The notes under the pieces: model-generated | Database searches by the model: none | Told to the model about the DNA's origin: nothing | Seen by the model: the letters and a program-made list of their open reading frames with translations, nothing else | Part shown: positions 1 through 64,000 of the stretch, in pieces | Position numbering within the stretch: position 1 is the stretch's first letter | How the letters are laid out: every line of letters starts with the position of its first letter | Made by a program: the position numbers and the translations under genes | NCBI GenBank assembly: GCA_002255985.1 | Contig: NKIR01000013.1 | Location: forward strand, 1 to 64,000 | Length of the DNA: 64,000 nt | Reading direction: 5' to 3' | Source of the DNA: Sphingomonadaceae bacterium PASS1 | GTDB lineage: Bacteria > Pseudomonadota > Alphaproteobacteria > Sphingomonadales > Sphingomonadaceae

Positions 1-57
1 CTCTGCCTCCCGAAGCACGCCTATAATCTGTTCTTCTGTAAACCGTGATCGCTTCAT
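1..57 (-). CDS. IS3-family transposase OrfA, N-terminal 19 codons only (partial)
   Basis: The ATG at 55-57 on the minus strand opens MKRSRFTEEQIIGVLREAE, the characteristic beginning of OrfA proteins of the IS3 family (IS407 group). OrfA is the helix-turn-helix DNA-binding half of the transposase; the active OrfAB form is normally made by programmed frameshifting. The reading frame runs off the left edge of the window. The family call is firm from the motif and from the inverted repeat just outside it. Confidence 0.8.
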   Translation of the reverse strand, partial: MKRSRFTEEQIIGVLREAE

Positions 58-118
58 CGTTCCGTCCTTCTCTCAAGGGCCGGACTCTAATTATAAATGG
101 AGGGAATTTAAGGGGTCA
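1..118 (-). mobile_element. End of an IS3-family insertion sequence (IS407-like group), cut by the window edge
   Basis: The element ends at about position 118 in ...ggggtca, so the minus strand reads TGACCCC inward, the usual TG...CA terminus of IS3-family elements. Just inside it a transposase OrfA start opens on the minus strand. The rest of the element, including orfB and the other inverted repeat, is left of the window, so target duplication and intactness cannot be judged. Confidence 0.8.
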
Positions 119-217
119 CGTCACCCCTTTTGCAGCTTTTGTCGGTCAGCTTTACATGCTGATTTGTGCCAGTCACGCGACTGTTAAATGGGTATCTTCT
201 AACAGTCGAAAACATGG

Positions 218-1327
218 CTATAAGTTGTTCATTGAAATGCCGTGAAGTTTTGCAACGGCGGCCATCAAATTCTTAAGTTCATGGCTCGCAGGTTCTTTGA
301 AGTTGTTGATGCCTAATCCCCGGATCAATTCAGCCTGCCGGTGCGGAGCAACGCTACCATAGCTACTGAATGTCGTCAGCACCTGCTCATGGCCAAGATT
401 TTGGGACCATGCTTTAAAAGTTTCAGCCGTGGTGCAGGTCCTTTCGCCGAGTTGGACCAACGTATTACGGAAACTGTGTGGGTTAAAATAGGGCAGCCCA
501 GCCGCCTCGAATGCCGCCTTGAATACCTCACGGATCGGCCCGGCGCTTTTCCAATTTTCGCGGCGCAAACCGCATGGCGCGAAGCCGCCGCTTTCATCAA
601 TTGCGATCAGCGTTGCGGGAAACAGCGGATCATCATTACCCCAAAGCAACTTGTCGCGCAGATGCTGGCAATAGTCTGTAAATATCTCCAACGCATCGCC
701 GCCGACCGGAAAGAACCATGTGCGGAACGATTTAGACGCCTTTGTGCGCACATCGCGTGCATCTTGGTGCACAACGCGCTCGACAAGATCGATGTGCTTC
801 ATCTTCAATGAAGCTATTGCGCCATCACGTGCACCAGTCAGGATCGTAAAGGCTATCAGCGAACGGTTTCGCAGCTCTATGTCGCTCACAGCTGGCATCG
901 TAGCCAGCACATGTTTGATTTGGTCAAGCGAAGGCACTGGGCGCTGTCGGGTGGCATTTGCGATGCGGACATCCTTATCGCTCAGGTTAAAATAATTGGC
1001 GTCGTCATATGCGATTTTGGATTTGTAACCGGGCTGTCCAGCAAGCCAGAAGAAAAACGCCTTCACCGCGGAAAGCGTCGAGTGAACTGTTGCCCTGCTC
1101 AATGGTTTGCCAGTTCGAACCGATGCTTGCTCATCCAGCTTGTGCTTAAAAGCGACCGCCTGCTCTCGGTGGAAGCGGCCAAAATCCTTGTGCCTATTAG
1201 ATTCTTCAAAGCGCGATAGCGCCTTTGCTACGGCATCAATCGAGGCCTCATCGCGGCGCATCGCTTCCTTCAAATACTGAAAGTATTCGCGCTTGATTCG
1301 GGCGTTTGCAGAATTATGTTTTGCCAT
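218..1327 (-). CDS. Tyrosine recombinase / phage-type integrase (369 aa)
   Basis: DNA strand-transfer enzyme of the tyrosine recombinase family. The N-terminal part (about residues 10-115) looks like a SAM-like core-binding domain. The catalytic domain shows the family residues in order: Arg167 in TGARDGA, a lysine near 196-199, His284 and Arg287 in HSFRNT, His313 in LGHEQ, and the nucleophile Tyr323 in SSYG. All catalytic positions are present, so it looks active. It is the last gene of a three-gene minus-strand cassette: the ATG at 1327 lies 3 bp after the stop of the helix-turn-helix/zinc protein. It has no arm-type N-terminus like the second integrase at 3063, so it belongs to a different recombinase group. 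Confidence 0.9.
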   Translation of the reverse strand: MAKHNSANARIKREYFQYLKEAMRRDEASIDAVAKALSRFEESNRHKDFGRFHREQAVAFKHKLDEQASVRTGKPLSRATVHSTLSAVKAFFFWLAGQPGYKSKIAYDDANYFNLSDKDVRIANATRQRPVPSLDQIKHVLATMPAVSDIELRNRSLIAFTILTGARDGAIASLKMKHIDLVERVVHQDARDVRTKASKSFRTWFFPVGGDALEIFTDYCQHLRDKLLWGNDDPLFPATLIAIDESGGFAPCGLRRENWKSAGPIREVFKAAFEAAGLPYFNPHSFRNTLVQLGERTCTTAETFKAWSQNLGHEQVLTTFSSYGSVAPHRQAELIRGLGINNFKEPASHELKNLMAAVAKLHGISMNNL

Positions 1328-1330
1328 GTG

Positions 1331-1810
1331 TCAGGTGTCCTTCATCTTGCTACAATTTAGGGGGGGAGGTGTCCGCTCTATTATGCTTAGCTTTGCTTCC
1401 GTAATTTGGATGGCCAAATTAGGCATAATTGCTTCGATTGCTTCCTTTCGCGCACGACGGTGCATCATAGTTCCGCAGTCTGTACAAAGTGCAATCAGGT
1501 TGCCTGTTGTGTTGTTAATGGGCTTGTATTCGACCATGCCAAGCGCGGGCGCTTTCGGTGTCCGGCATCTAAAACAATAGAATGTGCCGGGCGAACATGG
1601 GCGCTTTGCGGCTTTACGCTTTTTATCCAGCCAAGCCTTCAGTTCACCGCCGAGAATGATTGTCGGGCGAGAGTTATCGAGTATCGGCAGCCCGGCCTTG
1701 ATCCAGCCACGGATCGAATTTTTGTGGACGCCCAACTTCAGCGCAGCTTCCTCAACCGAATAGCTACGGTGCATTTTAATTAAGCGGGGATTAGCGCGCC
1801 TACCAGTCAC
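1331..1810 (-). CDS. Helix-turn-helix protein with C-terminal zinc-ribbon-like motif (159 aa)
   Basis: Residues about 16-62 form an excisionase/MerR-like winged helix-turn-helix (SVEEAALKLGVHKNSIRGWI). A metal-binding motif follows with Cys79, Cys82, Cys109 and Cys112, spaced CX2C-X26-CX2C. The GTG start at 1810 is chosen because the residues before Met13 (NPRLIKMHRSYSVEE) look conserved in similar mobile-element proteins as I remember them; an ATG at 1774 is the alternative. It sits between the 55-residue HTH protein (8 bp upstream) and the integrase (3 bp downstream) and is probably translated with them. A role in controlling recombination or cassette transcription is inferred from position, not shown. 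Confidence 0.7.
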   Translation of the reverse strand: MTGRRANPRLIKMHRSYSVEEAALKLGVHKNSIRGWIKAGLPILDNSRPTIILGGELKAWLDKKRKAAKRPCSPGTFYCFRCRTPKAPALGMVEYKPINNTTGNLIALCTDCGTMMHRRARKEAIEAIMPNLAIQITEAKLSIIERTPPPLNCSKMKDT

Positions 1811-1818
1811 GGGGGCGA

Positions 1819-1986
1819 TTACGCTTTGTCGTCAATTAAACGAAGGATCGATTTCACCTTAACCAGCCGTCGCCTGCCAAGCTTTATGCTTTCCAGCCGC
1901 TTGTCCGCAATCATCGCGTTAACGGTGGTGCGCCCCAAGCCCAGTGCACGCATCGTCTCATTCACCGATATAGTAAGTTGTTCCAT
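1819..1986 (-). CDS. Small excisionase-like helix-turn-helix protein (55 aa)
   Basis: A minus-strand ORF of 56 codons starts at ATG 1986 with a good AAGGACG ribosome-binding site a few bases upstream. The product begins MEQLTISVNETMRALGLGRT, continues TVNAMIADKRLESIKLGRRR and ends IDDKA. This matches the HTH_17/excisionase (Xis) fold: helix, turn, recognition helix with TTVNAMI, then the basic wing KLGRRRLVK. Such proteins act as recombination directionality factors or as small repressors. It is the first gene of the cassette ending in the integrase at 218-1327. Confidence 0.75.
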   Translation of the reverse strand: MEQLTISVNETMRALGLGRTTVNAMIADKRLESIKLGRRRLVKVKSILRLIDDKA

Positions 1987-2085
1987 TTGGCGTCCTTGTA
2001 CTGCGCCGGCGGGTGCCAGCGGTCAGCTTCGGACTCTCGCGGTTTTTAAAATTAGCGGATATTTTGGCGAATATTTGGCGGAGAT

Positions 2086-3018
2086 TTAGCCGCCAAATCC
2101 TTTGGGACCACGCTTTCTGCCTCGCGACAACTCGCGAATTCGATCACGTGCGACGCAGTTTTCCGGGTATTTTGCGCGGACAAGCGTGATTAACTGTTCT
2201 TGGCTTAATTGCTCCCGTGAAGACGCCATGCTCTCCCACCACTTATTCAAGTCGGCGCCCGAAAGGTCGGGCTTTTTGGCCACGGCTTCAGCGTGCGTAT
2301 CACTTTCAACAGGAGCGGCATCAATGGTCGCTTTCAGAAAATGCACCCCTGTCAATTCGATACAATTGGTGTCGTCCAGCCTATAAGCGCGTCCGCTGAA
2401 TTTGCCGAGTTCCCAATACTGCACCGACCGTTCAGGCGCGCAATACTCCGTCCAAAACCGAACGGGAATATCCCACTCCCTCTCGAAAGTCCCATACTTG
2501 CTGCCAAGCTCTTTTCCAGAAAACATTTGGACCGCACGGCCGGTTACAAAGCCCAATTTCGCCAATTCGATAATGCGGTTTCCTGCTGTGAAACTATTCA
2601 AATTCTCGTTGTTTGCGACCATGTCGCGTGCCTGCCTAGCTGAATACCAGTCATTGCTGCCCTGCACCGAGCATTGCCTGGCAGCAAGAGCACGCTGCTC
2701 CACGGGCAAAGTCTCCAGCACATCATCAAGCGCGAAGCGAACACCAAAGGCATTCATTTCGACCCTCTGGTCTGTCCAAGTCGAAAAGTCGCCGACCGTC
2801 CAGTTTTGCTTGAGTGCTTCAAGCCCTTTGGCCCACCAAAACCCTTTTGGGATTTCGGCGTCGGATTTGGTATCCTCTCCAAAAATGAATGTTTTCGCTT
2901 TTGCCCGGATCAATCCAGCATAGGCGCGTTCGCATAGAGTGAGAGCGCCAAAGGTCTGGTGCGCTCCGTTCGAAGCGATCTTTAGCGCTAGTGCTGCTTC
3001 AATCCAGATGGTCGACAT
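2086..3018 (-). CDS. Hypothetical mobile-element protein (310 aa)
   Basis: I do not recognise a family. The protein is soluble, with no signal peptide or membrane segment. Tryptophan/aromatic-rich stretches (GFWWAKGLEALKQNW, VRFWTEYCAPERSVQYW) are followed by an acidic linker near residue 240 and a strongly basic tail (RELSRGRKRGPKG) that could bind nucleic acid. It lies between the P4-type integrase and the HTH cassette on the same strand, with an intergenic gap of about 100 bp to the cassette, so it is cargo or an accessory gene of the element. ATG at 3018 is the only plausible start near the top of the frame. It could be a replication or partition accessory protein, but nothing in the sequence proves it. 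Confidence 0.6.
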   Translation of the reverse strand: MSTIWIEAALALKIASNGAHQTFGALTLCERAYAGLIRAKAKTFIFGEDTKSDAEIPKGFWWAKGLEALKQNWTVGDFSTWTDQRVEMNAFGVRFALDDVLETLPVEQRALAARQCSVQGSNDWYSARQARDMVANNENLNSFTAGNRIIELAKLGFVTGRAVQMFSGKELGSKYGTFEREWDIPVRFWTEYCAPERSVQYWELGKFSGRAYRLDDTNCIELTGVHFLKATIDAAPVESDTHAEAVAKKPDLSGADLNKWWESMASSREQLSQEQLITLVRAKYPENCVARDRIRELSRGRKRGPKGFGG

Positions 3019-3062
3019 TGACCATTAATGAACGTCAAATTGCCCAATTGGCAAGAGGGCTA

Positions 3063-4292
3063 CTAATTTGAATCGCGCACGGATGATTTTATCGCAACAA
3101 CGACTGCGCCACTGCGCAGAGTATCTAGCTTTTGACCCCACCAAGTGGCCATGGCCACGCGCTCTTCCCAATGTGCGCCGCGATGATAGGTTCCGCGCAC
3201 TTTGTCCGTGTCGCGGTGAGCCAATGCACGTTCAATTGCGTCAGGGTGCCACTTGCCAGATTCGTTCAACAGGGTTGAAGCCAAAGAACGAAAACCATGC
3301 GCTGTCATCTCGTCCGCGCCAAAGCCCATGCGGCGCAGTGCGACGTTGACAGTGTTTTCCGACATTGTGCCATTCGGCTTGCCCAGTGCCGGAAAAACAA
3401 ACCGCCCGTCACCGGACAAGCCCTTCAACTCCATAAGCAACGCAAGCGACTGTTCGGATAATGGCACCACGTGCTCGCGCCGCTTTTTCATCCGAGTGGC
3501 CGGAATGCGCCAGATCGCCGCTTCAAAATCAAACTCAGCCCATTCGGCTTGGCGCAACTCCCCCGGACGGACGAACAGATGTGGCGAAAGTTGCAATGCC
3601 AGCCGGGTCAGTGGTGCACCGCTGTAGGAGTCGATTGCTCGCAATAGTTCACCAACCCGTTTAGGATCGATGATAGCGGCCAGATTTTTCACCTTAGGCG
3701 ACGCAATTGCACCGCGAAGCAAAGAAGCCGGGTCAGCCTTAGCGCGTGCCGTTGCGACGGCATAGCGGAACACACGGCTGGCAAAAGCTCGCGTTCGCTT
3801 GGCAGTTTCCAGAACGTCGGCGCTTTCCTGTTTTTTCAGTAACGCCAGCAATTCGTGCGCTTCAATTTGATCGACTGGGCGGTTGCCTATGGCCGGACGA
3901 AGCCATAACCGCGCCCAATTAAGTTTTGAAATAGTCGCCGGTGCTAGTCCTTCGCGTTCGACCTTGGCGATATACTCTATAGCCACCGCATCAAAGGTGG
4001 TTGCAGCGGAAAGTTTAGCCACGATCCGTTCGCGTCGCTTAGCGGCAGCAGGGTCACTGCCACCGGCGATTTTTGTTTTGGCAGCATCGCGGGCTTTGCG
4101 GGCATCGCCAAGCCCTAGGGCGGGATATTTACCCAGTGAAAGCTTGCGCTCAACACCATCTATGCGGAATTTTAGCCGCCAAAGTTTTCCACCCGATACC
4201 GTCACCAGCAAATATAGACCGCCGCCATCAGCAAGTTTGTAATCACGTTCGCGCGGTTTTGCGTTTTTGATCGATATGTCAGTCAAAGCCAT
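3063..4292 (-). CDS. P4-type integrase of the tRNA-Leu genomic island (409 aa)
   Basis: Site-specific tyrosine recombinase of the P4/CP4 integrase type. The N-terminal DUF4102 arm-binding domain (MALTDISIKNAKPRERDYKL, then ADGGGLYL, residues 1-90) is followed by a core-binding domain (about 100-195) and a catalytic domain with Arg242 (LFVRPGELR), His332 and Arg335 (AHGFR), His359 (LAHRD) and nucleophile Tyr369 (GTYHR). All are intact. I place the start at the ATG at 4292 because the family begins with MALTD; an upstream in-frame ATG at 4358 would add 22 unrelated residues. It lies 154 bp from the 3' end of tRNA-Leu and points away from it, the standard arrangement for islands inserted into tRNA genes. 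Confidence 0.95.
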   Translation of the reverse strand: MALTDISIKNAKPRERDYKLADGGGLYLLVTVSGGKLWRLKFRIDGVERKLSLGKYPALGLGDARKARDAAKTKIAGGSDPAAAKRRERIVAKLSAATTFDAVAIEYIAKVEREGLAPATISKLNWARLWLRPAIGNRPVDQIEAHELLALLKKQESADVLETAKRTRAFASRVFRYAVATARAKADPASLLRGAIASPKVKNLAAIIDPKRVGELLRAIDSYSGAPLTRLALQLSPHLFVRPGELRQAEWAEFDFEAAIWRIPATRMKKRREHVVPLSEQSLALLMELKGLSGDGRFVFPALGKPNGTMSENTVNVALRRMGFGADEMTAHGFRSLASTLLNESGKWHPDAIERALAHRDTDKVRGTYHRGAHWEERVAMATWWGQKLDTLRSGAVVVAIKSSVRDSN

Positions 4293-4439
4293 TGGAGTGC
4301 CCCTCTCGGAAAAGGCCCCCAAAAAGGCCCCCAGTTTCGGCTGGCTGCTGGCGAGCAATAGCGGCTGCTAGCGACTAGCTTAAGCCTATATATGGCAAAA
4401 AACCTGGGTTTTGTCGACTAATTTCGATCAACAGTGATC

Positions 4440-4490
4440 ATGCTAATGGTGCCCGGAAGAGGACTCGAACCTCCACGCCGTTACCAGCGC
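4440..4490. other. Probable attachment site (attL/attR) at the 3' end of tRNA-Leu
   Basis: P4-type integrases recombine at the T-arm/3' end of tRNA genes, and this integrase gene sits beside the 3' end of tRNA-Leu. The junction between element and chromosome should therefore lie within the last 20-45 bases of the tRNA. I found no second copy of this tRNA end between 1 and 4440, so the partner site must lie left of the window. The exact crossover cannot be set from one end. Confidence 0.6.
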
Positions 4491-4533
4491 CAGCACCTGA
4501 AGCTGGTGCGTCTACCAATTCCGCCATCCGGGC
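4447..4533 (-). tRNA. tRNA-Leu (anticodon CAG), with encoded CCA
   Basis: On the minus strand the 5' acceptor strand GCCCGGA (4533 downward) pairs with TCCGGGC near 4451-4457. The D arm reads GCGGAATTGGTAGACGC. The anticodon arm CCAGC-TTCAGGT-GCTGG gives anticodon CAG. A class II variable arm is present, then the T arm GGTTCGAGTCC and an encoded CCA at 4447-4449. The layout matches E. coli tRNA-Leu(CAG) closely. The gene remains complete, as expected if the inserted element restored its 3' end. Confidence 0.95.
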
Positions 4534-4739
4534 ACAGGGTAGGGGGCGCGCTTAGCGGCTTTTGAAGGTCTGTGTCAATGCAAAGGCGGACGGACGGCAT
4601 AATATTTGCCGACACAACGCGACCAGGTTGGCCGAATGGGTTAAGGCTAAAGCAAGGTTGGCGCTTTCTTGATAGGGCACCGGTAAAATAGCTGACAATC
4701 ATCTCCGGTTTGATAAAAGGCTGAAAAGGGTAGGTCATT

Positions 4740-5213
4740 ATGAAACATATGTTTTTGGGTGCAGTTGCTGCGATTGCTTTGGGATCTGCTGTAGATGCGC
4801 AACAGTTGCCTGTGCCTTATGGTGGCCCGATAACGCTTGAGCAGGCAAAAACGATTGTAGCGGCAGCCGAACAGTCCGCACGGACCCGCAATTTAACAAT
4901 GGCATTTGCCGTAGTCGAACCAAGCGGTGAGCTTGTGCTGTTCCACAAGATGGATGGCACACAATATGGATCCGATCTGGTTGCTCGCGAAAAAGCGCGC
5001 ACCGCTGCGCGCTTCAAACGGAGCACGAAAGCCTTTTTTGATTCCATCGCCAGCGGCCGTAACGCCGTGCTTAGCCTTCCGGGTGTGGTTGCCATCGAAG
5101 GTGGCACCCCAATTGTCATCAATGGCCGGATTGTAGGTGCGATTGGCGTCAGCGGCGGAAGTTCCGAGCAGGATGGCGAAGTAGCAGCTGCAGCTCTGCT
5201 GGGGTTGGATTAA
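4740..5213 (+). CDS. GlcG/HbpS-family (DUF336) secreted protein (157 aa)
   Basis: A signal peptide (MKHMFLGAVAAIALGSAVDA, cleavage near residue 20) precedes a complete GlcG/HbpS-like domain: ITLEQAKTIVAAAEQSA helix, MAFAVVEPSGELVLFHKMDG strand pair, the ARFKRSTKAF helix and the GGTPIVINGRIVGAIGVSGG core. Family members bind haem or small cofactors outside the cytoplasm; several are found beside oxidoreductases, but here the neighbour is tRNA-Leu, so no pathway is implied. A GGGTAGG ribosome-binding site lies just before the ATG. The length fits the family. The specific ligand is unknown. Confidence 0.85.
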   Translation: MKHMFLGAVAAIALGSAVDAQQLPVPYGGPITLEQAKTIVAAAEQSARTRNLTMAFAVVEPSGELVLFHKMDGTQYGSDLVAREKARTAARFKRSTKAFFDSIASGRNAVLSLPGVVAIEGGTPIVINGRIVGAIGVSGGSSEQDGEVAAAALLGLD

Positions 5214-5685
5214 ACCACCATAATGCACATTGCGCATTCCGCTGAGGAATAGCGGTTTTACCTCAGTTCTGCGGCGTATTTCTTGAGCAGGTCATTTTTG
5301 CGTCTGAAATCAAAGATCGAACGGCAGTGTTCGGAAAACGCCGTTGCAATGTGACAGCTTAGAAAGTCCCGGTACTGCCGAGCAAAATATTCGACCCAAC
5401 CAAAAATCCGGATCCAAGATCATCGTGGACTGCCTCAATCGGAGACGTTGCCTTACAAGCAGCAGCGCGAGGCAACCAAGCTATCGTGGGCACAATTGTT
5501 CACATTTCGCGGTGGAGTAGCTTCGGATTTTGCGTATGGGCGCCGCTGTCTAAATGGTGTGACCAGCACATTATTCCCATAACAGCAGTAATAGAATGTC
5601 GAGCATGCGCCCCAAATTCGTCGAAGCACATCTGTTCCCTTCACCCAGATATCGCAAAAATAGCTAATTTGGTATCAAATTATCC
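5214..5685. other. Gap with a possible gene remnant, otherwise nothing recognisable
   Basis: Apart from a short minus-strand remnant at 5258-5419 (listed separately) I see no gene, RNA or clear repeat. Frames are broken by many stops. This is typical decayed DNA next to an integration hotspot. Confidence 0.5.
5258..5419 (-). pseudogene. Possible C-terminal remnant of an unidentified protein
   Basis: A stop-to-stop minus-strand stretch without a start codon reads ...SWIRIFGWVEYFARQY..., then FSEHCRSIFDFRRKNDLLKK and YAAELR before a TAA at 5258-5260. The composition is that of a real folded protein (amphipathic, aromatic, basic-acidic helix at the end), not of a random frame, but no upstream continuation exists because a stop precedes it. 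I cannot name the family. It may be the tail of a gene lost during rearrangement near the tRNA. Confidence 0.3.
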
Positions 5686-6666
5686 GGCGGCTCTTCATTG
5701 GCGGCTCTGGCGGCGTGATTGGCTTTGGGGGGTGGGGTGCTGACGGCTCCGGCTGCGTTCGCGCTAACGGGTATTGTGGCGACGGGTAGTAGTCCCGGCC
5801 CCTTGACGGTTTCGGCGCCCGCAGTTGTAACGGAGAGTGCCGGAGATGGCATTAATGCCACCAACAATTCACCCGGCACCGATTTGACAGTTACCGCCAC
5901 CGATGTTTCGGGCAGCGATCGCGGCATAGATGCGCGCAATTATGGAACCGGTGCGCTGTCTGTTACCTCGAAGGGAACTGTCACCGGATCGAATTTTGAT
6001 GGCATATATGTCCTAAATTATTATGCTTCAATCGGTAACGTCAACATTGATGTCGCCGAAGTGATGGGCGGAACGTCCGGTATTTTCGCGCGTAACTATG
6101 GTGCGGGCAGTATCTCTATAACCTCGAGCGGGGACGTTACGGGAACTACCGCCTCCGGCATATCTGCCCAACACATGAATAATAGCGGAACGGACCTGGT
6201 CATCACTACTACCGGCGCAGTCTCGGGTGGTAGCCGCGGCATTGATGCCCAGCACGGCGGTACTGGAATATTGTCGATAACATCAACAGGAAACGTGACG
6301 GGAACCGGATCCAGCGGGATTAGTGCCGTCAACACCACGAGTGCATCAGACGATATCAATATCACAGCAGCGAATGTGAGCGGCGGTACCCATGGCATTT
6401 ACGCGAAAAACCAAGGAAGTGGCAGCTTGTCTGTTACCTCAAATGGGACCGTAACCGGCCTCACAGGGATCCACGCTGGCAATGCATCCAGCGCAGCAGG
6501 CGATGTTGCGATATCAGCGGCGAGCGTAGTTGGGCAGGTTGACGGTATTTTGGCCTACAAAAGGGGCCTTTTGATGGTTTTGTCGGTTCTTTTCGCGCGG
6601 AGCGCTTTGAATTCAGCAACGGTAACGTGTAATTTTTTACACGTAAATTTCTGTGGCGTTGCTTGA
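5686..6666 (+). pseudogene. Broken autotransporter-type repeat protein
   Basis: The frame encodes imperfect repeats of about 40 residues, such as LSVTSKGTVTGSNFDGIYV, ISITSSGDVTGTTASGISA, LSITSTGNVTGTGSSGISA and LSVTSNGTVTGLTGIHAGN. These are parallel beta-helix repeats of large sphingomonad autotransporter passengers. The start is destroyed: a signal-peptide-like stretch (LSGGSSLAALAA, TGA stop at 5716-5718, then LALGGGVLTAPAAFA) carries an in-frame nonsense codon, and no start codon precedes it. After about 6555 the sequence switches to unrelated residues and ends at 6666 with no beta-barrel translocator domain. It is damaged at both ends and cannot be exported as a normal autotransporter. 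Confidence 0.8.
6625..6644. repeat. Perfect 8-bp hairpin with four-base loop
   Basis: acgtgtaa-tttt-ttacacgt forms an exact stem-loop just after the autotransporter frame loses its repeats. A second inverted pair (accaaggt near 6678, accttggt near 6706) lies about 35 bp further on. Two stem structures at a point where a gene is cut suggest the end of a small mobile sequence or a terminator. No T-run follows in either direction, so a standard terminator is doubtful. Confidence 0.45.
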
Positions 6667-7138
6667 AAACGCATTGAACCAAGGTCGCACGGCTGCTGAC
6701 ATAGAACCTTGGTGAAGGGTATCTGCCTATTTGCGGCGGGCACCTTCGGGAACCGTCAAAATGCAACGTCTGCTTTGCGCCCAAATGCGGTCGCTGTGCA
6801 GAAGACTTACCAATCTCGAAACCTGTCATTCCGACTTGCCGATGTCAGTCATGGATTCATACTCGGCCAGACTAATCCGCGAGTGGATACCGAGTTCAGA
6901 AATGTACGCTGATGGCGGCGGCGGAAGTTGGCGCCGTCCCTATCCGCATGGGTCAACCCCAATACGGCAGCCATTTAGATCGCGACGTAGACGGTAAAGG
7001 CTGCGAGTAGTTACTATTATTAGTAGACGTTGAATTATTATTGATTTTAGTATCTGCGAAGCTATCTTTAAAATATTTTAAAAGCTCGTTGTAATACAAC
7101 AGGGAATGATCCGGACATTAGGAGATTGGAGGCTCAAC
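6667..7138. other. Gap after the broken autotransporter, one copy of the intergenic repeat
   Basis: No gene seen. The region holds the inverted repeats near 6678-6713, a dispersed repeat at 6765-6801 and, at 7005-7085, an AT-rich stretch that probably contains the promoter of the cupin gene. A GGAGG site lies just before the cupin ATG. Confidence 0.6.
6765..6801. repeat. Dispersed intergenic repeat, copy 1
   Basis: Contains aacgtctgctttgcgccca at 6765-6783, identical over 19 bases to 11598-11616 and close to 28717-28731. It is followed by aatgcggtcgctg. It belongs to a set of intergenic copies built from the half-sites aaagcagac and gtctgctt. Confidence 0.7.
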
Positions 7139-7588
7139 ATGGCATTTAAGACATTGACTGCACTAGCGGCGGCTTTGGCGCTGACTACCGTGGCTACTGC
7201 ACAGAGCGGTGCCGAAATACCTTTAGCCAAAAAGGCAAGCGACGGCGCACTGACATGGGGGTCTTGCCCGCCTATTTTTCCCGGTGAATGCGCGATCACT
7301 GTTTTGCACGGAGATCCGTCTAAGCCCAATGCCGATGTGTTTTTAAAAGTTGGGCCGGGATATGACCTTCCACATCATCGCCATACCTCGGCTGAACGAA
7401 TGATATTGGTAAGCGGCCAGCTTCGCGTTCAATATGATGGAGCAGGACCGTCAACCCTCGATCCTGGCGACTATGCATTCGGTCCCGCTGGTCTTGCGCA
7501 TCGCGGGTCATGTGTCAGCGCTACACCATGCGTTTTATTTATAGCATTTGAAGGCCCAGTCGACGCCTTACCCGTTAAAACAGATTGA
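7139..7588 (+). CDS. Secreted cupin-domain protein (149 aa)
   Basis: A signal peptide (MAFKTLTALAAALALTTVATA) precedes a single cupin domain. Cupin motif 1 is GPGYDLPHHRHTSAERMIL with three histidines and a glutamate as likely metal ligands; motif 2 is PGDYAFGPAGLAHRGSC with the last histidine. Two cysteine pairs (GSCPPIFPGEC, SCVSATPC) suit an oxidising periplasm. I choose ATG 7139, preceded by GGAGG and opening a clean signal peptide, over the ATG at 7106, which would put charged residues in front. Family members include dioxygenases and sensors, so the activity stays open. It stands alone between pseudogene DNA and a hydroxylase gene. Confidence 0.8.
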   Translation: MAFKTLTALAAALALTTVATAQSGAEIPLAKKASDGALTWGSCPPIFPGECAITVLHGDPSKPNADVFLKVGPGYDLPHHRHTSAERMILVSGQLRVQYDGAGPSTLDPGDYAFGPAGLAHRGSCVSATPCVLFIAFEGPVDALPVKTD

Positions 7589-7967
7589 AGGGCTTGGCGG
7601 CACAACCTTGCTGGCAGCATTTTAAGCGGGCTGCTTACGACGGCCTGAGACGTACCGCGCCTCTAAAGTGGATAATAACGGAGAGCAAACTAGCGCTTTG
7701 ATAATCTACACTTGTGTTCATTACGTCAGGCTATGAACGTTTGAACCCGAAAGCAGACTGTCGGCTGACGGCCCAAACGCTGCCGCTCCGTTTTTCGTCC
7801 GCCAGCGGACGACACGCTATGAAGAATAAGACCCCGAGCGCGCGACGGACCAAGGCGGTGGTGGATTGCCAAAATTCAACTTGCCGCATTCCATATCCGC
7901 GGCGATACTGCTCGTGCGGCCGGCCGAACAGTTCGGGTCAGTCAATCACGGCCAAAGGAATTGCAAG
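7589..7967. other. Gap with one copy of the intergenic repeat
   Basis: No gene is supported. A dispersed repeat copy lies at 7745-7805. In-frame coding-like sequence just before 7968 is only an N-terminal extension of the hydroxylase frame and has no ribosome-binding site. Confidence 0.6.
7745..7805. repeat. Dispersed intergenic repeat, copy 2
   Basis: cccgaaagcagactgtcgg followed by ctgacggcccaaacgctgcc. It shares the cgaaagcagac half-site and the following cggccca block with the copies near 8961, 27536 and 28675. Confidence 0.6.
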
Positions 7968-8807
7968 ATGCTGCAGACCGGTTTCGTCCCACTAGATGTC
8001 CTCTTCGAGCGCGGCCCGGTATCGTTTGCCTTCAACTTTGGGCGCTATGTTTTGGCAGCCGGATTGGTCGCTCTTGTGGTCTTGCTGATGGCACGTTCGC
8101 ACCTTGCAGGGCGGCGTATCCAGTCGCGCGTGGCTACCTGGGCCGATCGCCGGCGCGAGGTGCTCCTGTCGATGCAGGCGGTTGCGGTCTACGCAGTGGT
8201 GGGCGTATTCATTTTCTGGGGCGTTAAGGAAGGCGTGCTCCAGCGGGTCAACGTGGCGTACAGCTGGCCCGCCTATCTCGGGCTGGCTGCTGCGATGATC
8301 GTAGCGCATGACGCCTATTTCTATTGGGTGCACCGCGCGATGCACCACCCGAAGCTGTTTAAGGTGTTCCACCGCGCTCATCACCGTTCGGTCACACCGA
8401 CGCCCTGGGCGGCCTACAGCTTCGCGATACCGGAGTCGCTGGTTATGGCGTTGTTCGTCCCACTATGGCTGCTGTTCATACCAACGCCCGGGAGCGTGAT
8501 CTTGGCCTGGCTCATGTTCCAGATCTTCCGCAACGCTATGGGACATGCCGGTTTCGAGTTGCACCCGCGCTGGTGGCTGTCGAGCGCGCTTACGCGCTGG
8601 ATCAACACCACGACGCATCATGACCTGCATCACAGCGGTGGGTTCAACAGAAACTACGGCCTCTATTTCACCTGGTGGGACAAGTGGATGGGCACCGAGC
8701 ATCCGCGCTATGCGGCGACATTCGCCGAGGTGACCAGCCGCAATTCGGACCCCAGCCCCAGCGACCCGGCTAAGGCTCCTAGCTTGGCGCCAAGCCGGTT
8801 GGCATGA
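7968..8807 (+). CDS. Sterol desaturase / fatty acid hydroxylase family membrane protein (279 aa)
   Basis: A diiron membrane hydroxylase. The three histidine clusters are all present: HRAMH (HX3H) after a hydrophobic segment ending DAYFYW, HRAHH (HX2HH) shortly after, and HHDLHH (HX2HH) near the C-terminus. Four or more hydrophobic segments flank them. I choose ATG 7968 because AAAGGA precedes it; the longer frame from 7866 has no ribosome site. Family members hydroxylate or desaturate lipids such as sterols, carotenoids or fatty acids. No lipid genes lie next to it, so the substrate is unknown. A second, distinct family member lies at 51307. Confidence 0.85.
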   Translation: MLQTGFVPLDVLFERGPVSFAFNFGRYVLAAGLVALVVLLMARSHLAGRRIQSRVATWADRRREVLLSMQAVAVYAVVGVFIFWGVKEGVLQRVNVAYSWPAYLGLAAAMIVAHDAYFYWVHRAMHHPKLFKVFHRAHHRSVTPTPWAAYSFAIPESLVMALFVPLWLLFIPTPGSVILAWLMFQIFRNAMGHAGFELHPRWWLSSALTRWINTTTHHDLHHSGGFNRNYGLYFTWWDKWMGTEHPRYAATFAEVTSRNSDPSPSDPAKAPSLAPSRLA

Positions 8808-9121
8808 ACCCGTTCAAACCCTAAGTCGGCGCTCCTACTTAAGCCATAGGGCGCGGGTTTGGCAGTTGGCTAAACGTCAGTTTGGCAAGGTGTCGGCCGC
8901 AAAGCAGACAGACCGCTTATGGGTCGTGAGCAGTCTGTCCGCTTTGCGCACTCATCTATCCGAAAGCAGACAGTCTGCTGCCGGGCCACTGTAGCCCCGC
9001 CATAGCCAAACGGTGCGACATCTGAGCGTCAATTTATCCTGGCCTATGCGTCCGACATCCTGTTTTGATGCTATTTTCTTCTACCCGACAAACGAAGTCG
9101 AAGACTTGTCTTCGACCACCT
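8808..9121. other. Gap with repeat copies
   Basis: No gene seen between the convergent hydroxylase and peptidase genes. Two or three tandem half-copies of the dispersed repeat occupy 8888-8990. Confidence 0.6.
8888..8990. repeat. Dispersed intergenic repeat, copies 3a/3b in tandem
   Basis: ccgcaaagcagacagaccgc, then cagtctgtccgctttgcgc, then ccgaaagcagacagtctgct followed by gccgggcc. Alternating aaagcagac and gtctg(t/c)..gcttt half-sites make self-complementary segments that could fold in RNA or DNA. Confidence 0.65.
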
Positions 9122-10738
9122 TTATTCCCCGGCTGCGCCAAAACCATTGTAAAGCGTGCCAAAAAAATCGCCCTTCTTCCAACGCGGCCGGTCGGTGGTA
9201 TCGGCGAGATCGCGGGCGATTGCGAGATTAAGGCCAACGAACTTTGTGGCTGCTCCCCAATTAAACGGGAGGTTCATATCATCCGACGGCTGATGGTAAT
9301 TTGTCTTCAGGAACTCTGCGCCAGCAATCTTCCCATTGCCACCCGGACCGGTCACGAGGAATACTGACGGAATTCCTTGCTGCACAAAGCGGTAATGGTC
9401 TGAGCGCGTAAATAAGCCCTCTTCCGGCTGTGGATCGGGCACAAGTGATATGCCCATAGAGGAGCCCGCACGTGCGACCGCGGGCCCAATGGAGGAGCGT
9501 TCCGCACCGAATGCAACTACATCGGTAAAGTCATAAGTGACGATGGGCATGTCAAGATTGACGTTGGCCACCAGGTTTGCCTTGGGCATTGTGGGGTTCT
9601 GCGCAAAATAGTCGGCGCCAACTAGGCCCTTTTCCTCTGCGGTCACTGCAAGAAACAGGATTGAACGCTTCGGCCGTGCTTTTAGATGTTTGAAGCCGTG
9701 CGCAACCTCAATCATCGACGCGATGCCCATGGCGTTGTCCATTGCACCGTTACAGATCGTGTCACCCTTAACTTCGGGGCAGATACCTGTGTGATCAAGG
9801 TGACCCGATAGAACGATGACTTGGTCCTTCAGTTTGGGATCCGCGCCCTCTAATAGGCCGGCAACATTGCTGCTCATAACCTCTTTAATCTCGGTCTTGA
9901 TAGCAACGCTCGCCCGGGTCGCCATAGCCATGCGCTTAGGATTGCTAGCCTTGCTCTCAGATGCTGCAAAGACAGCGTCGGCGCCGCCGGGTATTTCAGC
10001 GAACAATTTTGCGGCTCCAACTAGGCTAACAGATGCAACCACAGGCGCTGCGCCACCAGGATAGGCGGGGATACCATTCGCGTCCGCCCAAGTTGCACCA
10101 AGATAACGCCAGTTGCGGACACGCCGCGTGAAGGTGGAAACCTTTTCGCGGGTAGGGGTGTCAACGAGAATGATACCGACAGCGCCGCGCTTTGCGGCCT
10201 GTTCGCGCTTGCTAACGGTGTTTGCGTAATGCGCGCGTTCTTCAGTGGGCAGAGTCGATGGGGCACCTGCCAGCAGCACAACTATTTTGCCTTTCACGTC
10301 GATGCCGGCATAATCATCGCGTTTGAAATTCGGCGCTACGACTCCGAAGCCTGCGAAAACCAGTGGCGCCTCTAGTGCGAGTTCGGCAGTCAGAGGGGTA
10401 GTTCCCGGCATGTAGTCTACGCCGAATTCAAGCCGTTTTTCTGTGGATCCATTTATCAGGGAAACGGATCCCTCATTCGCTGCACGAAACGTCACAAGCG
10501 GCACAGGCTGGATAAAACTATCTTTGGCTCCGGCAGGCTTCAAACCCATCGTTTCAAATTGGGCGGCAACATAGCGCGCGGCAATGTCGTATTCAGCCGT
10601 TCCGGCTTCGCGGCCCTTCATCTCGTCACTAGCAAGAAACCGTACATGCCCGCGCATCGCAGCTTCTTCTGGTTGCCATGTTTCAGCAGCTACAGGGGCC
10701 GACAGTGCACAAAGAACAAACACTGCAGTTCGAAACAT
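9122..10738 (-). CDS. Secreted M28-family metallopeptidase with PA domain (538 aa)
   Basis: The signal peptide MFRTAVFVLCALSAPVAAE leads into a mature enzyme. Residues about 100-270 contain a protease-associated insert (PLVFAGFGVVAPNFKRDDYA). The catalytic domain carries the M28 zinc ligands and base: GHLDHTG (His plus Asp), AMDNAMG (bridging Asp), TAEEKG (catalytic Glu and ligand Glu), NLDMP (Asp) and the late ligand in NYHQPSDD. All are present, so it should be an active di-zinc aminopeptidase or carboxypeptidase in the periplasm. I place the start at ATG 10738, which opens the signal peptide; a longer frame to 10810 has an unrelated hydrophilic lead. It stands alone. Confidence 0.9.
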   Translation of the reverse strand: MFRTAVFVLCALSAPVAAETWQPEEAAMRGHVRFLASDEMKGREAGTAEYDIAARYVAAQFETMGLKPAGAKDSFIQPVPLVTFRAANEGSVSLINGSTEKRLEFGVDYMPGTTPLTAELALEAPLVFAGFGVVAPNFKRDDYAGIDVKGKIVVLLAGAPSTLPTEERAHYANTVSKREQAAKRGAVGIILVDTPTREKVSTFTRRVRNWRYLGATWADANGIPAYPGGAAPVVASVSLVGAAKLFAEIPGGADAVFAASESKASNPKRMAMATRASVAIKTEIKEVMSSNVAGLLEGADPKLKDQVIVLSGHLDHTGICPEVKGDTICNGAMDNAMGIASMIEVAHGFKHLKARPKRSILFLAVTAEEKGLVGADYFAQNPTMPKANLVANVNLDMPIVTYDFTDVVAFGAERSSIGPAVARAGSSMGISLVPDPQPEEGLFTRSDHYRFVQQGIPSVFLVTGPGGNGKIAGAEFLKTNYHQPSDDMNLPFNWGAATKFVGLNLAIARDLADTTDRPRWKKGDFFGTLYNGFGAAGE

Positions 10739-11056
10739 AGCATATACTCCAAAAGTTTCAGGATGATCTATCGGTTTAAAATGCGGCGTGCAACAGTCAC
10801 TCTGCGCCAATGAAACGTTGGTGGCGATGGCTCAAAGAAAGCGCTGTGCGCAGGCCTCGTCGGCAGCTATTTGTCGAACAAAGTTTGTAACCGGACAGTC
10901 CGCTCAAGCCCAAAAAACACTCCTTAAATCACAACATCAAATCTGTGCCATTGGTGCTGACGGGGATCAGGAAGGAACGCCTTCACACTCCCAAGCCTTA
11001 TCGCGGAACGAGAACCAGCCCGCACAGCGTTTTTCCACTCTACATCCAAAGCTAGC
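10739..11056. other. Gap, nothing recognised
   Basis: Between the peptidase start and the VOC gene end I see no gene, RNA or clear repeat. It must contain the peptidase promoter near 10740-10820. Confidence 0.5.
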
Positions 11057-11464
11057 CTAATTGCTTTCCTTGAATTCAATGCCATTCCCCTCAGGGTCGG
11101 TAAGGTAGATGGAAAGGCCACGCCCTTGCGCGCCAAACCTAGGCTGCGGAGGATCAATGGCGATACCGAACGTTTCGAAATGCACCCTCAAGGCATCATA
11201 ATCGAATGGCGCAATGCGCAGGCATACATGATCAACATTCCTGCCTGGCCCTTCTGCTGGTGACACGCCTTTCGAACCAAGGGGGCCATCTATGCTGATG
11301 ATGTCAACCATGGCGTCTCCCGCCTCCAAGTGGGTAAGGCCCAAGTCGGGCCGATCCCACGCAAGCTTGCAACCGATCGCATTGACATAAAACGCAACAA
11401 GCTCGGCAGCGTTTACCGCGCGAATGACGACATGGTCGATTGTCTGGAGACTGAATGGCGGCAT
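11057..11464 (-). CDS. VOC/glyoxalase-superfamily protein (135 aa)
   Basis: One full vicinal-oxygen-chelate module pair: IDHVVIRAVNAAELVAFYVN at the start, GDAMVDIIS in the middle, NVDHVCLRIAPFDYDALRVH at the start of the second half, and LTDPEGNGIEFKE at the end. Likely metal ligands are His11, the His in VDHVC and the Glu in IEFKE. The family includes glyoxalase I, fosfomycin resistance proteins and dioxygenases; at this size glyoxalase-like or resistance-like roles are commonest. It is flanked by gaps on both sides with no operon partner, so the substrate is unknown. Confidence 0.85.
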   Translation of the reverse strand: MPPFSLQTIDHVVIRAVNAAELVAFYVNAIGCKLAWDRPDLGLTHLEAGDAMVDIISIDGPLGSKGVSPAEGPGRNVDHVCLRIAPFDYDALRVHFETFGIAIDPPQPRFGAQGRGLSIYLTDPEGNGIEFKESN

Positions 11465-11748
11465 TTACGATCCTGCTGGTTTCAGACGATTTATCACGGG
11501 CAGCTCCGTCGAACAACCTTCCACCAGCCCGCCTGCCGAAATCCAGCCCACACAGAGTTCAAACTGCTCGATAAGTTCTCAGGGATAGGTTAACCAAAAC
11601 GTCTGCTTTGCGCCCAGTTGCAGACATTCTCGATGCTGGTTGAAACAACTAAAAGCAGACACAATTTTATAAAGACAGATGACCGAAAGTGGGTGGATGC
11701 TTCTAGGCGGCTCTCAGTGATTATTTTCGAAAAGCCGTCCATTGTTCA
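11465..11748. other. Gap with one copy of the intergenic repeat
   Basis: No gene is supported. A dispersed repeat copy lies at 11598-11690; the rest is featureless. Confidence 0.55.
11598..11690. repeat. Dispersed intergenic repeat, copy 4
   Basis: Begins aacgtctgctttgcgccca (identical to copy 1 at 6765) and goes on gttgcagacattc, then an inverse half-site aaaagcagacacaa at about 11649 and gaccgaaagtgggtgga near 11682. The inward-facing half-sites make a loose inverted repeat of about 90 bp. Confidence 0.7.
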
Positions 11749-12543
11749 TCATGGTAGCTTGCGTTCGATTGCGCGGCGCAAATCATCTGGAATAGGCATT
11801 TGCTGAAACGCACTGACGTTCGACCGTCCAGTGTTGCCGATAGGAATACGTCCAGTCAGCGCACCTAGTGGCGCAAAAGCAAGCCTGACTAGCTGCCCCA
11901 TAACTTCACGCCAATCGCGCTGTTCGATTGCATATCTCAGCATTGCACGGTGATTGCCAAGATGAGGCCCAAGAAATGGCTGCGAGATGATATGTGCCCG
12001 TTCGAGTGCTCGCCATGCAGAGGCCCCATCGCCTTCTGAGCAGGCTTTCTCGAAGTCTAACATCTCATGTTTGATAAGACGGCGGGTATGCAACGTAGCC
12101 GCAAGCCCGCGCCAGCGTCGCTGCCGATGTCGGTAGAAAAGTTGCGCGAAGATCCAAACAAAAGGGGTCAGCACACCTGCCGAAATCTCGACTTCATCTC
12201 TGTAATCGGTGCCACCATCTGGATTTGGCGCAACCGTAATCCAATGATCCCATTTCCTGATCATCGCGCTGTGGCCGTCGTCGCGAAGGCGCTTGGGCCA
12301 TGTGCCGTTTTCAGGTTCGTGCAGCGAGGTTACAATCCATTGCGTTCCAAACGGCAGGAAACCGAAAAGGCGCAGTTTCATAAGATAGCGGCCACCATCT
12401 TTGAATGCGTTAAGTGGCTCTTTACCTACCGGCACAAACCGCATTAGCGGCCACGCAATGTGCATCAGTAAGGGCGCAGTCTGCACTTCCGCCCAGACAG
12501 CCTCGGTCGGAAGGTCTATTGTGGTTGAGATATCTACTTTCAC
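11749..12543 (-). CDS. Fusion of an SRPBCC lipid-binding-like domain and a DUF3703 domain (264 aa)
   Basis: Residues 1-150 resemble the SRPBCC/polyketide-cyclase fold (MKVDISTTIDLPTEAVWAEV, GGRYLMKLRLFGFLPFGTQW, GTDYRDEVEI). Residues about 160-264 match DUF3703 (ACSEGDGASAWRALERAHI, HRAMLRYAIEQRDWREVMGQ, GRIPIGNTGRSNVSAFQQMP). No signal peptide is present. The gene is read from a MerR-type metal-responsive-looking promoter (12612-12642), so the original role was probably part of a metal or stress response; that is inference from the promoter. DUF3703 proteins are usually separate small proteins, so the fusion is unusual. Function unknown. Confidence 0.8.
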   Translation of the reverse strand: MKVDISTTIDLPTEAVWAEVQTAPLLMHIAWPLMRFVPVGKEPLNAFKDGGRYLMKLRLFGFLPFGTQWIVTSLHEPENGTWPKRLRDDGHSAMIRKWDHWITVAPNPDGGTDYRDEVEISAGVLTPFVWIFAQLFYRHRQRRWRGLAATLHTRRLIKHEMLDFEKACSEGDGASAWRALERAHIISQPFLGPHLGNHRAMLRYAIEQRDWREVMGQLVRLAFAPLGALTGRIPIGNTGRSNVSAFQQMPIPDDLRRAIERKLP

Positions 12544-12611
12544 TGCGTCCTTCCAGTCATCTTGTGCTTGATAGACATTTTTTCCTTCCCGGCAGCTTTA
12601 GATCCGGGATC

Positions 12612-12642
12612 TATCTACACCCTGTAGCAACGATATGGTCAA
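12612..12642 (-). promoter_or_regulatory. MerR-type promoter with 19-bp spacer and dyad, driving the SRPBCC-DUF3703 gene
   Basis: On the minus strand the -35 TTGACC (12642-12637) and -10 TAGATA (12617-12612) are separated by exactly 19 bp. The spacer contains the sequence gctacagggtg. An over-long 19-bp spacer and a dyad with CTACAGGGT are the hallmarks of promoters controlled by MerR-family metal sensors (CueR, CadR, PbrR, ZntR). A short palindrome, ctaca-ccc-tgtag, lies at 12615-12627. Confidence 0.75.
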
Positions 12643-12645
12643 GCG

Positions 12646-12672
12646 ATGAAGATTGGTGAGCTGGCAAAGGAC
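12646..12672 (+). pseudogene. Remnant of a MerR-family regulator gene (first eight codons)
   Basis: Divergent from the MerR-type promoter, the ATG at 12646 opens MKIGELAK, the standard start of MerR regulators (expected to continue with a short linker and a TIRYYE motif). After eight codons the similarity ends, and the frame runs into the end of the beta-galactosidase gene, whose stop codon lies at 12673. The rest of the regulator is gone. It appears to have been cut by the event that brought in the galactoside locus. Confidence 0.7.
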
Positions 12673-14604
12673 TTAGTTGGCTTTGAGTATCGATACATCG
12701 GCCGAGGGAAGGGTTCTTCGGCCTAGCAGTAAATCCCCAGTTACGGTGTCCGGCAAGTGAACCGTTTCTTTGCTATAGTTGAAGATAAATGTCTTATTTC
12801 CAGCCCGACGCAGCCTGAGCCCTTCGGGCAAAGCGTGTGTGGCAAGGCCGGCGTCTTTGGCTGCGCGCGCTAGAACGGCGTGTGCAACTTCTTTGTTGGG
12901 CCAGGCCGACATATAGCGCACTTGCCTATGGCGCCAGCACGCAACCGTGCCGTCCGAAGCAATCATTTCAGGTTCGGCGGCAGTTTCAAGATGTTCCAGC
13001 CATCGCTCAATCTCCCAATCCTTGCCGGGATGTGTCAGGCCTGGACGCAGGCTTTCCACCCTTACGACCTTACCGGGGAACAGCGCTCGCAGGGGGCCGG
13101 GCGGCAGGCCATCGGAAATGGCAAAGTCGGCATCGCGGCTGCCGCTTCGCGGTCCGATTACAATTTGACCAGAAAACCGCTGTAGTTCCGCAACTAGGCA
13201 ATCAGGCACAATCGGCAGGCAAGGCAAGGCCACCAGAGCGTAGCCATCGAGAGGCCTGCCCGGAGGCACGATGTCGATATCGAGGCCCAGTTTTCGCAGT
13301 GCCGAATAGCAAGAAAAGGCGGCCCACAGCGCAGAGACGCCTTTACCTTGTGGTTGGATTTTGGTGACCCAGTCCGCATCATAAGCAAAAATGAGTGCAA
13401 CTTGCTTGGGCGGATCGCCGACTGGCCCGAGCATCGCGATATCACGGGCTGACTGTGCGGCTTCGGCAAGACCAAGGGCTGGTTCACTATCGGGCAGCAA
13501 AAGCCCTGCGTGATGTTGCTCCTGCGCTTGCGGGAACTGACGCCAGCGGAAATAGCTGACCAATTCAGCTCCATGTGCCATAGCCTCCAACGTCCATAGC
13601 CGAACCATGCCAGGCAGCGGGGCGGGATTATGGTTCGCCCAGTTAACGGGGCCAGGCTGCTGTTCCAGCACCGACCAGCGGCCGCTTGGCGTACAACCGC
13701 GGTAGAGATCATGATGGAAAGCAGCTATATCCGGGTGGCCCTGGCGGGCATATGCAAGTTTGTCGGCTTCGGTGAATGGAAAGCTGTCTAGGAAACCAAG
13801 CGGGTAGGAATCCCAGCCGACCACGTCCAAATCGGCCGCGATCGCGTGATGATCGAACTCGGTGAAGAAGCCCATGTAGTTGTGGACAACATCGCGGCCT
13901 GGCGAGAGTTCGCGAAGTATCTCAACCTGGCTGCGGTTGAAGGCCGCCACCTCATCCGAGGCGAAGCGACGGAAGGCCAGCCAGTGTGCTGGATTTGCCT
14001 CAGTCACCGTGAGACCGGGCAAATCGATCTCATCGAAGCTTCTGTACTCCATTGACCAGAAGACATTACCCCACGCGTGATTGAGGTTCATCGCTGTGCC
14101 ATAGCGGACCGCCAGCCATTCCCGGAAAGCCAGCCGCGCGGCGTCGGAAAAGCTTAGCACCGTATCGTGGCAACCATATTCGTTGTCAGTCTGCCAAGCT
14201 ACTACAGCCGGATGCTTGCCATAGCGGTTCGCTACCGCCCGAGTGATCCGTGCTGCTTCAGCGCGATAACCACGATGGCTGAAGCAATAGTGCCGCCGTG
14301 ATCCAAATATGCGAGCGTGTCCATGTTCATTGGTTGCTACCATGTCAGGCATCGCATCTACCAGCCACTTTGGCGGCGTTGCGGTCGGAGTGCCCAGAAT
14401 GACCTCTAGCCCAGCAGCATGGAGCGTTTCAATCGCACGATCGAGCCATCCCCAGTCGAATTGACCCGGATCGGGTTCGATCCTGCTCCATGCAAACTCC
14501 CCGATGCGCACTTGCGAAAGGCCGGTCTCGACCATACGGAGAGCGTCCTCGGCCCAGAGGTTTTCCGGCCAATGTTCGGGATAATAGCAGGTGCCTAATT
14601 TCAT
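12673..14604 (-). CDS. Beta-galactosidase, glycoside hydrolase family 42 (643 aa)
   Basis: Cytoplasmic retaining beta-galactosidase; no signal peptide. The (beta/alpha)8 domain covers about residues 1-370 and opens MKLGTCYYPEHWPENLWAED. The acid/base is Glu142 in WQTDNEYG and the nucleophile Glu314 in WSVLEQQPG, both present. A trimerisation domain (about 380-590, PKQVALIFAYDADW) and a small C-terminal beta domain follow; the length is normal for GH42. I choose ATG 14604 because the family starts there; the in-frame codon at 14640 adds 12 residues. GH42 enzymes act on short galactosides from plant material rather than lactose alone. The gene is divergent from the TetR regulator across a 154-bp intergenic region. 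Confidence 0.95.
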   Translation of the reverse strand: MKLGTCYYPEHWPENLWAEDALRMVETGLSQVRIGEFAWSRIEPDPGQFDWGWLDRAIETLHAAGLEVILGTPTATPPKWLVDAMPDMVATNEHGHARIFGSRRHYCFSHRGYRAEAARITRAVANRYGKHPAVVAWQTDNEYGCHDTVLSFSDAARLAFREWLAVRYGTAMNLNHAWGNVFWSMEYRSFDEIDLPGLTVTEANPAHWLAFRRFASDEVAAFNRSQVEILRELSPGRDVVHNYMGFFTEFDHHAIAADLDVVGWDSYPLGFLDSFPFTEADKLAYARQGHPDIAAFHHDLYRGCTPSGRWSVLEQQPGPVNWANHNPAPLPGMVRLWTLEAMAHGAELVSYFRWRQFPQAQEQHHAGLLLPDSEPALGLAEAAQSARDIAMLGPVGDPPKQVALIFAYDADWVTKIQPQGKGVSALWAAFSCYSALRKLGLDIDIVPPGRPLDGYALVALPCLPIVPDCLVAELQRFSGQIVIGPRSGSRDADFAISDGLPPGPLRALFPGKVVRVESLRPGLTHPGKDWEIERWLEHLETAAEPEMIASDGTVACWRHRQVRYMSAWPNKEVAHAVLARAAKDAGLATHALPEGLRLRRAGNKTFIFNYSKETVHLPDTVTGDLLLGRRTLPSADVSILKAN

Positions 14605-14758
14605 AATCGCCCTATTCAACCATTGCGAGGAAATTGACATCTATCTAACCTTGCCCTTTCTGCTTGTGACGGGCAAACCAGCCGGAACAGGCAAATAACG
14701 ATAAAGGTTCTCGCGATCGGGTTTGCCGGGTGTGAAAATTGTTAAAGGTTGCAACGCG
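14605..14758. promoter_or_regulatory. Divergent promoter region between GH42 and tetR
   Basis: Both genes must be transcribed outward from here, so a TetR operator is expected. The only longer inverted pair I see is ggcaaacc (14672-14679) and ggtttgcc (14720-14727), 40 bp apart. That spacing is too wide for one TetR dimer site but could serve looping. The operator assignment is weak. Confidence 0.4.
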
Positions 14759-15424
14759 ATGCCTGATGCCAAACGAAGTGCTCTGTCGAAGTCCCAGAAA
14801 CGGGTCCGCCTCGCCCCAAGCGAGCGACAGACGTTCATCCTTGATCATGTTGCAGAGATTGTTGCGCGCGATGGTGTTTCGGCCTTGTCGATGGATCGCA
14901 TCGGGCGCGAAGCGGGTATAAGCAAGTCTCTGGTCTACAATTATTTCCCCAATATAACTGATCTGCTGAGGCTTCTTCTGCAACGCGAGTGGAGGCGCTT
15001 GCGGCGACAACAGGTCGAAGCCGCTCAAAAAGCTAATACTTTCGAGGATTTGGTTCGTTCTGTTACACATGTTTACCTCAAATATATTGATGAGCGGGGT
15101 ATGTTGATCGAACGGTTGCAAGCCGAACCCTCAGTCTCTGCTATTCACGACCCCACAGAGTTCGGTCGCGACACCGCCGTTAGCTATCTGGCCGAAATTG
15201 TTGCCGAACATTTCAATTTACCTCCCGATATCGCCAGAGCAGCAACAGACATTAGCTTTGGTTTGCCGGCCGCTGCGGGTGCCTATTTGTTGCAACGCAA
15301 ACTCAGTCGAGAAGCGCTTGAAGACTTAACTGTCACCATGATCCTAGGGACGCTGACTGAGATCAAGCGTGAGCATACAAATCGGCACCAGCCGATCCGG
15401 CGTCAACAACCGGCATCAATCTGA
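14759..15424 (+). CDS. TetR-family transcriptional regulator (221 aa)
   Basis: The N-terminal helix-turn-helix lies at about residues 30-75 (LDHVAEIVARDGVSALSMDR, IGREAGISKSLVYNYFPNIT), the canonical TetR pattern ending in YNYF. The C-terminal ligand domain (about 80-205) includes the LERLQAEPSVSAIHDP-type region. I choose ATG 14759, preceded by AAAGG; the longer frame starts with TTG at 14723. It is divergent from the beta-galactosidase and convergent with the COQ4-family gene, overlapping its end by 9 bp, so it probably regulates the galactoside locus, with a metabolite of the substrate as ligand (inference). Confidence 0.9.
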   Translation: MPDAKRSALSKSQKRVRLAPSERQTFILDHVAEIVARDGVSALSMDRIGREAGISKSLVYNYFPNITDLLRLLLQREWRRLRRQQVEAAQKANTFEDLVRSVTHVYLKYIDERGMLIERLQAEPSVSAIHDPTEFGRDTAVSYLAEIVAEHFNLPPDIARAATDISFGLPAAAGAYLLQRKLSREALEDLTVTMILGTLTEIKREHTNRHQPIRRQQPASI

Positions 15425-16174
15425 GCGCTCAACTGACGGCTTTAGAAGTTCGGGCGTGCGTTTGGGCGGCGTATCCGCGATCGCAACGAGATCGCGCTGC
15501 AACCCAAATTCGGCGCGAATGTCATCCAAAGGTTCACCGAGACGATGCTCAAACTTCACGAACTGGACGCTGCGGGCGCGCCGGCCAAGAGCCCAACCAT
15601 CCGTGATCGCGTCCATCCCCGGCTTGATTAGGTAGGGGTCGACCAAAGTCATATGACTGGTCACAACGGCAATCCACATGGCAGCATAAGGATAGTCCAT
15701 CTGGGCAAGTTGGAATGCCTGAATTGCAAGCTCACCGAGTGGTGTAGCCGGATAGCCGGTCAGGACATGATGAAGATCATGTGTCTGAAAGCCACGTAAC
15801 ACCTTGTAAGCTAATGCCGGAGGCATGCGATCAATTTTACCGCTTTGCAGCAATTCATCATGCCTAGCGTGGTAACCAGCTGCCAAATGTTCAACCAGAT
15901 TGTTATCGACCATGAAGGCGCGGTAAGCATGGCCCAACGTACCTGGACCATAGCTGTCGAGCGAACCAATTCGAAAATCCGGCGCAAGCCATCCTTCCCG
16001 AGCCAGCGGTCCATGGTCCGGGTGATCGAGGATCGCCGCTTCGTACTTCGCAATCACATCAGCCGGAGCTGTTTCCCACCATTCGTTGAACAACCAGTCG
16101 ATCCCGTAGGTGTAGAAATTGTCGATGCTTTTGAGGAATTTTTCTCCGAAACTACGTTCGATCTGTGTCATCAT
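15416..16174 (-). CDS. COQ4-family protein (252 aa)
   Basis: Recognised by the exact COQ4 signature HDxxH-x11-E: His132-Asp133-Leu-His-His136 (FQTHDLHHVLTGYP) and Glu148 (PLGELAIQAF). Eukaryotic COQ4 is needed for coenzyme Q biosynthesis and has been linked to oxidative decarboxylation at ring carbon C1. Here it is not with ubiquinone genes but is the last gene of a catabolic operon (TBDR, esterase, SDR, symporter, VOC, hydrolase, SDR), so it may act on a quinone- or phenol-like substrate (inference). A second ORF-internal ATG gives nearly the same start. It overlaps the convergent tetR end by 9 bp. Confidence 0.85.
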   Translation of the reverse strand: MMTQIERSFGEKFLKSIDNFYTYGIDWLFNEWWETAPADVIAKYEAAILDHPDHGPLAREGWLAPDFRIGSLDSYGPGTLGHAYRAFMVDNNLVEHLAAGYHARHDELLQSGKIDRMPPALAYKVLRGFQTHDLHHVLTGYPATPLGELAIQAFQLAQMDYPYAAMWIAVVTSHMTLVDPYLIKPGMDAITDGWALGRRARSVQFVKFEHRLGEPLDDIRAEFGLQRDLVAIADTPPKRTPELLKPSVERSD

Positions 16175-16192
16175 GTCAGCCTCCTCTTCGGG

Positions 16193-16957
16193 TTACTTGG
16201 CCAAGGTTCCGCCATCGACCGGCACAAGGGCACCAGTCATGAAAGCGGCTGCATCGCTGACCAGAAACGCCAAGGCTTCGGCCACTTCCTCTGGTGTGCC
16301 ATAGCGTGCCATGGGGATACCCTGTGCCAATTGTGGCCGAGCAGCCTCTGGGTTATCGGGCGAAAGGCGGCGCTCGAGTTGGAACATCATTTCGGTTGCC
16401 GTCGGACTAGGGCAGATTGCCAGCACACGCACCCCGTGCGGCGCCAGCGCGATGGCCGCGGACTTGGTCATTCCATTCACCGCATGCTTGCTGGCAGTGT
16501 ACCCAAAGATGTTACCGCTACCGCCAAAGCTCGACACCGAGGATGTGTTGACGATCACACCGCTGCGATTGGTCAGCATGTGATGGCCGACATACTTTAG
16601 CCCCAGAAAGACACCTTTAACGTTGACCGCCATAATCCGGTCAAATTCTTCTTCCGGATAGTCTAGCGCATTGGCTATCGCACCCGATATGCCTGCGTTG
16701 TTGAACAAGATATCAACCCGCTCACCCAGCGTAAGAGCAAGATCGATCGCCCTCTGCCAATCCGCTGCATTCACTACATCGCCGGCTAGACTGGCAACGC
16801 GACCAGCGGACAAGGCGGTACTGAAATCGGCCTCCGGCCGATCGAACGCGACTACGCTGGCACCGCTCGCGCAAAGGCGATGCACGGCCGCAAGGCCAAT
16901 TCCACGGGCAGCCCCGGTGATGATGGCAACGCGGCCCGTAAGAGTTTTTTCGGTCAT
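16193..16957 (-). CDS. Short-chain dehydrogenase/reductase (254 aa)
   Basis: Classical SDR. Rossmann motif TGAARGIG at about residues 14-21, NNAG at about 90, the catalytic Ser in NTSSVSSFGG, and YTASK with catalytic Tyr and Lys near 156-160. The C-terminal PVDGG motif is present. The Asp in VVAFDRPEAD after the second strand favours NAD+ over NADP+. The start at ATG 16957 overlaps the stop of the hydrolase gene (16954) by 4 bp, so the two are translationally coupled. Probably oxidises or reduces an alcohol/ketone of the catabolised compound; substrate unknown. Confidence 0.9.
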   Translation of the reverse strand: MTEKTLTGRVAIITGAARGIGLAAVHRLCASGASVVAFDRPEADFSTALSAGRVASLAGDVVNAADWQRAIDLALTLGERVDILFNNAGISGAIANALDYPEEEFDRIMAVNVKGVFLGLKYVGHHMLTNRSGVIVNTSSVSSFGGSGNIFGYTASKHAVNGMTKSAAIALAPHGVRVLAICPSPTATEMMFQLERRLSPDNPEAARPQLAQGIPMARYGTPEEVAEALAFLVSDAAAFMTGALVPVDGGTLAK

Positions 16958-17895
16958 GCTTTAACTTCCTTCGAAATCGGCCGGATTGGGTGTTGAGCGA
17001 TAAATTTAGCAATCAACGCTGCGCAGCGTTCAGGGGCATCGCGGTGCGGGACATGTCCAGCAGCGGGCAGTCGCGTGAGGATAGCCTCCGGGCAGGCATG
17101 GACGATGGCGTCCGCCATGGCTGGCACAAAAACGGCATCCTGATCACCCCAGATGATCTGGACGGGGCACTTGATGTGGCATTCATCCAGAAAGTCGTTG
17201 CCAAATTCTGCATCGATATCCGGCACATCAAAAGGAGATGCACGATACCAAGCCAACATCGCCTGCCACACACCCTTTTGGGTCCAGGCATGACGATAGG
17301 CCTCGATGTCAGCATCATTCAGCAATCCATGACTATAAGGTTGCGCCAAGAAACGCTCTATCAAAGCATCGACATTGGTTTCATTGAACAGTGCATCTGC
17401 CTCGGCGGAACGCAGCATGGTGATATATTGGGATGCAAGGCGCTGATTGGGGTCATTCCAGATCATTTTTTGCAATACTGCAGGCGGCGGCGCGTTGAGG
17501 ACGGTAAGGCTGGCTGCTTTATGCGGATGCTTTTCCGCAAATGCGAACGCCAAAACGCCACCCCAATCATGTCCACATAGATGCACCATCGACAAATCAA
17601 ACGCATCAATCAATGCCGCGACGTCGTCGATCAAATGCCCCAGCCGGTAGCTTTCATCATCCAGCGGGCGCGAGGTCAAACCATAGCCACGCAGATCCGG
17701 CGCAATCAGCCTGAATTCCGGCGCGAGACGTTCTGCAAGGGGGCGCCATGTGGCAGCGTGGTCGGGAAAGCCGTGCAAAAAGAGAATTGGTTCGCCGCGC
17801 CCCTGTTCCAAGCAATGAAAATCCAGTCCATTGGCCCGAACATTTCGGCTCATAGGGGAAGCGTTGGCAATAGCAGTACCCGAGGTGAAGGACAT
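16954..17895 (-). CDS. Alpha/beta hydrolase, epoxide hydrolase / haloalkane dehalogenase type (313 aa)
   Basis: Oxyanion motif HGFPD near residue 41, then DLRGYG, and the nucleophile in GHDWGG: an aspartate rather than a serine, which is typical of epoxide hydrolases and dehalogenases. The acid comes from the IIWGDQDAVF strand, and the catalytic histidine from AAGHVPHRD. No signal peptide. Start ATG 17895 has GAGG upstream, and 5 bp separate it from the VOC gene stop. Coupled to the SDR by a 4-bp overlap. In this operon it could open an epoxide or cleave an ester or C-C bond of the non-sugar part; exact reaction not assignable. Confidence 0.9.
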   Translation of the reverse strand: MSFTSGTAIANASPMSRNVRANGLDFHCLEQGRGEPILFLHGFPDHAATWRPLAERLAPEFRLIAPDLRGYGLTSRPLDDESYRLGHLIDDVAALIDAFDLSMVHLCGHDWGGVLAFAFAEKHPHKAASLTVLNAPPPAVLQKMIWNDPNQRLASQYITMLRSAEADALFNETNVDALIERFLAQPYSHGLLNDADIEAYRHAWTQKGVWQAMLAWYRASPFDVPDIDAEFGNDFLDECHIKCPVQIIWGDQDAVFVPAMADAIVHACPEAILTRLPAAGHVPHRDAPERCAALIAKFIAQHPIRPISKEVKA

Positions 17896-17900
17896 CGAGG

Positions 17901-18881
17901 TTATGCCTCTGTAGCCGTCGCGGCCAATCGATTGCGATATGCGGTACGCGCAGCATCGACGCTATGGCCATTGGCTTCTTGCAACATTGCAGCGACTGTT
18001 AGCTGCTTATCTAAGCTGGGTTGCAGTACTTCGAAAACATTGCCGTCGGGGTCGCGTCCGAAAAATAGCCGCGCATTTCCGAACATATGGGGCGGCCCGT
18101 GCAATTCGATGCCATGGGCCACTAACCGTGCATAGTCAGCGTCGATATCGTCGCTTTCAAAGCAAATATGGTTCCACCCCGGAGTCGCCAGACTGCGCCT
18201 GTTTCCTGGCAGAGTAGGTGGATGTGCATAGCACCAAAATTCTAGTTCGGCGTTGGCGAGCCGCGACCAAGCGCCCGTGAAACATATGTCTGAAAGTCCA
18301 GCCACATGATCGAATTTAGGACTGGGGCCGAAACTGCCTTGGCGATGGATATCGATTCCGGTGAGCAACGCATAAAAATCAGTCAGCCTGCTGATATCTG
18401 GAGTGACCAGCGCAACGTGCGCAAACCAGGGGCGGCGAGCCTCCTCCGGTGCCCAAGGTGTTCCCTCAAGCTCGAGAAGATTGCCTTCCAGATCACGGAT
18501 ATAGACATAACTGTTGCCCGTTCCCAACCCCGAGGGTCGTGCATGAGAAGTTGCGCCAGCGGCAACCAGTCCATCGTACAACCGGTCGGAAATCTCGCTC
18601 TGCAGGCAGATATGGCGTATTCCTGCTGAATAGACTGCCTTATCTTCCTGATCCATTTCAGGTTTACAGGCATATTCGAACAGTTCCAAACATCCAAGAC
18701 TGCCTTGCAAAAACGCGCCCCGAGCAGAGGCATTATCGAGCTGCAGCATGGCACGATTGTTTGCGTTATCTTCTACGTCAAATCGGTGGGAGAGATTATA
18801 GGCATGCTGTTTGGTATAGAAGTCGATCGCCGCGTCGAGATTGAGCACAGAAAGTCCGACATGATGCAGCCCTGTGATCAT
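17901..18881 (-). CDS. Two-domain VOC protein, extradiol-dioxygenase-like (326 aa)
   Basis: Two VOC modules: about residues 4-125 (TGLHHVGLSVLNLD, LELFEY, IRHICLQ, LLELEG) and about 155-290 (FAHVALVTPDIS, LEFWCY, GWNHICFES, VFEVLQP). Both keep a His-Glu-His-Glu set, so both could bind metal. In classical BphC-type extradiol dioxygenases only the second domain is active, so this may be a diverged relative. Start at ATG 18881 shares one base with the symporter stop (TAATG). An earlier in-frame start would add a basic, unrelated leader. Likely acts on a catechol-like or isomerisable intermediate; inference. Confidence 0.85.
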   Translation of the reverse strand: MITGLHHVGLSVLNLDAAIDFYTKQHAYNLSHRFDVEDNANNRAMLQLDNASARGAFLQGSLGCLELFEYACKPEMDQEDKAVYSAGIRHICLQSEISDRLYDGLVAAGATSHARPSGLGTGNSYVYIRDLEGNLLELEGTPWAPEEARRPWFAHVALVTPDISRLTDFYALLTGIDIHRQGSFGPSPKFDHVAGLSDICFTGAWSRLANAELEFWCYAHPPTLPGNRRSLATPGWNHICFESDDIDADYARLVAHGIELHGPPHMFGNARLFFGRDPDGNVFEVLQPSLDKQLTVAAMLQEANGHSVDAARTAYRNRLAATATEA

Positions 18882-20248
18882 TATTCTTTCACTCCGGAAG
18901 AAGCGACGGCCATTCGAGCGTCGATTTCGGCGCGGATGTCGCGATGGCGCGCCTCTGTCAAAGTATAATGCCACGCCATATAAGCGGCGATCAGCACCAG
19001 AACCGCTGGAATAACACTATAGCTGATCGTCAAGGCTAGCAGCGGTTCGGCTCTGCTCTCACCGGCAGAAACATAACCAATGCCACCAAGAATGAGCAAA
19101 GGCAGACCAGAGCCGGCAGCATATCCCATCTTCTGAACCATGGCCGTCACTGCATAAAACAGTCCCTGTTGGCGATCCAACGTGTCTGCGGTGTCGATAT
19201 CTGCAGTATCAGCGATCATCGCGTGCGGCAGCATAAGCACTGCACCATAGCACGCACCTTTCAGGATAAAGAGGGCGGTAAAGACGTATACCCCGCCCTT
19301 TGGCACAAAGAACATCAACGCATTGGTTGCCGCAACGATGATGAGCGCCAAGGCAAGGGCGCGGTGTTTTTCGATCCGCTTGGCGAGCCAAACCCAACCG
19401 GGCACAACAAGCAGTGCTGCTACGAAATAGAGGAAGTATATGACGCCAATATTAGGGACGCCCACAACATCGCGCGCAAAAAACACCGTGATCGTCTGAC
19501 GGAAAACTTCGCCCACCGTTGCAACAAGCACCAACAAAGTTACCTGCAAGAAAGCGCGGTTGGAGCCAAGCATTTTCATCGCCTTGGTTATGTTGAACGG
19601 GGCTTTGCGGATTGGAGCTTCGGGCTCTGGAACGAAAAAGAAGGCAAGCGCCGCACATAGCGGCAGCAAAGCTATGATAACGACGCTTAACGCCGACATC
19701 ACATCTGCGCTGGTCGTTCCAGGCTGCATTTGTACATAGGCAGGGATGAGTGTCGATGTAATCAGGCCGGCGATGCTGAAGGCCTGTGAAACCGAACTTA
19801 TTCGGGTTCGGACGTGATAGTCTTCGGAAAGCTCGGCTGCCCAGGCATGATAGGGTAGCAATAGCATCGTGTAGCCCAGATAAACGAGCGCGACAGCAGC
19901 AAGGAAATAAACGATATCAATACCCGGCGAGGGCCGGAATAGCAGGTAGACCCCTGCCATCATTGTCAATGATCCAAAAATCAGCCACACCCGTCTGCGA
20001 CCGATTTTGGGGCGCCAGCGATCGGAAATAATTCCTATAATCGGATCGGTAATGAAATCGGATAGGCGTGCTAGGATTAACGAAATCCCGATGAGCTGCA
20101 GAGCCAATTGCATCTGTCCAGAGTAGAGCGGAGCCAGATAGATTGCGATCGGTAGCCCGATCATTCCAAGGGGCAATTGCACAGACCCAAAGGCAAGAAT
20201 TCGCCACAAGCCTATCTGTTGCTCTTCACGACCGGATGCTGATGCCAC
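18881..20248 (-). CDS. GPH-family (MelB-like) sugar:cation symporter (455 aa)
   Basis: Twelve hydrophobic segments with glycoside-pentoside-hexuronide family marks: LSDFITDPIIGIISDRW in helix 2 with the paired Asp residues, followed by KIGRRRVWL, and LLLPYHAWAAELSEDYHVRT in the helix 4-5 loop. Members import melibiose, lactose or glucuronides with Na+ or H+. In this locus it is the obvious inner-membrane importer for the galactoside that GH42 splits. The MFS fold and family are secure; the actual sugar is inferred. It is separated from the SDR upstream by 92 bp and joined to the VOC gene by one base. Confidence 0.9.
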   Translation of the reverse strand: MASASGREEQQIGLWRILAFGSVQLPLGMIGLPIAIYLAPLYSGQMQLALQLIGISLILARLSDFITDPIIGIISDRWRPKIGRRRVWLIFGSLTMMAGVYLLFRPSPGIDIVYFLAAVALVYLGYTMLLLPYHAWAAELSEDYHVRTRISSVSQAFSIAGLITSTLIPAYVQMQPGTTSADVMSALSVVIIALLPLCAALAFFFVPEPEAPIRKAPFNITKAMKMLGSNRAFLQVTLLVLVATVGEVFRQTITVFFARDVVGVPNIGVIYFLYFVAALLVVPGWVWLAKRIEKHRALALALIIVAATNALMFFVPKGGVYVFTALFILKGACYGAVLMLPHAMIADTADIDTADTLDRQQGLFYAVTAMVQKMGYAAGSGLPLLILGGIGYVSAGESRAEPLLALTISYSVIPAVLVLIAAYMAWHYTLTEARHRDIRAEIDARMAVASSGVKE

Positions 20249-20340
20249 TTATACCCCCTTCCAAATTCGACTTTGTAAACCGTTTCTTGAACGATTTGTG
20301 CGATCGCTCCCCTTGAAATCCGATGATGTATCGGGTCCCA

Positions 20341-21117
20341 TCATAAAGGAAAAATCGAATGGCCGCCGTCAAGCACCAGCGCTTGACCGGTCATGAAATT
20401 GCTTTGCTTGGATGCAAGGTAAACCGCGATACCTTCCATGTCTGACAATTGTCCAATCTTGCCGGACGCTGCCCGGCGGCGACACCCGTCTTGAAAGGCT
20501 TTGGGCGTATTCAGTGACATTTCGGTCTCGATGAACCCGGGCAGGATTGCGTTAACCTGTATACCGCTGCGTCCCAGTTCGATTGCAAGTGAACGGACCA
20601 ACCCAGTCACGGCCGACTTGGTCAGGCAGTAGCCAGCGGAATTGGGTAGTCCAAGGAGTGCCGCCACCGAAGACGTAACAATCAACTTGCCCCCCGCTTT
20701 GCGGTTTTGCCAGTGGCGCGTTGCAAGCTGAAACGTGTCTATCACGCTAAGGATATTGAGCTCGTTCGTGTCGAGCCAGGCTTGCCGATCCATATCGACG
20801 AACGAGCCTCTAGCGCCCGCGCCACCTGCGTTGGCAAAACAGCTGTCGATTTTTCCGAAAGCATTAATGGTGCGATCAAATGCCGCAGCGGTAGACGCCG
20901 GGTCAGTCACGTCAGCTTCGAAGCTTTGGGCGTGGCCACCCATCGCAACCAGTTCAGCAACCGCCTCAGCATTCTTGGCTTCGTTTCGTCCCCACACTGC
21001 GATTTGCGCACCTGCCTTGGCTAAGCCTTTTGCCATAGCAAGGCCAAGTCCTCCATTGCCGCCCGTTACCAATGCGACGTGGCCGTTAAGATCGAAAAGA
21101 TTGTGCATATTGTTCAT
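20341..21117 (-). CDS. Short-chain dehydrogenase/reductase (258 aa)
   Basis: Classical SDR: TGGNGGLG Rossmann motif near residue 18, NAGG near 97, catalytic Ser in VTSSVAAL, then YCLTKSAV with catalytic Tyr and Lys, and the C-terminal VLDGG. Different from the SDR at 16193, so the operon carries two steps of this type. The cofactor loop (VWGRNEAKN) with Arg favours NADP+. Its start overlaps the end of the secreted esterase by 4 bp (ATGA). Confidence 0.9.
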   Translation of the reverse strand: MNNMHNLFDLNGHVALVTGGNGGLGLAMAKGLAKAGAQIAVWGRNEAKNAEAVAELVAMGGHAQSFEADVTDPASTAAAFDRTINAFGKIDSCFANAGGAGARGSFVDMDRQAWLDTNELNILSVIDTFQLATRHWQNRKAGGKLIVTSSVAALLGLPNSAGYCLTKSAVTGLVRSLAIELGRSGIQVNAILPGFIETEMSLNTPKAFQDGCRRRAASGKIGQLSDMEGIAVYLASKQSNFMTGQALVLDGGHSIFPL

Positions 21118-22397
21118 TTACCTGCCGATTTGTGATGAAGTTCCAACCCACGCGCCCAACGACGCTGAAATCCACGCCAGTAACCTGGCTGGTCCTTGCC
21201 CGCTGTAATGCCGCCCCATGTCTGACCAAAACTGCTGGGCCACTGACCTTGGTTTGCGAATGGTGTGGGTACTTCGAGATATGTACTTTTACTTTCTTCG
21301 GCCTTCAATTCAAGGTCAAGGAATGCTCCGATGAAATGCGCGTTTATCATTTCAATCCGTTCCTTGCGCCACACAGGGTCGGTAAGGAACTCAATCGTTG
21401 GAAAGTCAGCATCTGATGGGATTGTCACAGGATTTCCTGCAATGTTATGCGCGGCCTCGCGATAAACGAGAAGGTAACGGTCAGTGCCTTGCGCCGCATT
21501 GAAAAGCCGTTTTACCCCGCGCTCGTAATCAACAACATCGTCTTGATCGCCCGCCACAACGAGTAGCGGCATTCGCAGGCTGGCAAGCGCAGAATCCTGC
21601 CAGACCGCTGCGGCTGGCTGTCCACCCCAAGGTGCAAGTACTACCACAGCCTTGATTTTCGATGCCAGGGCGGGATCCGGAATAGGGAGTTGCGCACGCA
21701 TAGCTGGCGATAACTGGGCAAAGGCCGGGGCCGCCGGATCAAGTGCCGCGCCGGCTGTGGTCAAGCTGCCATAGCCGCCCATGGAGAAACCGAGGAGGCC
21801 GATTGCATTCGGATTAATCTTTTCGGCGATCTGTGGTGCCAGTTTTGCACCGAGGATCGCATTCAGCACCGCCCGTTGGTCCAGTGTCCTGTTAATTAGA
21901 ACCCCAGCGAACGAAGCTGCAAATGAAGCAATATCATTAAAAGGCTGGTCCCGGTGATCGAGCGAGGCAACCACATAGCCCCTTGATGCGAGTGTCTCTC
22001 CAAGGCGGCTCATATGTTCCGACCAGCCGCCATAGCCGTGAGACATGATAACCAATGGGAAGGTCTGCCCAGCGATCGGCTTGGCGTCAGCTACGGCGAG
22101 GCCGGTTTCTGCAATTTGGAGTGGCTTTTGGCCAGGCAATGCACGACGATGATTGTAAACCACTCGGGTAGAAGAGCTTCTAGGAACCGCAGGATACCAG
22201 AAGCGGACACCTATGGTGCGATCACCCGACGCAAGATGATCCATCCGCGTGCCGATGCCAAAAGCACCAAGCATTGCCAGTTCAGGCATTTCGGCCGAGT
22301 GGACTGCTGCCGGCTCTATCGGTTGGACTTGCCCTTGCGCCGCACCGGAAGAAATCGCGGCTATTAAGCTTGCAAGGGCTATAATCAGTCGCGGCAT
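21114..22397 (-). CDS. Secreted PAF-acetylhydrolase-like alpha/beta hydrolase (427 aa)
   Basis: A signal peptide (MPRLIIALASLIAAISSGAA) precedes a platelet-activating-factor-acetylhydrolase / dienelactone-hydrolase-like fold: VIMSHGYGGWSEH (oxyanion), GLLGFSMGGYGS with nucleophile Ser in GFSMG, AGDQDDVVDYE (acid) and YREAAHNIAG (His). An esterase working in the periplasm is expected. It lies directly downstream of the TonB receptor, so it may remove acyl groups from the incoming compound before inner-membrane transport (inference). Length and triad suit PAF-AH-like bacterial enzymes. Confidence 0.85.
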   Translation of the reverse strand: MPRLIIALASLIAAISSGAAQGQVQPIEPAAVHSAEMPELAMLGAFGIGTRMDHLASGDRTIGVRFWYPAVPRSSSTRVVYNHRRALPGQKPLQIAETGLAVADAKPIAGQTFPLVIMSHGYGGWSEHMSRLGETLASRGYVVASLDHRDQPFNDIASFAASFAGVLINRTLDQRAVLNAILGAKLAPQIAEKINPNAIGLLGFSMGGYGSLTTAGAALDPAAPAFAQLSPAMRAQLPIPDPALASKIKAVVVLAPWGGQPAAAVWQDSALASLRMPLLVVAGDQDDVVDYERGVKRLFNAAQGTDRYLLVYREAAHNIAGNPVTIPSDADFPTIEFLTDPVWRKERIEMINAHFIGAFLDLELKAEESKSTYLEVPTPFANQGQWPSSFGQTWGGITAGKDQPGYWRGFQRRWARGLELHHKSAGK

Positions 22398-22497
22398 GAT
22401 TGAGATGGTCCCGTTACTGCTTAGTCGGAGCGGCAGGCGAAGGGGTTACCTTCGCCTGCCCTGGCGGGAGGGGTGCCAGTCGATCGATTCAGTCTAC

Positions 22498-24846
22498 TTA
22501 CTGGAAGCCGACGCGAAGGCTTAGACCGAAGGTCCGCGGATCCAATAGGAAAGCACTGCGGAAACTGCCTACCAATTCGGAGTTCACTTCCAGCCAAGTG
22601 ATGCTGTCCTTATTCGCCAGATTCTTGACAAAAGCAGTTACGCTCCAATCCTTCTTGCTGTTAGCAATCTGGACCGAAGCATCGAGTTGGCTCCAACTGC
22701 CAACGCGGTCTGCCGGTACGTTGAATTCGCGCGAGTGAAAGCCGGACTGCGAATAGAAATCGATGCGCGGGCGAACGGCCCAGTCCTCACCTGCATCAAC
22801 CGTGTATTCCGCAGCCAACTTCAGCGTACGGCGCGGCGCATTCGGAAGCTGATTACCTTGGAGCTGGAACAGTGCCTTGCCACGAGACGGGTCAGACGAA
22901 CGAAAATCGCTGCGGACGGTTGCGTTCAGTAGACCAAGATTGGCCTCAAGGCGCAGCGGCTCGATCGGAGTATAGACCAACTCCGCTTCTAAACCTCTCA
23001 CTCGCGACTTGGGAATGTTGGTGTTCGCCACAGCGGTTCCGACAAGGTTGCCGACGATCAGGTTGGAGTATTCGTAATTGAACAATGCCAAGTTCAATCG
23101 GCCCTTGCCATCCATGAACGTATTCTTTGCGCCAAGTTCATAGGCATCGATCACTTCTGATTCGAAAACCGGAATAGTGTTGTTGCCTGGGTTGAACCCA
23201 CCGGATTTAAACCCACGCGAGAAAGACAGATATATGTTGGTATCTTGCGTAAATGAAACCGTTGGCTTCCAGTTTATAACTGCGCGCCCTGTTAACTTGT
23301 CAAAGTCTGCGTCGCCGATGAAATAGGGGCTTAATGCGAAAAGGCCAGAAGCGGTTTCGATATGCTTTTTATCATGAGTGTAGCGCAGTCCACCGGTAAG
23401 CTTGAGGTTCTCTGCAAGATCGACATAGGCTTCACCGAAAACGGCATAAGATTCAACCTGCCCTAAACGCGTGCTGAACTTTGATACAGCGCCGGACAAT
23501 CGGTTTGCTGGGGTCCAGGTGTCGACGTAACCGGAGCCTCGCGAGTTCAGATAAAAGCCACCCAAGATGAAATTAAAGCTCCCATCCAAGCGCGAAGCAA
23601 GGCGCAGCTCTTGGCTAAACTGCTTTTGCGTGCCGCCGCCAGTCTGCGACGTGCGATATTCAGTCGTGGTTACCGGACGACCTGACAACAAGTAGGTCAT
23701 CACGCCGTTGCCATTACCGGCATCAGGGATCACGTGGGTCCCGAACGTACCGGGGTTAAAGGCATTCGGCCGATACCCCTGATCGAAATCACGCTCGCTT
23801 GAGTTGTTGCCGTCACGCAGACCGGTCACCGCCGTGAGCGTAAGGCTGCCTAGCTCTTGATTAATCTCTAGGGTCGCTAGGAAGTCCTCTGCCTTCTGGA
23901 ACGGCTTAACGTCGATCACAACTTCGCGAAGGCTGGTCGGGTTTGCCGAAAAAGTGTTAGGTCGAACTCGCCCTCCAAGAAAGATACTGTCGATTGTGAA
24001 GTTGGTCGTCGGGAACGCTGCTGAAACTGAATTTGGCGAGCAGCCAAAGGCTGAATCAGGTGTGCAGAGCGACTTAGCAGCGTTCTGGCGATCCGAATCT
24101 TCCTTAAAATATGTTAGCGTAAGGTCGACCGTTGTGGAGCTCGAAGGCTCAAAGCGCGTACTAGAACGCAAGGTGAACTGGTTGCGGCCATCAACCATCG
24201 AACCATCGAGTAGGTTTTTTGTATAGCCATCCCGGTTGATGTAATTAGCTGCGAAGCGCTGAGATAGGCCATTAGCCAAGGGAATGTTAATCGCCGCATT
24301 AGTTCTTATGCCACGCGGGTTTTCACCCTGGACCTCTAGATACCCTTCAAAGCGGTCAGTCGGTCGGCGCGTTACAAAGTTGATGGCGCCGCCAGTTGTG
24401 TTCCGACCGAACAAGGTACCCTGCGGTCCGCGCAAAACCTCGATACGCTCCATGTCAAAGAATTCGCCGAAACTGCTACCCGACTGCAGGAACACGCCGT
24501 TTACCAGAACGCCGATGTTGGTGTCTCCCGTACCGCCGTATGACGCGGAGCCGACGCCGCGGATAGTGATGTTGCGGTTAGCTGACAGCGTCACATTGGG
24601 TGCGTTGAACTGAAGATCTTTGCTGTCCTCTACGCGCGCCGCTTCGAGTGCTGCCGCATTTAGTGCGGTTATTGCGATCGGGACATCCTGGACATTTTCG
24701 GCTTTCTTTTGCGCCGTGACAACAATCGTATCGCGATCGTTAGCGGAATCATTGTTTTCGGCCTGCGCGAAAGCCGGTACTGCGAAGGCAACCGACGCGA
24801 TAGCAACCGCAGATGCGCCCATTAACTGAAACTTGATTTTTGACAT
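22498..24846 (-). CDS. TonB-dependent outer membrane receptor (782 aa)
   Basis: A signal peptide ends at about residue 28 (VPAFAQA), followed by the TonB-box-like DTIVVTAQKK and a plug domain (VPIAITALNA, NITIRGVGSASYGG, IEVLRGPQGTLFGRNTTGGA). A 22-strand barrel fills the rest and ends GLSLRVGFQ. Start ATG 24846 has a strong GGGAGG site and opens the signal peptide; the longer frame to 24885 does not. Sphingomonads use such receptors for plant glycans, aromatics and terpenoids as well as iron. Position at the head of the operon with esterase, SDRs and sugar symporter indicates uptake of an organic substrate rather than a siderophore. Confidence 0.95.
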   Translation of the reverse strand: MSKIKFQLMGASAVAIASVAFAVPAFAQAENNDSANDRDTIVVTAQKKAENVQDVPIAITALNAAALEAARVEDSKDLQFNAPNVTLSANRNITIRGVGSASYGGTGDTNIGVLVNGVFLQSGSSFGEFFDMERIEVLRGPQGTLFGRNTTGGAINFVTRRPTDRFEGYLEVQGENPRGIRTNAAINIPLANGLSQRFAANYINRDGYTKNLLDGSMVDGRNQFTLRSSTRFEPSSSTTVDLTLTYFKEDSDRQNAAKSLCTPDSAFGCSPNSVSAAFPTTNFTIDSIFLGGRVRPNTFSANPTSLREVVIDVKPFQKAEDFLATLEINQELGSLTLTAVTGLRDGNNSSERDFDQGYRPNAFNPGTFGTHVIPDAGNGNGVMTYLLSGRPVTTTEYRTSQTGGGTQKQFSQELRLASRLDGSFNFILGGFYLNSRGSGYVDTWTPANRLSGAVSKFSTRLGQVESYAVFGEAYVDLAENLKLTGGLRYTHDKKHIETASGLFALSPYFIGDADFDKLTGRAVINWKPTVSFTQDTNIYLSFSRGFKSGGFNPGNNTIPVFESEVIDAYELGAKNTFMDGKGRLNLALFNYEYSNLIVGNLVGTAVANTNIPKSRVRGLEAELVYTPIEPLRLEANLGLLNATVRSDFRSSDPSRGKALFQLQGNQLPNAPRRTLKLAAEYTVDAGEDWAVRPRIDFYSQSGFHSREFNVPADRVGSWSQLDASVQIANSKKDWSVTAFVKNLANKDSITWLEVNSELVGSFRSAFLLDPRTFGLSLRVGFQ

Positions 24847-25127
24847 GTTTTCCTCCCTTTGCTGTTGACTATATGTGCAATACAAATGGATAATTAGTCA
24901 ATAGTGAAGATATTAAAGCATTTTTCCGCGGAAAATCGTCACTGAATCGTGCCAAATCACGGCATTATTAGTTATATTATCAATAATAATATCAGTCTGA
25001 CGAATGCCTCAGAGATGGAGTTTAGCTGCCTGCGATGCCACCTGCACAGCTAGTGAAGCAGCGAATCGACCCTTGTCGATGCGATAGGATTCAGACACTT
25101 TGCTCATTTGGAGTTTGGGCGGCTGCA
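24847..25127. promoter_or_regulatory. Promoter/operator region of the TonB receptor operon
   Basis: Contains a perfect 14-bp palindrome, ttttccgcggaaaa, at 24922-24935. A 7-bp inverted pair ttgacta (24865-24871) / tagtcaa (24895-24901) lies closer to the gene. An AT-rich inverted pair attatta (24964-24970) / taataat (24984-24990) lies toward galK. The 14-bp palindrome is a good operator candidate for a dimeric repressor. None of these recurs near GH42 or galT. Confidence 0.5.
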
Positions 25128-26297
25128 TTAGATAGGCAGCAGACAGGCGCCGGCAGACGGCCTAGCTACGATGCCCAACTGAGGACGCATGCCTTTTGCA
25201 TGCCAGAATGCGCCTAGTGCGCGCTTAACTGCGTCCATCTTGTTGAATGGAAGAACCGCAACGACGCATCCGCCGAAGCCACCACCCGTCATCCTCGCAC
25301 CGCCTTCGTTACCTATCGCCAAGTTGAGACAATCGACGAGCGCATCGACCGCTGACACACTGACCTCGAAGTCGTTCTTGAGAGAGTGATGCGAGGCGCG
25401 CATTGCATTACCAAGAGCAACCAAGTCACCTTGCGCGATTGCGCGCGCTGCATCGACGGTTCGCACATTTTCCGTCAAAACATGGCGCGCGAGACGGTAG
25501 ACTTTGTCGTCGAGTTCAGAGCGCTTTGCTTCCAGTCGCTGCGGATCGAGATCGCGCAGCGCTGAAACGCCAAAATGCGCTGCCGCGCTGGCGCATTGGG
25601 CCCGTCGCTCGTTGTACGCACTCTCAGCTAGTTCTCGCACGACGCCGGATTGCACAATCAGGATGCATGCATCTGCGGGGAAGTGCACTGGCTCAACCGC
25701 AAGCGAACGGCAATCGAGGAGCAAAGCGCTGTCCTGCTGCCCAAATACGGAAGCGATTTGGTCCATTAAGCCACAAGCGCATCCAACGAAATGATGCTCG
25801 GCCCATTGTGCTACCTTGGCCAAAGCGCGGCGGTCCGGTGCTTGCTCGCCAGCTAATGCAGTGAGCCCCAAGCCCAATGCGACACCAAGTGAGGCGGAAG
25901 AAGAAAGGCCTGTTCCTTGAGGAACATTTCCGGAAATAGCGAGGTACGCGCCTCCAACAGGTAGTCCGAACTTCAGCAATCCTGCGGTTGCGCCACGCAA
26001 ATGGTTTTGCCAGTGTCCCGCCAACATTGGAACAATTGGGGCATCAATCGCGAACTCACACTTCTCTTCCTGAAGGTCGACTGCGTGAGCAGCAATCAGG
26101 TTATCAGCCCGCGGCGCTAAGGCGACTACGGTGCCGTACTCCAGTGCACAGGGCAGTGCGAAGCCATCGTTATAATCCGTATGATCTCCGATCAGATTAA
26201 CCCGACCCGGCGCGAATGCAACGACTGTTGGCTCGCGGTGATAAGCTTGTCGAAATGTCTTTATAGTATGTTGAGCTAGTGCTTCGAGGGGGGTCAT
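25128..26297 (-). CDS. galK: Galactokinase (389 aa)
   Basis: Phosphorylates alpha-D-galactose with ATP, second step of the Leloir pathway. The GHMP-kinase signature is clear: PGRVNLIGDHTDYNDGFALP near residue 30, the phosphate loop GNVPQGTGLSSSASLGVALG near 127, and GGARMTGGGFGGCVVAVLP near the C-terminus. Length typical. Its start overlaps galT by 4 bp (ATGA), so it is translated from the galT-galK transcript. Galactose released by the GH42 beta-galactosidase in the same locus is the natural source. No galE or galM is seen nearby. Confidence 0.95.
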   Translation of the reverse strand: MTPLEALAQHTIKTFRQAYHREPTVVAFAPGRVNLIGDHTDYNDGFALPCALEYGTVVALAPRADNLIAAHAVDLQEEKCEFAIDAPIVPMLAGHWQNHLRGATAGLLKFGLPVGGAYLAISGNVPQGTGLSSSASLGVALGLGLTALAGEQAPDRRALAKVAQWAEHHFVGCACGLMDQIASVFGQQDSALLLDCRSLAVEPVHFPADACILIVQSGVVRELAESAYNERRAQCASAAAHFGVSALRDLDPQRLEAKRSELDDKVYRLARHVLTENVRTVDAARAIAQGDLVALGNAMRASHHSLKNDFEVSVSAVDALVDCLNLAIGNEGGARMTGGGFGGCVVAVLPFNKMDAVKRALGAFWHAKGMRPQLGIVARPSAGACLLPI

Positions 26298-27328
26298 TGG
26301 GCGTCTCTCAGGCTGTAATGTGTTAGCGATACACGGCGAAGTCGTTCTGCTGCCTGTTCAGGCGTCAGATCGCGTTGCGCTTCGGCGAGCATTTCATAGC
26401 CGACCATGAATTTCCGGACTGTCGCCGAACGCAGCAAGGGCGGATAGAAATGCGCATGCAGAATCCAGTGACTGTGATCTCCTGGGAGATAAGGGGCGCC
26501 GTGCCAGCCCATCGAATAGGGAAATGGACAACCAAACAGATTGTCATACCGGGCCGTTAGCTCGCGCAGGACATCGGCTAGTCCGTCGCGCTGGGCAGCG
26601 TTCAGATGCTCTATGCGCTGCACCGAGAACCGCGGCATCAATAGGGTTTCGAATGGCCACACCGCCCACCACGGTACGATCACAAGCCAGTCTGGCGTTT
26701 CGATCACCACACGCGGTCCGCCCGCTTCCTGAGCGGCCACCTCCGTCAGCAAGCTATGTCCGGTTTCGGCAAAGTAGGCGCGCTGTCGCTCGTCCTCAAT
26801 TGCAGGCTCATCAGGAACGTGGCTGCTAGCCCATAGCTGGCCATGAGGGTGCGGATTGGAACAGCCCATCGCGGCCCCTTTGTTCTCGAATAGCTGGACC
26901 CAGGTGTATTGAGTGCCCAGCTCACTTGATTGCGCTGCCCAGCAATCAATCACGCAGCGGACCTGCTCCTTTGAAAGCTGCGGCAAAGTCAGCGAATGAT
27001 TGGGAGAGAAGCAAATTACGCGGCATTCTCCGCTGACGACTTCGGCACGAAACAAGTCTTGAGCCTCGATGTCAGCGTTGCTTCCGAGGAGCAACGCCGG
27101 AAAATCATTTTGGAACGCCCATGGACCTTCATAATTCGGATTGGTTGCGCCATTCGCCCGTTTGTTGCCAGGGCAGAGATAGCAATCCGCATCATGCACC
27201 TGTAGGTCTGGCGCTGCCTGCGGTTCTATCTGGCCAAGCCAGGGACGTTGTGTTCGGTGGGGCGATACCAGGACCCAACGGCCCGTCAGGGGGTTTTGGC
27301 GGCGATGCACCAGATCTGAAAAATCCAT
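26294..27328 (-). CDS. galT: Galactose-1-phosphate uridylyltransferase (344 aa)
   Basis: Exchanges UMP between UDP-glucose and galactose-1-phosphate. The active-site motif GCSNPHPHGQLW (nucleophilic His in HPH) is present, with the zinc-binding pattern from CYLCPGN and the late HSHWILHAHFYPP-type region. Length is normal for class I GalT. First gene of the galT-galK pair and slightly separated from the rest of the locus. With galK it converts galactose to glucose-1-phosphate if a GalE is supplied from elsewhere in the genome. Confidence 0.95.
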   Translation of the reverse strand: MDFSDLVHRRQNPLTGRWVLVSPHRTQRPWLGQIEPQAAPDLQVHDADCYLCPGNKRANGATNPNYEGPWAFQNDFPALLLGSNADIEAQDLFRAEVVSGECRVICFSPNHSLTLPQLSKEQVRCVIDCWAAQSSELGTQYTWVQLFENKGAAMGCSNPHPHGQLWASSHVPDEPAIEDERQRAYFAETGHSLLTEVAAQEAGGPRVVIETPDWLVIVPWWAVWPFETLLMPRFSVQRIEHLNAAQRDGLADVLRELTARYDNLFGCPFPYSMGWHGAPYLPGDHSHWILHAHFYPPLLRSATVRKFMVGYEMLAEAQRDLTPEQAAERLRRVSLTHYSLRDAQ

Positions 27329-27716
27329 TAGATTACACCCTAATCATGATCAAATTGCCGACACTCTCACCGGCCATAATCCGAGGCCATCTAGTCTTAT
27401 TGACGAATTATGCAATATTGTCGCTGGCGGATTGAGACATAGGCCCGCCTCTGGAGAAGATTTGGCGATACTGACCCCAGCGTATCCTCGCTAACCGACA
27501 GATTGGCGGTAACGCTCCGTTTAGAGACATAAAGGGAGCAGTCTGCTTCCGGCCCAATTTCGGTCAATACACCGAAGCGAATACGGCGGTCGCCGCAGCG
27601 GCAGCCTTCAGGCGACCGCCACCACCTTCTGAACGACGAAAACTGGGTGACATCTGACATTCCGAAAACGGCAAATTGAACGCGCACGATGTGGTCAAAA
27701 TGAAGCTATTAGTCTG
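27329..27716. other. Gap at the right edge of the catabolic locus
   Basis: The galT promoter should lie near 27330-27400. One dispersed repeat copy occupies about 27536-27570, with a GC-rich tail (gcggtcgccgcagcgg) to about 27620. A minus-strand frame at 27397-27687 is open only because of the repeat and is not credible as a gene. Confidence 0.55.
27536..27570. repeat. Dispersed intergenic repeat, copy 5
   Basis: gagcagtctgcttccggccc then aatttcggtcaatac. Shares gtctgctyccggccca with copy 6 (28675) and the gtctgct half-site with copies 1 and 4. Confidence 0.6.
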
Positions 27717-28052
27717 CTAAGCGTGCAACTCCGGCATATGTGTCTCGACCCACTTGATGAACGAACGGACTTCGTTACTGAGTGATCTGCCGAGCGGCGT
27801 AAGTTCGTAAACGACATTCGGCGGAATGGTTTGCATATCGTGGCGTGATACGACGTTAATTTCTTCTAGCTGCCGCAATGTTTGCGTCAGCATCTTCTGA
27901 GAGATGCCATCGACAACCCTCATCAGTTCGCCATTACGGCGAGGCTGGTCGTCCAGAGCATTTATGATCAGCAAAGACCATTTGCTAGCTAAGTGAGCCA
28001 TATACACACGCGACGTGCACTTGCGCGACATGACGTTTGGAGCCAGCGGCAT
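27717..28052 (-). CDS. HxlR-family transcriptional regulator (111 aa)
   Basis: Winged helix-turn-helix of the HxlR type: MAHLASKWSLLIINALDDQP, RRNGELMRVVDGISQKMLTQ, TLRQLEEINVVSRHD and YELTPLGRSL. An N-terminal cysteine (MSRKCTSRV) is common in redox-sensing members. A strong GGGAGG ribosome-binding site before ATG 28052 fixes the start. It is divergent from the small membrane protein at 28152 with a 99-bp gap, the typical HxlR layout in which the regulator controls the divergent gene. Confidence 0.9.
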   Translation of the reverse strand: MPLAPNVMSRKCTSRVYMAHLASKWSLLIINALDDQPRRNGELMRVVDGISQKMLTQTLRQLEEINVVSRHDMQTIPPNVVYELTPLGRSLSNEVRSFIKWVETHMPELHA

Positions 28053-28151
28053 CGAAAACCTCCCAACAATGCAGGAACCAAAAGGTGCGTACTAGCATAT
28101 CGGTTCTCTCTATGACAATGCCCGGGCAAGATTGTTTTAGGGAGACCAAAT

Positions 28152-28520
28152 ATGGAATGGATCAACAATATTGGCGCCGTTGCGACCATGGCAATGGGGT
28201 GTCTGGGCCTGCTTTGCCCTGCCAAAGCCTCAGCCCTAACCGGCTTGATCGCCGAAACCGCGCCAGCGCGAGCCGAGTTTCGGGGAACCTTTGGAGGAGC
28301 GTTTCTATTCCTCGGGCTGGTCCCATTATTTACACAAAACCCTTACGCGTTCCTGACCGTTGGCTTGTGCTGGTTAGGAGCCGCGCTTGGCCGGATAGCG
28401 TCTATATTCATTGACCGTGGCAACGAACCGAAGAATTGGGGCGCCGTAATCTTTGAGCTGCTGTTTTCTGCCTCGCTATTGGTCGGTTCACCAATAGCGA
28501 TCCTGACACAGCCAACATAA
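28152..28520 (+). CDS. DUF4345-like four-helix membrane protein (122 aa)
   Basis: Four hydrophobic segments are visible (INNIGAVATMAMGCLGLL, GTFGGAFLFLGLVPLF, AFLTVGLCWLGAALGRI, AVIFELLFSASLLVGSP). The pattern EFRGTFGGAFLFLG followed by ALGRIASIFIDRG is the one I associate with the DUF4345 family of bacterial integral membrane proteins. Good AGGGAGA ribosome-binding site. Divergent from an HxlR regulator, so probably under its control. Function unknown. Confidence 0.7.
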   Translation: MEWINNIGAVATMAMGCLGLLCPAKASALTGLIAETAPARAEFRGTFGGAFLFLGLVPLFTQNPYAFLTVGLCWLGAALGRIASIFIDRGNEPKNWGAVIFELLFSASLLVGSPIAILTQPT

Positions 28521-29113
28521 CCTAGGCCGGTTTGGAGAGTAACGCTGGAATCCACTTGGCTGCTAATGACTAATAAGCGGGAAGCCGACAGAAACTGGCT
28601 CACGTTGCTTGGCTCGCTATCATAATGACCGGAGAGTTGTCGCTTCCTGGAGTTCCGCGTTGCGCGCTCGTCGATCCGAAAGCTGCCTGTCTGCTCCCGG
28701 CCCATTTGTCGCCTTTCCGCTTTGCGCCCAAAATCTGCCATGACACCTGATCAAGGACGAGGCCCGCTTAGGTTTCCCGTCAAAATAGCCTGTTCCAAAT
28801 GGAACGCTGGCAAACGGTGTTCGACGCCAACGGCTCTTCCCGGGCAAATGCAGCTTATTTGGGGTTTGGGATTGGCGGACCAGTCCCAAAGCGTTACGGA
28901 TGATCGTCGCTCATCCGTTTTTAGGAGCGAGCTGAACACAAAGATGAGCGCGGCGCCAATCGCGTAAACCGGCAATGCCGCATCCAAGGCCAACTTAAAC
29001 GTTGAATTTTCAGGATTTTTGAGCGGGCGTTCCAATCAGAACGCTGCTTAAAACGCAGGCTGCAACCCCGCTTTGGGCAGCAAAGGCTATATCACCTAAG
29101 TCATTGAAATAAT
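28521..29113. other. Gap with repeat copy and a possible membrane-protein remnant
   Basis: A dispersed repeat copy lies at 28673-28740. On the minus strand around 28900-29080 hydrophobic coding-like segments appear in two frames (AAQSGVAACVLSSVLIGT in one, ALDAALPVYAIGAALIFVF in the other). A frameshifted remnant of a small membrane protein is possible, but there is no convincing start. Nothing else is recognised. Confidence 0.45.
28673..28740. repeat. Dispersed intergenic repeat, copy 6
   Basis: gatccgaaagctgcctgtct then gctcccggcccatttgtcg, and from 28717 ccgctttgcgcccaaaa. It joins the two halves seen separately in other copies (cgaaagc...gtctgct...cggccca and gctttgcgccca), and so gives the fullest version of the repeat. 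Confidence 0.7.
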
Positions 29114-29188
29114 TGGAGCGGGCGAAGGGATTCGAACCCTCGACCCCAACCTTGGCAAGGTTGTGCTCTACCCCTGAGCTACGCCCGC
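29114..29188 (-). tRNA. tRNA-Gly (anticodon GCC), with encoded CCA
   Basis: On the minus strand GCGGGCG (5' end at 29188) pairs with CGCCCGC near 29118-29124. The D arm reads GCTCAGGGGTAGAGC, the anticodon arm AACCTTGCCAAGGTT gives anticodon GCC, the T arm GAGGGTTCGAATCCCTTC is followed by discriminator T and an encoded CCA at 29114-29116. Standard cloverleaf. Confidence 0.95.
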
Positions 29189-29352
29189 TCTGGCGGTCAG
29201 GTTCTTTAAATCCTGACGGGTGAGGCGCGCCGTTAGCATGGGGTATATTCCCCCGCAAGCCCCAAATATCGGCTTTTTGCGAAAACAAGGGTAATGCCTC
29301 TATTGTGAAACCTGTCTCTTTGCCCACATAGGGGCGAAACGAATCCTGTGGA

Positions 29353-30282
29353 ATGGAGAATGAAGTGGCGACGATGGGCCTTACCACCGACGAGCAAAAA
29401 GCCGTTGAGCAATTCCGGAACGACGTTGTTACGCCGTCGATGGATAAATTGGTGATTCTGGATTTCTGGGCCGAATGGTGCGGCCCATGCAAGCAGCTCA
29501 CGCCAATATTGGAAAAGGTTGCTGCAGAATATGCAGATCGCGGCGTCGTGTTGGCCAAGGTCAATGTCGACGAAAATAAGTTCATTGCATCCCAGTTTCA
29601 GGTGCGTTCGATTCCAACCGTCTATGCCATTTTTCAGGGACAGCCCGTTGCGGACCTGTCACCAGCACGCACAGAGCCGCAGTTGAAACAAATGCTGGAC
29701 CAGCTGCTTGAGAAATTGCCCGTATCGGCAGGGCCGGTTGCTGATGACCCCACAGCGGACCTGCTGCCGCTGATGGAAGCTGCAGAAGATCTTTTGGCGC
29801 ATGATGGCGCCGAGCAGGCTTATGGACTGTTTGCAGAGGCGCTGACGATCTCTCCGGAGCATCCTGCAGCGTTGTCGGGCCTTATCCGGACACTGGCGGC
29901 TATTGGCCGGCTGGAAGAGGCGCAGGCCGTTTATGACAGCCTGAGCGAAGAGCTGCACAGTGATCCTGCGCTGGAAAAGGCGGGTTCGATATTGAGCATT
30001 GCAGCAGCCGCTGTCCCACCGGAAGAGCTGGCAGGTTTGAAAGCAGCCGTTGATGCAGCGCCCGAAGACCATCACGCACGGCTTGATCTCGCAAATGCGT
30101 TAATGGCCGCTGGTGATCGCGATGGCGCAGCCGAAGCGCTGCTGCATATCATTGCAGCGGACCGCGAATGGAATGAAGGCGCGGCAAAGGCGCGGCTTCT
30201 GGAAATATTTGCCGTGATTGGTCTTGAGGACCCATGGGTGTCGGCAACGCGCCGCAAATTGTCTGCGATCTTGTTCGGATGA
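29353..30282 (+). CDS. ybbN: Thioredoxin-domain co-chaperone YbbN/CnoX (309 aa)
   Basis: The N-terminal thioredoxin domain (about residues 20-125) has the active site WAEWCGPCKQ, followed by tetratricopeptide-like helices to the C-terminus (LLAHDGAEQAYGLFAEALTI and similar). CnoX proteins protect unfolded clients from oxidation and hand them to chaperonins; here the CGPC site suggests redox activity. The start is ATG 29353 or ATG 29374; the ribosome-site evidence is balanced. The stop overlaps the start of the LON-domain gene by 4 bp, a pairing I recall as common in alphaproteobacteria. Confidence 0.9.
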   Translation: MENEVATMGLTTDEQKAVEQFRNDVVTPSMDKLVILDFWAEWCGPCKQLTPILEKVAAEYADRGVVLAKVNVDENKFIASQFQVRSIPTVYAIFQGQPVADLSPARTEPQLKQMLDQLLEKLPVSAGPVADDPTADLLPLMEAAEDLLAHDGAEQAYGLFAEALTISPEHPAALSGLIRTLAAIGRLEEAQAVYDSLSEELHSDPALEKAGSILSIAAAAVPPEELAGLKAAVDAAPEDHHARLDLANALMAAGDRDGAAEALLHIIAADREWNEGAAKARLLEIFAVIGLEDPWVSATRRKLSAILFG

Positions 30283-30896
30283 GCGCGCGCCGTATTTCGA
30301 TTTTCCCACTTACGGGGGCCATTATTTTTCCGGGAATGCAGCTGCCCCTGCATATTTTCGAACCACGCTACCGTGACCTTGTCGGCGATTCGTTGGCGCG
30401 CGACCGTAAAATCGGCATGATCCAGCCAAAGGGTCAGGGCACCAACCCGCCGCTGTTCTCCGTCGGCTGCCTTGCACGCATCCACGATGTTGAGGCGCTC
30501 GACGATGGCAGGTACAATATCATTCTTGAAGGCGTGCAGCGCTTTTCGATCATGAATGAGCTGAATGTCACCACCAGCTTTCGGCAGGTCGAAGCCGAGC
30601 TTTGGGAGGAAGACGAAATTGGCGATGCGCTATCGCTGGCTGAACGTGCCTCACTCGAAATCGAATCGCGCCGCTTTGCGGAAGCGCAGGGCTATAGTGT
30701 CGACTGGAGTGCTGTGTCGCAGCTGGATGATTATTCGTTGGTCAATGCCATCGCCCAGATCGCGCCATTTGACTATGCCGCAAAACAGGCCTTGTTGGAG
30801 GCACGGGGGTTATCAGACCGCGCAGATACGATCGTTCAACTGATGCAGTTTTTCGGACGGCATGACGGATCGGACGACAGGGTAACGCTTCAATAA
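30279..30896 (+). CDS. LON substrate-binding-domain protein (205 aa)
   Basis: Corresponds to the N-terminal LON domain alone: SIFPLTGAIIFPGMQLPLHI, FEPRYRDLVGDSLARDRKIG, IGMIQPKG and the later helical part (SLAERASLEIESRRF). No ATPase or protease domain, so it is not Lon itself but the stand-alone YcbX-unrelated family often called Lon-domain peptidase-like protein. Start ATG 30279 overlaps the ybbN stop (ATGA); an earlier in-frame codon at 30234 lies inside ybbN. Likely a helper in protein quality control together with YbbN. Confidence 0.85.
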   Translation: MSARRISIFPLTGAIIFPGMQLPLHIFEPRYRDLVGDSLARDRKIGMIQPKGQGTNPPLFSVGCLARIHDVEALDDGRYNIILEGVQRFSIMNELNVTTSFRQVEAELWEEDEIGDALSLAERASLEIESRRFAEAQGYSVDWSAVSQLDDYSLVNAIAQIAPFDYAAKQALLEARGLSDRADTIVQLMQFFGRHDGSDDRVTLQ

Positions 30897-31520
30897 TCAG
30901 CCGGCGAAGCTCGCACGCAATCCATCAATAACAAACTGTGCCGCAAGCGCGCCGAGAAGCACGCCAAGAAGCCGTGTGATGACCGCCTCTGCATTTGCGC
31001 CAAGCACCCGCATGATCGGGCCAGCAGCCAAAAGCGCCAGCAAGGTGAGCACCAGCACGGTCGCAAGCGCACCAAGAATCACGCTTGCGCGATCAATGCC
31101 GCTGTTTTGCGACATGAGCAGCATGACCGATGCGATTGAGCCTGGTCCGGCAATCATCGGCATGGCCATGGGAAAGACGGAGACGTCTTCGATTTCGGGG
31201 GTATCGAGGATTTTCTGCGCGCGTTCCTCACGGCGTTCCGTGCGCTTTTCAAAAACCATGTCGATGGCGATGAGGAACAACATGATACCGCCTGCAATAC
31301 GGAAGCTGTTCAGTTCAATGTGCAATGCCGACAGCAACTGTTCGCCAAACAATGCAAACACCAACAATATGCCCGACGCGACGATGACCGCGCGAAACGC
31401 CATATTGCGGCGCTGCGCAGCATTTGCGCCTTTGGTAAGGCTTGCATAAATTGGTGCGCATCCCGGAGGATCGATCACCACGAAAAATGTGATGAAGGCC
31501 GAGAGGAACAGGTCAATCAT
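30897..31520 (-). CDS. MarC-family integral membrane protein (207 aa)
   Basis: Six hydrophobic segments and MarC family marks: FITFFVVIDPPGCAPIYASL at the N-terminus, GGIMLFLIAIDMVFEK, and FPMAMPMIAGPGSIASVMLL. MarC proteins are of unknown transport function, despite the historical link to multiple antibiotic resistance. It is the last gene of a minus-strand operon and its start overlaps the lipoprotein stop by 4 bp. Convergent with the LON-domain gene, ending directly next to it. Confidence 0.9.
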   Translation of the reverse strand: MIDLFLSAFITFFVVIDPPGCAPIYASLTKGANAAQRRNMAFRAVIVASGILLVFALFGEQLLSALHIELNSFRIAGGIMLFLIAIDMVFEKRTERREERAQKILDTPEIEDVSVFPMAMPMIAGPGSIASVMLLMSQNSGIDRASVILGALATVLVLTLLALLAAGPIMRVLGANAEAVITRLLGVLLGALAAQFVIDGLRASFAG

Positions 31521-32203
31521 ATTTGAGCGGCAACCTGATCGGTCATCACCGTCTCTAAAGCTTCACCGTTCCACAATTTGATTTCAATGGTCCGCGCGCC
31601 ATTTGGCTGCACGACCCAACTATAGCTTAGTGACTGATCCCGTGCATAACCGATCTTCATTTTCGCGCCCTCGGGTGCCGCCACCGGCATTGCAGGCGCA
31701 CGGCCCTTGCAGCTCGCGACCTTGGTCTCAATCATTTCCTTCGGCACGCGCGGCGCGGTCAGAGCGTCGCCATGATCCAGCACCCATTTCCATTCGCCAT
31801 CGCCGCGATTGTTTGTTTCGACAAATTCCCACACGGTGGTGAAATAACCAGCCGAGCCATCGGGCCGCTGCCATGCACCCGTCGTGACGCCGGTTTTACC
31901 GTCGCACGACATAAATGCCTTATGCGGTTGCCACTTCACCGATGCTGCCGGATCGGCCTTGCCCTTTAACCATTCAGACGCGGCCACCGGTTGCGGCACA
32001 AACATCACCGCATCCTTCGCAGCCGTTTCGCGAAATGCCGTCCATTGGCCCTTTTGTTGGGCAAGCTGGTTAAAGGCAATTTCAGCGGCGATGATCGCGC
32101 TTGGATTGGCAATCTTGGGTTGGAACGTGCGAAACTCTGGACTCGGGCCAGAGGCACAACCCGTCAACGCCGCAACAAGTATCAGGGCGAAAACGGGTTT
32201 CAC
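31517..32203 (-). CDS. Predicted lipoprotein, NTF2/SnoaL-like (228 aa)
   Basis: A lipoprotein signal ends in the lipobox LTGCASG with lipidation at Cys16. The next part (AEIAFNQLAQQKGQWTAFRE, then TAAKDAVMFVPQPV) resembles the start of NTF2-like DUF4440 proteins, which have this helix and a later beta sheet (VWEFVETNNRGDGEWKWVLD). The C-terminal third has no recognised domain. It lies 4 bp after folD and overlaps marC, so it is part of the yhhQ-argB-yggT-folD-marC operon. Role unknown; a small-ligand-binding periplasmic lipoprotein is a reasonable guess. Confidence 0.75.
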   Translation of the reverse strand: MKPVFALILVAALTGCASGPSPEFRTFQPKIANPSAIIAAEIAFNQLAQQKGQWTAFRETAAKDAVMFVPQPVAASEWLKGKADPAASVKWQPHKAFMSCDGKTGVTTGAWQRPDGSAGYFTTVWEFVETNNRGDGEWKWVLDHGDALTAPRVPKEMIETKVASCKGRAPAMPVAAPEGAKMKIGYARDQSLSYSWVVQPNGARTIEIKLWNGEALETVMTDQVAAQI

Positions 32204-32207
32204 GGCG

Positions 32208-33104
32208 TCATATACCTTCCGGCACTATGATCCCTGCACGACGATGCGCAGCGACCAAAGTGTTGCGCAACAAGCACGCAATAGTCATGGGGCCAACGCC
32301 GCCCGGCACGGGTGTGATGGCGCCAGCGTGACGGAGGGCATCATCAAAGGCAACGTCACCGACCAGCCGGCCCTTGCTTTGCCCATCAGCAGGCGCAAGG
32401 CGGTTGATGCCGACATCGATGACCACTGCGCCCGGTTTCAACCAGTCGCCCGTCACCATTTCAGCACGGCCAACGGCTGCGACAACAATATCCGCGCGCC
32501 GCACCACATCGGGCAAATCCTGCGTGCGGCTATGCGCGATGGTAACGGTGCAATTTTCAGCGAGCAACAATTGCGCCATTGGTTTGCCAACAATGTTGGA
32601 ACGTCCAATCACGACAGCATTCTTGCCGGACAAATCGCCAATATGGTCTTTTAAGAGCATGAGGCAGCCGAGCGGTGTGCACGGCACAAAAGCATCCTCA
32701 CCCACCGCAAGCCGCCCTGCATTGACCACATGGAACCCGTCAACATCCTTGGCGGGGTCAATGGCGGCAATGACCGCCTTGTCATCCATATGCGCCGGCA
32801 AGGGCAGCTGAACCAGGATGCCATCAACAGCCGGATCAGCATTCAGCGTTTCCACCAATGCGATAAGTTCATCCTGCGAAACCGAAGCGGACAGCTTATG
32901 TTCAAAGCTGTCCATTCCCGCTTCGACAGTCGCCTTTTTCTTCGACCCGACATAGACTTGGCTTGCGGGGTCTTCGCCCACCAGCACAACCGCGAGACCG
33001 GGGCTTCTGCCTGTTTTGGCTACAAAAGCAGGGACTAAAGTTGCGATCCGTTGGCGCAAATTGGCTGCAAAGGCTTTGCCGTCAATGATCATAGCTGTGC
33101 TCAC
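32208..33104 (-). CDS. folD: Methylenetetrahydrofolate dehydrogenase/cyclohydrolase FolD (298 aa)
   Basis: Bifunctional enzyme interconverting 5,10-methylene- and 10-formyl-tetrahydrofolate with NADP+. Recognised by [17 protein letters not shown] with the catalytic Lys in [18 protein letters not shown], and the dinucleotide-binding [16 protein letters not shown]; the PGGVGPMT motif near the C-terminus is present. Length normal. Its start overlaps the yggT stop by 4 bp. Confidence 0.97.
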
Positions 33105-33403
33105 ATGCCCGCCATTGAGATATCACTGGCAAGGCCCATCAGAAGCATCTGAAGAATACGCAGCCCGATCAGCAGCACCATTGGAGAAAAATCAATCATG
33201 CCGGTGTCGGGCAGGATTTTGCGGATGGGCTTTAGAAAAGGGTCAAGAATGACATTGAGCGCTTGCCAGATTGACGAGACGATATTGTTCGAAAGGCTGA
33301 CGACGTTAAAGGCGATGAGCAGGCTCAAAATGAACTGAACGATGACAACCGTCGACAGGATCGTCATCAGATAGCCAATAATGGAAATGAGCGCGAGAAG
33401 CAT
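33101..33403 (-). CDS. YggT-family membrane protein (100 aa)
   Basis: Two hydrophobic segments of the YggT domain, with the conserved [20 protein letters not shown] and then [15 protein letters not shown]. This family lies beside cell-division or osmotic genes in many bacteria. The start is ATG 33403, preceded by GGAG; the frame extends to 33511 but that part overlaps argB and is not conserved-looking. It sits between argB and folD. Confidence 0.9.
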
Positions 33404-33485
33404 GATATTCTCCGGATAGGTCTGGCGTTGGCAATTAGCCGAGCCAAGGCGCTGTATCAACACCCTAAAACAGCAATGGCCGATT

Positions 33486-34376
33486 TCACTTATGAATAAG
33501 CGTGCCTGCACCCTTCACGGTGAACATTTCGATCAACATCGCGTGGCTGGTTCGCCCGTCGAGGATGACCGCTGCGTCCACGCCTGATTCCACCGCATCA
33601 ACGCAGGTCTGGATTTTGGGAATCATGCCGCCGCTAATCGTGCCGTCGCTTTGCAGCTTGGCAATCGCCGCGGGATCCAGATCGGTCAGCAGCTCGCCCG
33701 ATTTGTCGAGCACGCCTGCAACATCGGTCAAAAGGAACAGCCGTGATGCGCCAAGCGCACTCGCCACCGCGCCCGCCATAGTGTCGGCGTTAATGTTGTA
33801 CGTATGCCCGTCTGCGCCAACGCCAATGGGCGCAATCACCGGAATCATGCCCGCGGCGCTGATCGTATCAATGACGCTGCGGTCAACCGTCGTCGGTTCG
33901 CCTACAAAACCCAAATCGATATTGCGTTCGATATGGCTGTCTGGGTCTTTCTGCGTCCGCTGAACCTTCGTTGCGGTAACAAAGCCGCCGTCTTTGCCGG
34001 ATATGCCAAGCGCTTTACCACCAGCGGCGTTGATCCAGCCGACCAGTTCCTTATTGATGGCCCCCGAAAGCACCATTTCGGCGATCTTCGCCGTTTCAGC
34101 ATCGGTGACGCGCAAGCCATCGACAAACTGGCTTTCGACGCCCAATTTTTTGAGCATGGCACCGATCTGCGGGCCGCCACCATGGACGACGACGGGGTTA
34201 ATGCCGACAGCTTTTAAAAGCACGACATCATCCGCAAAATCGCGCGCCAGACCGGCATCGCCCATCGCATGGCCGCCATATTTTACGACAAATGTCTTGC
34301 CCGCGTAACGCTGCAAATAAGGCAAAGCTTCGGTAAGCGTTTCTGCTTTGGCTAGGTTGGCAGGGTTAATGGTCAT
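33486..34376 (-). CDS. argB: Acetylglutamate kinase ArgB (296 aa)
   Basis: Second step of arginine biosynthesis, N-acetylglutamate to its 5-phosphate. Motifs: [11 protein letters not shown] (ATP phosphate-binding Lys), [12 protein letters not shown], and [20 protein letters not shown] near the C-terminus. N-terminal helix [13 protein letters not shown] is typical of the long, arginine-regulated form. Its start overlaps the yhhQ-like gene by 4 bp. Confidence 0.97.
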
Positions 34377-35035
34377 GCTACACCTTCTGCGTCGAGTTTG
34401 CGGCCGATACGAACGACCAAGGCAATGACCAGCGGAACCATAACCGCCGACAGGACAATCTTGGCAATCATCTGCCCGACCATCAGATCGGCGATAGGGC
34501 GCACGCCATAGAAGGACACCGTGATGAAGATCAGCGTGTCGACAATCTGCGACAAGGCTGCAGCCACAAAGCCGCGAACCGCAAGGAACTTGCCCGACGT
34601 GCCTTTCAGCCGCGCAAACAACCAGACATTCAACGACACCGATACGCCATAGGCAATTATACCTGCTGCCATCATCCGCCCGCTTTGGCCGACGATGACC
34701 GGAAAGGCTTCTTTGGCTGGTTCATACATGCCGGGATCGGTGGGGAGTTGCAGGACAAAATAGGAAAGACCAATCGCAATGAACAAAGGCACAAAACCAT
34801 AGCGCACAAGGCGGTCCGCAACAGCCCGGCCATGCATTTCGGCAATGGCGCTGGAGACCGCGATCAGCGTCAGAAACGGAAAAATGCCAGCTTCAACGGC
34901 CAGCGGGCCAATCGCAACCTGCTTTGCACCCAAAAATCCGCCCAAGGGGACCATGCCACCATAGAAGATCGCAAAAACAAACAAGGATCGCGGAATGGCG
35001 CTCAATGATACGCCGGATGTGGTCTGGTCAGTCAT
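34373..35035 (-). CDS. Queuosine-precursor transporter family (YhhQ/VUT) membrane protein (220 aa)
   Basis: Six hydrophobic segments with the family's [20 protein letters not shown] start, the [17 protein letters not shown] loop and [17 protein letters not shown] near the C-terminus. YhhQ proteins take up queuosine precursors (preQ0/preQ1); alphaproteobacterial relatives are usually annotated VUT family. First gene of the minus-strand operon with argB. The nupC gene at 35122 diverges from it across 86 bp. Confidence 0.85.
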
Positions 35036-35121
35036 GTGAATCTGACTAGCGTCTAATTTTATTGGTGCAAGGCCAACGATGACGCTAGGAGTCGCTGCAA
35101 TATATCGGGGGTGGGGACGTT

Positions 35122-36387
35122 ATGCATATTTTATTGAGCCTTGCAGGAATGGTCGTGATTCTCGCGATCGCTATTTTGCTCTCGTCAAATCGGCGCGCCA
35201 TCAAGTTCCGCGTGGTTGGCGCAGCCTTTGCCTTGCAAGCAAGCATAGCTGCCCTCGTTCTCTACACCTCATGGGGTAAAGTCGCGCTCAATGCCGCATC
35301 TACCGGCGTTTCGAACCTGCTCGGCTATTCAGCGAAGGGCACACAGTTCATTTTTGGCCCGCTCGCCTCGCCCGAAATCGGTGGCAACAGTTTTGCGATT
35401 GCGGCGCTTCCCGTCATCATCTTCTTCGCATCGCTGATCTCGATCCTCTATTATCTGGGCATCATGCAATATGTCATCCGCTGGATCGGTGGCGGTTTGC
35501 AGAAGATTACCGGCATTTCAAAAGTCGAAAGCCTTTGCGCTGCCGCCAATATTTTTGTGGGCCAGTCAGAATCACCACTGGTCATCCGCCCCTATCTTTC
35601 CAGCTTGAAACCCGAACAGCTTTTCTGCGTCATGACCGTTGGCATGGCGGGCGTCGCCGGCACCATATTGGCCGCTTACGCATCCATGGGCATCCGCATT
35701 GATTATCTGCTCGCTGCGGCATTCATGTCCGCACCGGGCGGAATTTTGATGGCCAAGCTGATGATGCCTGACGTGCCACCGGTCGTGCTTGCCGAAGGTG
35801 ATCCCGCGCTGGCGAACCCGCACCCTGATGATGAACCTGTCATGGTCCATGATGATGGCGAGGAAAAGCCTGCCAATATCATCATGGCCGCTGCGCAGGG
35901 TGCACAGACAGGCGTCAAACTGGCGGTAGCGGTCGGCGCGATGGTCCTTGCTTTCGTTGCCTTGGTTGCGCTTGCCAATGGCATATTGGGCGGCATCGGC
36001 GGCTGGTTTGGACAGCCTGATCTTAGTTTCCAACAAATTGTTGGCTATGCCTTTGCGCCCGTAATGTTCCTTTTGGGCGTGCCGTGGCATGAAGCGATTC
36101 AGGCCGGCGGCTTGTTCGGTACCAAAATCGTTCTGAACGAATTCGTCGCCTTCATTGATTTGGGCGCACTGAAAGAACTTTCCGTACCAACGGTCGGCAT
36201 CGTCACCTTCGCCTTGTGCGGATTTGCCAATTTCAGCTCAATTGCCATTCAAATGGCCGTGACGGGAAGCCTTGCGCCAAACCAGCGGCCCATAATTGCC
36301 AAGCTGGGCTTGAAAGCGCTCGCTGCCGGATCGCTATCAAACCTGATGAGCGCAGCGCTGGCTGGTTTATTCCTGTCTTTGGGCTAA
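35122..36387 (+). CDS. nupC: NupC-type concentrative nucleoside transporter (421 aa)
   Basis: About ten membrane segments. Family marks: FGPLASPEIGGNSFAIAALP, NIFVGQSESPLVIRPYLSSL (substrate-site region), TVGMAGVAGTILAAYASMG, and the C-terminal NEFVAFIDLGAL and CGFANFSSIAIQMA. CNT proteins import nucleosides with H+ or Na+ symport. It ends exactly where convergent mutS ends, with no spacer. Length typical for bacterial NupC. Confidence 0.95.
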   Translation: MHILLSLAGMVVILAIAILLSSNRRAIKFRVVGAAFALQASIAALVLYTSWGKVALNAASTGVSNLLGYSAKGTQFIFGPLASPEIGGNSFAIAALPVIIFFASLISILYYLGIMQYVIRWIGGGLQKITGISKVESLCAAANIFVGQSESPLVIRPYLSSLKPEQLFCVMTVGMAGVAGTILAAYASMGIRIDYLLAAAFMSAPGGILMAKLMMPDVPPVVLAEGDPALANPHPDDEPVMVHDDGEEKPANIIMAAAQGAQTGVKLAVAVGAMVLAFVALVALANGILGGIGGWFGQPDLSFQQIVGYAFAPVMFLLGVPWHEAIQAGGLFGTKIVLNEFVAFIDLGALKELSVPTVGIVTFALCGFANFSSIAIQMAVTGSLAPNQRPIIAKLGLKALAAGSLSNLMSAALAGLFLSLG

Positions 36388-39006
36388 TTAATTTTCGCCA
36401 GCGGCCCGCTTTAATTCATAGAGCAGATCGAGCGCAGCCCGCGGGCTAAGCGCGTCGATATCAAGGCCAGCCAGCTTTTCACGCAAAGCATCGACCTTGG
36501 CTTCGGCGGCGTCGAGCGCGGCGCTAAACAATGGTAGGTCCTCCAGACCCGCGGCCAAGCCGCCGGTTTCCGCGCGCCCTTTTTCGAGTTTCTCCAGCAC
36601 GGTCTTTGCCCGCGACACGACTTGCGGCGGAAGCCCGGCAAGCTTTGCCACCGCGATACCGTAACTGCGGTCGGCGGGACCATCGCCAAGCTCGTGGAGC
36701 AAGACAAGGTCGCCCTTATACTCCTTGGCGCGGACATGGTGCAGTGACAGCGCGTCAAGGCTGTCGGAGAGCCGGGTCAGTTCGTGATAGTGCGTTGCGA
36801 ACAGGCAGCGGCAGCGATTGGTTTCGTGAATACCTTCGACAACCGCCCATGCAATGGCAAGGCCGTCATAGGTCGATGTGCCGCGCCCAACCTCGTCTAA
36901 AATCACAAAGCTGCGTTCGGTTGCCTGCGCAAGAATAGCGGCCGTTTCGACCATTTCGACCATGAAGGTTGACCGCCCGCGTGCAAGATTATCCGATGCG
37001 CCGACGCGGCTGAAAAGGCGGTCAACAAGGCCGAGCTTAGCCGATGTCGCAGGGACATAGCTTCCCGCCTGTGCCAGCAAAACGATCAAGGCATTCTGCC
37101 GCAGGAAGGTCGATTTACCGCCCATATTAGGGCCGCTCACCAGCCACAGCCGCTTATCGGGCGAAAGCTTGCAATCATTGGCAATGAACCGGTCACCCGA
37201 TTTGGCGAGCGCGCTTTCGACCACCGGATGTCGGCCGCCTTCGATTTCAAGGCATGGGTTGCTGACAAAAGAGGGGCGGCACCAATTGCCCTCTGCAGCG
37301 CGTTCCGCCAGCGCAGCCGATACATCAATCCGCGCCAAGGCGTCCGCGCTGGCGGCGATTGCATCACGCCGCGCGAGCACAATCGCGGTCAGTTCTTCCA
37401 AATGCGCCGCTTCAGCAGCCAAGGCATGGCCGCTGGCCTGTGTGATGCGCATGGCCTCTTCATGAAGCTCTGGAGAATTGAAACGGACTGCGCCGGCCAT
37501 CGTTTGCCGGTGCGTAAAGCCAGTGCCGGGCGCCATGAGCGCATCGCCATGCTTGGCGGGTACTTCGACAAAATATCCCAGAACGGCATTGTGCCGGATC
37601 TTCAGCGCGGCAACGCCGGTTGAATCGCGATAGCGCGCCTCCAATTGGGCAATCGCTTGCCGTCCGTCGCGGCCAGCCGAACGCAGCACGTCCAGCGCCG
37701 CGTCATAGCCTTCTGCGATATAACCGCCCTGCGCGGTGTCGGTGGGCGGAGAGCTAACAAGCGCACGGCTGAGTACATCGACCATATGGCCGTGGCCATC
37801 CAACATCGGCAGCAATTGGTCGAGCAATTCGGGGCGGTCGGCCATTACGCCCAATCGCTCACACAGATGGCGCGCAGCATCCAACCCATCGCGAATTTGC
37901 CCCAAGTCGCGCGGACTTCCACGTCCAGCCACAACACGGCCCAATGCACGGGCGATATCCGGCAATTGCCGCAAAGCGGTCCGAACGGCATCGCGGGTCA
38001 ACGGCGCGTCATGGAACCACTGCACCAGCGACAAGCGCGCTTCGATGATGCTTTGGTCCATCAGCGGCGCAGACAGGTCCGACGCAAGCTGGCGTGCGCC
38101 GGCACCGGTTATCGTTCGATCAACCTCGGCCATTAATGAACCAGCGCGTGCGCCTTTATTCGCTGCGCTGATTTCAAGGCTATCGCGCGTTGCTTGGTCA
38201 ATCAGCAAATGGGCATGCACTTCACGCCGGACCGGCAGTTTGAGGAAGGGCATGTTGCCCTGCCCGACATGCGCCAGATAGCCTATGAGCCCGCCAGCGG
38301 CAGCCTGTTCAGCGCGCGTGACCGCGCCGATGGCATCCAAGGTCGAAAGCGCAAAATGCTGTTTCAACAAATCGCCGCCGACGATGCTTTCAAAATCAGC
38401 GCGCGGGCGAATGATTGCGCCTGTCATTTGTTGGGCCAAACTATCCGGAACGACCAGTTCGCTTGCAGAAAGACGTGCAAGCTCCGCTTCCAGTGCGCTC
38501 GCCGCAACGGTGACAAGTTCGAAATAGCCCGTCGAAATATCTGCTGCCGCCAGACCATATTCGTCACCCACCGGCGCGACGGCGACGAGCATGTTTGAAG
38601 TCCAGCTGTCGAGCAAGCTGTCCTCCGTCAGCGTACCTGCCGTCACGAACCTTACGATATCGCGCGATACCAAAGTCTTCGAACCGCCGCGCGCCTTGGC
38701 ATCCTCGGGGCTTTCGGTTTGCTCCGCAATCGCGACGCGATGCCCGGCCTTGATCAACCGCGCCAGATAGCCTTCGGCTGCATGCACAGGCACACCGCAC
38801 ATCGGAATCGGTCTGCCATCATGCTCGCCGCGCGATGTCAGCGCGATATCCAACGTTGCAGCAGCAGCGCGCGCATCATCAAAGAATAGCTCGAAAAAAT
38901 CACCCATGCGGTAGAACAACAGGCAATCCTCGGCCTTCGCCTTCAGCGCGAGATACTGCACCATCATTGGTGTCGGTCCCGATGTTGCTTTGATTGTCCC
39001 CGTCAT
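36388..39006 (-). CDS. mutS: DNA mismatch repair protein MutS (872 aa)
   Basis: Mismatch recognition ATPase. N-terminal domain I: TPMMVQYLALKAKAEDCLLF and YRMGDFFELFFDD, where the mismatch-wedging Phe and the Glu two residues on are kept (FFE instead of the common FYE). The C-terminal ATPase has the Walker A GPNMGGKSTFLRQ, Walker B FVILDEVGRGTSTYDGLA and LFATHYHELT. I start at ATG 39006; the frame extends to a TTG at 39105 that would overlap the maeB leader. Length normal for MutS1. Convergent with nupC and divergent from maeB. Confidence 0.97.
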   Translation of the reverse strand: MTGTIKATSGPTPMMVQYLALKAKAEDCLLFYRMGDFFELFFDDARAAAATLDIALTSRGEHDGRPIPMCGVPVHAAEGYLARLIKAGHRVAIAEQTESPEDAKARGGSKTLVSRDIVRFVTAGTLTEDSLLDSWTSNMLVAVAPVGDEYGLAAADISTGYFELVTVAASALEAELARLSASELVVPDSLAQQMTGAIIRPRADFESIVGGDLLKQHFALSTLDAIGAVTRAEQAAAGGLIGYLAHVGQGNMPFLKLPVRREVHAHLLIDQATRDSLEISAANKGARAGSLMAEVDRTITGAGARQLASDLSAPLMDQSIIEARLSLVQWFHDAPLTRDAVRTALRQLPDIARALGRVVAGRGSPRDLGQIRDGLDAARHLCERLGVMADRPELLDQLLPMLDGHGHMVDVLSRALVSSPPTDTAQGGYIAEGYDAALDVLRSAGRDGRQAIAQLEARYRDSTGVAALKIRHNAVLGYFVEVPAKHGDALMAPGTGFTHRQTMAGAVRFNSPELHEEAMRITQASGHALAAEAAHLEELTAIVLARRDAIAASADALARIDVSAALAERAAEGNWCRPSFVSNPCLEIEGGRHPVVESALAKSGDRFIANDCKLSPDKRLWLVSGPNMGGKSTFLRQNALIVLLAQAGSYVPATSAKLGLVDRLFSRVGASDNLARGRSTFMVEMVETAAILAQATERSFVILDEVGRGTSTYDGLAIAWAVVEGIHETNRCRCLFATHYHELTRLSDSLDALSLHHVRAKEYKGDLVLLHELGDGPADRSYGIAVAKLAGLPPQVVSRAKTVLEKLEKGRAETGGLAAGLEDLPLFSAALDAAEAKVDALREKLAGLDIDALSPRAALDLLYELKRAAGEN

Positions 39007-39107
39007 GGGCAACGCGATAGCGGAGCCGTTCCTGTGGGGCAATGCTTGCCCTAGTGGCACCACCGCGTTAGGGCAGTTTAAATTATAAAATTCGGTCAGG
39101 GCCAAAA

Positions 39108-41369
39108 ATGAACGATAGCGACGTCCAGATTACAGCTCAGGAAGCATTGGATTTCCATTCCCAGGGTCGCCCGGGGAAAATCGAAATCGTGGCGACCAAG
39201 CCCATGGCGACGCAACGCGATTTGTCTCTGGCATATTCACCAGGCGTCGCCGTGCCGGTGCAGGCCATTTATGACGATCCGGCAACGGCCTATGATTATA
39301 CCGCAAAGGGTAATCTCGTCGCAGTTATCTCAAATGGTACAGCTATTCTTGGCATGGGCAATTTGGGTGCATTGGCATCCAAGCCCGTGATGGAAGGGAA
39401 GGCCGTTCTGTTCAAACGCTTCGCCGACGTCGACTCGATCGATATCGAGGTGAAGACCGAAGATGCACAGCGTTTCATTGATGCGGTCGAACTTCTTGAA
39501 CCGACCTTTGGCGGCATCAATCTGGAAGATATCGCCGCGCCCGATTGCTTCATCATTGAACAGACGTTGAAAGAACGGATGAACATTCCGGTATTTCATG
39601 ATGACCAGCACGGCACCGCCATCATCGCAGCGGCAGGATTGATCAATGCGTGTGAGCTTACGGGCCGTTCATTGAAAGACGTTAAGGTCGTCTGCAATGG
39701 CGCAGGCGCAGCGGCGATTGCCTGCACCGAGCTGATCAAGGCCATGGGCGTACCGCACGACAATGTGATTATGTGCGACCGGACCGGCGTGATTTACCAA
39801 GGTCGCACTGCGGGTATGGATCAGTGGAAATCGGCGCATGCGGCAAAAACTACCGCGCGCAATCTGGCAGAGGCCATCGTCGGCGCAGATGTTTTCCTTG
39901 GCCTTTCCGCCGCCAATGCGTTGAGCGCCGACATGGTAAAGACGATGGCACCTGAGCCAATTATCTTCGCGATGGCGAACCCCGATCCCGAAATCTCGCC
40001 ACCTGTGGCGCGCGCGGCGCGGCCAGATGCGATCATTGCGACGGGACGGTCTGATTTTCCAAATCAGGTCAACAATGTCCTGTGCTTCCCCTTCCTGTTC
40101 CGCGGGGCGCTCGACGTGCGCGCCACGACGATCAACGAACCCATGAAGATTGCGGCATCGCATGCCTTGGCACAATTGGCGCGTGAAACCGTGCCCGAAG
40201 AGGTGGCGGCTGCCTATGGCGGCATGATGCACAAATTCGGGCGTGATTATATCATCCCGTCGCCATTCGATCCGCGCCTCATGGAAATCGTCGCCTCGGC
40301 CGTTGCTAAGGCAGCGATGGATTCGGGCGTCGCGAAAAAGCCGATTGCCGATATGAACGCCTACCGTGCGAGCTTGCGCGCACGTCAAAACCCGACAACA
40401 TCCGTTCTGACGCAAGTTTATGCAGCCGCGAGGGCAAAGCCAAAGCGCGTCATTTTTACCGAAGCTGAAGAGGATGTCGTGTTGCGCGCCGCCGTCCAGT
40501 TCAAACAAGATGGCTATGGCGTACCCGTGCTGATCGGGCGCGATGCGCGCGTTACCGAAAAGCTGATCGGACTCGGCGCCAATCCGGACGAGTATGAAAT
40601 CCATAACAGCGCCCAAAGTCCACTGGTCGAGAAAATGGTCGACCGGCTTTACGGCCGCCTGCAGCGTCGCGGTTATCTGCGCCGCGATATTCAGCGGATG
40701 GTCAACCGCGACCGCAACATCTTTGGCGCACTGCTGCTTCAGATGGATCAAGCCGACGCGATGATCACGGGCGTCACGCGCACCTTTGGGCAAACCTTGC
40801 GCGAGCTGCGCCGTGTACTGGATGCAAAAAAGGATGCCACACCGTTCGGCATTCACGTCATGGTCGGCAAAACACATACGGTGTTTATCGCCGACACCAC
40901 GGTCAACGAGCGCCCATCGGCAGAAGAACTAGCCCATATCGCCGAGAAAACTGCTGGCGTTGCCCGCCGCATGGGCCATGTCCCGCGCGTTGCGTTCCTG
41001 TCATTCTCAACCTTCGGCAACCCCGCTGGAAACTGGCTGAACAACATCCGCGATGCCGTTGCCATATTGGATGCCCGCCGTCCCGACTTCGAATATGAAG
41101 GCGACATGCCGCCGGATGTTGCGCTTAACCCGGCGTTGATGAAAAACTATCCGTTCTGCCGTTTGTCCGGACCAGCCAATGTGCTTGTCATGCCGGGTCT
41201 GCAATCGGCAAACCTGTCGGCAAAGCTATTGCGCGAATTGGGCGGTGACCAAGTCATCGGACCGATGCTGCTGGGTATGGAACGACAGGTACAGGTGGCC
41301 ACTATGGCGTCAAGCACCAGCGACTTGGTGACCTTGGCTGTACTGGCTGCGGCAGGCGTCACCGAATAA
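39108..41369 (+). CDS. maeB: NADP-dependent malic enzyme with C-terminal phosphotransacetylase domain (753 aa)
   Basis: Decarboxylates malate to pyruvate with NADP+. Residues about 1-425 are the malic enzyme domain (AYSPGVAVPVQAIYDDPATA, DDQHGTAIIAAAGL with metal ligands, VCNGAGAAAIACTELI for nucleotide binding). Residues about 430-753 are a phosphate acetyltransferase-like domain (KRVIFTEAEEDVVLRAA, NVLVMPGLQSANLSAKLL), which in this enzyme type is thought to regulate by acetyl-CoA rather than catalyse. The two-domain length matches the MaeB class exactly. Divergent from mutS. Confidence 0.97.
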   Translation: MNDSDVQITAQEALDFHSQGRPGKIEIVATKPMATQRDLSLAYSPGVAVPVQAIYDDPATAYDYTAKGNLVAVISNGTAILGMGNLGALASKPVMEGKAVLFKRFADVDSIDIEVKTEDAQRFIDAVELLEPTFGGINLEDIAAPDCFIIEQTLKERMNIPVFHDDQHGTAIIAAAGLINACELTGRSLKDVKVVCNGAGAAAIACTELIKAMGVPHDNVIMCDRTGVIYQGRTAGMDQWKSAHAAKTTARNLAEAIVGADVFLGLSAANALSADMVKTMAPEPIIFAMANPDPEISPPVARAARPDAIIATGRSDFPNQVNNVLCFPFLFRGALDVRATTINEPMKIAASHALAQLARETVPEEVAAAYGGMMHKFGRDYIIPSPFDPRLMEIVASAVAKAAMDSGVAKKPIADMNAYRASLRARQNPTTSVLTQVYAAARAKPKRVIFTEAEEDVVLRAAVQFKQDGYGVPVLIGRDARVTEKLIGLGANPDEYEIHNSAQSPLVEKMVDRLYGRLQRRGYLRRDIQRMVNRDRNIFGALLLQMDQADAMITGVTRTFGQTLRELRRVLDAKKDATPFGIHVMVGKTHTVFIADTTVNERPSAEELAHIAEKTAGVARRMGHVPRVAFLSFSTFGNPAGNWLNNIRDAVAILDARRPDFEYEGDMPPDVALNPALMKNYPFCRLSGPANVLVMPGLQSANLSAKLLRELGGDQVIGPMLLGMERQVQVATMASSTSDLVTLAVLAAAGVTE

Positions 41370-41380
41370 GCGACAGGAAA

Positions 41381-41405
41381 GCGGGGGCGATGGTTCCCGC
41401 ATTTT
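41381..41405 (+). terminator. Possible rho-independent terminator of maeB
   Basis: gcggg (41381-41385) and cccgc (41396-41400) can pair with a 10-base loop, followed by attttcc. The stem is short and the T-run weak. It lies between the convergent maeB and bamE genes, where a terminator is expected. Confidence 0.35.
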
Positions 41406-41430
41406 CCAATATTGTGACGTTACGTCAGAA

Positions 41431-41904
41431 TCAGTTCGGGCTGTTCGGCGTCGCGCCTTGGCCAGTGCCTGCGCCCACTGAACCGATATTGCCGAAGATT
41501 TCTTCGAAGAAGCTGGTGTTGCGGCCAAGCGTTGGCGTCTTGTCGCCCTCAGGGCTGATCTTCGAAATAAGTTCTTTGCCCGTTTGCGCAACCGATGCGA
41601 CATTTCCGGCTGGGTCAAACCGGACCTTCAGCACATATTGGGTATCTGCCTTTGGCTGCGAGAACGCCAGCTGCTTTGCGTCGCGTGAATAATAATACCA
41701 GTCGTTTTGATCGAACTGACCGACAAATGTCGGACGGCCAAGCGATGCCTGAACCGATTCCTTGTTATCGACGCCAGGTTGAATAGCGTTCAGCAAGGTC
41801 TGATCGCCAATATAGCCCTGATGCGAACGCAGCCGGGTACAGCCCGACGCCAATGTCATAGCGGCCAATAATGCTGCAAAACCTGCAATTTGCGTCGCGC
41901 GCAT
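41431..41904 (-). CDS. bamE: Outer membrane assembly lipoprotein BamE/OmlA (157 aa)
   Basis: The signal MRATQIAGFAALLAAMTLAS precedes a lipobox ending at a Cys (ASGC), then the SmpA/OmlA domain: HQGYIGDQTLLNAIQPGVDN, KESVQASLGRPTFVGQFD, NDWYYYSRDAKQLAF, VLKVRFDPAGNVASV. BamE is a non-essential part of the BAM complex that inserts beta-barrel proteins. The glycine-rich C-terminal tail (about 40 residues) is usual in sphingomonads. Start ATG 41904 opens the signal; the frame above it (to 41949) is not needed. Divergent from the CBP3-like gene. Confidence 0.92.
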   Translation of the reverse strand: MRATQIAGFAALLAAMTLASGCTRLRSHQGYIGDQTLLNAIQPGVDNKESVQASLGRPTFVGQFDQNDWYYYSRDAKQLAFSQPKADTQYVLKVRFDPAGNVASVAQTGKELISKISPEGDKTPTLGRNTSFFEEIFGNIGSVGAGTGQGATPNSPN

Positions 41905-42018
41905 AAACTTCTCCGCTAATCCACTAAACTTGGGCCTTTGCCATTGCATCCTTAAGGCGCAATATCAATATGCAATCCCAGATGAATGCCCGATGAGTAA
42001 GGATGAAAACGCAATAAA

Positions 42019-42543
42019 ATGACATTATTGAAAAGACTTTTCGGGAAAGGGGAACTCGACCCCAAGCTTAAGTTGATTCCATTGTACAATCAGATCGTGG
42101 CTAAAGCGCGTGAGCCGCATTGGTATATCGAAGGTCAGGTTCCGGACAGCATTGACGGACGCTTCGATATGGTTGCCTCTATATTATCGCTAGTGCTGCT
42201 GCGGCTTGAGGACAGCGGTGATTACGCACTCGACATGGCGCGCCTTACAGAAGTGTTTGTCGACGATATGGATGGGCAGCTGCGTGAAGTTGGCATCGGC
42301 GATATGATTGTTGGCAAACATATCGGCCAGATTATGAGCGCCGTCGGTGGGCGCCTCGGCGCGCTGCGCACAGCTTTGTCAGATACGGCGGAGCTTAATG
42401 AAGCAATCGTGCGGAATATTTACAGGGGCGTTGCGCCTGAAGCTGGCTCGCTTGCGCATACCCGCCAAGCTTTGCTTGATGTCGAACGTGCATTGGGGGC
42501 GCAATTGCCCGATATGATCATTGAAGGTGACGCAAAGTGGTGA
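42019..42543 (+). CDS. CBP3-type ubiquinol-cytochrome c chaperone family protein (174 aa)
   Basis: The ubiquinol_cyt_C_chap domain covers most of the protein: LYNQIVAKAREPHWYIEGQV, PDSIDGRFDMVASILSLVLL, ALDMARLTEVFVDDMDGQLR and EVGIGDMIVGKHIGQIM. In mitochondria CBP3 helps synthesis and assembly of cytochrome b for complex III; the bacterial proteins are thought to do similar work. Stop overlaps the DUF177 gene by 7 bp. The bamE / CBP3 / DUF177 order is, as I recall, conserved in many alphaproteobacteria. Confidence 0.9.
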   Translation: MTLLKRLFGKGELDPKLKLIPLYNQIVAKAREPHWYIEGQVPDSIDGRFDMVASILSLVLLRLEDSGDYALDMARLTEVFVDDMDGQLREVGIGDMIVGKHIGQIMSAVGGRLGALRTALSDTAELNEAIVRNIYRGVAPEAGSLAHTRQALLDVERALGAQLPDMIIEGDAKW

Positions 42544-43067
42544 CAACCAACGAGTTCAGCCATGTCGTCAAGATCTCCGAAGTTGGAAACCACAACCGCA
42601 ACCTTCGGCTTTCGGCGGATGATGCAGCGCGCAATGGCCTGATGGCGCGGTTTGATCTGGCGGCGCTGGACAATCTTGAGGCTGAAATTTCGTTGAAGCA
42701 TGAGGCGGACGCCGTGATTGCACCCGGACGGTTCACGGCCAACCTCGCACAATTTTGCATCGCAACGCATGATCCCGTTCCTGCAAAGTTGGACGAGGCC
42801 ATCCATATCCAATTTATTGCTGAACCCACCTCAAATGGCGAAGTGGAACTCGAACTCGCACCCGAAGATTGCGACACGATGTTCCACGATGGCCAGACCA
42901 TTGATTTGGGTGAGGCGGTTGCGCAGTCATTGGGTCTCGCGCTCAATCCCTATCCGCGCAGTCCCGAGGCAGAGAACATCTTGAAGGCCGCGGGTGTCAA
43001 AAGCGAAGAGGATGTCGCTCCAGTGGGTGCGCTCGCTGGGCTGAAGGACTTGCTGGCGAAAAAATGA
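42537..43067 (+). CDS. DUF177 (YceD-like) protein (176 aa)
   Basis: Matches the DUF177/YceD family, which in bacteria is usually next to rpmF and is linked to 23S rRNA processing (as in the plant chloroplast relative). Visible family marks: the central cysteine-poor segment ARFDLAALDNLEAEISLKHE, and the C-terminal DLGEAVAQSLGLALNPYPRS. Here rpmF is not adjacent; the next gene is a CDP-alcohol transferase. Overlaps the end of the CBP3-like gene. Function inferred from family only. Confidence 0.85.
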   Translation: MVTTNEFSHVVKISEVGNHNRNLRLSADDAARNGLMARFDLAALDNLEAEISLKHEADAVIAPGRFTANLAQFCIATHDPVPAKLDEAIHIQFIAEPTSNGEVELELAPEDCDTMFHDGQTIDLGEAVAQSLGLALNPYPRSPEAENILKAAGVKSEEDVAPVGALAGLKDLLAKK

Positions 43068-43079
43068 TGGTGGTACGCC

Positions 43080-43682
43080 ATGTTTGATGTGGCGCTGCGC
43101 CGACTGGTCGACCCGGCGCTGTTCAGCATGGCGCGCGTGCTGGCAGGTGCCCGGTTTTCGGCAAATGCCCTGACGATCACAGGTGCTGCCATCGGACTGG
43201 GCGCCGCGTTTTTCATCACGCAGGCGCATTATCCCGCCGCATTGGCATGCGTCGTTCTGAACCGCCTTTTTGACGGCCTGGACGGCGCGATTGCCCGGAT
43301 CAACGGGCCGACGGACTTTGGCGGATATTTGGATTCGCTGTGCGACTTTCTGTTCTACGTTTCCGTCCCCGTCGCGTTCGGCATATTAAGCGCTGACAAT
43401 CAAATGCCCGCGCTCGTACTGGTGGCGACCTTCACCCTGACAGCAGTGAGCTTTCTGGGATATGCGGCAATCGCCGCGCGGCGCAATGATGATGACGGTA
43501 CGCACGGCCCCAAAGCATTTATCTATTCAACCGGGTTGATGGAGGGCGGGGAGACCATCGCGTTCTTTCTGTTGTTCTGCCTGTTCCCGGCATTTTTCCC
43601 GACATTGGCGCTGATATTTGCGGCTTTGTGTGTACTGACCGTTGCCCAGCGCGTTGCGTTCGCGGCAAAAAGCTTCAACTAA
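43080..43682 (+). CDS. CDP-alcohol phosphatidyltransferase family membrane protein (200 aa)
   Basis: The catalytic motif DG-X2-AR-X8-G-X3-D-X3-D is complete: FDGLDGAIARINGPTDFGGY then LDSLCD, with all three metal-binding aspartates. Several hydrophobic segments surround it. Members make phosphatidylglycerol-phosphate, phosphatidylserine, phosphatidylcholine or related lipids; I cannot say which from this sequence. Reads 12 bp after the DUF177 gene. Convergent with the FAD oxidoreductase, overlapping its stop by 4 bp. Confidence 0.88.
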   Translation: MFDVALRRLVDPALFSMARVLAGARFSANALTITGAAIGLGAAFFITQAHYPAALACVVLNRLFDGLDGAIARINGPTDFGGYLDSLCDFLFYVSVPVAFGILSADNQMPALVLVATFTLTAVSFLGYAAIAARRNDDDGTHGPKAFIYSTGLMEGGETIAFFLLFCLFPAFFPTLALIFAALCVLTVAQRVAFAAKSFN

Positions 43683-45139
43683 CCACGCTGCCACCGGAAC
43701 CAACGTTCGGTCCATTTCAGCAAAGCTTCGGGCTTGCGCGCCAACCCGAACTGACCTGCCGCATATTTGTTGGCCTCAGCCCATGTTGGGTAGGGGTGAA
43801 TGGTCTGAAGGATTTTGCGTAGCCCCATTTTATGCTTCATCGCGAAGGTGACTTCGGCGAGAATTTCGCCTGCATTCTGCCCAATGATCGTTGCACCCAA
43901 AATGCGGTCGCTGCCTTTTGCGGTCAGAATTTTAACAAAGCCATGCGCTTCGCCTTCGGCAATCGCGCGGTCGAGATCATCAAGGTCGTACCGCGTGACA
44001 TCGAACGACAGGCCTTGCTTGCGCGCCTCCGCTTCAGTCAAGCCGACCGTCGCCAATTCGGGTTCGGTATAGGTGACACGTGGCAGGACGCGGTAATCGG
44101 TGCGGTATTTTTTGAACGGCCGCGCCAGTGCATTCACGCTGGCATACCATGCCTCATGACTGCCGCCGTGCGTCAGCTGCTGGCGTCCGGCAACGTCGCC
44201 CGCACAGTATATGTGCGGCATGTTCGTGCGGAGAAAATCATCATTCTCAAGCTGGCCATCGACAACCAACCCCAATTCTTCGAGACCAAAGCGGGACACC
44301 CGCGGATTGCGACCGACGGCAATGATGATGTCATCATAGGCTATCGATTTTTCACCCTGGGGTCCTTCAACGACCAGAGTTTTTCCAGACTCGAACCGCA
44401 GTGCGCGGTGGGCAGTGTGGACGCTCACGCCTTCTGCCTGCAATCGCACAGTCACCAATGCAGCGGCATCTGCATCCTCTTTCAGCAGCAACCGATCCGC
44501 CATTTCGACGATGGTCACTTTTGACCCCAAACGCTGGAATGCCTGCGCGAGTTCGCAGCCAATGGGACCGCCGCCCAAAATAACCAGACGGTTGGGCGCA
44601 TTTGGCCGGTCCGCCATGGCATCCCATAAACTCTCGCTTGTCAGATAGCCGCTATCCTCCACGCCCGGCAACGGCGGAATGAACGGCGCTGCGCCCGTGG
44701 CGATGATGAAGGATTTTGCGGTTAACTGGCGCGCGCCATCAATTTCGATAGTCCACGGATCAACGAAGCGCGCATAGCCTTTTACGCAATCGACGCCCAG
44801 ACCGGTAAAGCGTTCAACGCTATCATGCGGTTCAATCGCGGTAATGACATCGCGGACGCGGCGCATGACCGCAGGAAAATCAATGACGGGTGCAGCGTTC
44901 TGAATGCCAAAGCGGGCCGAGTCCGCAACCTGATGCGCAACCTTGGCGCTTTTGATGAGCGCCTTGGACGGGACGCATCCGGTGTTCAGGCAATCGCCCC
45001 CCATGTCATGCGCTTCGACCAAAGTCACTTTCGCTTTGACCATTGCCACCATGTAGGCCGACACCAAGCCTGCCGATCCGGCACCAATGACAATGACGTT
45101 GCGGTCAAACCGCTTCGGCTTTTGCCAGCGTTCAGCCAC
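43679..45139 (-). CDS. FAD-dependent pyridine nucleotide-disulfide oxidoreductase, mercuric-reductase-like (486 aa)
   Basis: Fold of lipoamide dehydrogenase/mercuric reductase: FAD-binding VIVIGAGSAGLVSAYMVA at the start, redox pair in GGDCLNTGCVPSKALI (CX4C), NAD(P) site VILGGGPIGCELAQAF, and the C-terminal dimer motif with HPYPTWAEANKYAAGQF. The usual C-terminal His-Glu of Lpd is replaced by HPYPTWAE, which in the MerA-like/TVP38-linked family is normal. It overlaps the TVP38 gene by 8 bp, and these two often occur as a pair (or as a fusion). Physiological substrate unknown; a thiol or metal reductase role is likely. Confidence 0.9.
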   Translation of the reverse strand: MAERWQKPKRFDRNVIVIGAGSAGLVSAYMVAMVKAKVTLVEAHDMGGDCLNTGCVPSKALIKSAKVAHQVADSARFGIQNAAPVIDFPAVMRRVRDVITAIEPHDSVERFTGLGVDCVKGYARFVDPWTIEIDGARQLTAKSFIIATGAAPFIPPLPGVEDSGYLTSESLWDAMADRPNAPNRLVILGGGPIGCELAQAFQRLGSKVTIVEMADRLLLKEDADAAALVTVRLQAEGVSVHTAHRALRFESGKTLVVEGPQGEKSIAYDDIIIAVGRNPRVSRFGLEELGLVVDGQLENDDFLRTNMPHIYCAGDVAGRQQLTHGGSHEAWYASVNALARPFKKYRTDYRVLPRVTYTEPELATVGLTEAEARKQGLSFDVTRYDLDDLDRAIAEGEAHGFVKILTAKGSDRILGATIIGQNAGEILAEVTFAMKHKMGLRKILQTIHPYPTWAEANKYAAGQFGLARKPEALLKWTERWFRWQRG

Positions 45140-45806
45140 GGCTGCGCTTTACAATCGCTACAATGCCCTTTGCCGCCCACGGGAAGAATGCCAGCGCCAC
45201 AAATGAGGCAATAAGTGTTGGCGACATCAAACCTGCGGTGCTTTCTATGCGGCTGATCTGGGTGCCTGCATTCACGAACACGATCGTCGCTGGCAACATG
45301 CCGATCTGGCTCACCCAGAAGAATGTGCCGGTTTTAATCCGCGTCAGACCCATCAGCAGATTGATGACGAAGAACGGAAATACCGGAATCAAACGCAGCG
45401 TGAACAAATAAAATGCGCCGTCTTTTTCAAGCCCGCCATCAACCGCGCGCAACCGTTCGCCGAATTTGCCCTGCACCCAATCGCGCAGCACATAACGCGA
45501 GCTGAGAAACGCCAATGTTGCGCCCATCGTTGATGCAAAGGAGACAATGAGCGTGCCCACGACAACGCCAAACAAAGCACCGGCGACCAAAGTCATTATC
45601 GCAGCGCCGGGAATCGATAATCCCGTCACCGCTACATAGAGAAGGAAAAACCCGGCGATATAGAGCGCTGGGTTTGCATCCTTTGCCGCGACAATGTCTG
45701 CCTGACTGGCTTTGAAATTCTCGAGGCTTAGATATTGGCCCAAATCAAAAATAAAATAGGCCGCAATCGCGCCAATCAGGACAAGAGCCAAAACTGCTTT
45801 TTTCAT
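45132..45806 (-). CDS. TVP38/TMEM64-family (DedA-like, VTT domain) membrane protein (224 aa)
   Basis: VTT-domain protein: LYIAGFFLLYVAVTGLSIPG, AAIMTLVAGALFGVVVGTLI, GATLAFLSSRYVLRDWVQGK and FTLRLIPVFPFFVINLLMGL. About five membrane segments. Relatives include DedA and eukaryotic TMEM41/VMP1 scramblases. Coupled to the FAD oxidoreductase by overlap. It is transcribed first of the pair. Confidence 0.9.
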   Translation of the reverse strand: MKKAVLALVLIGAIAAYFIFDLGQYLSLENFKASQADIVAAKDANPALYIAGFFLLYVAVTGLSIPGAAIMTLVAGALFGVVVGTLIVSFASTMGATLAFLSSRYVLRDWVQGKFGERLRAVDGGLEKDGAFYLFTLRLIPVFPFFVINLLMGLTRIKTGTFFWVSQIGMLPATIVFVNAGTQISRIESTAGLMSPTLIASFVALAFFPWAAKGIVAIVKRSRG

Positions 45807-45853
45807 TTTGGCCCCTGTTCAATCTGTCGTTGCTATTGGCCGATCGCTAGCGA

Positions 45854-46378
45854 TCAAAACGGTACGTCGTCGTCGAGGTCATTGTCGAAATCACCGCCGC
45901 CAAAGCCGGAAGAACTTCCGCCGCCACCGCCACCGGCGCCCCAATTGTTACCGCCGGACGATCCGCCCGAGGAACCACCACCAGATGCGCCGCCGCTCCA
46001 GCCATCGCCGCCGCCTGATCCGCCCTTTGGACCATCCAGCATGACAAGTTTGCCATCAAAGCCTGCAACCGACACTTCGGTTGTGTAACGGTCGTTACCT
46101 GAAGCATCCTGCCATTTGCGGGTGCGCAATTGGCCTTCAATGTATACCTTGCTGCCTTTTTTCAGGAAACGTTCGGCCACACCAACAAGGCCGTCGGAAT
46201 TCAACACGACGCTATGCCATTCGGTGCGTTCTTTTTTCTCGCCCGTCGTGCGGTCTTTCCAGTCTTCCGACGTCGCGATCCGCAGGTTGCAAATGCGCCC
46301 ACCGTTCTGGAAGGATTTTACTTCGGGATCAGCGCCCAAATTGCCCACGATGATAACTTTATTGACGCTTCCCGCCAT
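45854..46378 (-). CDS. ssb: Single-stranded DNA-binding protein (174 aa)
   Basis: OB-fold of about 110 residues beginning [20 protein letters not shown], with [20 protein letters not shown], then a long glycine/serine linker and the acidic tip DDDVPF that recruits partner proteins. Length and layout are standard for alphaproteobacterial SSB. Follows feoAB on the same strand but with a gap of 37 bp from feoB. Confidence 0.97.
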
Positions 46379-46415
46379 GTTCCTGCCCTCTAATGCAAAT
46401 GTTCTTGTTAACTTT

Positions 46416-48269
46416 CTATAAGCCGAAGGAACGCGCTGTCCAATATGTTATGCCAGCGGCGGCATATGCCAGCGCAAAAAGATAGGTGACCATGAAGATT
46501 GGCCATTTCCAGCCGTTGGTTTCACGGCGCGTCACCGCAATGGTCGAAATGCACTGCGGCGCAAAGACGAACCACGCAAGAAACGCCAGGGCTGTCGCAA
46601 GTGACCAGTCCGCCGCCAGCTTGGGACCCAGGCTAGACGCGGCCGCGTCTTCATCCGCTGCATCAATGGCGTAGACTGTCGCCAAGGCCGAGACGGCCAC
46701 TTCGCGTGCAGCCATCGCCGGAATGAGCGCCAGCGCAATATCATGATTGAAGCCGATCGGCCTCACAATCGGCTCAAGCCCGTCGGCAATGCGGCCAGCG
46801 ACCGAATATTCCACTTGCGAAATGCCGCTGCCTTCTGGTGCCTTCGGAAAGCTTAGCAGCGCCCACAATATGATAGTCGCGGCAAAGATAATGGTGCCCG
46901 CGCGGCGCAGAAACACCCACGCCCGCTGCCACAGGTTCAGCGCAATATCACGCAAGCGTGGCCATTGATAACGTGGCATTTCGATAAGGAAGCTGCTCGT
47001 CCGGCTTTGCGTAACAAAGCGCTGGATGACGGACGCCGCCAGCATCGCACCCAATATACCCGCAATATATAGGCCAAAGAGAACTAGGCCCTGCAACCCG
47101 ATGCCCGGTCCAACAGTGGTTGAAGGAATGAATGCCCCAATGATGACGGTGTAAACCGGCAGCCGCGCCGAACAGGTCATCAACGGCGCAATCAATATAG
47201 TCGCCACCCGTTCCTTTTGATCCATGATTGTGCGCGTCGCCATGATCCCCGGAATGGCGCAAGCAAAGGACGATAAAAGCGGAATGAAGCTGTGCCCAGA
47301 AAGACCAACCGCCGCCATGACCCTGTCCATGACAAACGCAGCGCGCGTCATATAACCCGATGCCTCAAGCAGCAAAATGAACAAGAACAGGATCAAAATC
47401 TGCGGCAGGAAGACGATCACCGATCCGACGCCCGCAATGACGCCATCGGTCAAGAATGACCGGAACAATCCATCCGGCAACGTGCCCGTAATCGCATCAC
47501 TTAACAGCGCAAAGCCGCTTTCAATCCAACCAATCGGTGCCTCAGACCAGCCGTAGACCGCCTGAAACATGAGGAACAACAAAGCGAGCAAAATGACCAC
47601 GCCGCCGACCGGGTGCAGCAATACGGAGTCGAGCCTGCGCGTCCACTGGCGGCCAGCGGTTTCGCTCACGATCACGGAACGCGCAATGTCGCGTGCCTGC
47701 TGATTCTTCGCGCCGAACGATACCGCAACTGGCTCAACCGAAGGCCGCGGCGTTTTGAGTGTGCGTTCAAGCTCCGCCATCAAAGGCGCGAGGCCACGGC
47801 GACGTACGGCCACCGTTTCAATAACGGGTACACCCAATGCGCGGGCGAGCTTTTCTGCATCCAGTTGCAAGCCATCACGCTCGGCAAGATCGACCATGTT
47901 CAGCGCGACCACCGTCGGCAGGCCCTGCGCAATAAGCTCGAGCGCAAAGCGCAGATGGTTATCGAGATTGCCGGCATCCAGCACAATGACAAGCGCGTCC
48001 GGACGGCGATGGCCCTCCAGATTTCCCAACACCACATCGCGGGTAACGGCTTCATCAAGGCTATCGGGATCGAGGCTATACGCACCCGGCAAGTCGATCA
48101 TCTCAACGGGTTGGCCGTCGTCAAACGTCGCCCGCCCCGATTTGCGCTCAACCGTTACGCCGGGATAATTCGCAATCTTCTGCCGTGCGCCGGTCAGCGC
48201 ATTGAACAACGCACTTTTGCCGGCATTGGGGTTCCCGACAAGGGCAACGAGGGGCGGCATTTGCGTCAT
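46416..48269 (-). CDS. feoB: Ferrous iron transporter FeoB (617 aa)
   Basis: Cytosolic G-domain at the N-terminus (G1 [21 protein letters not shown]3 DLPG, G4 NMVD), then the Nramp-unrelated polytopic membrane domain with two gate motifs ([20 protein letters not shown], with the conserved Cys; [20 protein letters not shown]). Drives Fe2+ uptake. The C-terminal ending is short compared with enterobacterial FeoB. Overlaps feoA by 4 bp. Confidence 0.95.
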
Positions 48270-48508
48270 GGCTTAAGCTCGCAATCAATGGCCGCTGCAA
48301 CATTGCTGCGCAAGGCCACGGTCATTCGGCCGACACGCACGGCAAGCGGGTCGCGCCACATCAAAATGCCTTTGTGCATTGCCTCTATGGTAACCCCGGG
48401 TTCAAAGCCAAGGGAACGCAGGCGATGCCCTTCCTGATCGGGCAAAACATCCCAATCGATGGCCCGAATAACCGCGGCGCGGTTCAATGGAAGATGGTCA
48501 AGTTGCAC
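48266..48508 (-). CDS. feoA: FeoA-domain protein (80 aa)
   Basis: SH3-like FeoA domain: HRLRSLGFEPGVTIEAMHKG, then MWRDPLAVRVGRMTVALRSN. Partner of FeoB in ferrous iron import. ATGA overlap with feoB. Length usual for the family. Confidence 0.92.
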   Translation of the reverse strand: MQLDHLPLNRAAVIRAIDWDVLPDQEGHRLRSLGFEPGVTIEAMHKGILMWRDPLAVRVGRMTVALRSNVAAAIDCELKP

Positions 48509-48556
48509 GGGCGCTTATTTGCAACCGATTCGCAATAACATCAATAGCGATCTGCG

Positions 48557-49225
48557 TTAACGCGCCGGATAGCGCAGGCGGCCGATGAAGCGTGAAAGGC
48601 TTGGCACATATTCCTGACGCTGTTTCGCCTGAAACTTCACCTTCTCAAACTGCATAACATTATCGATGCGACGATCAAGGAAAGCCCGCGCATCGGCAAA
48701 ATTGTCGCTGTCATCGTTGACGAAGACGCTGAGCGTGCTCGCATACACTGCCGATAGTGTCATGCGCTTGGTATAATGGTTGAAATCGCTCGCGGTATCA
48801 CCTGCCAGACGCCACATACGGTCGGCAGATCGCCAGCCGATCTTTGCACTGCGCACCAGATTTTGTGGCATGGCCATAATCGCCATCGCGCGCCGCAGAG
48901 ATTCGCGGTCCGGTGCCATGATTTCCAGCCGCGTTGCCAGCAAGGCTGTAATCCGATCACGGATTTTCATCGCCGCAAGTTTTTCGGCGGGCAAACGATG
49001 GGCAAGCTCCATATCGATGCTGTCGATCCACGCATCAATCATGTCGATGGCGTTATCCTTGAACGCAAGCTTCGCGACATCGCGGTCCACGCCAGCCTCA
49101 TCAGCAGCCGCATGAACAGCGGCGTCAGACCAGCCATCAAATCCCGCATTACGCGCGATGATTGGGGCAAGGGCGGCACGAACTTCGTCGAGCGTCGGGT
49201 CAGCAGGAAGCGGTGATATGGACAT
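48557..49225 (-). CDS. COQ9-family protein (222 aa)
   Basis: TetR-like fold family that binds lipids and helps COQ7 in ubiquinone biosynthesis. Visible: AFKDNAIDMIDAWIDSIDME, KIRDRITALLATRLEIMAPD, ESLRRAMAIMAMPQNLVRSA, GDTASDFNHYTKRMTLSAVY and the ending DRRIDNVMQFEKVKFQ, which are the COQ9 domain marks. Start at ATG 49225 rather than the earlier in-frame codon at 49255. Downstream of a DMT transporter on the same strand; next to feoAB, not to other ubiquinone genes. Confidence 0.9.
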   Translation of the reverse strand: MSISPLPADPTLDEVRAALAPIIARNAGFDGWSDAAVHAAADEAGVDRDVAKLAFKDNAIDMIDAWIDSIDMELAHRLPAEKLAAMKIRDRITALLATRLEIMAPDRESLRRAMAIMAMPQNLVRSAKIGWRSADRMWRLAGDTASDFNHYTKRMTLSAVYASTLSVFVNDDSDNFADARAFLDRRIDNVMQFEKVKFQAKQRQEYVPSLSRFIGRLRYPAR

Positions 49226-49263
49226 GCCCAATATGTAGGCGTTCGGCGCCCCCAAGAAAAGGT

Positions 49264-50136
49264 CTATTGCTTACGCACAAGCAAAAGCGCAATCATCACT
49301 AGCGCACTGCCCGTAACATCCATCGCGGTCAGCGTTTCACCAAAGGCAAGCCACCCAGCCGCGGCCGACAGCGCAGGCTGCAGCAACAATGCTAAACCGA
49401 TCACGAGCGGACTGAAATGCGGGAGAGCGTAGGTTAGGCACCCTTGCCCAAAAAACTGTGACGTGAACGCAAGCAACACAACCGGCCACCAGCTTGTCGG
49501 GATAACCTGCTCCCCCGCAGATAAGGATGCCGCCAACAAAACCACAGCCGCAACAGCGCTGGCCATGCCCAGTGCACCCCAGCTTTCAGTATTCTGCCGC
49601 ACGCGCATCATGAGCACCAGATACACTGTGTATGTAAGGCCCGCGCCAAGCGATAAAATATCACCCTGGAAATGCAGTGGGGACAGATCAAGGCTTTGCC
49701 CCATTAAAAGTGCCGCGCCCACAAATGCAAAAAGTACTGCTGCACTTTCCCATTTGCTGGGCATTTTGCGTGCGACAAATATCCCGTAAACCACAAGAAT
49801 CAGGCTGGCGCAGTTCGCAAATAATGTCGCATTGGCCATTTTCGTTTGGAAAATGCCAATATGCCACAAGATGATATCAACGCCGAAAAACAGCCCCGCA
49901 ATTGTCGCAAGCCAGACTGTTGATTTGCCAAGTGCCGAGAAACGAAAACCAAATCGATATCCGACAAAAAACAAAAACGGCGTCGCCAGCGCCAGTCGCC
50001 AGAACCCGGTCGCAATTGGTCCGCTATCGGCAAAACGCACCAGCAATGGCCCAAAAGCGATTGCAATATTTCCGGCCAGCAATGCTGCAAAGGCAAGCAA
50101 GCTGGGCGGTTGCTGATGTAAAATCTTCTGCGACAT
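49264..50136 (-). CDS. EamA/DMT-family transporter (290 aa)
   Basis: Ten hydrophobic segments in two EamA repeats: LLAGNIAIAFGPLLVRFADS and GLTYTVYLVLMMRVRQNTES mark them, with SPLVIGLALLLQPALSAAAG near the end. Substrate not predictable (export of amino acids, sugars or drugs in relatives). Start ATG 50136, preceded by CGGGGG, chosen over the ATG at 50151. The divergent OYE gene starts 73 bp away. Confidence 0.88.
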   Translation of the reverse strand: MSQKILHQQPPSLLAFAALLAGNIAIAFGPLLVRFADSGPIATGFWRLALATPFLFFVGYRFGFRFSALGKSTVWLATIAGLFFGVDIILWHIGIFQTKMANATLFANCASLILVVYGIFVARKMPSKWESAAVLFAFVGAALLMGQSLDLSPLHFQGDILSLGAGLTYTVYLVLMMRVRQNTESWGALGMASAVAAVVLLAASLSAGEQVIPTSWWPVVLLAFTSQFFGQGCLTYALPHFSPLVIGLALLLQPALSAAAGWLAFGETLTAMDVTGSALVMIALLLVRKQ

Positions 50137-50208
50137 AAACCCCCGTTGCATTTTGCAACTTTCATCCGCATCTTGGCTGCAAAGAAACGCTTAATGACAG
50201 GATATCAC

Positions 50209-51303
50209 ATGACTGCAACTTTGTTTGATCCGATTCAACTCGGCGCCATCAGCGCGCCCAACCGAGTCCTCATGTCTCCGCTAACCCGCGGCCGCAGTGT
50301 GGATGGGGATGTTCCCATGTCGGATTTGAAGGCTGAATATTACAGCCAGCGCAGCACTGCTGGTCTGATTATCGCCGAAGCGACGGGCATTAGCCAAGAA
50401 GGCCTTGGATGGCCGTCGGCGCCCGGTATCTGGTCAGATGCACAGATCGCGGCATGGAAGCCAGTGACGGAAGCAGTGCACAAAGCCGATGGCCGGATCA
50501 TATTGCAGCTGTGGCATATGGGACGGCTTGTCCACCCGGACTTCCTTGGCGGTGCACAGCCTGTGTCCGCATCTGCAACAACTGCGCCGGGTTATGCGCA
50601 CACCGCAGAGGGCAAAAAAGAATATACGGAAGCGCGCGCGCTTGAAGCTTCGGAAGTTCCCCGCATCATATCGGATTATGTCAACGCTGCGAAAAATGCG
50701 ATGGCCGCCGGCTTTGACGGCGTACAGATTCACGCTGCCAATGGGTATTTGATTGATCAGTTCCTGCGCGACAACACCAATTTGCGCACCGATGAGTATG
50801 GCGGCCCAATTGAAAATCGTATCCGCCTGTTGCGCGAAGTCACCCAAGCGGTGGTCGACGCCATTGGTTCGGAACGAACCTCAGTACGCCTCTCGCCCAA
50901 CGGCGAAACACAAGGAGCGAATGATAGCAATCCAGTGCCGTTGTTCACCGCTGCCGCTGCTGCATTGCAAGATATCGGCATCGCGTTCTTGGAACTGCGT
51001 GAAGTGAAGGCATATGGCAATTTCGGGCAAACCGATGTGCCGCGCATTTCACCTGAAATCCGCAAGGTGTTCAAGGGCCCACTGGTGCTGAACCAGGAAT
51101 ATACGCGCGAAATGGCGGACGAAGATCTGGCATCCGGTTTGGCTGACGCAATCAGCTTTGGCCGTCCGTATATCAGCAACCCTGATCTGGTTGAACGTCT
51201 GCGGTCTGGGGCTGAACTGACCCCTGACAATTTCAAAACATGGTACGCACCCGCGGCAGAAGGATATACCGACTATCCGTTCCTGAAGGCGGCGGACGCA
51301 TAG
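50209..51303 (+). CDS. Old yellow enzyme family alkene reductase (364 aa)
   Basis: FMN-dependent ene-reductase of the NemA type. Marks: RVLMSPLTRGRSVDGDVP, IILQLWHMGRLVHPDFLGG, VQIHAANGYLIDQFLRDNTN (His-x-x-Asn substrate pair), RTDEYGGPIENRIRLLREV. Start ATG 50209 has AGGA before it; the ORF above that (50146) crosses the divergent promoter. Reduces activated C=C bonds of enones, nitroalkenes or maleimides. Followed 3 bp later by the hydroxylase-family gene. Confidence 0.95.
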   Translation: MTATLFDPIQLGAISAPNRVLMSPLTRGRSVDGDVPMSDLKAEYYSQRSTAGLIIAEATGISQEGLGWPSAPGIWSDAQIAAWKPVTEAVHKADGRIILQLWHMGRLVHPDFLGGAQPVSASATTAPGYAHTAEGKKEYTEARALEASEVPRIISDYVNAAKNAMAAGFDGVQIHAANGYLIDQFLRDNTNLRTDEYGGPIENRIRLLREVTQAVVDAIGSERTSVRLSPNGETQGANDSNPVPLFTAAAAALQDIGIAFLELREVKAYGNFGQTDVPRISPEIRKVFKGPLVLNQEYTREMADEDLASGLADAISFGRPYISNPDLVERLRSGAELTPDNFKTWYAPAAEGYTDYPFLKAADA

Positions 51304-51306
51304 CAC

Positions 51307-52098
51307 ATGATCGAAGCGGGGCTTGGCATATATGCAATAGCCATCCCCGCTTTGCTGCTTTTTGTGTTGGCCGGTGCAGAATATATCTGGCCACGCCGAC
51401 CCTTGGTCTTGGGCCGCTATCCGCGATGGCGGACGCATGTTTTATTCTTCGCAACCAACGCAGTTGTCGGCAGGATCCTGTCGTTTTTCGTCGTTATCGG
51501 TGTGGCGGCGACATGGGCGGACGCCCACCGGTTCGGAATGCTGCACGTTTTAAACTGGCCTTTCTGGGCTGAAGCCTTGATGGCCTTTATCGTTCTCGAT
51601 TTCGCCGTCTGGCTTCAGCATTTTGCGATGCACCGGTTCCCGTTTCTTTGGCGCATGCATGCGGTACATCACAGCGACCGCGATCTTGATGTCACCACCG
51701 CGCTGCGATTTCATCCATTCGAATTGATTGTGTCGACATTCTATAAATCTGCAATGGTCGCCCTGTTGGGCGTACCGTTAGTGGTGGCGCTGGCATTTGA
51801 ATTGTGGCTCAATGCAAATGCGCTGTTCAATCACAGCAACATCCGCCTCCCCCAAAAGCTCGACCGGATGTTGCGCATGTTTTTTGTGACGCCCGACATG
51901 CATCTGGTGCACCACAGCGTGGTTGTTGGCGAACAAAAATGCAATTTCGGTTTTGCCTTGTCGATATGGGACCGGTTGTTCGGGACATATTGTGCAGAAT
52001 CCATGGTCGGTGCCGAAAATCAGAAAATCGGCCTATCCCAATTCGAAGATCAGCGGCCATCTGCATTTGTCTGGAGCATGAAGCAGCCAATGACGTAA
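51307..52098 (+). CDS. Sterol desaturase / fatty acid hydroxylase family membrane protein (263 aa)
   Basis: Diiron membrane hydroxylase with HFAMHRFPF (HX3H), HAVHHSD (HX2HH) and HLVHHSVV (HX2HH), and a further NHSN motif in a membrane loop. Four hydrophobic segments. Coupled to the OYE gene (3 bp) and followed by the DUF3604 gene, so the three may handle one oxidised lipid or aldehyde (inference). Distinct from the family member at 7968. Confidence 0.85.
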   Translation: MIEAGLGIYAIAIPALLLFVLAGAEYIWPRRPLVLGRYPRWRTHVLFFATNAVVGRILSFFVVIGVAATWADAHRFGMLHVLNWPFWAEALMAFIVLDFAVWLQHFAMHRFPFLWRMHAVHHSDRDLDVTTALRFHPFELIVSTFYKSAMVALLGVPLVVALAFELWLNANALFNHSNIRLPQKLDRMLRMFFVTPDMHLVHHSVVVGEQKCNFGFALSIWDRLFGTYCAESMVGAENQKIGLSQFEDQRPSAFVWSMKQPMT

Positions 52099-52175
52099 CG
52101 TTATCTTGCGGTTGCTTCGCGGCACTTGACCTACCCAGTTTTCCGACGCATTTTCCGGTTTGGGGAGATTATATC

Positions 52176-54110
52176 ATGGCAAAATTGCGCAACATCATTT
52201 TGGGCACCGTGGCTGTTGTCGCGGTCGGCGCCGGACTGACCTACGGTTGGCAGCAATATCGCGAAAAGAGCATCATGGATGACTCGCGTACCGCGCAAGC
52301 ATCATCCGATAGCGAAGTGACCTCGGGTCCCGCTGATAAGCTTTTATGGGGCGACACCCATTTGCATACGGCAAATTCCATCGACGCCTTTGGTTTTGGC
52401 GTAAAGCTGGGACCAGAAGATGCGCTGCGCTTTGCACGCGGTGAAGAAGTCACCTCTACCGGCGGGCTGAAGGCACAGCTGGAACGCCCACTCGACTTTC
52501 TGGTGATCGCCGACCACTCCGGCGGCTTGGGCGCGACCAAAGCAATATATGACGCGCCCGGCTTTCTCATCCGCGACCCAACGCTTCGCCGCTGGCATGA
52601 TGAAATGCACACGGGCCCGGAAGGTATGCAACGCGTTACAGGAGAGCTGATCGATCGCGTTGGCCGCAATGCATTGCCAGCGGCGCTGACAGACCCCGTA
52701 AAGCAGAAAAAAACGTCGACAAGCATCTGGACAAACCACAGCTCGCTCGTCGAGCGGTATAATGAACCGGGCAAGTTCACCGCCTTCATGGGTTTTGAAT
52801 ATACGCTGATGCCGAGCGGCAACAATTTGCACCGCGTCGTCATGTTCCGCGATGGCAAAAGCCGGACCGACAAGGTTCTCCCTTATGATCCAGGGCAAGG
52901 CGACACACCCGTCAGCCAGCTGTGGGACTATATGGACAATTATGAAAAGGTCACGGGCGGCAAGGTGCTGGCCATTCCGCACAACAGCAACCTTTCCAAT
53001 GGCCTGATGTTTGAATTGGTTGGTCCCAATGGCGGACCAATGACCGCCGCATATGCCCGACGGCGCGCAGCACGCGAACCGGTGACGGAAATCACCCAGA
53101 TTAAGGGTGACAGCGAGTCGCATCCATTCCTGTCGCCAAATGACGAATTTGCAGGCTTTGGTACGGCAGGTTGGGACGTCGGCAACCTGACCATGCAGAT
53201 AAAAAAGAAAAACCAGGATTATGCCGGCGAATATATTCGTGAAGCGTTGAAACGCGGGCTTGCGATTGAGGCGCGCACGGGCGTGAATCCTTATAAATTT
53301 GGCGTAATCGGTTCAACCGACAGCCATACTGGCCTTGCCACGGCCGATGAGAATAATTTCTTCGGCAAACATTCTGGCGGTGAGCCAAACCGCAAACGCG
53401 CCAGCGATCCCCAGAATCTGGGCACCCGTGAAGGCCGTATGGGGTGGCATTATCTCGCCGGTGGATATGCCGCAGTGTGGGCTACGGCCAACACGCGCTC
53501 TGCTATTTTCGATGCCATGACACGGCGTGAGGTTTATGCCACGACGGGACCGCGCATTAAGTTGCGTTTCTTTGGCGGTTGGGACTTTACCGAGAATGAA
53601 TTCACGCGCGACTGGGTTAAAGCAGGCTATGCGCGCGGTGTGCCCATGGGCGCAGATTTGAAACCTGGCCGCGGCGCTCCGAAATTCATGATTTCCGCGC
53701 GCAAAGATCCGATGGGTGCAAACCTTGATCGGGTACAGGTCGTCAAAGGCTGGGTAAACGCATCAGGCGCACTTCAAGAGAAAGTCTTCGATGTTGTCTG
53801 GTCTGACGCCGACAAGCGCACCAAAGGCGCCAATGGCAAGCTTACGCCAGTCGGCGACACCGTCAATATCGCGAAGGCCAGTTACACCAACAGCATCGGT
53901 GACCCAGAACTGCGGACGATATGGACGGATCCTGAATTCAACCCTTCAATCCGCGCCTTTTATTATGTGCGCGTCATTGAAATTCCGACGCCACGATGGG
54001 TGCTGTTCGACGCGTTGCGCTACGGTGCAAAGCTGCTGCCCGGCACTGAGTTGAAAGCGCAAGAGCGGGCTTATTCTTCGCCGATCTGGTTTAATCCGAA
54101 GAAGAGCTAA
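52176..54110 (+). CDS. DUF3604-family secreted protein with PHP-like metal site (644 aa)
   Basis: N-terminal hydrophobic anchor/signal (LGTVAVVAVGAGLTYGW), then WGDTHLHTANSIDAFGFG, where the HLH pair marks a PHP-like metal site, FLVIADHSGG, FEYTLMPSGNNLHRVV, and GSTDSHTGL with the last histidine. DUF3604 proteins are annotated as hydrolases of the PHP/amidohydrolase type; the substrate is unknown. Start ATG 52176 has GGGGAG and opens the anchor; the frame extends 124 codons further upstream inside the hydroxylase gene but is not used. Ends 12 bp before the convergent mmcB. Confidence 0.88.
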   Translation: MAKLRNIILGTVAVVAVGAGLTYGWQQYREKSIMDDSRTAQASSDSEVTSGPADKLLWGDTHLHTANSIDAFGFGVKLGPEDALRFARGEEVTSTGGLKAQLERPLDFLVIADHSGGLGATKAIYDAPGFLIRDPTLRRWHDEMHTGPEGMQRVTGELIDRVGRNALPAALTDPVKQKKTSTSIWTNHSSLVERYNEPGKFTAFMGFEYTLMPSGNNLHRVVMFRDGKSRTDKVLPYDPGQGDTPVSQLWDYMDNYEKVTGGKVLAIPHNSNLSNGLMFELVGPNGGPMTAAYARRRAAREPVTEITQIKGDSESHPFLSPNDEFAGFGTAGWDVGNLTMQIKKKNQDYAGEYIREALKRGLAIEARTGVNPYKFGVIGSTDSHTGLATADENNFFGKHSGGEPNRKRASDPQNLGTREGRMGWHYLAGGYAAVWATANTRSAIFDAMTRREVYATTGPRIKLRFFGGWDFTENEFTRDWVKAGYARGVPMGADLKPGRGAPKFMISARKDPMGANLDRVQVVKGWVNASGALQEKVFDVVWSDADKRTKGANGKLTPVGDTVNIAKASYTNSIGDPELRTIWTDPEFNPSIRAFYYVRVIEIPTPRWVLFDALRYGAKLLPGTELKAQERAYSSPIWFNPKKS

Positions 54111-54122
54111 TTTAGGCTTTCT

Positions 54123-54608
54123 TTACTCTGCTTCGATTTCGGCAAGGATGGGGTCAGGATCGGCAATGCCCATCAGGCGGCGCATTGCGAGGCGCGCAAG
54201 CCGTTGTGTTTCGGTCTTGCGCCGCGCTGTGGCCAATGGGACGAGCGCCGCAGGGCGGGCTATTTCGGCGTCATAAGCATCGGCGATGATAAGCCCGGCG
54301 CGTTCGGGCATGAATGCATCGCCATGCAATGGCCCAATATCAAACCCAGCCGGCACTGCCCAAAAAAACCGGTCGCAATATTCGAGATATTCGGGCCATT
54401 TCTGGTCACCCAAAAGATCCGCCCGCGAACATTTGATTTCGACGATGATGATTTCGCCTTTTGTCGTCAGACCCATAAGGTCTGCGCGCCGCCCGTTACG
54501 AAGGCTTACCTCCGGTTGAACCATAATCTGGTTGCGCAGAAATAGCCGTGATGTTCCGCGGGCAACCGATGGGGCCCCTATCGACAATATTGAAGTGTGT
54601 GCGTTCAT
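54123..54608 (-). CDS. mmcB: MmcB-family DNA repair protein (161 aa)
   Basis: Matches MmcB, a DNA-damage protein first described in Caulobacter and involved in mitomycin C tolerance: GTSRLFLRNQIMVQPEVSLR, GRRADLMGLTTKGEIIIVEI and KCSRADLLGDQKWPEYLEYC (a PD-(D/E)XK-like nuclease fold with Asp, Glu and Lys in place), followed by FFWAVPAGFD. Stands alone, convergent with the DUF3604 gene, downstream of the cell wall hydrolase terminator. In relatives it is SOS-regulated; I did not find a clear LexA box. Confidence 0.85.
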   Translation of the reverse strand: MNAHTSILSIGAPSVARGTSRLFLRNQIMVQPEVSLRNGRRADLMGLTTKGEIIIVEIKCSRADLLGDQKWPEYLEYCDRFFWAVPAGFDIGPLHGDAFMPERAGLIIADAYDAEIARPAALVPLATARRKTETQRLARLAMRRLMGIADPDPILAEIEAE

Positions 54609-54634
54609 TGCGCACGAATAGAACGAAAGTAGAA

Positions 54635-54660
54635 CAAAATAAAGGCCCCTTTTAGGGGCC
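54635..54660 (-). terminator. Rho-independent terminator of the cell wall hydrolase gene
   Basis: ggcccc (54644-54649) and ggggcc (54655-54660) form a stem with loop tttta. On the minus strand the stem is followed by TTTATTTTG, so it ends leftward transcription of the hydrolase gene. It lies 25 bp past that gene's stop and just before mmcB starts. Confidence 0.75.
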
Positions 54661-54684
54661 CTTATTGTCAGCTTTCATTGCCGT

Positions 54685-55380
54685 TTAGCGATAGAAGATA
54701 TGATTATCCACACTACCGAGTCGAGTCATGCGCCAGCCTGGCGACACATGCCGCGCATGGAAGTATAAAGCGCCTTCGACCGGGCTTTCCCAACTGTCAT
54801 CCAGCGCGATCTTGCTAATCGCGACAGCGTTCCGCCAATGTGCACTGCCAATGGCTATCGGTGGCATGTCGCCGCCACGTACAAAGGAAAACTGGCTTTT
54901 CTGGAAAACCACACCGCACAATGTGGTGGGGAAACGACCGGACTTGGTACGTGCCATCACGACACGCGCAACGGCAAGCTGTCCGGTGAGTGATTCACCT
55001 TTTGATTCGAAATACACAGCGCTGGCAAGGCAGCGTTGCTCAGCGTTCAGCGAATCGTTGGTGTCTTGTTGGCGCACCAAATCGGATAGCGACGAAACCG
55101 CGATGGCTTCATTATCGTCGATGTTCGAAGATTCGCCGATGCCTGGAGTGAAAATGATGTCGCCATTGTCGGCGAGGGTTGCAGTAACCTTACCGCTTTT
55201 TGCCAAGTCTGCTTGAACCTGATCAGCGGAGATTTGCGCAGCGTCCACTAATATGGTGGTCGCGTTTAAGGCAGTGCTTTGGCTATTTCCAAAAGCGAAA
55301 CCGGCATCTGCAGTAATCACCGCGGAAGCGAGGGTAAACGTTACGGCCGCAACAGAAGCAGCCCGAAAAAATTTCAACAT
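54685..55380 (-). CDS. Secreted cell wall hydrolase, SleB (hydrolase_2) domain (231 aa)
   Basis: A signal peptide (MLKFFRAASVAAVTFTLASA) is followed by a linker and the hydrolase_2 domain of SleB-type peptidoglycan hydrolases: EQRCLASAVYFESKGESLTG (catalytic Glu in YFE), QLAVARVVMARTKSGRFPTT, LCGVVFQKSQFSF and SWESPVEGALYFHARHVSPG. Cleaves glycan strands in the periplasm. Own transcription unit with a terminator at 54644-54660. Confidence 0.9.
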   Translation of the reverse strand: MLKFFRAASVAAVTFTLASAVITADAGFAFGNSQSTALNATTILVDAAQISADQVQADLAKSGKVTATLADNGDIIFTPGIGESSNIDDNEAIAVSSLSDLVRQQDTNDSLNAEQRCLASAVYFESKGESLTGQLAVARVVMARTKSGRFPTTLCGVVFQKSQFSFVRGGDMPPIAIGSAHWRNAVAISKIALDDSWESPVEGALYFHARHVSPGWRMTRLGSVDNHIFYR

Positions 55381-55548
55381 TTAACGTACAATAAAGCGGC
55401 AACAACAGCGGACGAAATGCTATATATATGTTTTTATTCGTCTTTTGTTGCGTCCGACTCGCGTGTTTGTCTGGTCACCCCTATTGCGTTCCCGAACGAC
55501 AACCTTCGCTACTCGATATCCGCGCATTTATGATGCGCCGCAGCAAAG

Positions 55549-55890
55549 TCAATTAAACGCAGACAATAGTCCGTCCAACCGTGCAACGGATGCGACATCC
55601 AGTTCAAAAACCCACAAATCGGGGTCGCGCGCGCAACGTTTTTGCCAATAATTTTGAATGGCAGCATCACCTGTTTCCGCCAAATCAACGCTTTGCCAGG
55701 CTGTTTTGCCGTCCAATGACGGATATCGGTCGTATAAGCGCGGCTCTGAACCGCGGATTTGCCCAATGAGCAGGATGGCACCGGACGTAGCGTCGCCCTT
55801 TTTCAACACGGTCGCAAAACCACCGTCAGCCTCTGCCAATCGCTTCATGGCAGATATTTGAACGCCACTTGCAAGCCGCGGTTCAATCAA
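55549..55890 (-). CDS. DUF1491-family protein (113 aa)
   Basis: Typical sphingomonad/alphaproteobacterial DUF1491: RLASGVQISAMKRLAEADGG, FATVLKKGDATSGAILLIGQ and the ending RCARDPDLWVFELDVASVAR. Soluble, no signal peptide. Start ATG 55890 overlaps the ptsN stop by 4 bp, so it is the last gene of the ppsR-maf-aroE-coaE-dnaQ-hpf-ptsN unit. Function unknown. Confidence 0.85.
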   Translation of the reverse strand: MIEPRLASGVQISAMKRLAEADGGFATVLKKGDATSGAILLIGQIRGSEPRLYDRYPSLDGKTAWQSVDLAETGDAAIQNYWQKRCARDPDLWVFELDVASVARLDGLLSAFN

Positions 55891-56354
55891 GCGGCGTCGC
55901 GCTCTTCAGACAGGGTCAACACTGCAAACATGGCCGACGAATTGGCTACACCGCGCAGCTGGGCGCGGAATTTCTCATCGCGAAACAGGCGGGAAACTTC
56001 GGCTAATGCGCGCAAATGCGATGCACCGTCTTGCGCGGGCGATATAAGCGCGCAAACGAGGTCTACGGGCTCATCGTCCACCGCATGATAGGGCACGGCC
56101 TTAGAAAGCCGGGCAAATACGGCAACAGGCATATCAATGCCCGAAACCTTGCAATGGGGAATTGCGGTACCGCCACCAAAACCCGTCGGGCCAAGTCGCT
56201 CACGCTCCACCATGCCTTCAAGCACCGCATGTGAATCGAGAAAATAATTTTCGGCTGCAATCACCGATAGGCGTGCAAGAAGGTCGGATTTGCCCGAACA
56301 TACCATGTTGGCGGCAACAGCCCCTTCAACGAGCCTTGTAGAAAGTCTGATCAT
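55887..56354 (-). CDS. ptsN: Nitrogen-regulatory PTS IIA protein PtsN (155 aa)
   Basis: EIIA-Ntr domain: AAENYFLDSHAVLEGMVERE, RLGPTGFGGGTAIPHCKVSG with phospho-accepting His67, FARLSKAVPYHAVDDEPVDL, CALISPAQDGASHLRALAEV. Couples phosphoenolpyruvate status to nitrogen, potassium and stress control. hpf upstream, as usual in proteobacteria (rpoN-hpf-ptsN in many; rpoN is not here). Confidence 0.93.
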   Translation of the reverse strand: MIRLSTRLVEGAVAANMVCSGKSDLLARLSVIAAENYFLDSHAVLEGMVERERLGPTGFGGGTAIPHCKVSGIDMPVAVFARLSKAVPYHAVDDEPVDLVCALISPAQDGASHLRALAEVSRLFRDEKFRAQLRGVANSSAMFAVLTLSEERDAA

Positions 56355-56442
56355 ATTTCATTCAAATGCGCCTGCTTCACCCAGCAGCACAATCCCTAAA
56401 TATTTGAATTGATAAAGAAAACTAAACGAATTTGACCGGTAT

Positions 56443-57018
56443 TTATGGCGCGGATTTTGGTTCAACCCAACCGATCGTGCCATCTTCGCGGCGATAAACC
56501 ATATTATGCCGTCCAGTTCCAGTGTTTTTGAATAACAATGCAGGCGTATTGCGCAAATCCATCAACATAACGGCATCCGACACTGTAGATTCAGGGATAT
56601 CGGTACGCATCTCAGCGACAATTACTGGTGCGTCGGGCAACTGTGCCTCCTGATCGCCATCACCACCATCAAAGACAGTATACGCAGCTTCTTCCTGCGC
56701 CACCGCATAGGCGGTCTGGACATGGCGATCTTGCAGACGGCGCATATAACGGCGCAATTGTTTTTCAATGCGTTCGGCAGCACGGTCAAAGGCAACATGC
56801 GCGTCCTGCGCCTCACCTCTGCCTTTCAGGACAAGGCCCTGCATCACATGCATAACAATGTCACTGGTGAAGCCATCATGTGGCGCGCGTCCAAATGTCG
56901 CATGCGCAGATAGCGCTTTTGAGAAATATTTTCCAGCAATGGATCCAAGCCGTGTTTCCACATGGGTCTGGAGTGCTTCACCGGTGTTGACCTGATGTCC
57001 TGAAACCCTGATATCCAA
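56443..57018 (-). CDS. hpf: Ribosome hibernation-promoting factor, long form (191 aa)
   Basis: N-terminal sigma54-modulation/HPF domain (MDIRVSGHQVNTGEALQTHV, VEIEH-type core replaced by FTSDIVMHVMQGLVLKGRGE, DAHVAFDRAAERIEKQLRRY) is followed after a linker by the C-terminal dimerisation domain of the long form (SDAVMLMDLRNTPALLFKNT, DGTIGWVEPK). Pairs ribosomes into 100S particles in stationary phase. Starts 15 bp after the dnaQ stop; ptsN follows 88 bp later. Confidence 0.93.
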   Translation of the reverse strand: MDIRVSGHQVNTGEALQTHVETRLGSIAGKYFSKALSAHATFGRAPHDGFTSDIVMHVMQGLVLKGRGEAQDAHVAFDRAAERIEKQLRRYMRRLQDRHVQTAYAVAQEEAAYTVFDGGDGDQEAQLPDAPVIVAEMRTDIPESTVSDAVMLMDLRNTPALLFKNTGTGRHNMVYRREDGTIGWVEPKSAP

Positions 57019-57033
57019 TGCCTGTCTCCTTTG

Positions 57034-57741
57034 TTAAAGCGATGACCCCGTCTGAAGCCAAAGCGCGTCTTTAATCTTCGCTACCAAATCCGCATGTCGC
57101 GCCAATTCTTCTGTCGAAGCGCTGTGCGCACGCGCGGGCCGGAAAATTTTCGTTGTCTGGGCGCTGCTAACGTCGGTTTGATCAAAGCCTTTATCCGAAA
57201 TATCATTATCGGCGAGGCCAAGACCAATCTGACGGCCACCGGTTAGCTCAATATATAATTGCGCAAGCAGTTCCGCGTCCAACAACGCACCATGTTTGAC
57301 GCGGTGGCTGCGGTCGATGCCGTAACGCGTACACAACGCATCCAGTGACAGCTTGGCGCCAGGGTTTTTAACGCGTGCCAGCGCGACGGTATCCACCATG
57401 CGGTCCATCGACACGGGGGTGCGTCCGCAATGTTGCAATTCATGGTTTAAAAAGCCGAAGTCGAAACTGGCATTATGCGCGACCAATGGGCTGTCACCCA
57501 GAAACGCAAGCAGCTCATCTGCTTTGTCCGCAAAAACAGGCTTGTCCGACAAAAAGCGGTCCGAAAGCCCATGCACTTGCTCAGCTGCAGCAGGCATTGG
57601 GCGAAGTGGATTGAAATATGCGTGATAGTGATTGCCGGTCATGACGCGGCCAATCATTTCAATGCAGCCGATTTCGACCATGCGATCCCCGGTTGCGGGG
57701 TCAAATCCAGTCGTTTCGGTATCGAATATAATTTCACGCAT
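57034..57741 (-). CDS. dnaQ: DNA polymerase III epsilon subunit, 3'-5' exonuclease DnaQ (235 aa)
   Basis: Proofreading DEDDh exonuclease: Exo I FDTETTGFDPATGDRMVEIG, Exo II VAHNASFDFGFLNHEL and Exo III HGALLDAELLAQLY (His and Asp). The C-terminal tail after about residue 180 binds the polymerase. ATG 57741 (MREIIFDTETTG) is the true start; the frame extends to 57885 but that part overlaps coaE. Member of the leftward operon from the origin. Confidence 0.96.
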   Translation of the reverse strand: MREIIFDTETTGFDPATGDRMVEIGCIEMIGRVMTGNHYHAYFNPLRPMPAAAEQVHGLSDRFLSDKPVFADKADELLAFLGDSPLVAHNASFDFGFLNHELQHCGRTPVSMDRMVDTVALARVKNPGAKLSLDALCTRYGIDRSHRVKHGALLDAELLAQLYIELTGGRQIGLGLADNDISDKGFDQTDVSSAQTTKIFRPARAHSASTEELARHADLVAKIKDALWLQTGSSL

Positions 57742-57772
57742 TCTATGATGAGATGTGAGCCTCTTTACCGCC

Positions 57773-58372
57773 TTATGCAAGACCCCCGCGCAGCTTTTTG
57801 ACAAGTGCGCGCACATCGTCGCGCGTAGCGGCAATATCCTGTCCAGTATCAATGACATAATCGGCGCGCGCACGCTTGTCGGCATCGGTCATTTGCAGCT
57901 TTAATATCTGTTCGAATTTTTCGGGAACCATGCCCGGACGTGCGAGTACCCGCGCGCGTTGATCAGGCGCGGGCGCGGATACCACTACCGTCACATCGAC
58001 ACCGGCTTGTCCGCCCTTTTCAAACAACAACGGTATATCGAACACAACCATATCGGCGTCTTTGTGGCCCACGAGAAACGCTTTGCGGCGTTCTGCCACC
58101 GCAGGGTGAATAAGCGATTCAAGTTTTGCGAGCTGATCGCGATTGCCGAAAACCGCACCACCCAACGCCTTGCGGTCCACACCATCCACGCTAGTTGTTC
58201 CGGGAAAAGCAGCCTCAATGTCGGCGACAAGCTCGCCCCCTGCCTTTTGCATATCGTGCACAGCAGCATCGGCGTCAAAAACAGGAACGCCTTCATCAGC
58301 GAACATCGCCGCTACCGCTGATTTGCCCATGCCGATTGATCCTGTGAGACCTATGATGCGTGGCTTATTCAT
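57773..58372 (-). CDS. coaE: Dephospho-CoA kinase CoaE (199 aa)
   Basis: Last step of CoA synthesis. P-loop IGLTGSIGMGKSAVA at the N-terminus, then VFDADAAVHDM, and VVFDIPLLFEKG with the catalytic region. Length usual. Start overlaps the aroE stop by 4 bp. Confidence 0.96.
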   Translation of the reverse strand: MNKPRIIGLTGSIGMGKSAVAAMFADEGVPVFDADAAVHDMQKAGGELVADIEAAFPGTTSVDGVDRKALGGAVFGNRDQLAKLESLIHPAVAERRKAFLVGHKDADMVVFDIPLLFEKGGQAGVDVTVVVSAPAPDQRARVLARPGMVPEKFEQILKLQMTDADKRARADYVIDTGQDIAATRDDVRALVKKLRGGLA

Positions 58373-59178
58373 TTCAACAGCAACGCGCGCAGTTCATCTT
58401 CGCCTTCTTCTGGTGGGGCAACACCGAAGAATAATTCAAAGGCGATGGCGGCCTGACCCACAAGCATTTCAAGCCCGTCGACTGTTTCCAAATCACGGGC
58501 GCGCGCAGCCTTTAGCAATGGCGTTTCGATGGGCGCATATACCAGATCATAGACCAGCGCATGCTCTGGCAAAGGCGACAAGTCTATATCGAGTGCCTCT
58601 TGCCCGACCATGCCCAGCGGGCTTGCGTTCACGAGCAAAGCAGCTTCGGGGAGCCGTGCATCAAATCCAATCACTTTGCCCTTCAGGCCAAAATGGGCCA
58701 GTAAGCCAGCAGCCTTCAAGGCATTGCGCGCCACGAGAACAACTTCTCCAACGTCTGCCTGAGCCAGAGCGAAAAGCACCGCACGTGCAGCCCCGCCAGC
58801 ACCAATGACGACTGCGGTTTCGCCAACAATAGGCACATCTGCGATTGGGCCATAAAAGCCACCTGCGTCGGTGTTGGTTGCAACCAAAGCGCCCGATTCA
58901 TTGCGAAACACAGTGTTGATGGCACCAATAGACGCACGGACGTCCCCTGGGTCATTTACAAAATCCAGCGCCGCAATCTTGTGCGGTATCGTGATGTTGC
59001 ATCCGCGCCAATTTGCATCAGCTGCGCGGGTCGCAAAATATTGCTCCAGATTTTCGGGCAACACCTCATGCGCCCGATATTCCCCCGATATGCCTAAAAG
59101 CCGCAGCCAATGGCCGTGGATCAACGGTGATTTTGAATGTGAAATCGGGTGCCCGATAACTTCGGCATAAATAGTCAT
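58369..59178 (-). CDS. aroE: Shikimate dehydrogenase AroE (269 aa)
   Basis: Fourth shikimate-pathway step, NADPH-dependent. N-terminal IGHPISHSKSPLIHGHWLRL, catalytic region WRGCNITIPHKIAALDFVND (Lys), NTDAGGF, and NADP site VIGAGGAARAVLFAL. C-terminal QAAIAFELFFG. Overlaps maf by 4 bp upstream and coaE by 4 bp downstream. Confidence 0.96.
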   Translation of the reverse strand: MTIYAEVIGHPISHSKSPLIHGHWLRLLGISGEYRAHEVLPENLEQYFATRAADANWRGCNITIPHKIAALDFVNDPGDVRASIGAINTVFRNESGALVATNTDAGGFYGPIADVPIVGETAVVIGAGGAARAVLFALAQADVGEVVLVARNALKAAGLLAHFGLKGKVIGFDARLPEAALLVNASPLGMVGQEALDIDLSPLPEHALVYDLVYAPIETPLLKAARARDLETVDGLEMLVGQAAIAFELFFGVAPPEEGEDELRALLLK

Positions 59179-59771
59179 GTCGGCAAAAGACCCCTCACCC
59201 GCAGATAGTCAAGAATTGGAAGCAAGGGCATGCCAATTATCGTGAATTGGCTGCCGCTTACACTGGCAAACAGCTGTGCGCCTTCGGCTTCAATACGATA
59301 GCAACCCACACAATGCCGTATTTCATCCCAATATGCGTCGACATATTGGTCAATAAATGCGGCGCTGAGCGTGCGCATCGTCATCTGTGCGCTGTCGACC
59401 ATCCGCCAGACAGGCTTGCCTTGTTCGCATATGACCGCAGCACTTATCAGTCTGTGCGAAGCGCCCGACAATGCGGCGAGATGCGCGCGTGCTTCATCTT
59501 TGTTTTCGGGCTTATCAAAGATTTTTTCATCGGCACTCAGCAATATTTGGTCACAGCCAAGAACCATCGCGGTCGGTTGTTTACGTGATATTTTGAGCGC
59601 CTTGGCTTCGGCAAGTGCGTCCGCAATATCACGCGGTTTAGCGCTCGATTGCATAAGCGCAGCTTTGATGCTGGCTTCATCAACCAACGCAGGGCAAGGC
59701 TCAACATCAACACCCGCAGCGCGCAACATCGCGATCCGCCCGGCGCTTTGTGACGCGAGGATGAGGGTCAT
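59175..59771 (-). CDS. maf: Maf/YceF-family nucleotide pyrophosphatase (198 aa)
   Basis: Maf fold: LILASQSAGRIAMLRAAGVD at the start and later ALSGASHRLISAAVI and YRIEAEGAQLFASVSGSQFT. The conserved Asp in VLGCDQILLSADEKIFDKP is present. Maf proteins hydrolyse noncanonical or modified nucleoside triphosphates. Sits between ppsR and aroE with 4-bp overlaps on both sides. Confidence 0.92.
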   Translation of the reverse strand: MTLILASQSAGRIAMLRAAGVDVEPCPALVDEASIKAALMQSSAKPRDIADALAEAKALKISRKQPTAMVLGCDQILLSADEKIFDKPENKDEARAHLAALSGASHRLISAAVICEQGKPVWRMVDSAQMTMRTLSAAFIDQYVDAYWDEIRHCVGCYRIEAEGAQLFASVSGSQFTIIGMPLLPILDYLRVRGLLPT

Positions 59772-60601
59772 ATTTTTGCCGCCTCGGCCAGTTCGCGTTC
59801 ATTGAATAGATTGATGATCGCAGCTGCACTTTCCTCAATCGAACGCCGCGTCACATCCAGCACAGGCCAGCCATTATCGGCAAACATGCGCCGCGCATGC
59901 GCGACTTCAGCCTTCACCTTTTCCTCATCAACATAATCGGTGTCGGGCGACTGATTCAACGATAGCAGTCGGTTGCGCCTTACCTGAACCAACCGTTCGG
60001 CGCTGGTGACAAGGCCAATCACCATGGGGTGTTTCAACTGAAACAATATTGGTGGTGGTGGTGCTTCGGGAACGATGGGGATGTTGGCGGTCTTATATCC
60101 GCGGTTAGCCAAATAAATGCTTGTTGGCGTTTTGGATGTCCGCGAGACGCCCGCAAGGACGATATCCGCCTCTTCCCAATTTTGCGCATTGATGCCGTCG
60201 TCATGGGCAATGGTAAATTGGATAGCATCGACGCGAGCAAAATAGGCCGCGTCCATTGCGTGCTGTCGGCCCGGGCGCGCCTTTGCCTCTTGCCCAAGCA
60301 TATTCGACATGGCGTCGCTCACCGCATCAAGCGCTGCCACCGCTGGCAAGCCCATCGCACGGCACCGTGTTTCCAGCTTGCGCCGCGTGTCACGATTGAC
60401 CAATGTGAACAGGACAAGGCCGGGGTTCGTCGCGACGTCGCGTAAAATTCGGTCGAGATGACTTTCCGAACGGACCATCGGCCAAAAATGCTTTACGACA
60501 TTTTCGGCGCCATCAAACTGCGCCAATGCGGCCTTCGCAATGTTTTCAAGCGTCTCGCCTGTGGAGTCCGAAAGCAGATGAAGATGAAAACGTTGGCTCA
60601 T
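59768..60601 (-). CDS. ppsR: Pyruvate, phosphate dikinase regulatory protein (277 aa)
   Basis: DUF299 bifunctional Ser/Thr kinase and phosphorylase that switches PPDK or PEP synthase off and on. Motifs: LHLLSDSTGETLENIAKAAL at the start, GVSRTSKTPTSIYLANRGYK with the P-loop-like GVSRTSKTP, and TANIPIVPEAPPPPILFQLK. Length typical. First gene left of the origin region; its ATG lies directly at the origin edge. Confidence 0.94.
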   Translation of the reverse strand: MSQRFHLHLLSDSTGETLENIAKAALAQFDGAENVVKHFWPMVRSESHLDRILRDVATNPGLVLFTLVNRDTRRKLETRCRAMGLPAVAALDAVSDAMSNMLGQEAKARPGRQHAMDAAYFARVDAIQFTIAHDDGINAQNWEEADIVLAGVSRTSKTPTSIYLANRGYKTANIPIVPEAPPPPILFQLKHPMVIGLVTSAERLVQVRRNRLLSLNQSPDTDYVDEEKVKAEVAHARRMFADNGWPVLDVTRRSIEESAAAIINLFNERELAEAAKI

Positions 60602-60903
60602 GACTCACAGTCTTGTTGGTAGGCTGGGGATAAATCAAGGGACAAGTTTTCACCCACCCTATCTTCCCCACTATTGCCGAATAACCTCTCGATTCGGGCA
60701 CAGTCTATCCACAGGGGCAATTGGCTATCCACAGCCTGTGAATAATGGGGATGGAATTTGCGACTCCGTTGGATTGCGTTTGCCCTAGGACGTCAAGATG
60801 TTGGCAATATCCGCAAAAGCTTTTAAGGCCTGAGATATCAACAGCACATCATCTTTCATCATCCTTTATATAAATATATATTTTGATTGGATCTCGGCCG
60901 CTT
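60602..60903. other. Predicted chromosomal origin of replication (oriC)
   Basis: This 302-bp region between divergent ppsR and hemE contains DnaA-box-like sequences ctatccaca at 60705-60713 and 60725-60733, tgtgaataa (inverse of TTATTCACA) at 60737-60745 and tggggataa (inverse of TTATCCCCA) at 60625-60633. Each is one base from TTATCCACA. Three GANTC methylation sites lie at about 60602, 60691 and 60758. An AT-rich tract (tttatataaatatatatttt) at about 60865-60884 could be the unwinding element. The hemE-linked origin with ppsR, maf, aroE, coaE and dnaQ on the other side is the established alphaproteobacterial layout (Caulobacter Cori lies next to hemE). Confidence 0.8.
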
Positions 60904-61935
60904 ATGTCAGCGCAAGCCTCGAAAAAACTGCTTAACGTCCTTAAGGGCAACCAAGAAGCAGTACCGCCTATTTGGCTCATGCGACAGGCAGGCCGTTATC
61001 TTCCAGAATATAGGGTCCTTCGCGCTGAAAAGGGCGGATTTCTGGCGCTTGCTTACGACAGCGATGCCGCGACGGAGATAACGTTGCAGCCAATCAAGCG
61101 CTTTGGTTTTGATGGCGCCATATTGTTCTCCGACATTCTCGTCATTCCACACGCCATGGGTCAGGATTTGTGGTTTGAAACAGGCGAAGGTCCGAGGCTT
61201 GCGCCGCGCTTGGCGGAATCACGGCTTGAAGAATTCGTGTCAGCGCCTGAACGGCTCAATCCTGTTATCGACACTGTGCGTAAAGTATCAGCGGCACTGC
61301 CAGCGGAAAAAACCTTCCTAGGCTTCGCTGGAAGCCCGTGGACGGTCGCTACGTACATGGTGCATGGTCAGGGTAGCAAAGACCAAGCGGAGGCCCGCAG
61401 AATGGCTCACGCAGAGCCCGAGCGTTTTGGTGGTCTTATCGAAGCGATTATTTCGGCAACGGTAGATTATCTGGCCAATCAAATTGATGCCGGCGTTGAT
61501 GCGGTTCAGTTGTTTGACAGCTGGGCAGGGTCTTTGTCGCCAGCGCAGTTCCAAAAATGGGTCATCGCGCCAAATGCTGAAATCGTACGTCGTTTAAAAG
61601 CACGCAATCCGAATGCTGTCATCATTGGGTTCCCCAAAGGCGCGGGCGGTAAGCTTGCCGCTTATGCCGAAGGCACCGGCGTTGATGCATTGGGATTGGA
61701 TGAAACGGTTGATCCGCATTGGGCAAACCGAGAGTTGCCAAAGGGTCTTCCGGTGCAGGGCAATCTTGATCCACTTGCGCTGATTGCTGGTGGTCAGGTC
61801 CTTAAAGAGGCAACCGATAACATTCTATCGGCGTTTGCCGACCGCCCCCATATTTTCAATCTCGGCCATGGTATTTTGCCAGATACGCCGATTGAAAATG
61901 TTGAAATGCTTCTTAAACTGGTCCGCAAGGGTTAA
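60904..61935 (+). CDS. hemE: Uroporphyrinogen decarboxylase HemE (343 aa)
   Basis: Haem biosynthesis, four decarboxylations to coproporphyrinogen III. Signature PPIWLMRQAGRYLPEYRVLR near residue 25, RFGFDGAILFSDILVIPHAM, GFAGSPWTVATYMVHG, and FDSWAGSLSP. ATG 60904 is chosen over the TTG at 60883, which lies in the AT-rich origin tract. First gene right of the predicted origin; hemJ follows 18 bp later. Confidence 0.97.
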   Translation: MSAQASKKLLNVLKGNQEAVPPIWLMRQAGRYLPEYRVLRAEKGGFLALAYDSDAATEITLQPIKRFGFDGAILFSDILVIPHAMGQDLWFETGEGPRLAPRLAESRLEEFVSAPERLNPVIDTVRKVSAALPAEKTFLGFAGSPWTVATYMVHGQGSKDQAEARRMAHAEPERFGGLIEAIISATVDYLANQIDAGVDAVQLFDSWAGSLSPAQFQKWVIAPNAEIVRRLKARNPNAVIIGFPKGAGGKLAAYAEGTGVDALGLDETVDPHWANRELPKGLPVQGNLDPLALIAGGQVLKEATDNILSAFADRPHIFNLGHGILPDTPIENVEMLLKLVRKG

Positions 61936-61953
61936 CCCATAAAGGCCGTTTTC

Positions 61954-62397
61954 ATGACGGAAACGCTAACTGTGCTGTATATTTGGTTAAAGTCTGCCCA
62001 GATCATTTTTGTGATTTTCTGGATGGCGGGGCTGTTTATGCTCCCGCGTTTTTTCGTCTATCATCAGGAAAGTGCGGAAGGATCTGAAGAGGCTACCAAA
62101 TGGGTAGACCGCGAGTCCAAACTCATCAAAATAATCCTCAATCCAGCGATCATCATTGTGTGGGTTTTTGGACTATTGCTGGCTTGGAATATCGACGCGA
62201 TGGCTGAAGGCTGGTTCCATGCCAAACTGTTATTTGTGCTTGGTCTGTCCGGATATCATGGCTGGATCGTTGGTTATGCGAAGAAACTTGCACACGGCGA
62301 ACGGAAGCTAACCGGCAAGCAATTACGCTTGTTGAACGAAGTGCCGGGCATTGCGGCTGCCATCATCGTTATATTGGTCGTGGCCAAACCTTTCTAA
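61954..62397 (+). CDS. hemJ: Protoporphyrinogen oxidase HemJ (147 aa)
   Basis: Four membrane segments of the HemJ family: YIWLKSAQIIFVIFWMAGLF, MLPRFFVYHQES with the conserved His, AKLLFVLGLSGYHGWIVG and LLNEVPGIAAAIIVILVV. Converts protoporphyrinogen IX to protoporphyrin IX in many alphaproteobacteria lacking HemG/HemY. It follows hemE, in keeping with one haem transcript. Confidence 0.95.
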   Translation: MTETLTVLYIWLKSAQIIFVIFWMAGLFMLPRFFVYHQESAEGSEEATKWVDRESKLIKIILNPAIIIVWVFGLLLAWNIDAMAEGWFHAKLLFVLGLSGYHGWIVGYAKKLAHGERKLTGKQLRLLNEVPGIAAAIIVILVVAKPF

Positions 62398-62612
62398 CGA
62401 TTACGCTACGCGTTTTTGCAGAACAGTTGACGGCGCATGCATCGCAGCGTATTTGACAGTCCAAGCCCGTCCTGGGCGTGAGGCGCGAACGCAACAACAA
62501 CCGCGCCACCAACTTTCAACATCTTGTCGGTTGTCTTTTTAAAAACCGGCTCTCAATCGGACAAACTGTCCACCTGCAATCGGGGCCAATGGTCCATTCA
62601 ACGGAATTACCT
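62398..62612 (+). promoter_or_regulatory. Leader region of rho
   Basis: A 215-bp gap before rho with no gene. Rho is commonly autoregulated through its leader, and this length suits that, but I identify no defined element in it. Confidence 0.4.
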
Positions 62613-63869
62613 ATGCATTTGAAAGAGCTGAAAAGCAAAAACCCCGCCGACCTCGTATCGATGGCTGAAGAGCTTGGTGTCGAGGGCGCGTCTACACTGC
62701 GCAAACAGGACCTTATGTTTGCCATCTTGAAAGAACTTGCCGAAGACGGTGAGCAGATCATGGGTCTTGGTACGATTGAGGTTTTGCCCGACAGCTTTGG
62801 TTTCTTGCGCTCGCCAGAAGCCAACTATCTGGCTGGCCCAGACGATATTTACGTATCGCCAAATATGGTTCGTCAATTTGGTCTGCGCACAGGTGACACC
62901 GTTGAAGGCGAAATTCGTGCGCCGAAAGATGGCGAACGTTATTTTGCCCTAACCAAGGTCATGAAGATCAACTTTGATGATCCGGACGCCGTCCGTCATC
63001 GCGTAAACTTCGATAACCTCACGCCGCTTTATCCAGATTCAAAACTGATTTTGGACTCGCTTGACCCAACGGTGAAGGACAAGTCAGCGCGCGTTATCGA
63101 CATCATTAGTCCGCAAGGTAAGGGCCAGCGCGCACTTATCGTTGCTCCGCCGCGTACCGGTAAGACTGTGTTGCTGCAGAATATTGCCCGCGCGATTACC
63201 GAAAACCACCCTGAGGTGTTTTTGATCGTATTGTTGATCGACGAACGGCCAGAAGAAGTCACCGATATGCAGCGTTCGGTGAAGGGTGAGGTTGTTTCTT
63301 CTACCTTCGATGAACCCGCTACCCGTCACGTGCAAGTCGCTGAAATGGTTATAGAAAAGGCAAAGCGTTTGGTTGAACATAAGCATGATGTTGTCATCTT
63401 GCTCGACTCGATCACGCGTCTTGGCCGTGCCTACAACACGGTCGTTCCATCATCGGGCAAGGTGTTGACCGGCGGTGTGGACGCGAACGCGTTGCAACGT
63501 CCAAAGCGCTTCTTCGGCGCGGCCCGGAACATCGAAGAAGGTGGTTCGCTGTCCATCATCGCAACCGCGCTGATCGATACCGGAAGCCGCATGGATGAAG
63601 TTATTTTCGAAGAGTTCAAGGGTACGGGTAACTCTGAAATCGTGCTCGATCGTAAGGTTGCGGATAAGCGTATCTTCCCAGCACTTGATGTCGGCAAATC
63701 CGGCACACGTAAGGAAGAATTGCTGGTCGAGGAAGGCAAGCTCAAGAAAATGTGGGTCCTGCGCCGTATTCTTATGCAAATGGGCACCATCGATGCGATG
63801 GAGTTTCTGCTCGACAAGATGAAGGATTCAAAGACCAACGAAGACTTCTTCGATTCGATGAATCAGTAA
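62613..63869 (+). CDS. rho: Transcription termination factor Rho (418 aa)
   Basis: Hexameric RNA helicase. N-terminal Rho_N helices ([20 protein letters not shown]), the RNA-binding cold-shock-like domain ([20 protein letters not shown]), then the RecA-type ATPase: Walker [15 protein letters not shown], Walker [21 protein letters not shown], and the R loop region. Length 418 is standard. Start ATG 62613 chosen because the Rho_N domain begins there; the open frame to 62478 is leader. Downstream of hemE-hemJ in the classic order. Confidence 0.97.
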
Positions 63870-63884
63870 GGAATAGGGCATTTC

Positions 63885-64000
63885 ATGATGTTTGAATTTT
63901 TAATTGCGACCGCCTCATCAGCTATGTCACTTGGCGGCCCCGCCGAAATTTGGGGGCATATCGTCAATGATTTCTCTAATCTAAACACCACGAGCGCGTG
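63885..64000 (+). CDS. Start of an unidentified protein (partial, 38 codons visible)
   Basis: Tandem ATGs at 63885 and 63888, preceded by GGAATAGGG, open a frame that runs to the window end: MMFEFLIATASSAMSLGGPA, then EIWGHIVNDFSNLNTTSA. The start is hydrophobic for about ten residues. Too short to identify. The close spacing after rho suggests co-transcription. Confidence 0.45.
   Translation, partial: MMFEFLIATASSAMSLGGPAEIWGHIVNDFSNLNTTSA

What the first reader, a model, noticed from the sequence alone, without database searches (positions are those of the whole stretch)
12673..27328. Galactoside locus that also carries aglycone-type enzymes
A full galactoside route is present (TonB receptor, GPH symporter, GH42, GalK, GalT, TetR regulator). 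Between its parts lies a tight chain of overlapping genes not expected in sugar catabolism: secreted esterase, two SDRs, two-domain VOC protein, epoxide-hydrolase-like enzyme and a COQ4-family protein. The overlaps (21114-21117, 18881, 16954-16957) show one transcription unit. The simplest reading is degradation of a galactosylated lipid, phenol or quinone-like natural product in which sugar and aglycone are both used. I know of no described pathway with this gene set.
Basis: partly seen in the sequence, partly recalled or inferred. Interest (0 to 1): 0.7.

Follow-up and report, generated by a model that had tools for sequence, protein, structure and literature searches.

The report
Aglycone-degradation module beside galactose genes
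A sphingomonad bacterium carries a conserved, apparently undescribed set of genes that seems to break down the non-sugar part of some natural compound, joined here to galactose-using genes but found elsewhere without them.

Summary
The gene content is confirmed; the single-unit reading is only partly right. The locus has three pieces: a core chain (TonB receptor, esterase, SDR2, GPH symporter, two-domain VOC protein, epoxide-hydrolase-type enzyme, SDR1, COQ4-family protein) with its own 42-bp palindromic promoter block, unique in the genome, and a convergent TetR gene; galT-galK upstream of that block; and GH42 beyond TetR. In relatives the core is stable and the sugar part varies: GH42+galK/galT, GH42+GH36, GH36, GH3+sulfatase, or none.

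Related clusters take two forms. With a cytoplasmic VOC protein, SDR1 is present (13 of 13 loci) and no PQQ dehydrogenase. With an export-type VOC protein, SDR1 and GPH are absent and a PQQ dehydrogenase is present (14 of 14; in 14 further stretches SDR1 0, GPH 0, PQQ 11). So alcohol oxidation, VOC and epoxide-hydrolase-type steps look like one pathway run in either compartment. The conserved VOC site looks glyoxalase-like (2 His, 2 Glu), unlike BphC-type ring-cleaving dioxygenases. Best reading: catabolism of an oxygenated, ester-bearing, probably non-aromatic aglycone, joined more than once to galactoside use. The substrate is unknown; ten literature searches found no described pathway.

The parts
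12673..14640 (-). GH42 beta-galactosidase, no signal-like N-terminus; one of two GH42 genes found in the genome
   Evidence: Pfam GH42 467 bits; 1kwg best PDB match, 767 bits; paralogue at G000:C13, 48%
14723..15424 (+). TetR regulator, convergent with COQ4L, divergent from GH42
   Evidence: PF00440; same position in relatives
15416..16174 (-). COQ4-family protein (COQ4L) with HD-xx-H-x11-E motif
   Evidence: PF05019 53.9 bits; motif 12 of 12; other Coq4-family genes on G000 contigs C2 and C10
16193..16957 (-). SDR1, classical dehydrogenase
   Evidence: PF13561; S-Y-K 14 of 14; absent from export-form clusters
16954..17895 (-). epoxide-hydrolase-type alpha/beta hydrolase (ABH)
   Evidence: best PDB match soluble epoxide hydrolase 4o08, 169 bits; Asp110, Tyr157, Tyr217, Asp253, His281 in 20 of 20
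17901..18881 (-). two-domain VOC protein (VOC2) with a glyoxalase I-like 2His-2Glu site
   Evidence: PF00903; model pLDDT 91; Foldseek; H90/E137/H155/E214 in 28 of 28 and 14 of 15 further proteins
18881..20248 (-). GPH-type symporter
   Evidence: PF13347 252 bits; TIGR00792 178 bits, below its cut-off
20341..21117 (-). SDR2, present in both forms of the cluster
   Evidence: PF13561; S-Y-K 21 of 21
21114..22397 (-). esterase (EST) with signal-like N-terminus; PAF-acetylhydrolase / ferulic acid esterase / cutinase fold
   Evidence: PDB 5yae 43 bits; Foldseek on a pLDDT 67 model; S205/D286/H317 in 10 of 10
22432..22460 (.). hairpin between TonB receptor and esterase, not listed as terminator-like
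22498..24846 (-). TonB-dependent receptor (likely ATG start at 24846)
   Evidence: PF00593, PF07715; start
24863..24904 (-). 42-bp palindromic promoter/operator-like block before the receptor gene
   Evidence: aligned in W, L043, L044, L046, L049, L050, L068, partial in L051; one site in the genome; not found in L036, L053, L063, L064, L066
25128..26297 (-). GalK galactokinase; one of two found in the genome
   Evidence: PF10509; paralogue G000:C26, 48%
26294..27328 (-). GalT
   Evidence: PF01087, PF02744

Best explanation
The locus is a portable catabolic module for the non-sugar part of a natural product, joined here to a dedicated galactoside branch. Shown by sequence comparison: a conserved receptor-to-COQ4L chain; a GLO1-like VOC site; an epoxide-hydrolase catalytic set; SDR1 and PQQ dehydrogenases excluding each other according to where the VOC protein lies; interchangeable sugar genes. 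Inferred: the receptor and the esterase take up and trim an ester-bearing molecule; the GPH symporter brings it into the cytoplasm; GH42 removes beta-galactose, which GalK and GalT process; SDR1 oxidises an alcohol of the remainder to a carbonyl; VOC2 isomerises or lyses that product; ABH opens an epoxide; SDR2 and COQ4L complete the conversion, COQ4L perhaps as a metal-dependent decarboxylase. In other sphingomonads the alcohol-oxidation, VOC and ABH steps are done outside the cytoplasm with a PQQ dehydrogenase in place of SDR1. The aglycone is more likely an oxygenated lipid or terpenoid than an aromatic ring.
For: 12-gene order conserved between genera. Core genes remain when GH42 is a 146-aa remnant (L044) or absent (L043, L048, L051). 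Sugar genes vary: GH42+GH36 in L036, GH36 in L114, GH3+sulfatase in L053, GH42+galK/galT in L116 and L117. Partition: SDR1 in 13 of 13 loci with cytoplasmic VOC and 0 of 14 with export-type VOC; in 14 stretches looked at afterwards SDR1 0, GPH 0, PQQ 11. ABH also begins with an export or membrane segment in the PQQ loci. Active-site residues conserved. Operator-like block unique in the genome. VOC2 model matches maize GLO1 and PcpA globally (TM about 0.6-0.7) but BphC/HPPD types only at about 0.3. Alkenal-reductase-type MDR, GST, AKR and PhyH genes in the L063-L066 type.
Against: No substrate is identified. In L117 VOC and ABH look exported while GH42 has no signal, so sugar removal and the other steps need not act on one molecule. 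GH42-galK pairs occur without the module. GH42 lies within 20 kb of VOC2 in 5 of 24 genomes having both, but that includes the index genome and one added because it was known; without these two it is 3 of 22 (p 0.003 under random placement), without the orthologous G020 2 of 21 (p 0.03). Three of the 14 further export-type stretches have VOC without PQQ or other module genes. Window VOC2 and close relatives keep a second site (H7/E66/H238/E284) that could serve a PcpA-like dioxygenase. Export was judged by hydropathy and eye only. Loci share ancestry.
Confidence: 0.47

Rival explanations
1. Galactolipid/oxylipin reading: the substrate is a mono- or digalactosyl diacylglycerol of algae, cyanobacteria or plants with oxygenated acyl chains. 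EST is a galactolipase, GH42 and GH36 remove beta- and alpha-galactose, and ABH, SDRs, VOC and in some loci enone reductase, GST and AKR process oxylipin-type chains.
For: EST model matches lipoprotein-associated PLA2; GH36 and GH42 stand side by side in L036; thiolase beside the core in L051 and acyl-CoA dehydrogenase in L036; record titles name a pond, a bloom and S. cyanobacteriorum.
Against: The EST model is of low confidence (pLDDT 67) and ferulic acid esterase and PETase folds match nearly as well. The core occurs without galactosidase. No lipid was tested. Two searches for this reading gave no relevant paper.
Confidence: 0.17
2. Aromatic aglycone: COQ4L decarboxylates a hydroxybenzoate-type acid and VOC2 cleaves the resulting hydroquinone or catechol (PcpA/LinE-like), as the first reader's phenol or quinone option implies.
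For: Animal COQ4 is reported as a Zn-dependent decarboxylase in PMC7615680 (passages) and COQ4L keeps that motif. VOC2 model matches PcpA 4huz at TM 0.60 and 3oaj, titled putative dioxygenase, at 0.59-0.62; site H7/E66/H238/E284 is intact in the window protein.
Against: That site decays across the family while the 2His-2Glu site holds in 28 of 28 and 14 of 15. ABH has an Asp nucleophile, whereas meta-cleavage hydrolases use Ser (recalled). No ring hydroxylase was seen in the locus.
Confidence: 0.15
3. Two unrelated loci side by side: a galactoside operon and an independent catabolic module that happen to be neighbours.
For: Both groups occur apart; GH42 and galT-galK are outside the core chain; leaving out the index genome and known cases, co-location is only modestly above chance.
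Against: Joined in G000/G020, G127, G181 and G236 with different gene orders; GH42 and GalK here are additional to paralogues elsewhere in the genome.
Confidence: 0.21

Closest known systems
Saponin catabolism genes of Sphingobium sp. RC1 (PMC10653915; passages seen)
   Same: Sphingomonad that hydrolyses the sugars of a glycoside and also starts to oxidise the aglycone
   Different: GH3, GH39 and GH106 enzymes and steroid dehydrogenases; the terms GH42 and galactosid do not occur in the main text
COQ4 of coenzyme Q biosynthesis (PMC7615680; passages seen)
   Same: Family and HD-xx-H-x11-E metal motif
   Different: COQ4L is one of three Coq4-family genes found in this genome and sits in a catabolic chain; no link to Q synthesis was seen
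Soluble epoxide hydrolases (PDB 4o08, 4inz)
   Same: Asp nucleophile, two cap tyrosines, His and acid (roles recalled)
   Different: Activity and substrate unknown; export-type versions in PQQ-type clusters
Maize two-domain glyoxalase I (PDB 5d7z, 6bnx)
   Same: Overall fold; a 2His-2Glu set placed, by strand order, between the middle modules
   Different: 16-17% identity by Foldseek; export-type forms exist; glutathione use untested
Membrane-bound PQQ dehydrogenases, glucose/quinate/shikimate family (TIGR03074)
   Same: Relatives stand in for SDR1 in some export-form clusters, 792 and 797 bits against a cut-off of 833
   Different: Not in the window; substrate unknown

Membership tests
GH42 beta-galactosidase | GH42 catalytic and trimerisation domains above Pfam cut-off | tested here: met
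   467.5 and 87.6 bits
GH42 beta-galactosidase | catalytic glutamates aligned with a solved structure | not tested
   no residue check was made
COQ4 family | HD-xx-H-x11-E metal motif | tested here: met
   12 of 12 sequences
COQ4 family | role in coenzyme Q synthesis | not testable with these tools
   two other Coq4-family genes in the genome make it less likely
alpha/beta epoxide hydrolase | Asp nucleophile, two cap Tyr, His, acid | tested here: met
   20 of 20; 4o08 alignment
alpha/beta epoxide hydrolase | epoxide-opening activity | not testable with these tools
   needs enzyme assay
Type I extradiol dioxygenase (BphC/HPPD architecture) | domain arrangement and conserved 2His-1Glu in the C-terminal domain | tested here: not met
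   TM about 0.3; H238/E284 not conserved among homologues
PcpA/LinE-type hydroquinone dioxygenase | 2His-1Glu site across modules 1 and 4 (assignment recalled) | tested here: inconclusive
   fold matches 4huz, TM 0.60; site intact in the window protein but decays in homologues
Glyoxalase I type | two-domain fold with 2His-2Glu set | tested here: met
   fold, residues; the geometry of the site was not measured
Glyoxalase I type | glutathione-dependent isomerase activity | not testable with these tools
   needs enzyme assay
GPH symporter | MFS_2 above Pfam cut-off; TIGR00792 cut-off | tested here: inconclusive
   Pfam 252.5 over 27; TIGR00792 177.9 under 231.35
Leloir pathway | GalK and GalT | tested here: met
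Leloir pathway | GalE and GalM | not tested
   not searched for

The most novel reading that the evidence does not exclude
A previously unknown pathway by which sphingomonads, perhaps living with phytoplankton, dismantle an oxygenated lipid or terpenoid glycoside, with one reaction series built in two versions: a cytoplasmic version (GPH importer + SDR1) and a periplasmic version (PQQ dehydrogenase + exported VOC and epoxide-hydrolase-type enzymes). It would include a COQ4-family enzyme recruited for catabolism, with the glycosidase swapped to match the sugar.
Probability: 0.3. Interest if true: 0.75.

Novelty: new variant of a known kind. Interest (0 to 1): 0.5.

Why it matters
If true, it gives Sphingomonadales a catabolic pathway that exists in two cellular compartments, and a catabolic role for the COQ4 family, which is otherwise known to me from coenzyme Q synthesis. 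The swap of a cytoplasmic NAD-type dehydrogenase for a quinoprotein outside the cytoplasm gives a direct, testable handle on what the VOC and epoxide-hydrolase-type steps do. Some record titles name a pond, a bloom and a cyanobacteria-named species, so the substrate may be a phytoplankton product; that is a guess.

Tried and rejected
Steroidal glycoalkaloid degradation was considered because the inner sugar of tomatine is galactose (recalled). The RC1 paper has no GH42 in its main text and I saw no steroid enzymes in the locus. Ubiquinone synthesis for COQ4L was set aside because other Coq4-family genes exist in the genome. Ring-cleaving extradiol dioxygenase of the BphC kind was rejected on fold and residues. 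Trichothecene-like and carotenoid-epoxide substrates were considered from memory only. A TetR site before GH42 was looked for: no shared 13-base word (up to 2 mismatches) in the window, a partial half-site in L049. The operator block was not found in L036, L053, L055, L063, L064, L066 or L067 and is weak in L048 and L051. Plasmid carriage: tblastn of COQ4L gave 7 records, all under 60% identity, six of them cyanobacterial. The ten paper searches (open-licence PMC only) gave no description of this cluster.

Rows dropped before counts: one search lists 36 VOC2 matches in 27 genomes. In some searches I used 31 loci. L042, L044-L047, L049, L050, L065 and L068 were left out as close copies of loci that were used (L050 of L035); L043, also a close copy of the window, was kept, as were L063, L064 and L066, which are near each other. 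Eight of the nine left-out loci were checked later: SDR1 8 of 8, PQQ 0 of 8. L127 had no called VOC frame; it is export-type with PQQ and no SDR1. My reading-frame caller missed COQ4L in L048 and L051, where tblastn finds it. In one search L133 fell under my hydropathy threshold but has a lipoprotein-like N-terminus by eye; I count it as export-type. L141, with 5.3 kb only, has HEQE instead of HEHE. The VOC frame of L049 is broken and that of L047 cut.
Full report
Observation. The region holds three separate pieces. galT-galK overlap each other and end 242 bp before the receptor gene. The receptor-to-COQ4L chain starts at a 42-bp block (24863-24904, minus strand) of the form CTATTGAC...GTCAACA that is a large inverted repeat. 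It is aligned just before the receptor in the window, L043, L044, L046, L049, L050 and L068 and partly in L051, and has one copy in the window and one in the whole genome as held. A weight matrix did not find it in L036, L053, L063, L064 or L066, so it belongs to the window type only. GH42 lies beyond TetR, which is on the other strand. A hairpin stands between receptor and esterase; the terminator scan did not list it and found no more terminator-like sites in the region than shuffles give (15 against a mean of 16.9), so its role is open. GH42 and GalK each have a paralogue of 48% identity, on contigs C13 and C26.

Neighbourhoods. A scan of the species-genome collection with the COQ4L alignment gave 40 named loci. 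In 16 of the 40, COQ4L stands with SDR1 and VOC2: L042-L051, L053, L063-L066 and L068. Titles name Sphingorhabdus, Blastomonas, Sandarakinorhabdus, Novosphingobium and Parasphingopyxis. Of these 16, GH42 is intact beside TetR in 4 (L042, L045, L049, L050), in three pieces in L046, a 146-aa remnant in L044, cut by the contig end in L068, out of reach in the short contig L047, and absent within the flank in 8. In L044 the core genes are 88-96% identical to the window's while the GH42 remnant is 59%, so the sugar part decays while the core stays. In L048 the core lies near genes that I read by eye as recA and mutS of a non-sphingomonad proteobacterium, which suggests transfer of the core alone. 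Other sugar genes stand beside the module elsewhere: GH3, a sulfatase and a sulfatase-modifying enzyme in L053, GH42 with GH36 in L036 and GH36 in L114. The L063-L066 type has no glycosidase that I recognised in view; it holds an alkenal-reductase-type dehydrogenase, aldo/keto reductase, GST and other oxidoreductase genes.

Is the galactose link more than chance? VOC2 homologues occur in 27 of 396 Sphingomonadales genomes at E <= 1e-40. With G236 added, GH42 is found in 24 of 28 such genomes and lies within 20 kb of VOC2 in 5 (G000, G020, G127, G181, G236); galK is found in 18 of 28 and is near in the same 5. Under random placement this has p of about 1e-5 and 2e-6, but G000 is the index case and G236 was added because it was known. 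Without these two it is 3 of 22 (p 0.003) and 3 of 16 (p 0.001); without G020, whose order is that of the window, 2 of 21 (p 0.03) and 2 of 15 (p 0.015). Gene orders differ among G000/G020, G127, G181 and G236, so joining probably happened more than once. GH42-galK pairs also occur with no module within 20 kb (G142, G343, G509, G518). The two halves are separable units that have been joined; the link is real but weaker than my first count suggested. For this I lowered the best explanation from 0.50 to 0.47 and raised the side-by-side rival from 0.18 to 0.21.

Two forms of one module. I fetched 18 stretches around VOC2 homologues, mapped them and clustered the genes of 31 loci. Of these 31, 27 hold a called VOC2 gene. 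In 13 loci the VOC protein has no signal-like N-terminus; all 13 have SDR1, none has a PQQ dehydrogenase, 12 have a GPH symporter, and the thirteenth (L036) has a sodium/solute symporter instead. In the other 14 loci (15 VOC proteins) the VOC protein has a signal- or lipoprotein-like N-terminus; all 14 have a PQQ gene (a cytochrome c-PQQ fusion or the membrane-bound glucose/quinate/shikimate type), none has SDR1 and none has GPH (families). As a plain table this has p 5e-8, after the fact and ignoring kinship. The pattern was then checked on the 15 VOC2 matches that I had not looked at (14 stretches, 15 VOC proteins). All 15 look export-type (L133 by eye), SDR1 is in 0 of 14, GPH in 0 of 14, and PQQ in 11 of 14; the three without PQQ (L134, L141, L142) have VOC but no other module gene, one of them on a 5.3-kb contig. 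No new cytoplasmic case came up in that check, so it tests only one half. Eight left-out close copies of the window and L063-L066 types have SDR1 in 8 of 8 and PQQ in 0 of 8. ABH in the PQQ loci also begins with an export or membrane segment. TetR, SDR2 and the receptor family are shared by loci of both forms. COQ4L was found in 11 of the 13 cytoplasmic-form loci and in none of the export-form stretches. The inference is that SDR1 and the PQQ enzyme do the same job, oxidising an alcohol of the substrate, and that VOC and ABH act on the same molecule in whichever compartment it is. One fact cuts the other way: in L117, a PQQ-form locus with GH42, galK and galT, GH42 has no visible signal while VOC and ABH do. 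Stretches were 5-20 kb, so genes further away were not seen.

Enzyme chemistry. The VOC2 model is good (pLDDT 91). Foldseek places it with two-domain glyoxalase I of maize (TM 0.60-0.70), a putative dioxygenase 3oaj (0.59-0.62) and PcpA 4huz (0.60-0.61), and only at about 0.3 with BphC/HPPD-type enzymes. H90, E137, H155 and E214 are invariant in 28 of 28 homologues and in 14 of 15 further ones, L141 having HEQE. That they form one metal site is inferred from strand order; coordinates could not be measured. The second possible site (H7, E66, H238, E284) is intact in the window but decays in others. ABH has the full epoxide-hydrolase set in 20 of 20 homologues and matches a solved soluble epoxide hydrolase at 169 bits. 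COQ4L keeps HD-xx-H-x11-E in 12 of 12. In PMC7615680 (passages) COQ4 with this motif is reported as a zinc-dependent decarboxylase in coenzyme Q synthesis. The esterase triad is intact in 10 of 10. Its lower-confidence model (pLDDT 67) resembles PAF acetylhydrolase, a Streptomyces ferulic acid esterase and cutinases.

Interpretation. Shown here: conserved core, interchangeable sugar genes, two compartment forms, active-site conservation. Inferred: import by the receptor and the GPH symporter, ester trimming, beta-galactose removal, alcohol oxidation, VOC isomerase or lyase step, epoxide opening, and finishing by SDR2 and COQ4L. I favour an oxygenated, non-aromatic aglycone. A galactolipid with oxygenated acyl chains is the most specific version I can offer, and it is weak. 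The aromatic route is disfavoured but not excluded.

Literature. Ten searches of the open-licence library returned no paper that I recognised as describing this gene set, judged from titles and abstract starts; most papers of subscription journals are not in that library. I saw passages of PMC10653915 and PMC7615680; other papers were seen as listings with abstract starts.

Noticed in passing
L117-L131 and L132-L145, e.g. L124:5638-13547: Export-form clusters (TonB receptor, SDR2, TetR, lipoprotein-like VOC, PQQ protein, lipoprotein-like epoxide-hydrolase-type protein) in many Sphingomonadales; function not known to me.
   Followed up: partly
L066:4685-20668 and L067, L079: Sphingorhabdus EL138-type and Kordiimonas-type clusters with COQ4L plus amidohydrolase, alpha/beta hydrolase-flavin reductase fusion, GST, enone-reductase type MDR, AKR and PhyH genes.
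   Followed up: partly
L044:11498-16567; L043:11780-13814: The GH42 side of the module is decayed or missing, with a transposase-like pair (L044) or a serine-recombinase-like gene (L043) nearby, read by eye.
   Followed up: no
L048: Core module beside genes read by eye as recA and mutS of a non-sphingomonad proteobacterium, suggesting horizontal transfer of the core without the galactose genes.
   Followed up: no
L054, L056-L062: COQ4L paralogues, 59-65% identical to the window's, in Sandarakinorhabdus and other Sphingomonadales or Alphaproteobacteria, without SDR1 or VOC2 nearby.
   Followed up: no
L134, L141, L142: Export-type VOC2 homologues standing alone, without the other module genes in the stretch; L141 lacks one of the four conserved site residues.
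   Followed up: no
window 11057-11464: A single-domain VOC-like ORF (by eye) just outside the locus; no match to it in the 40 named loci at E 1e-10.
   Followed up: no
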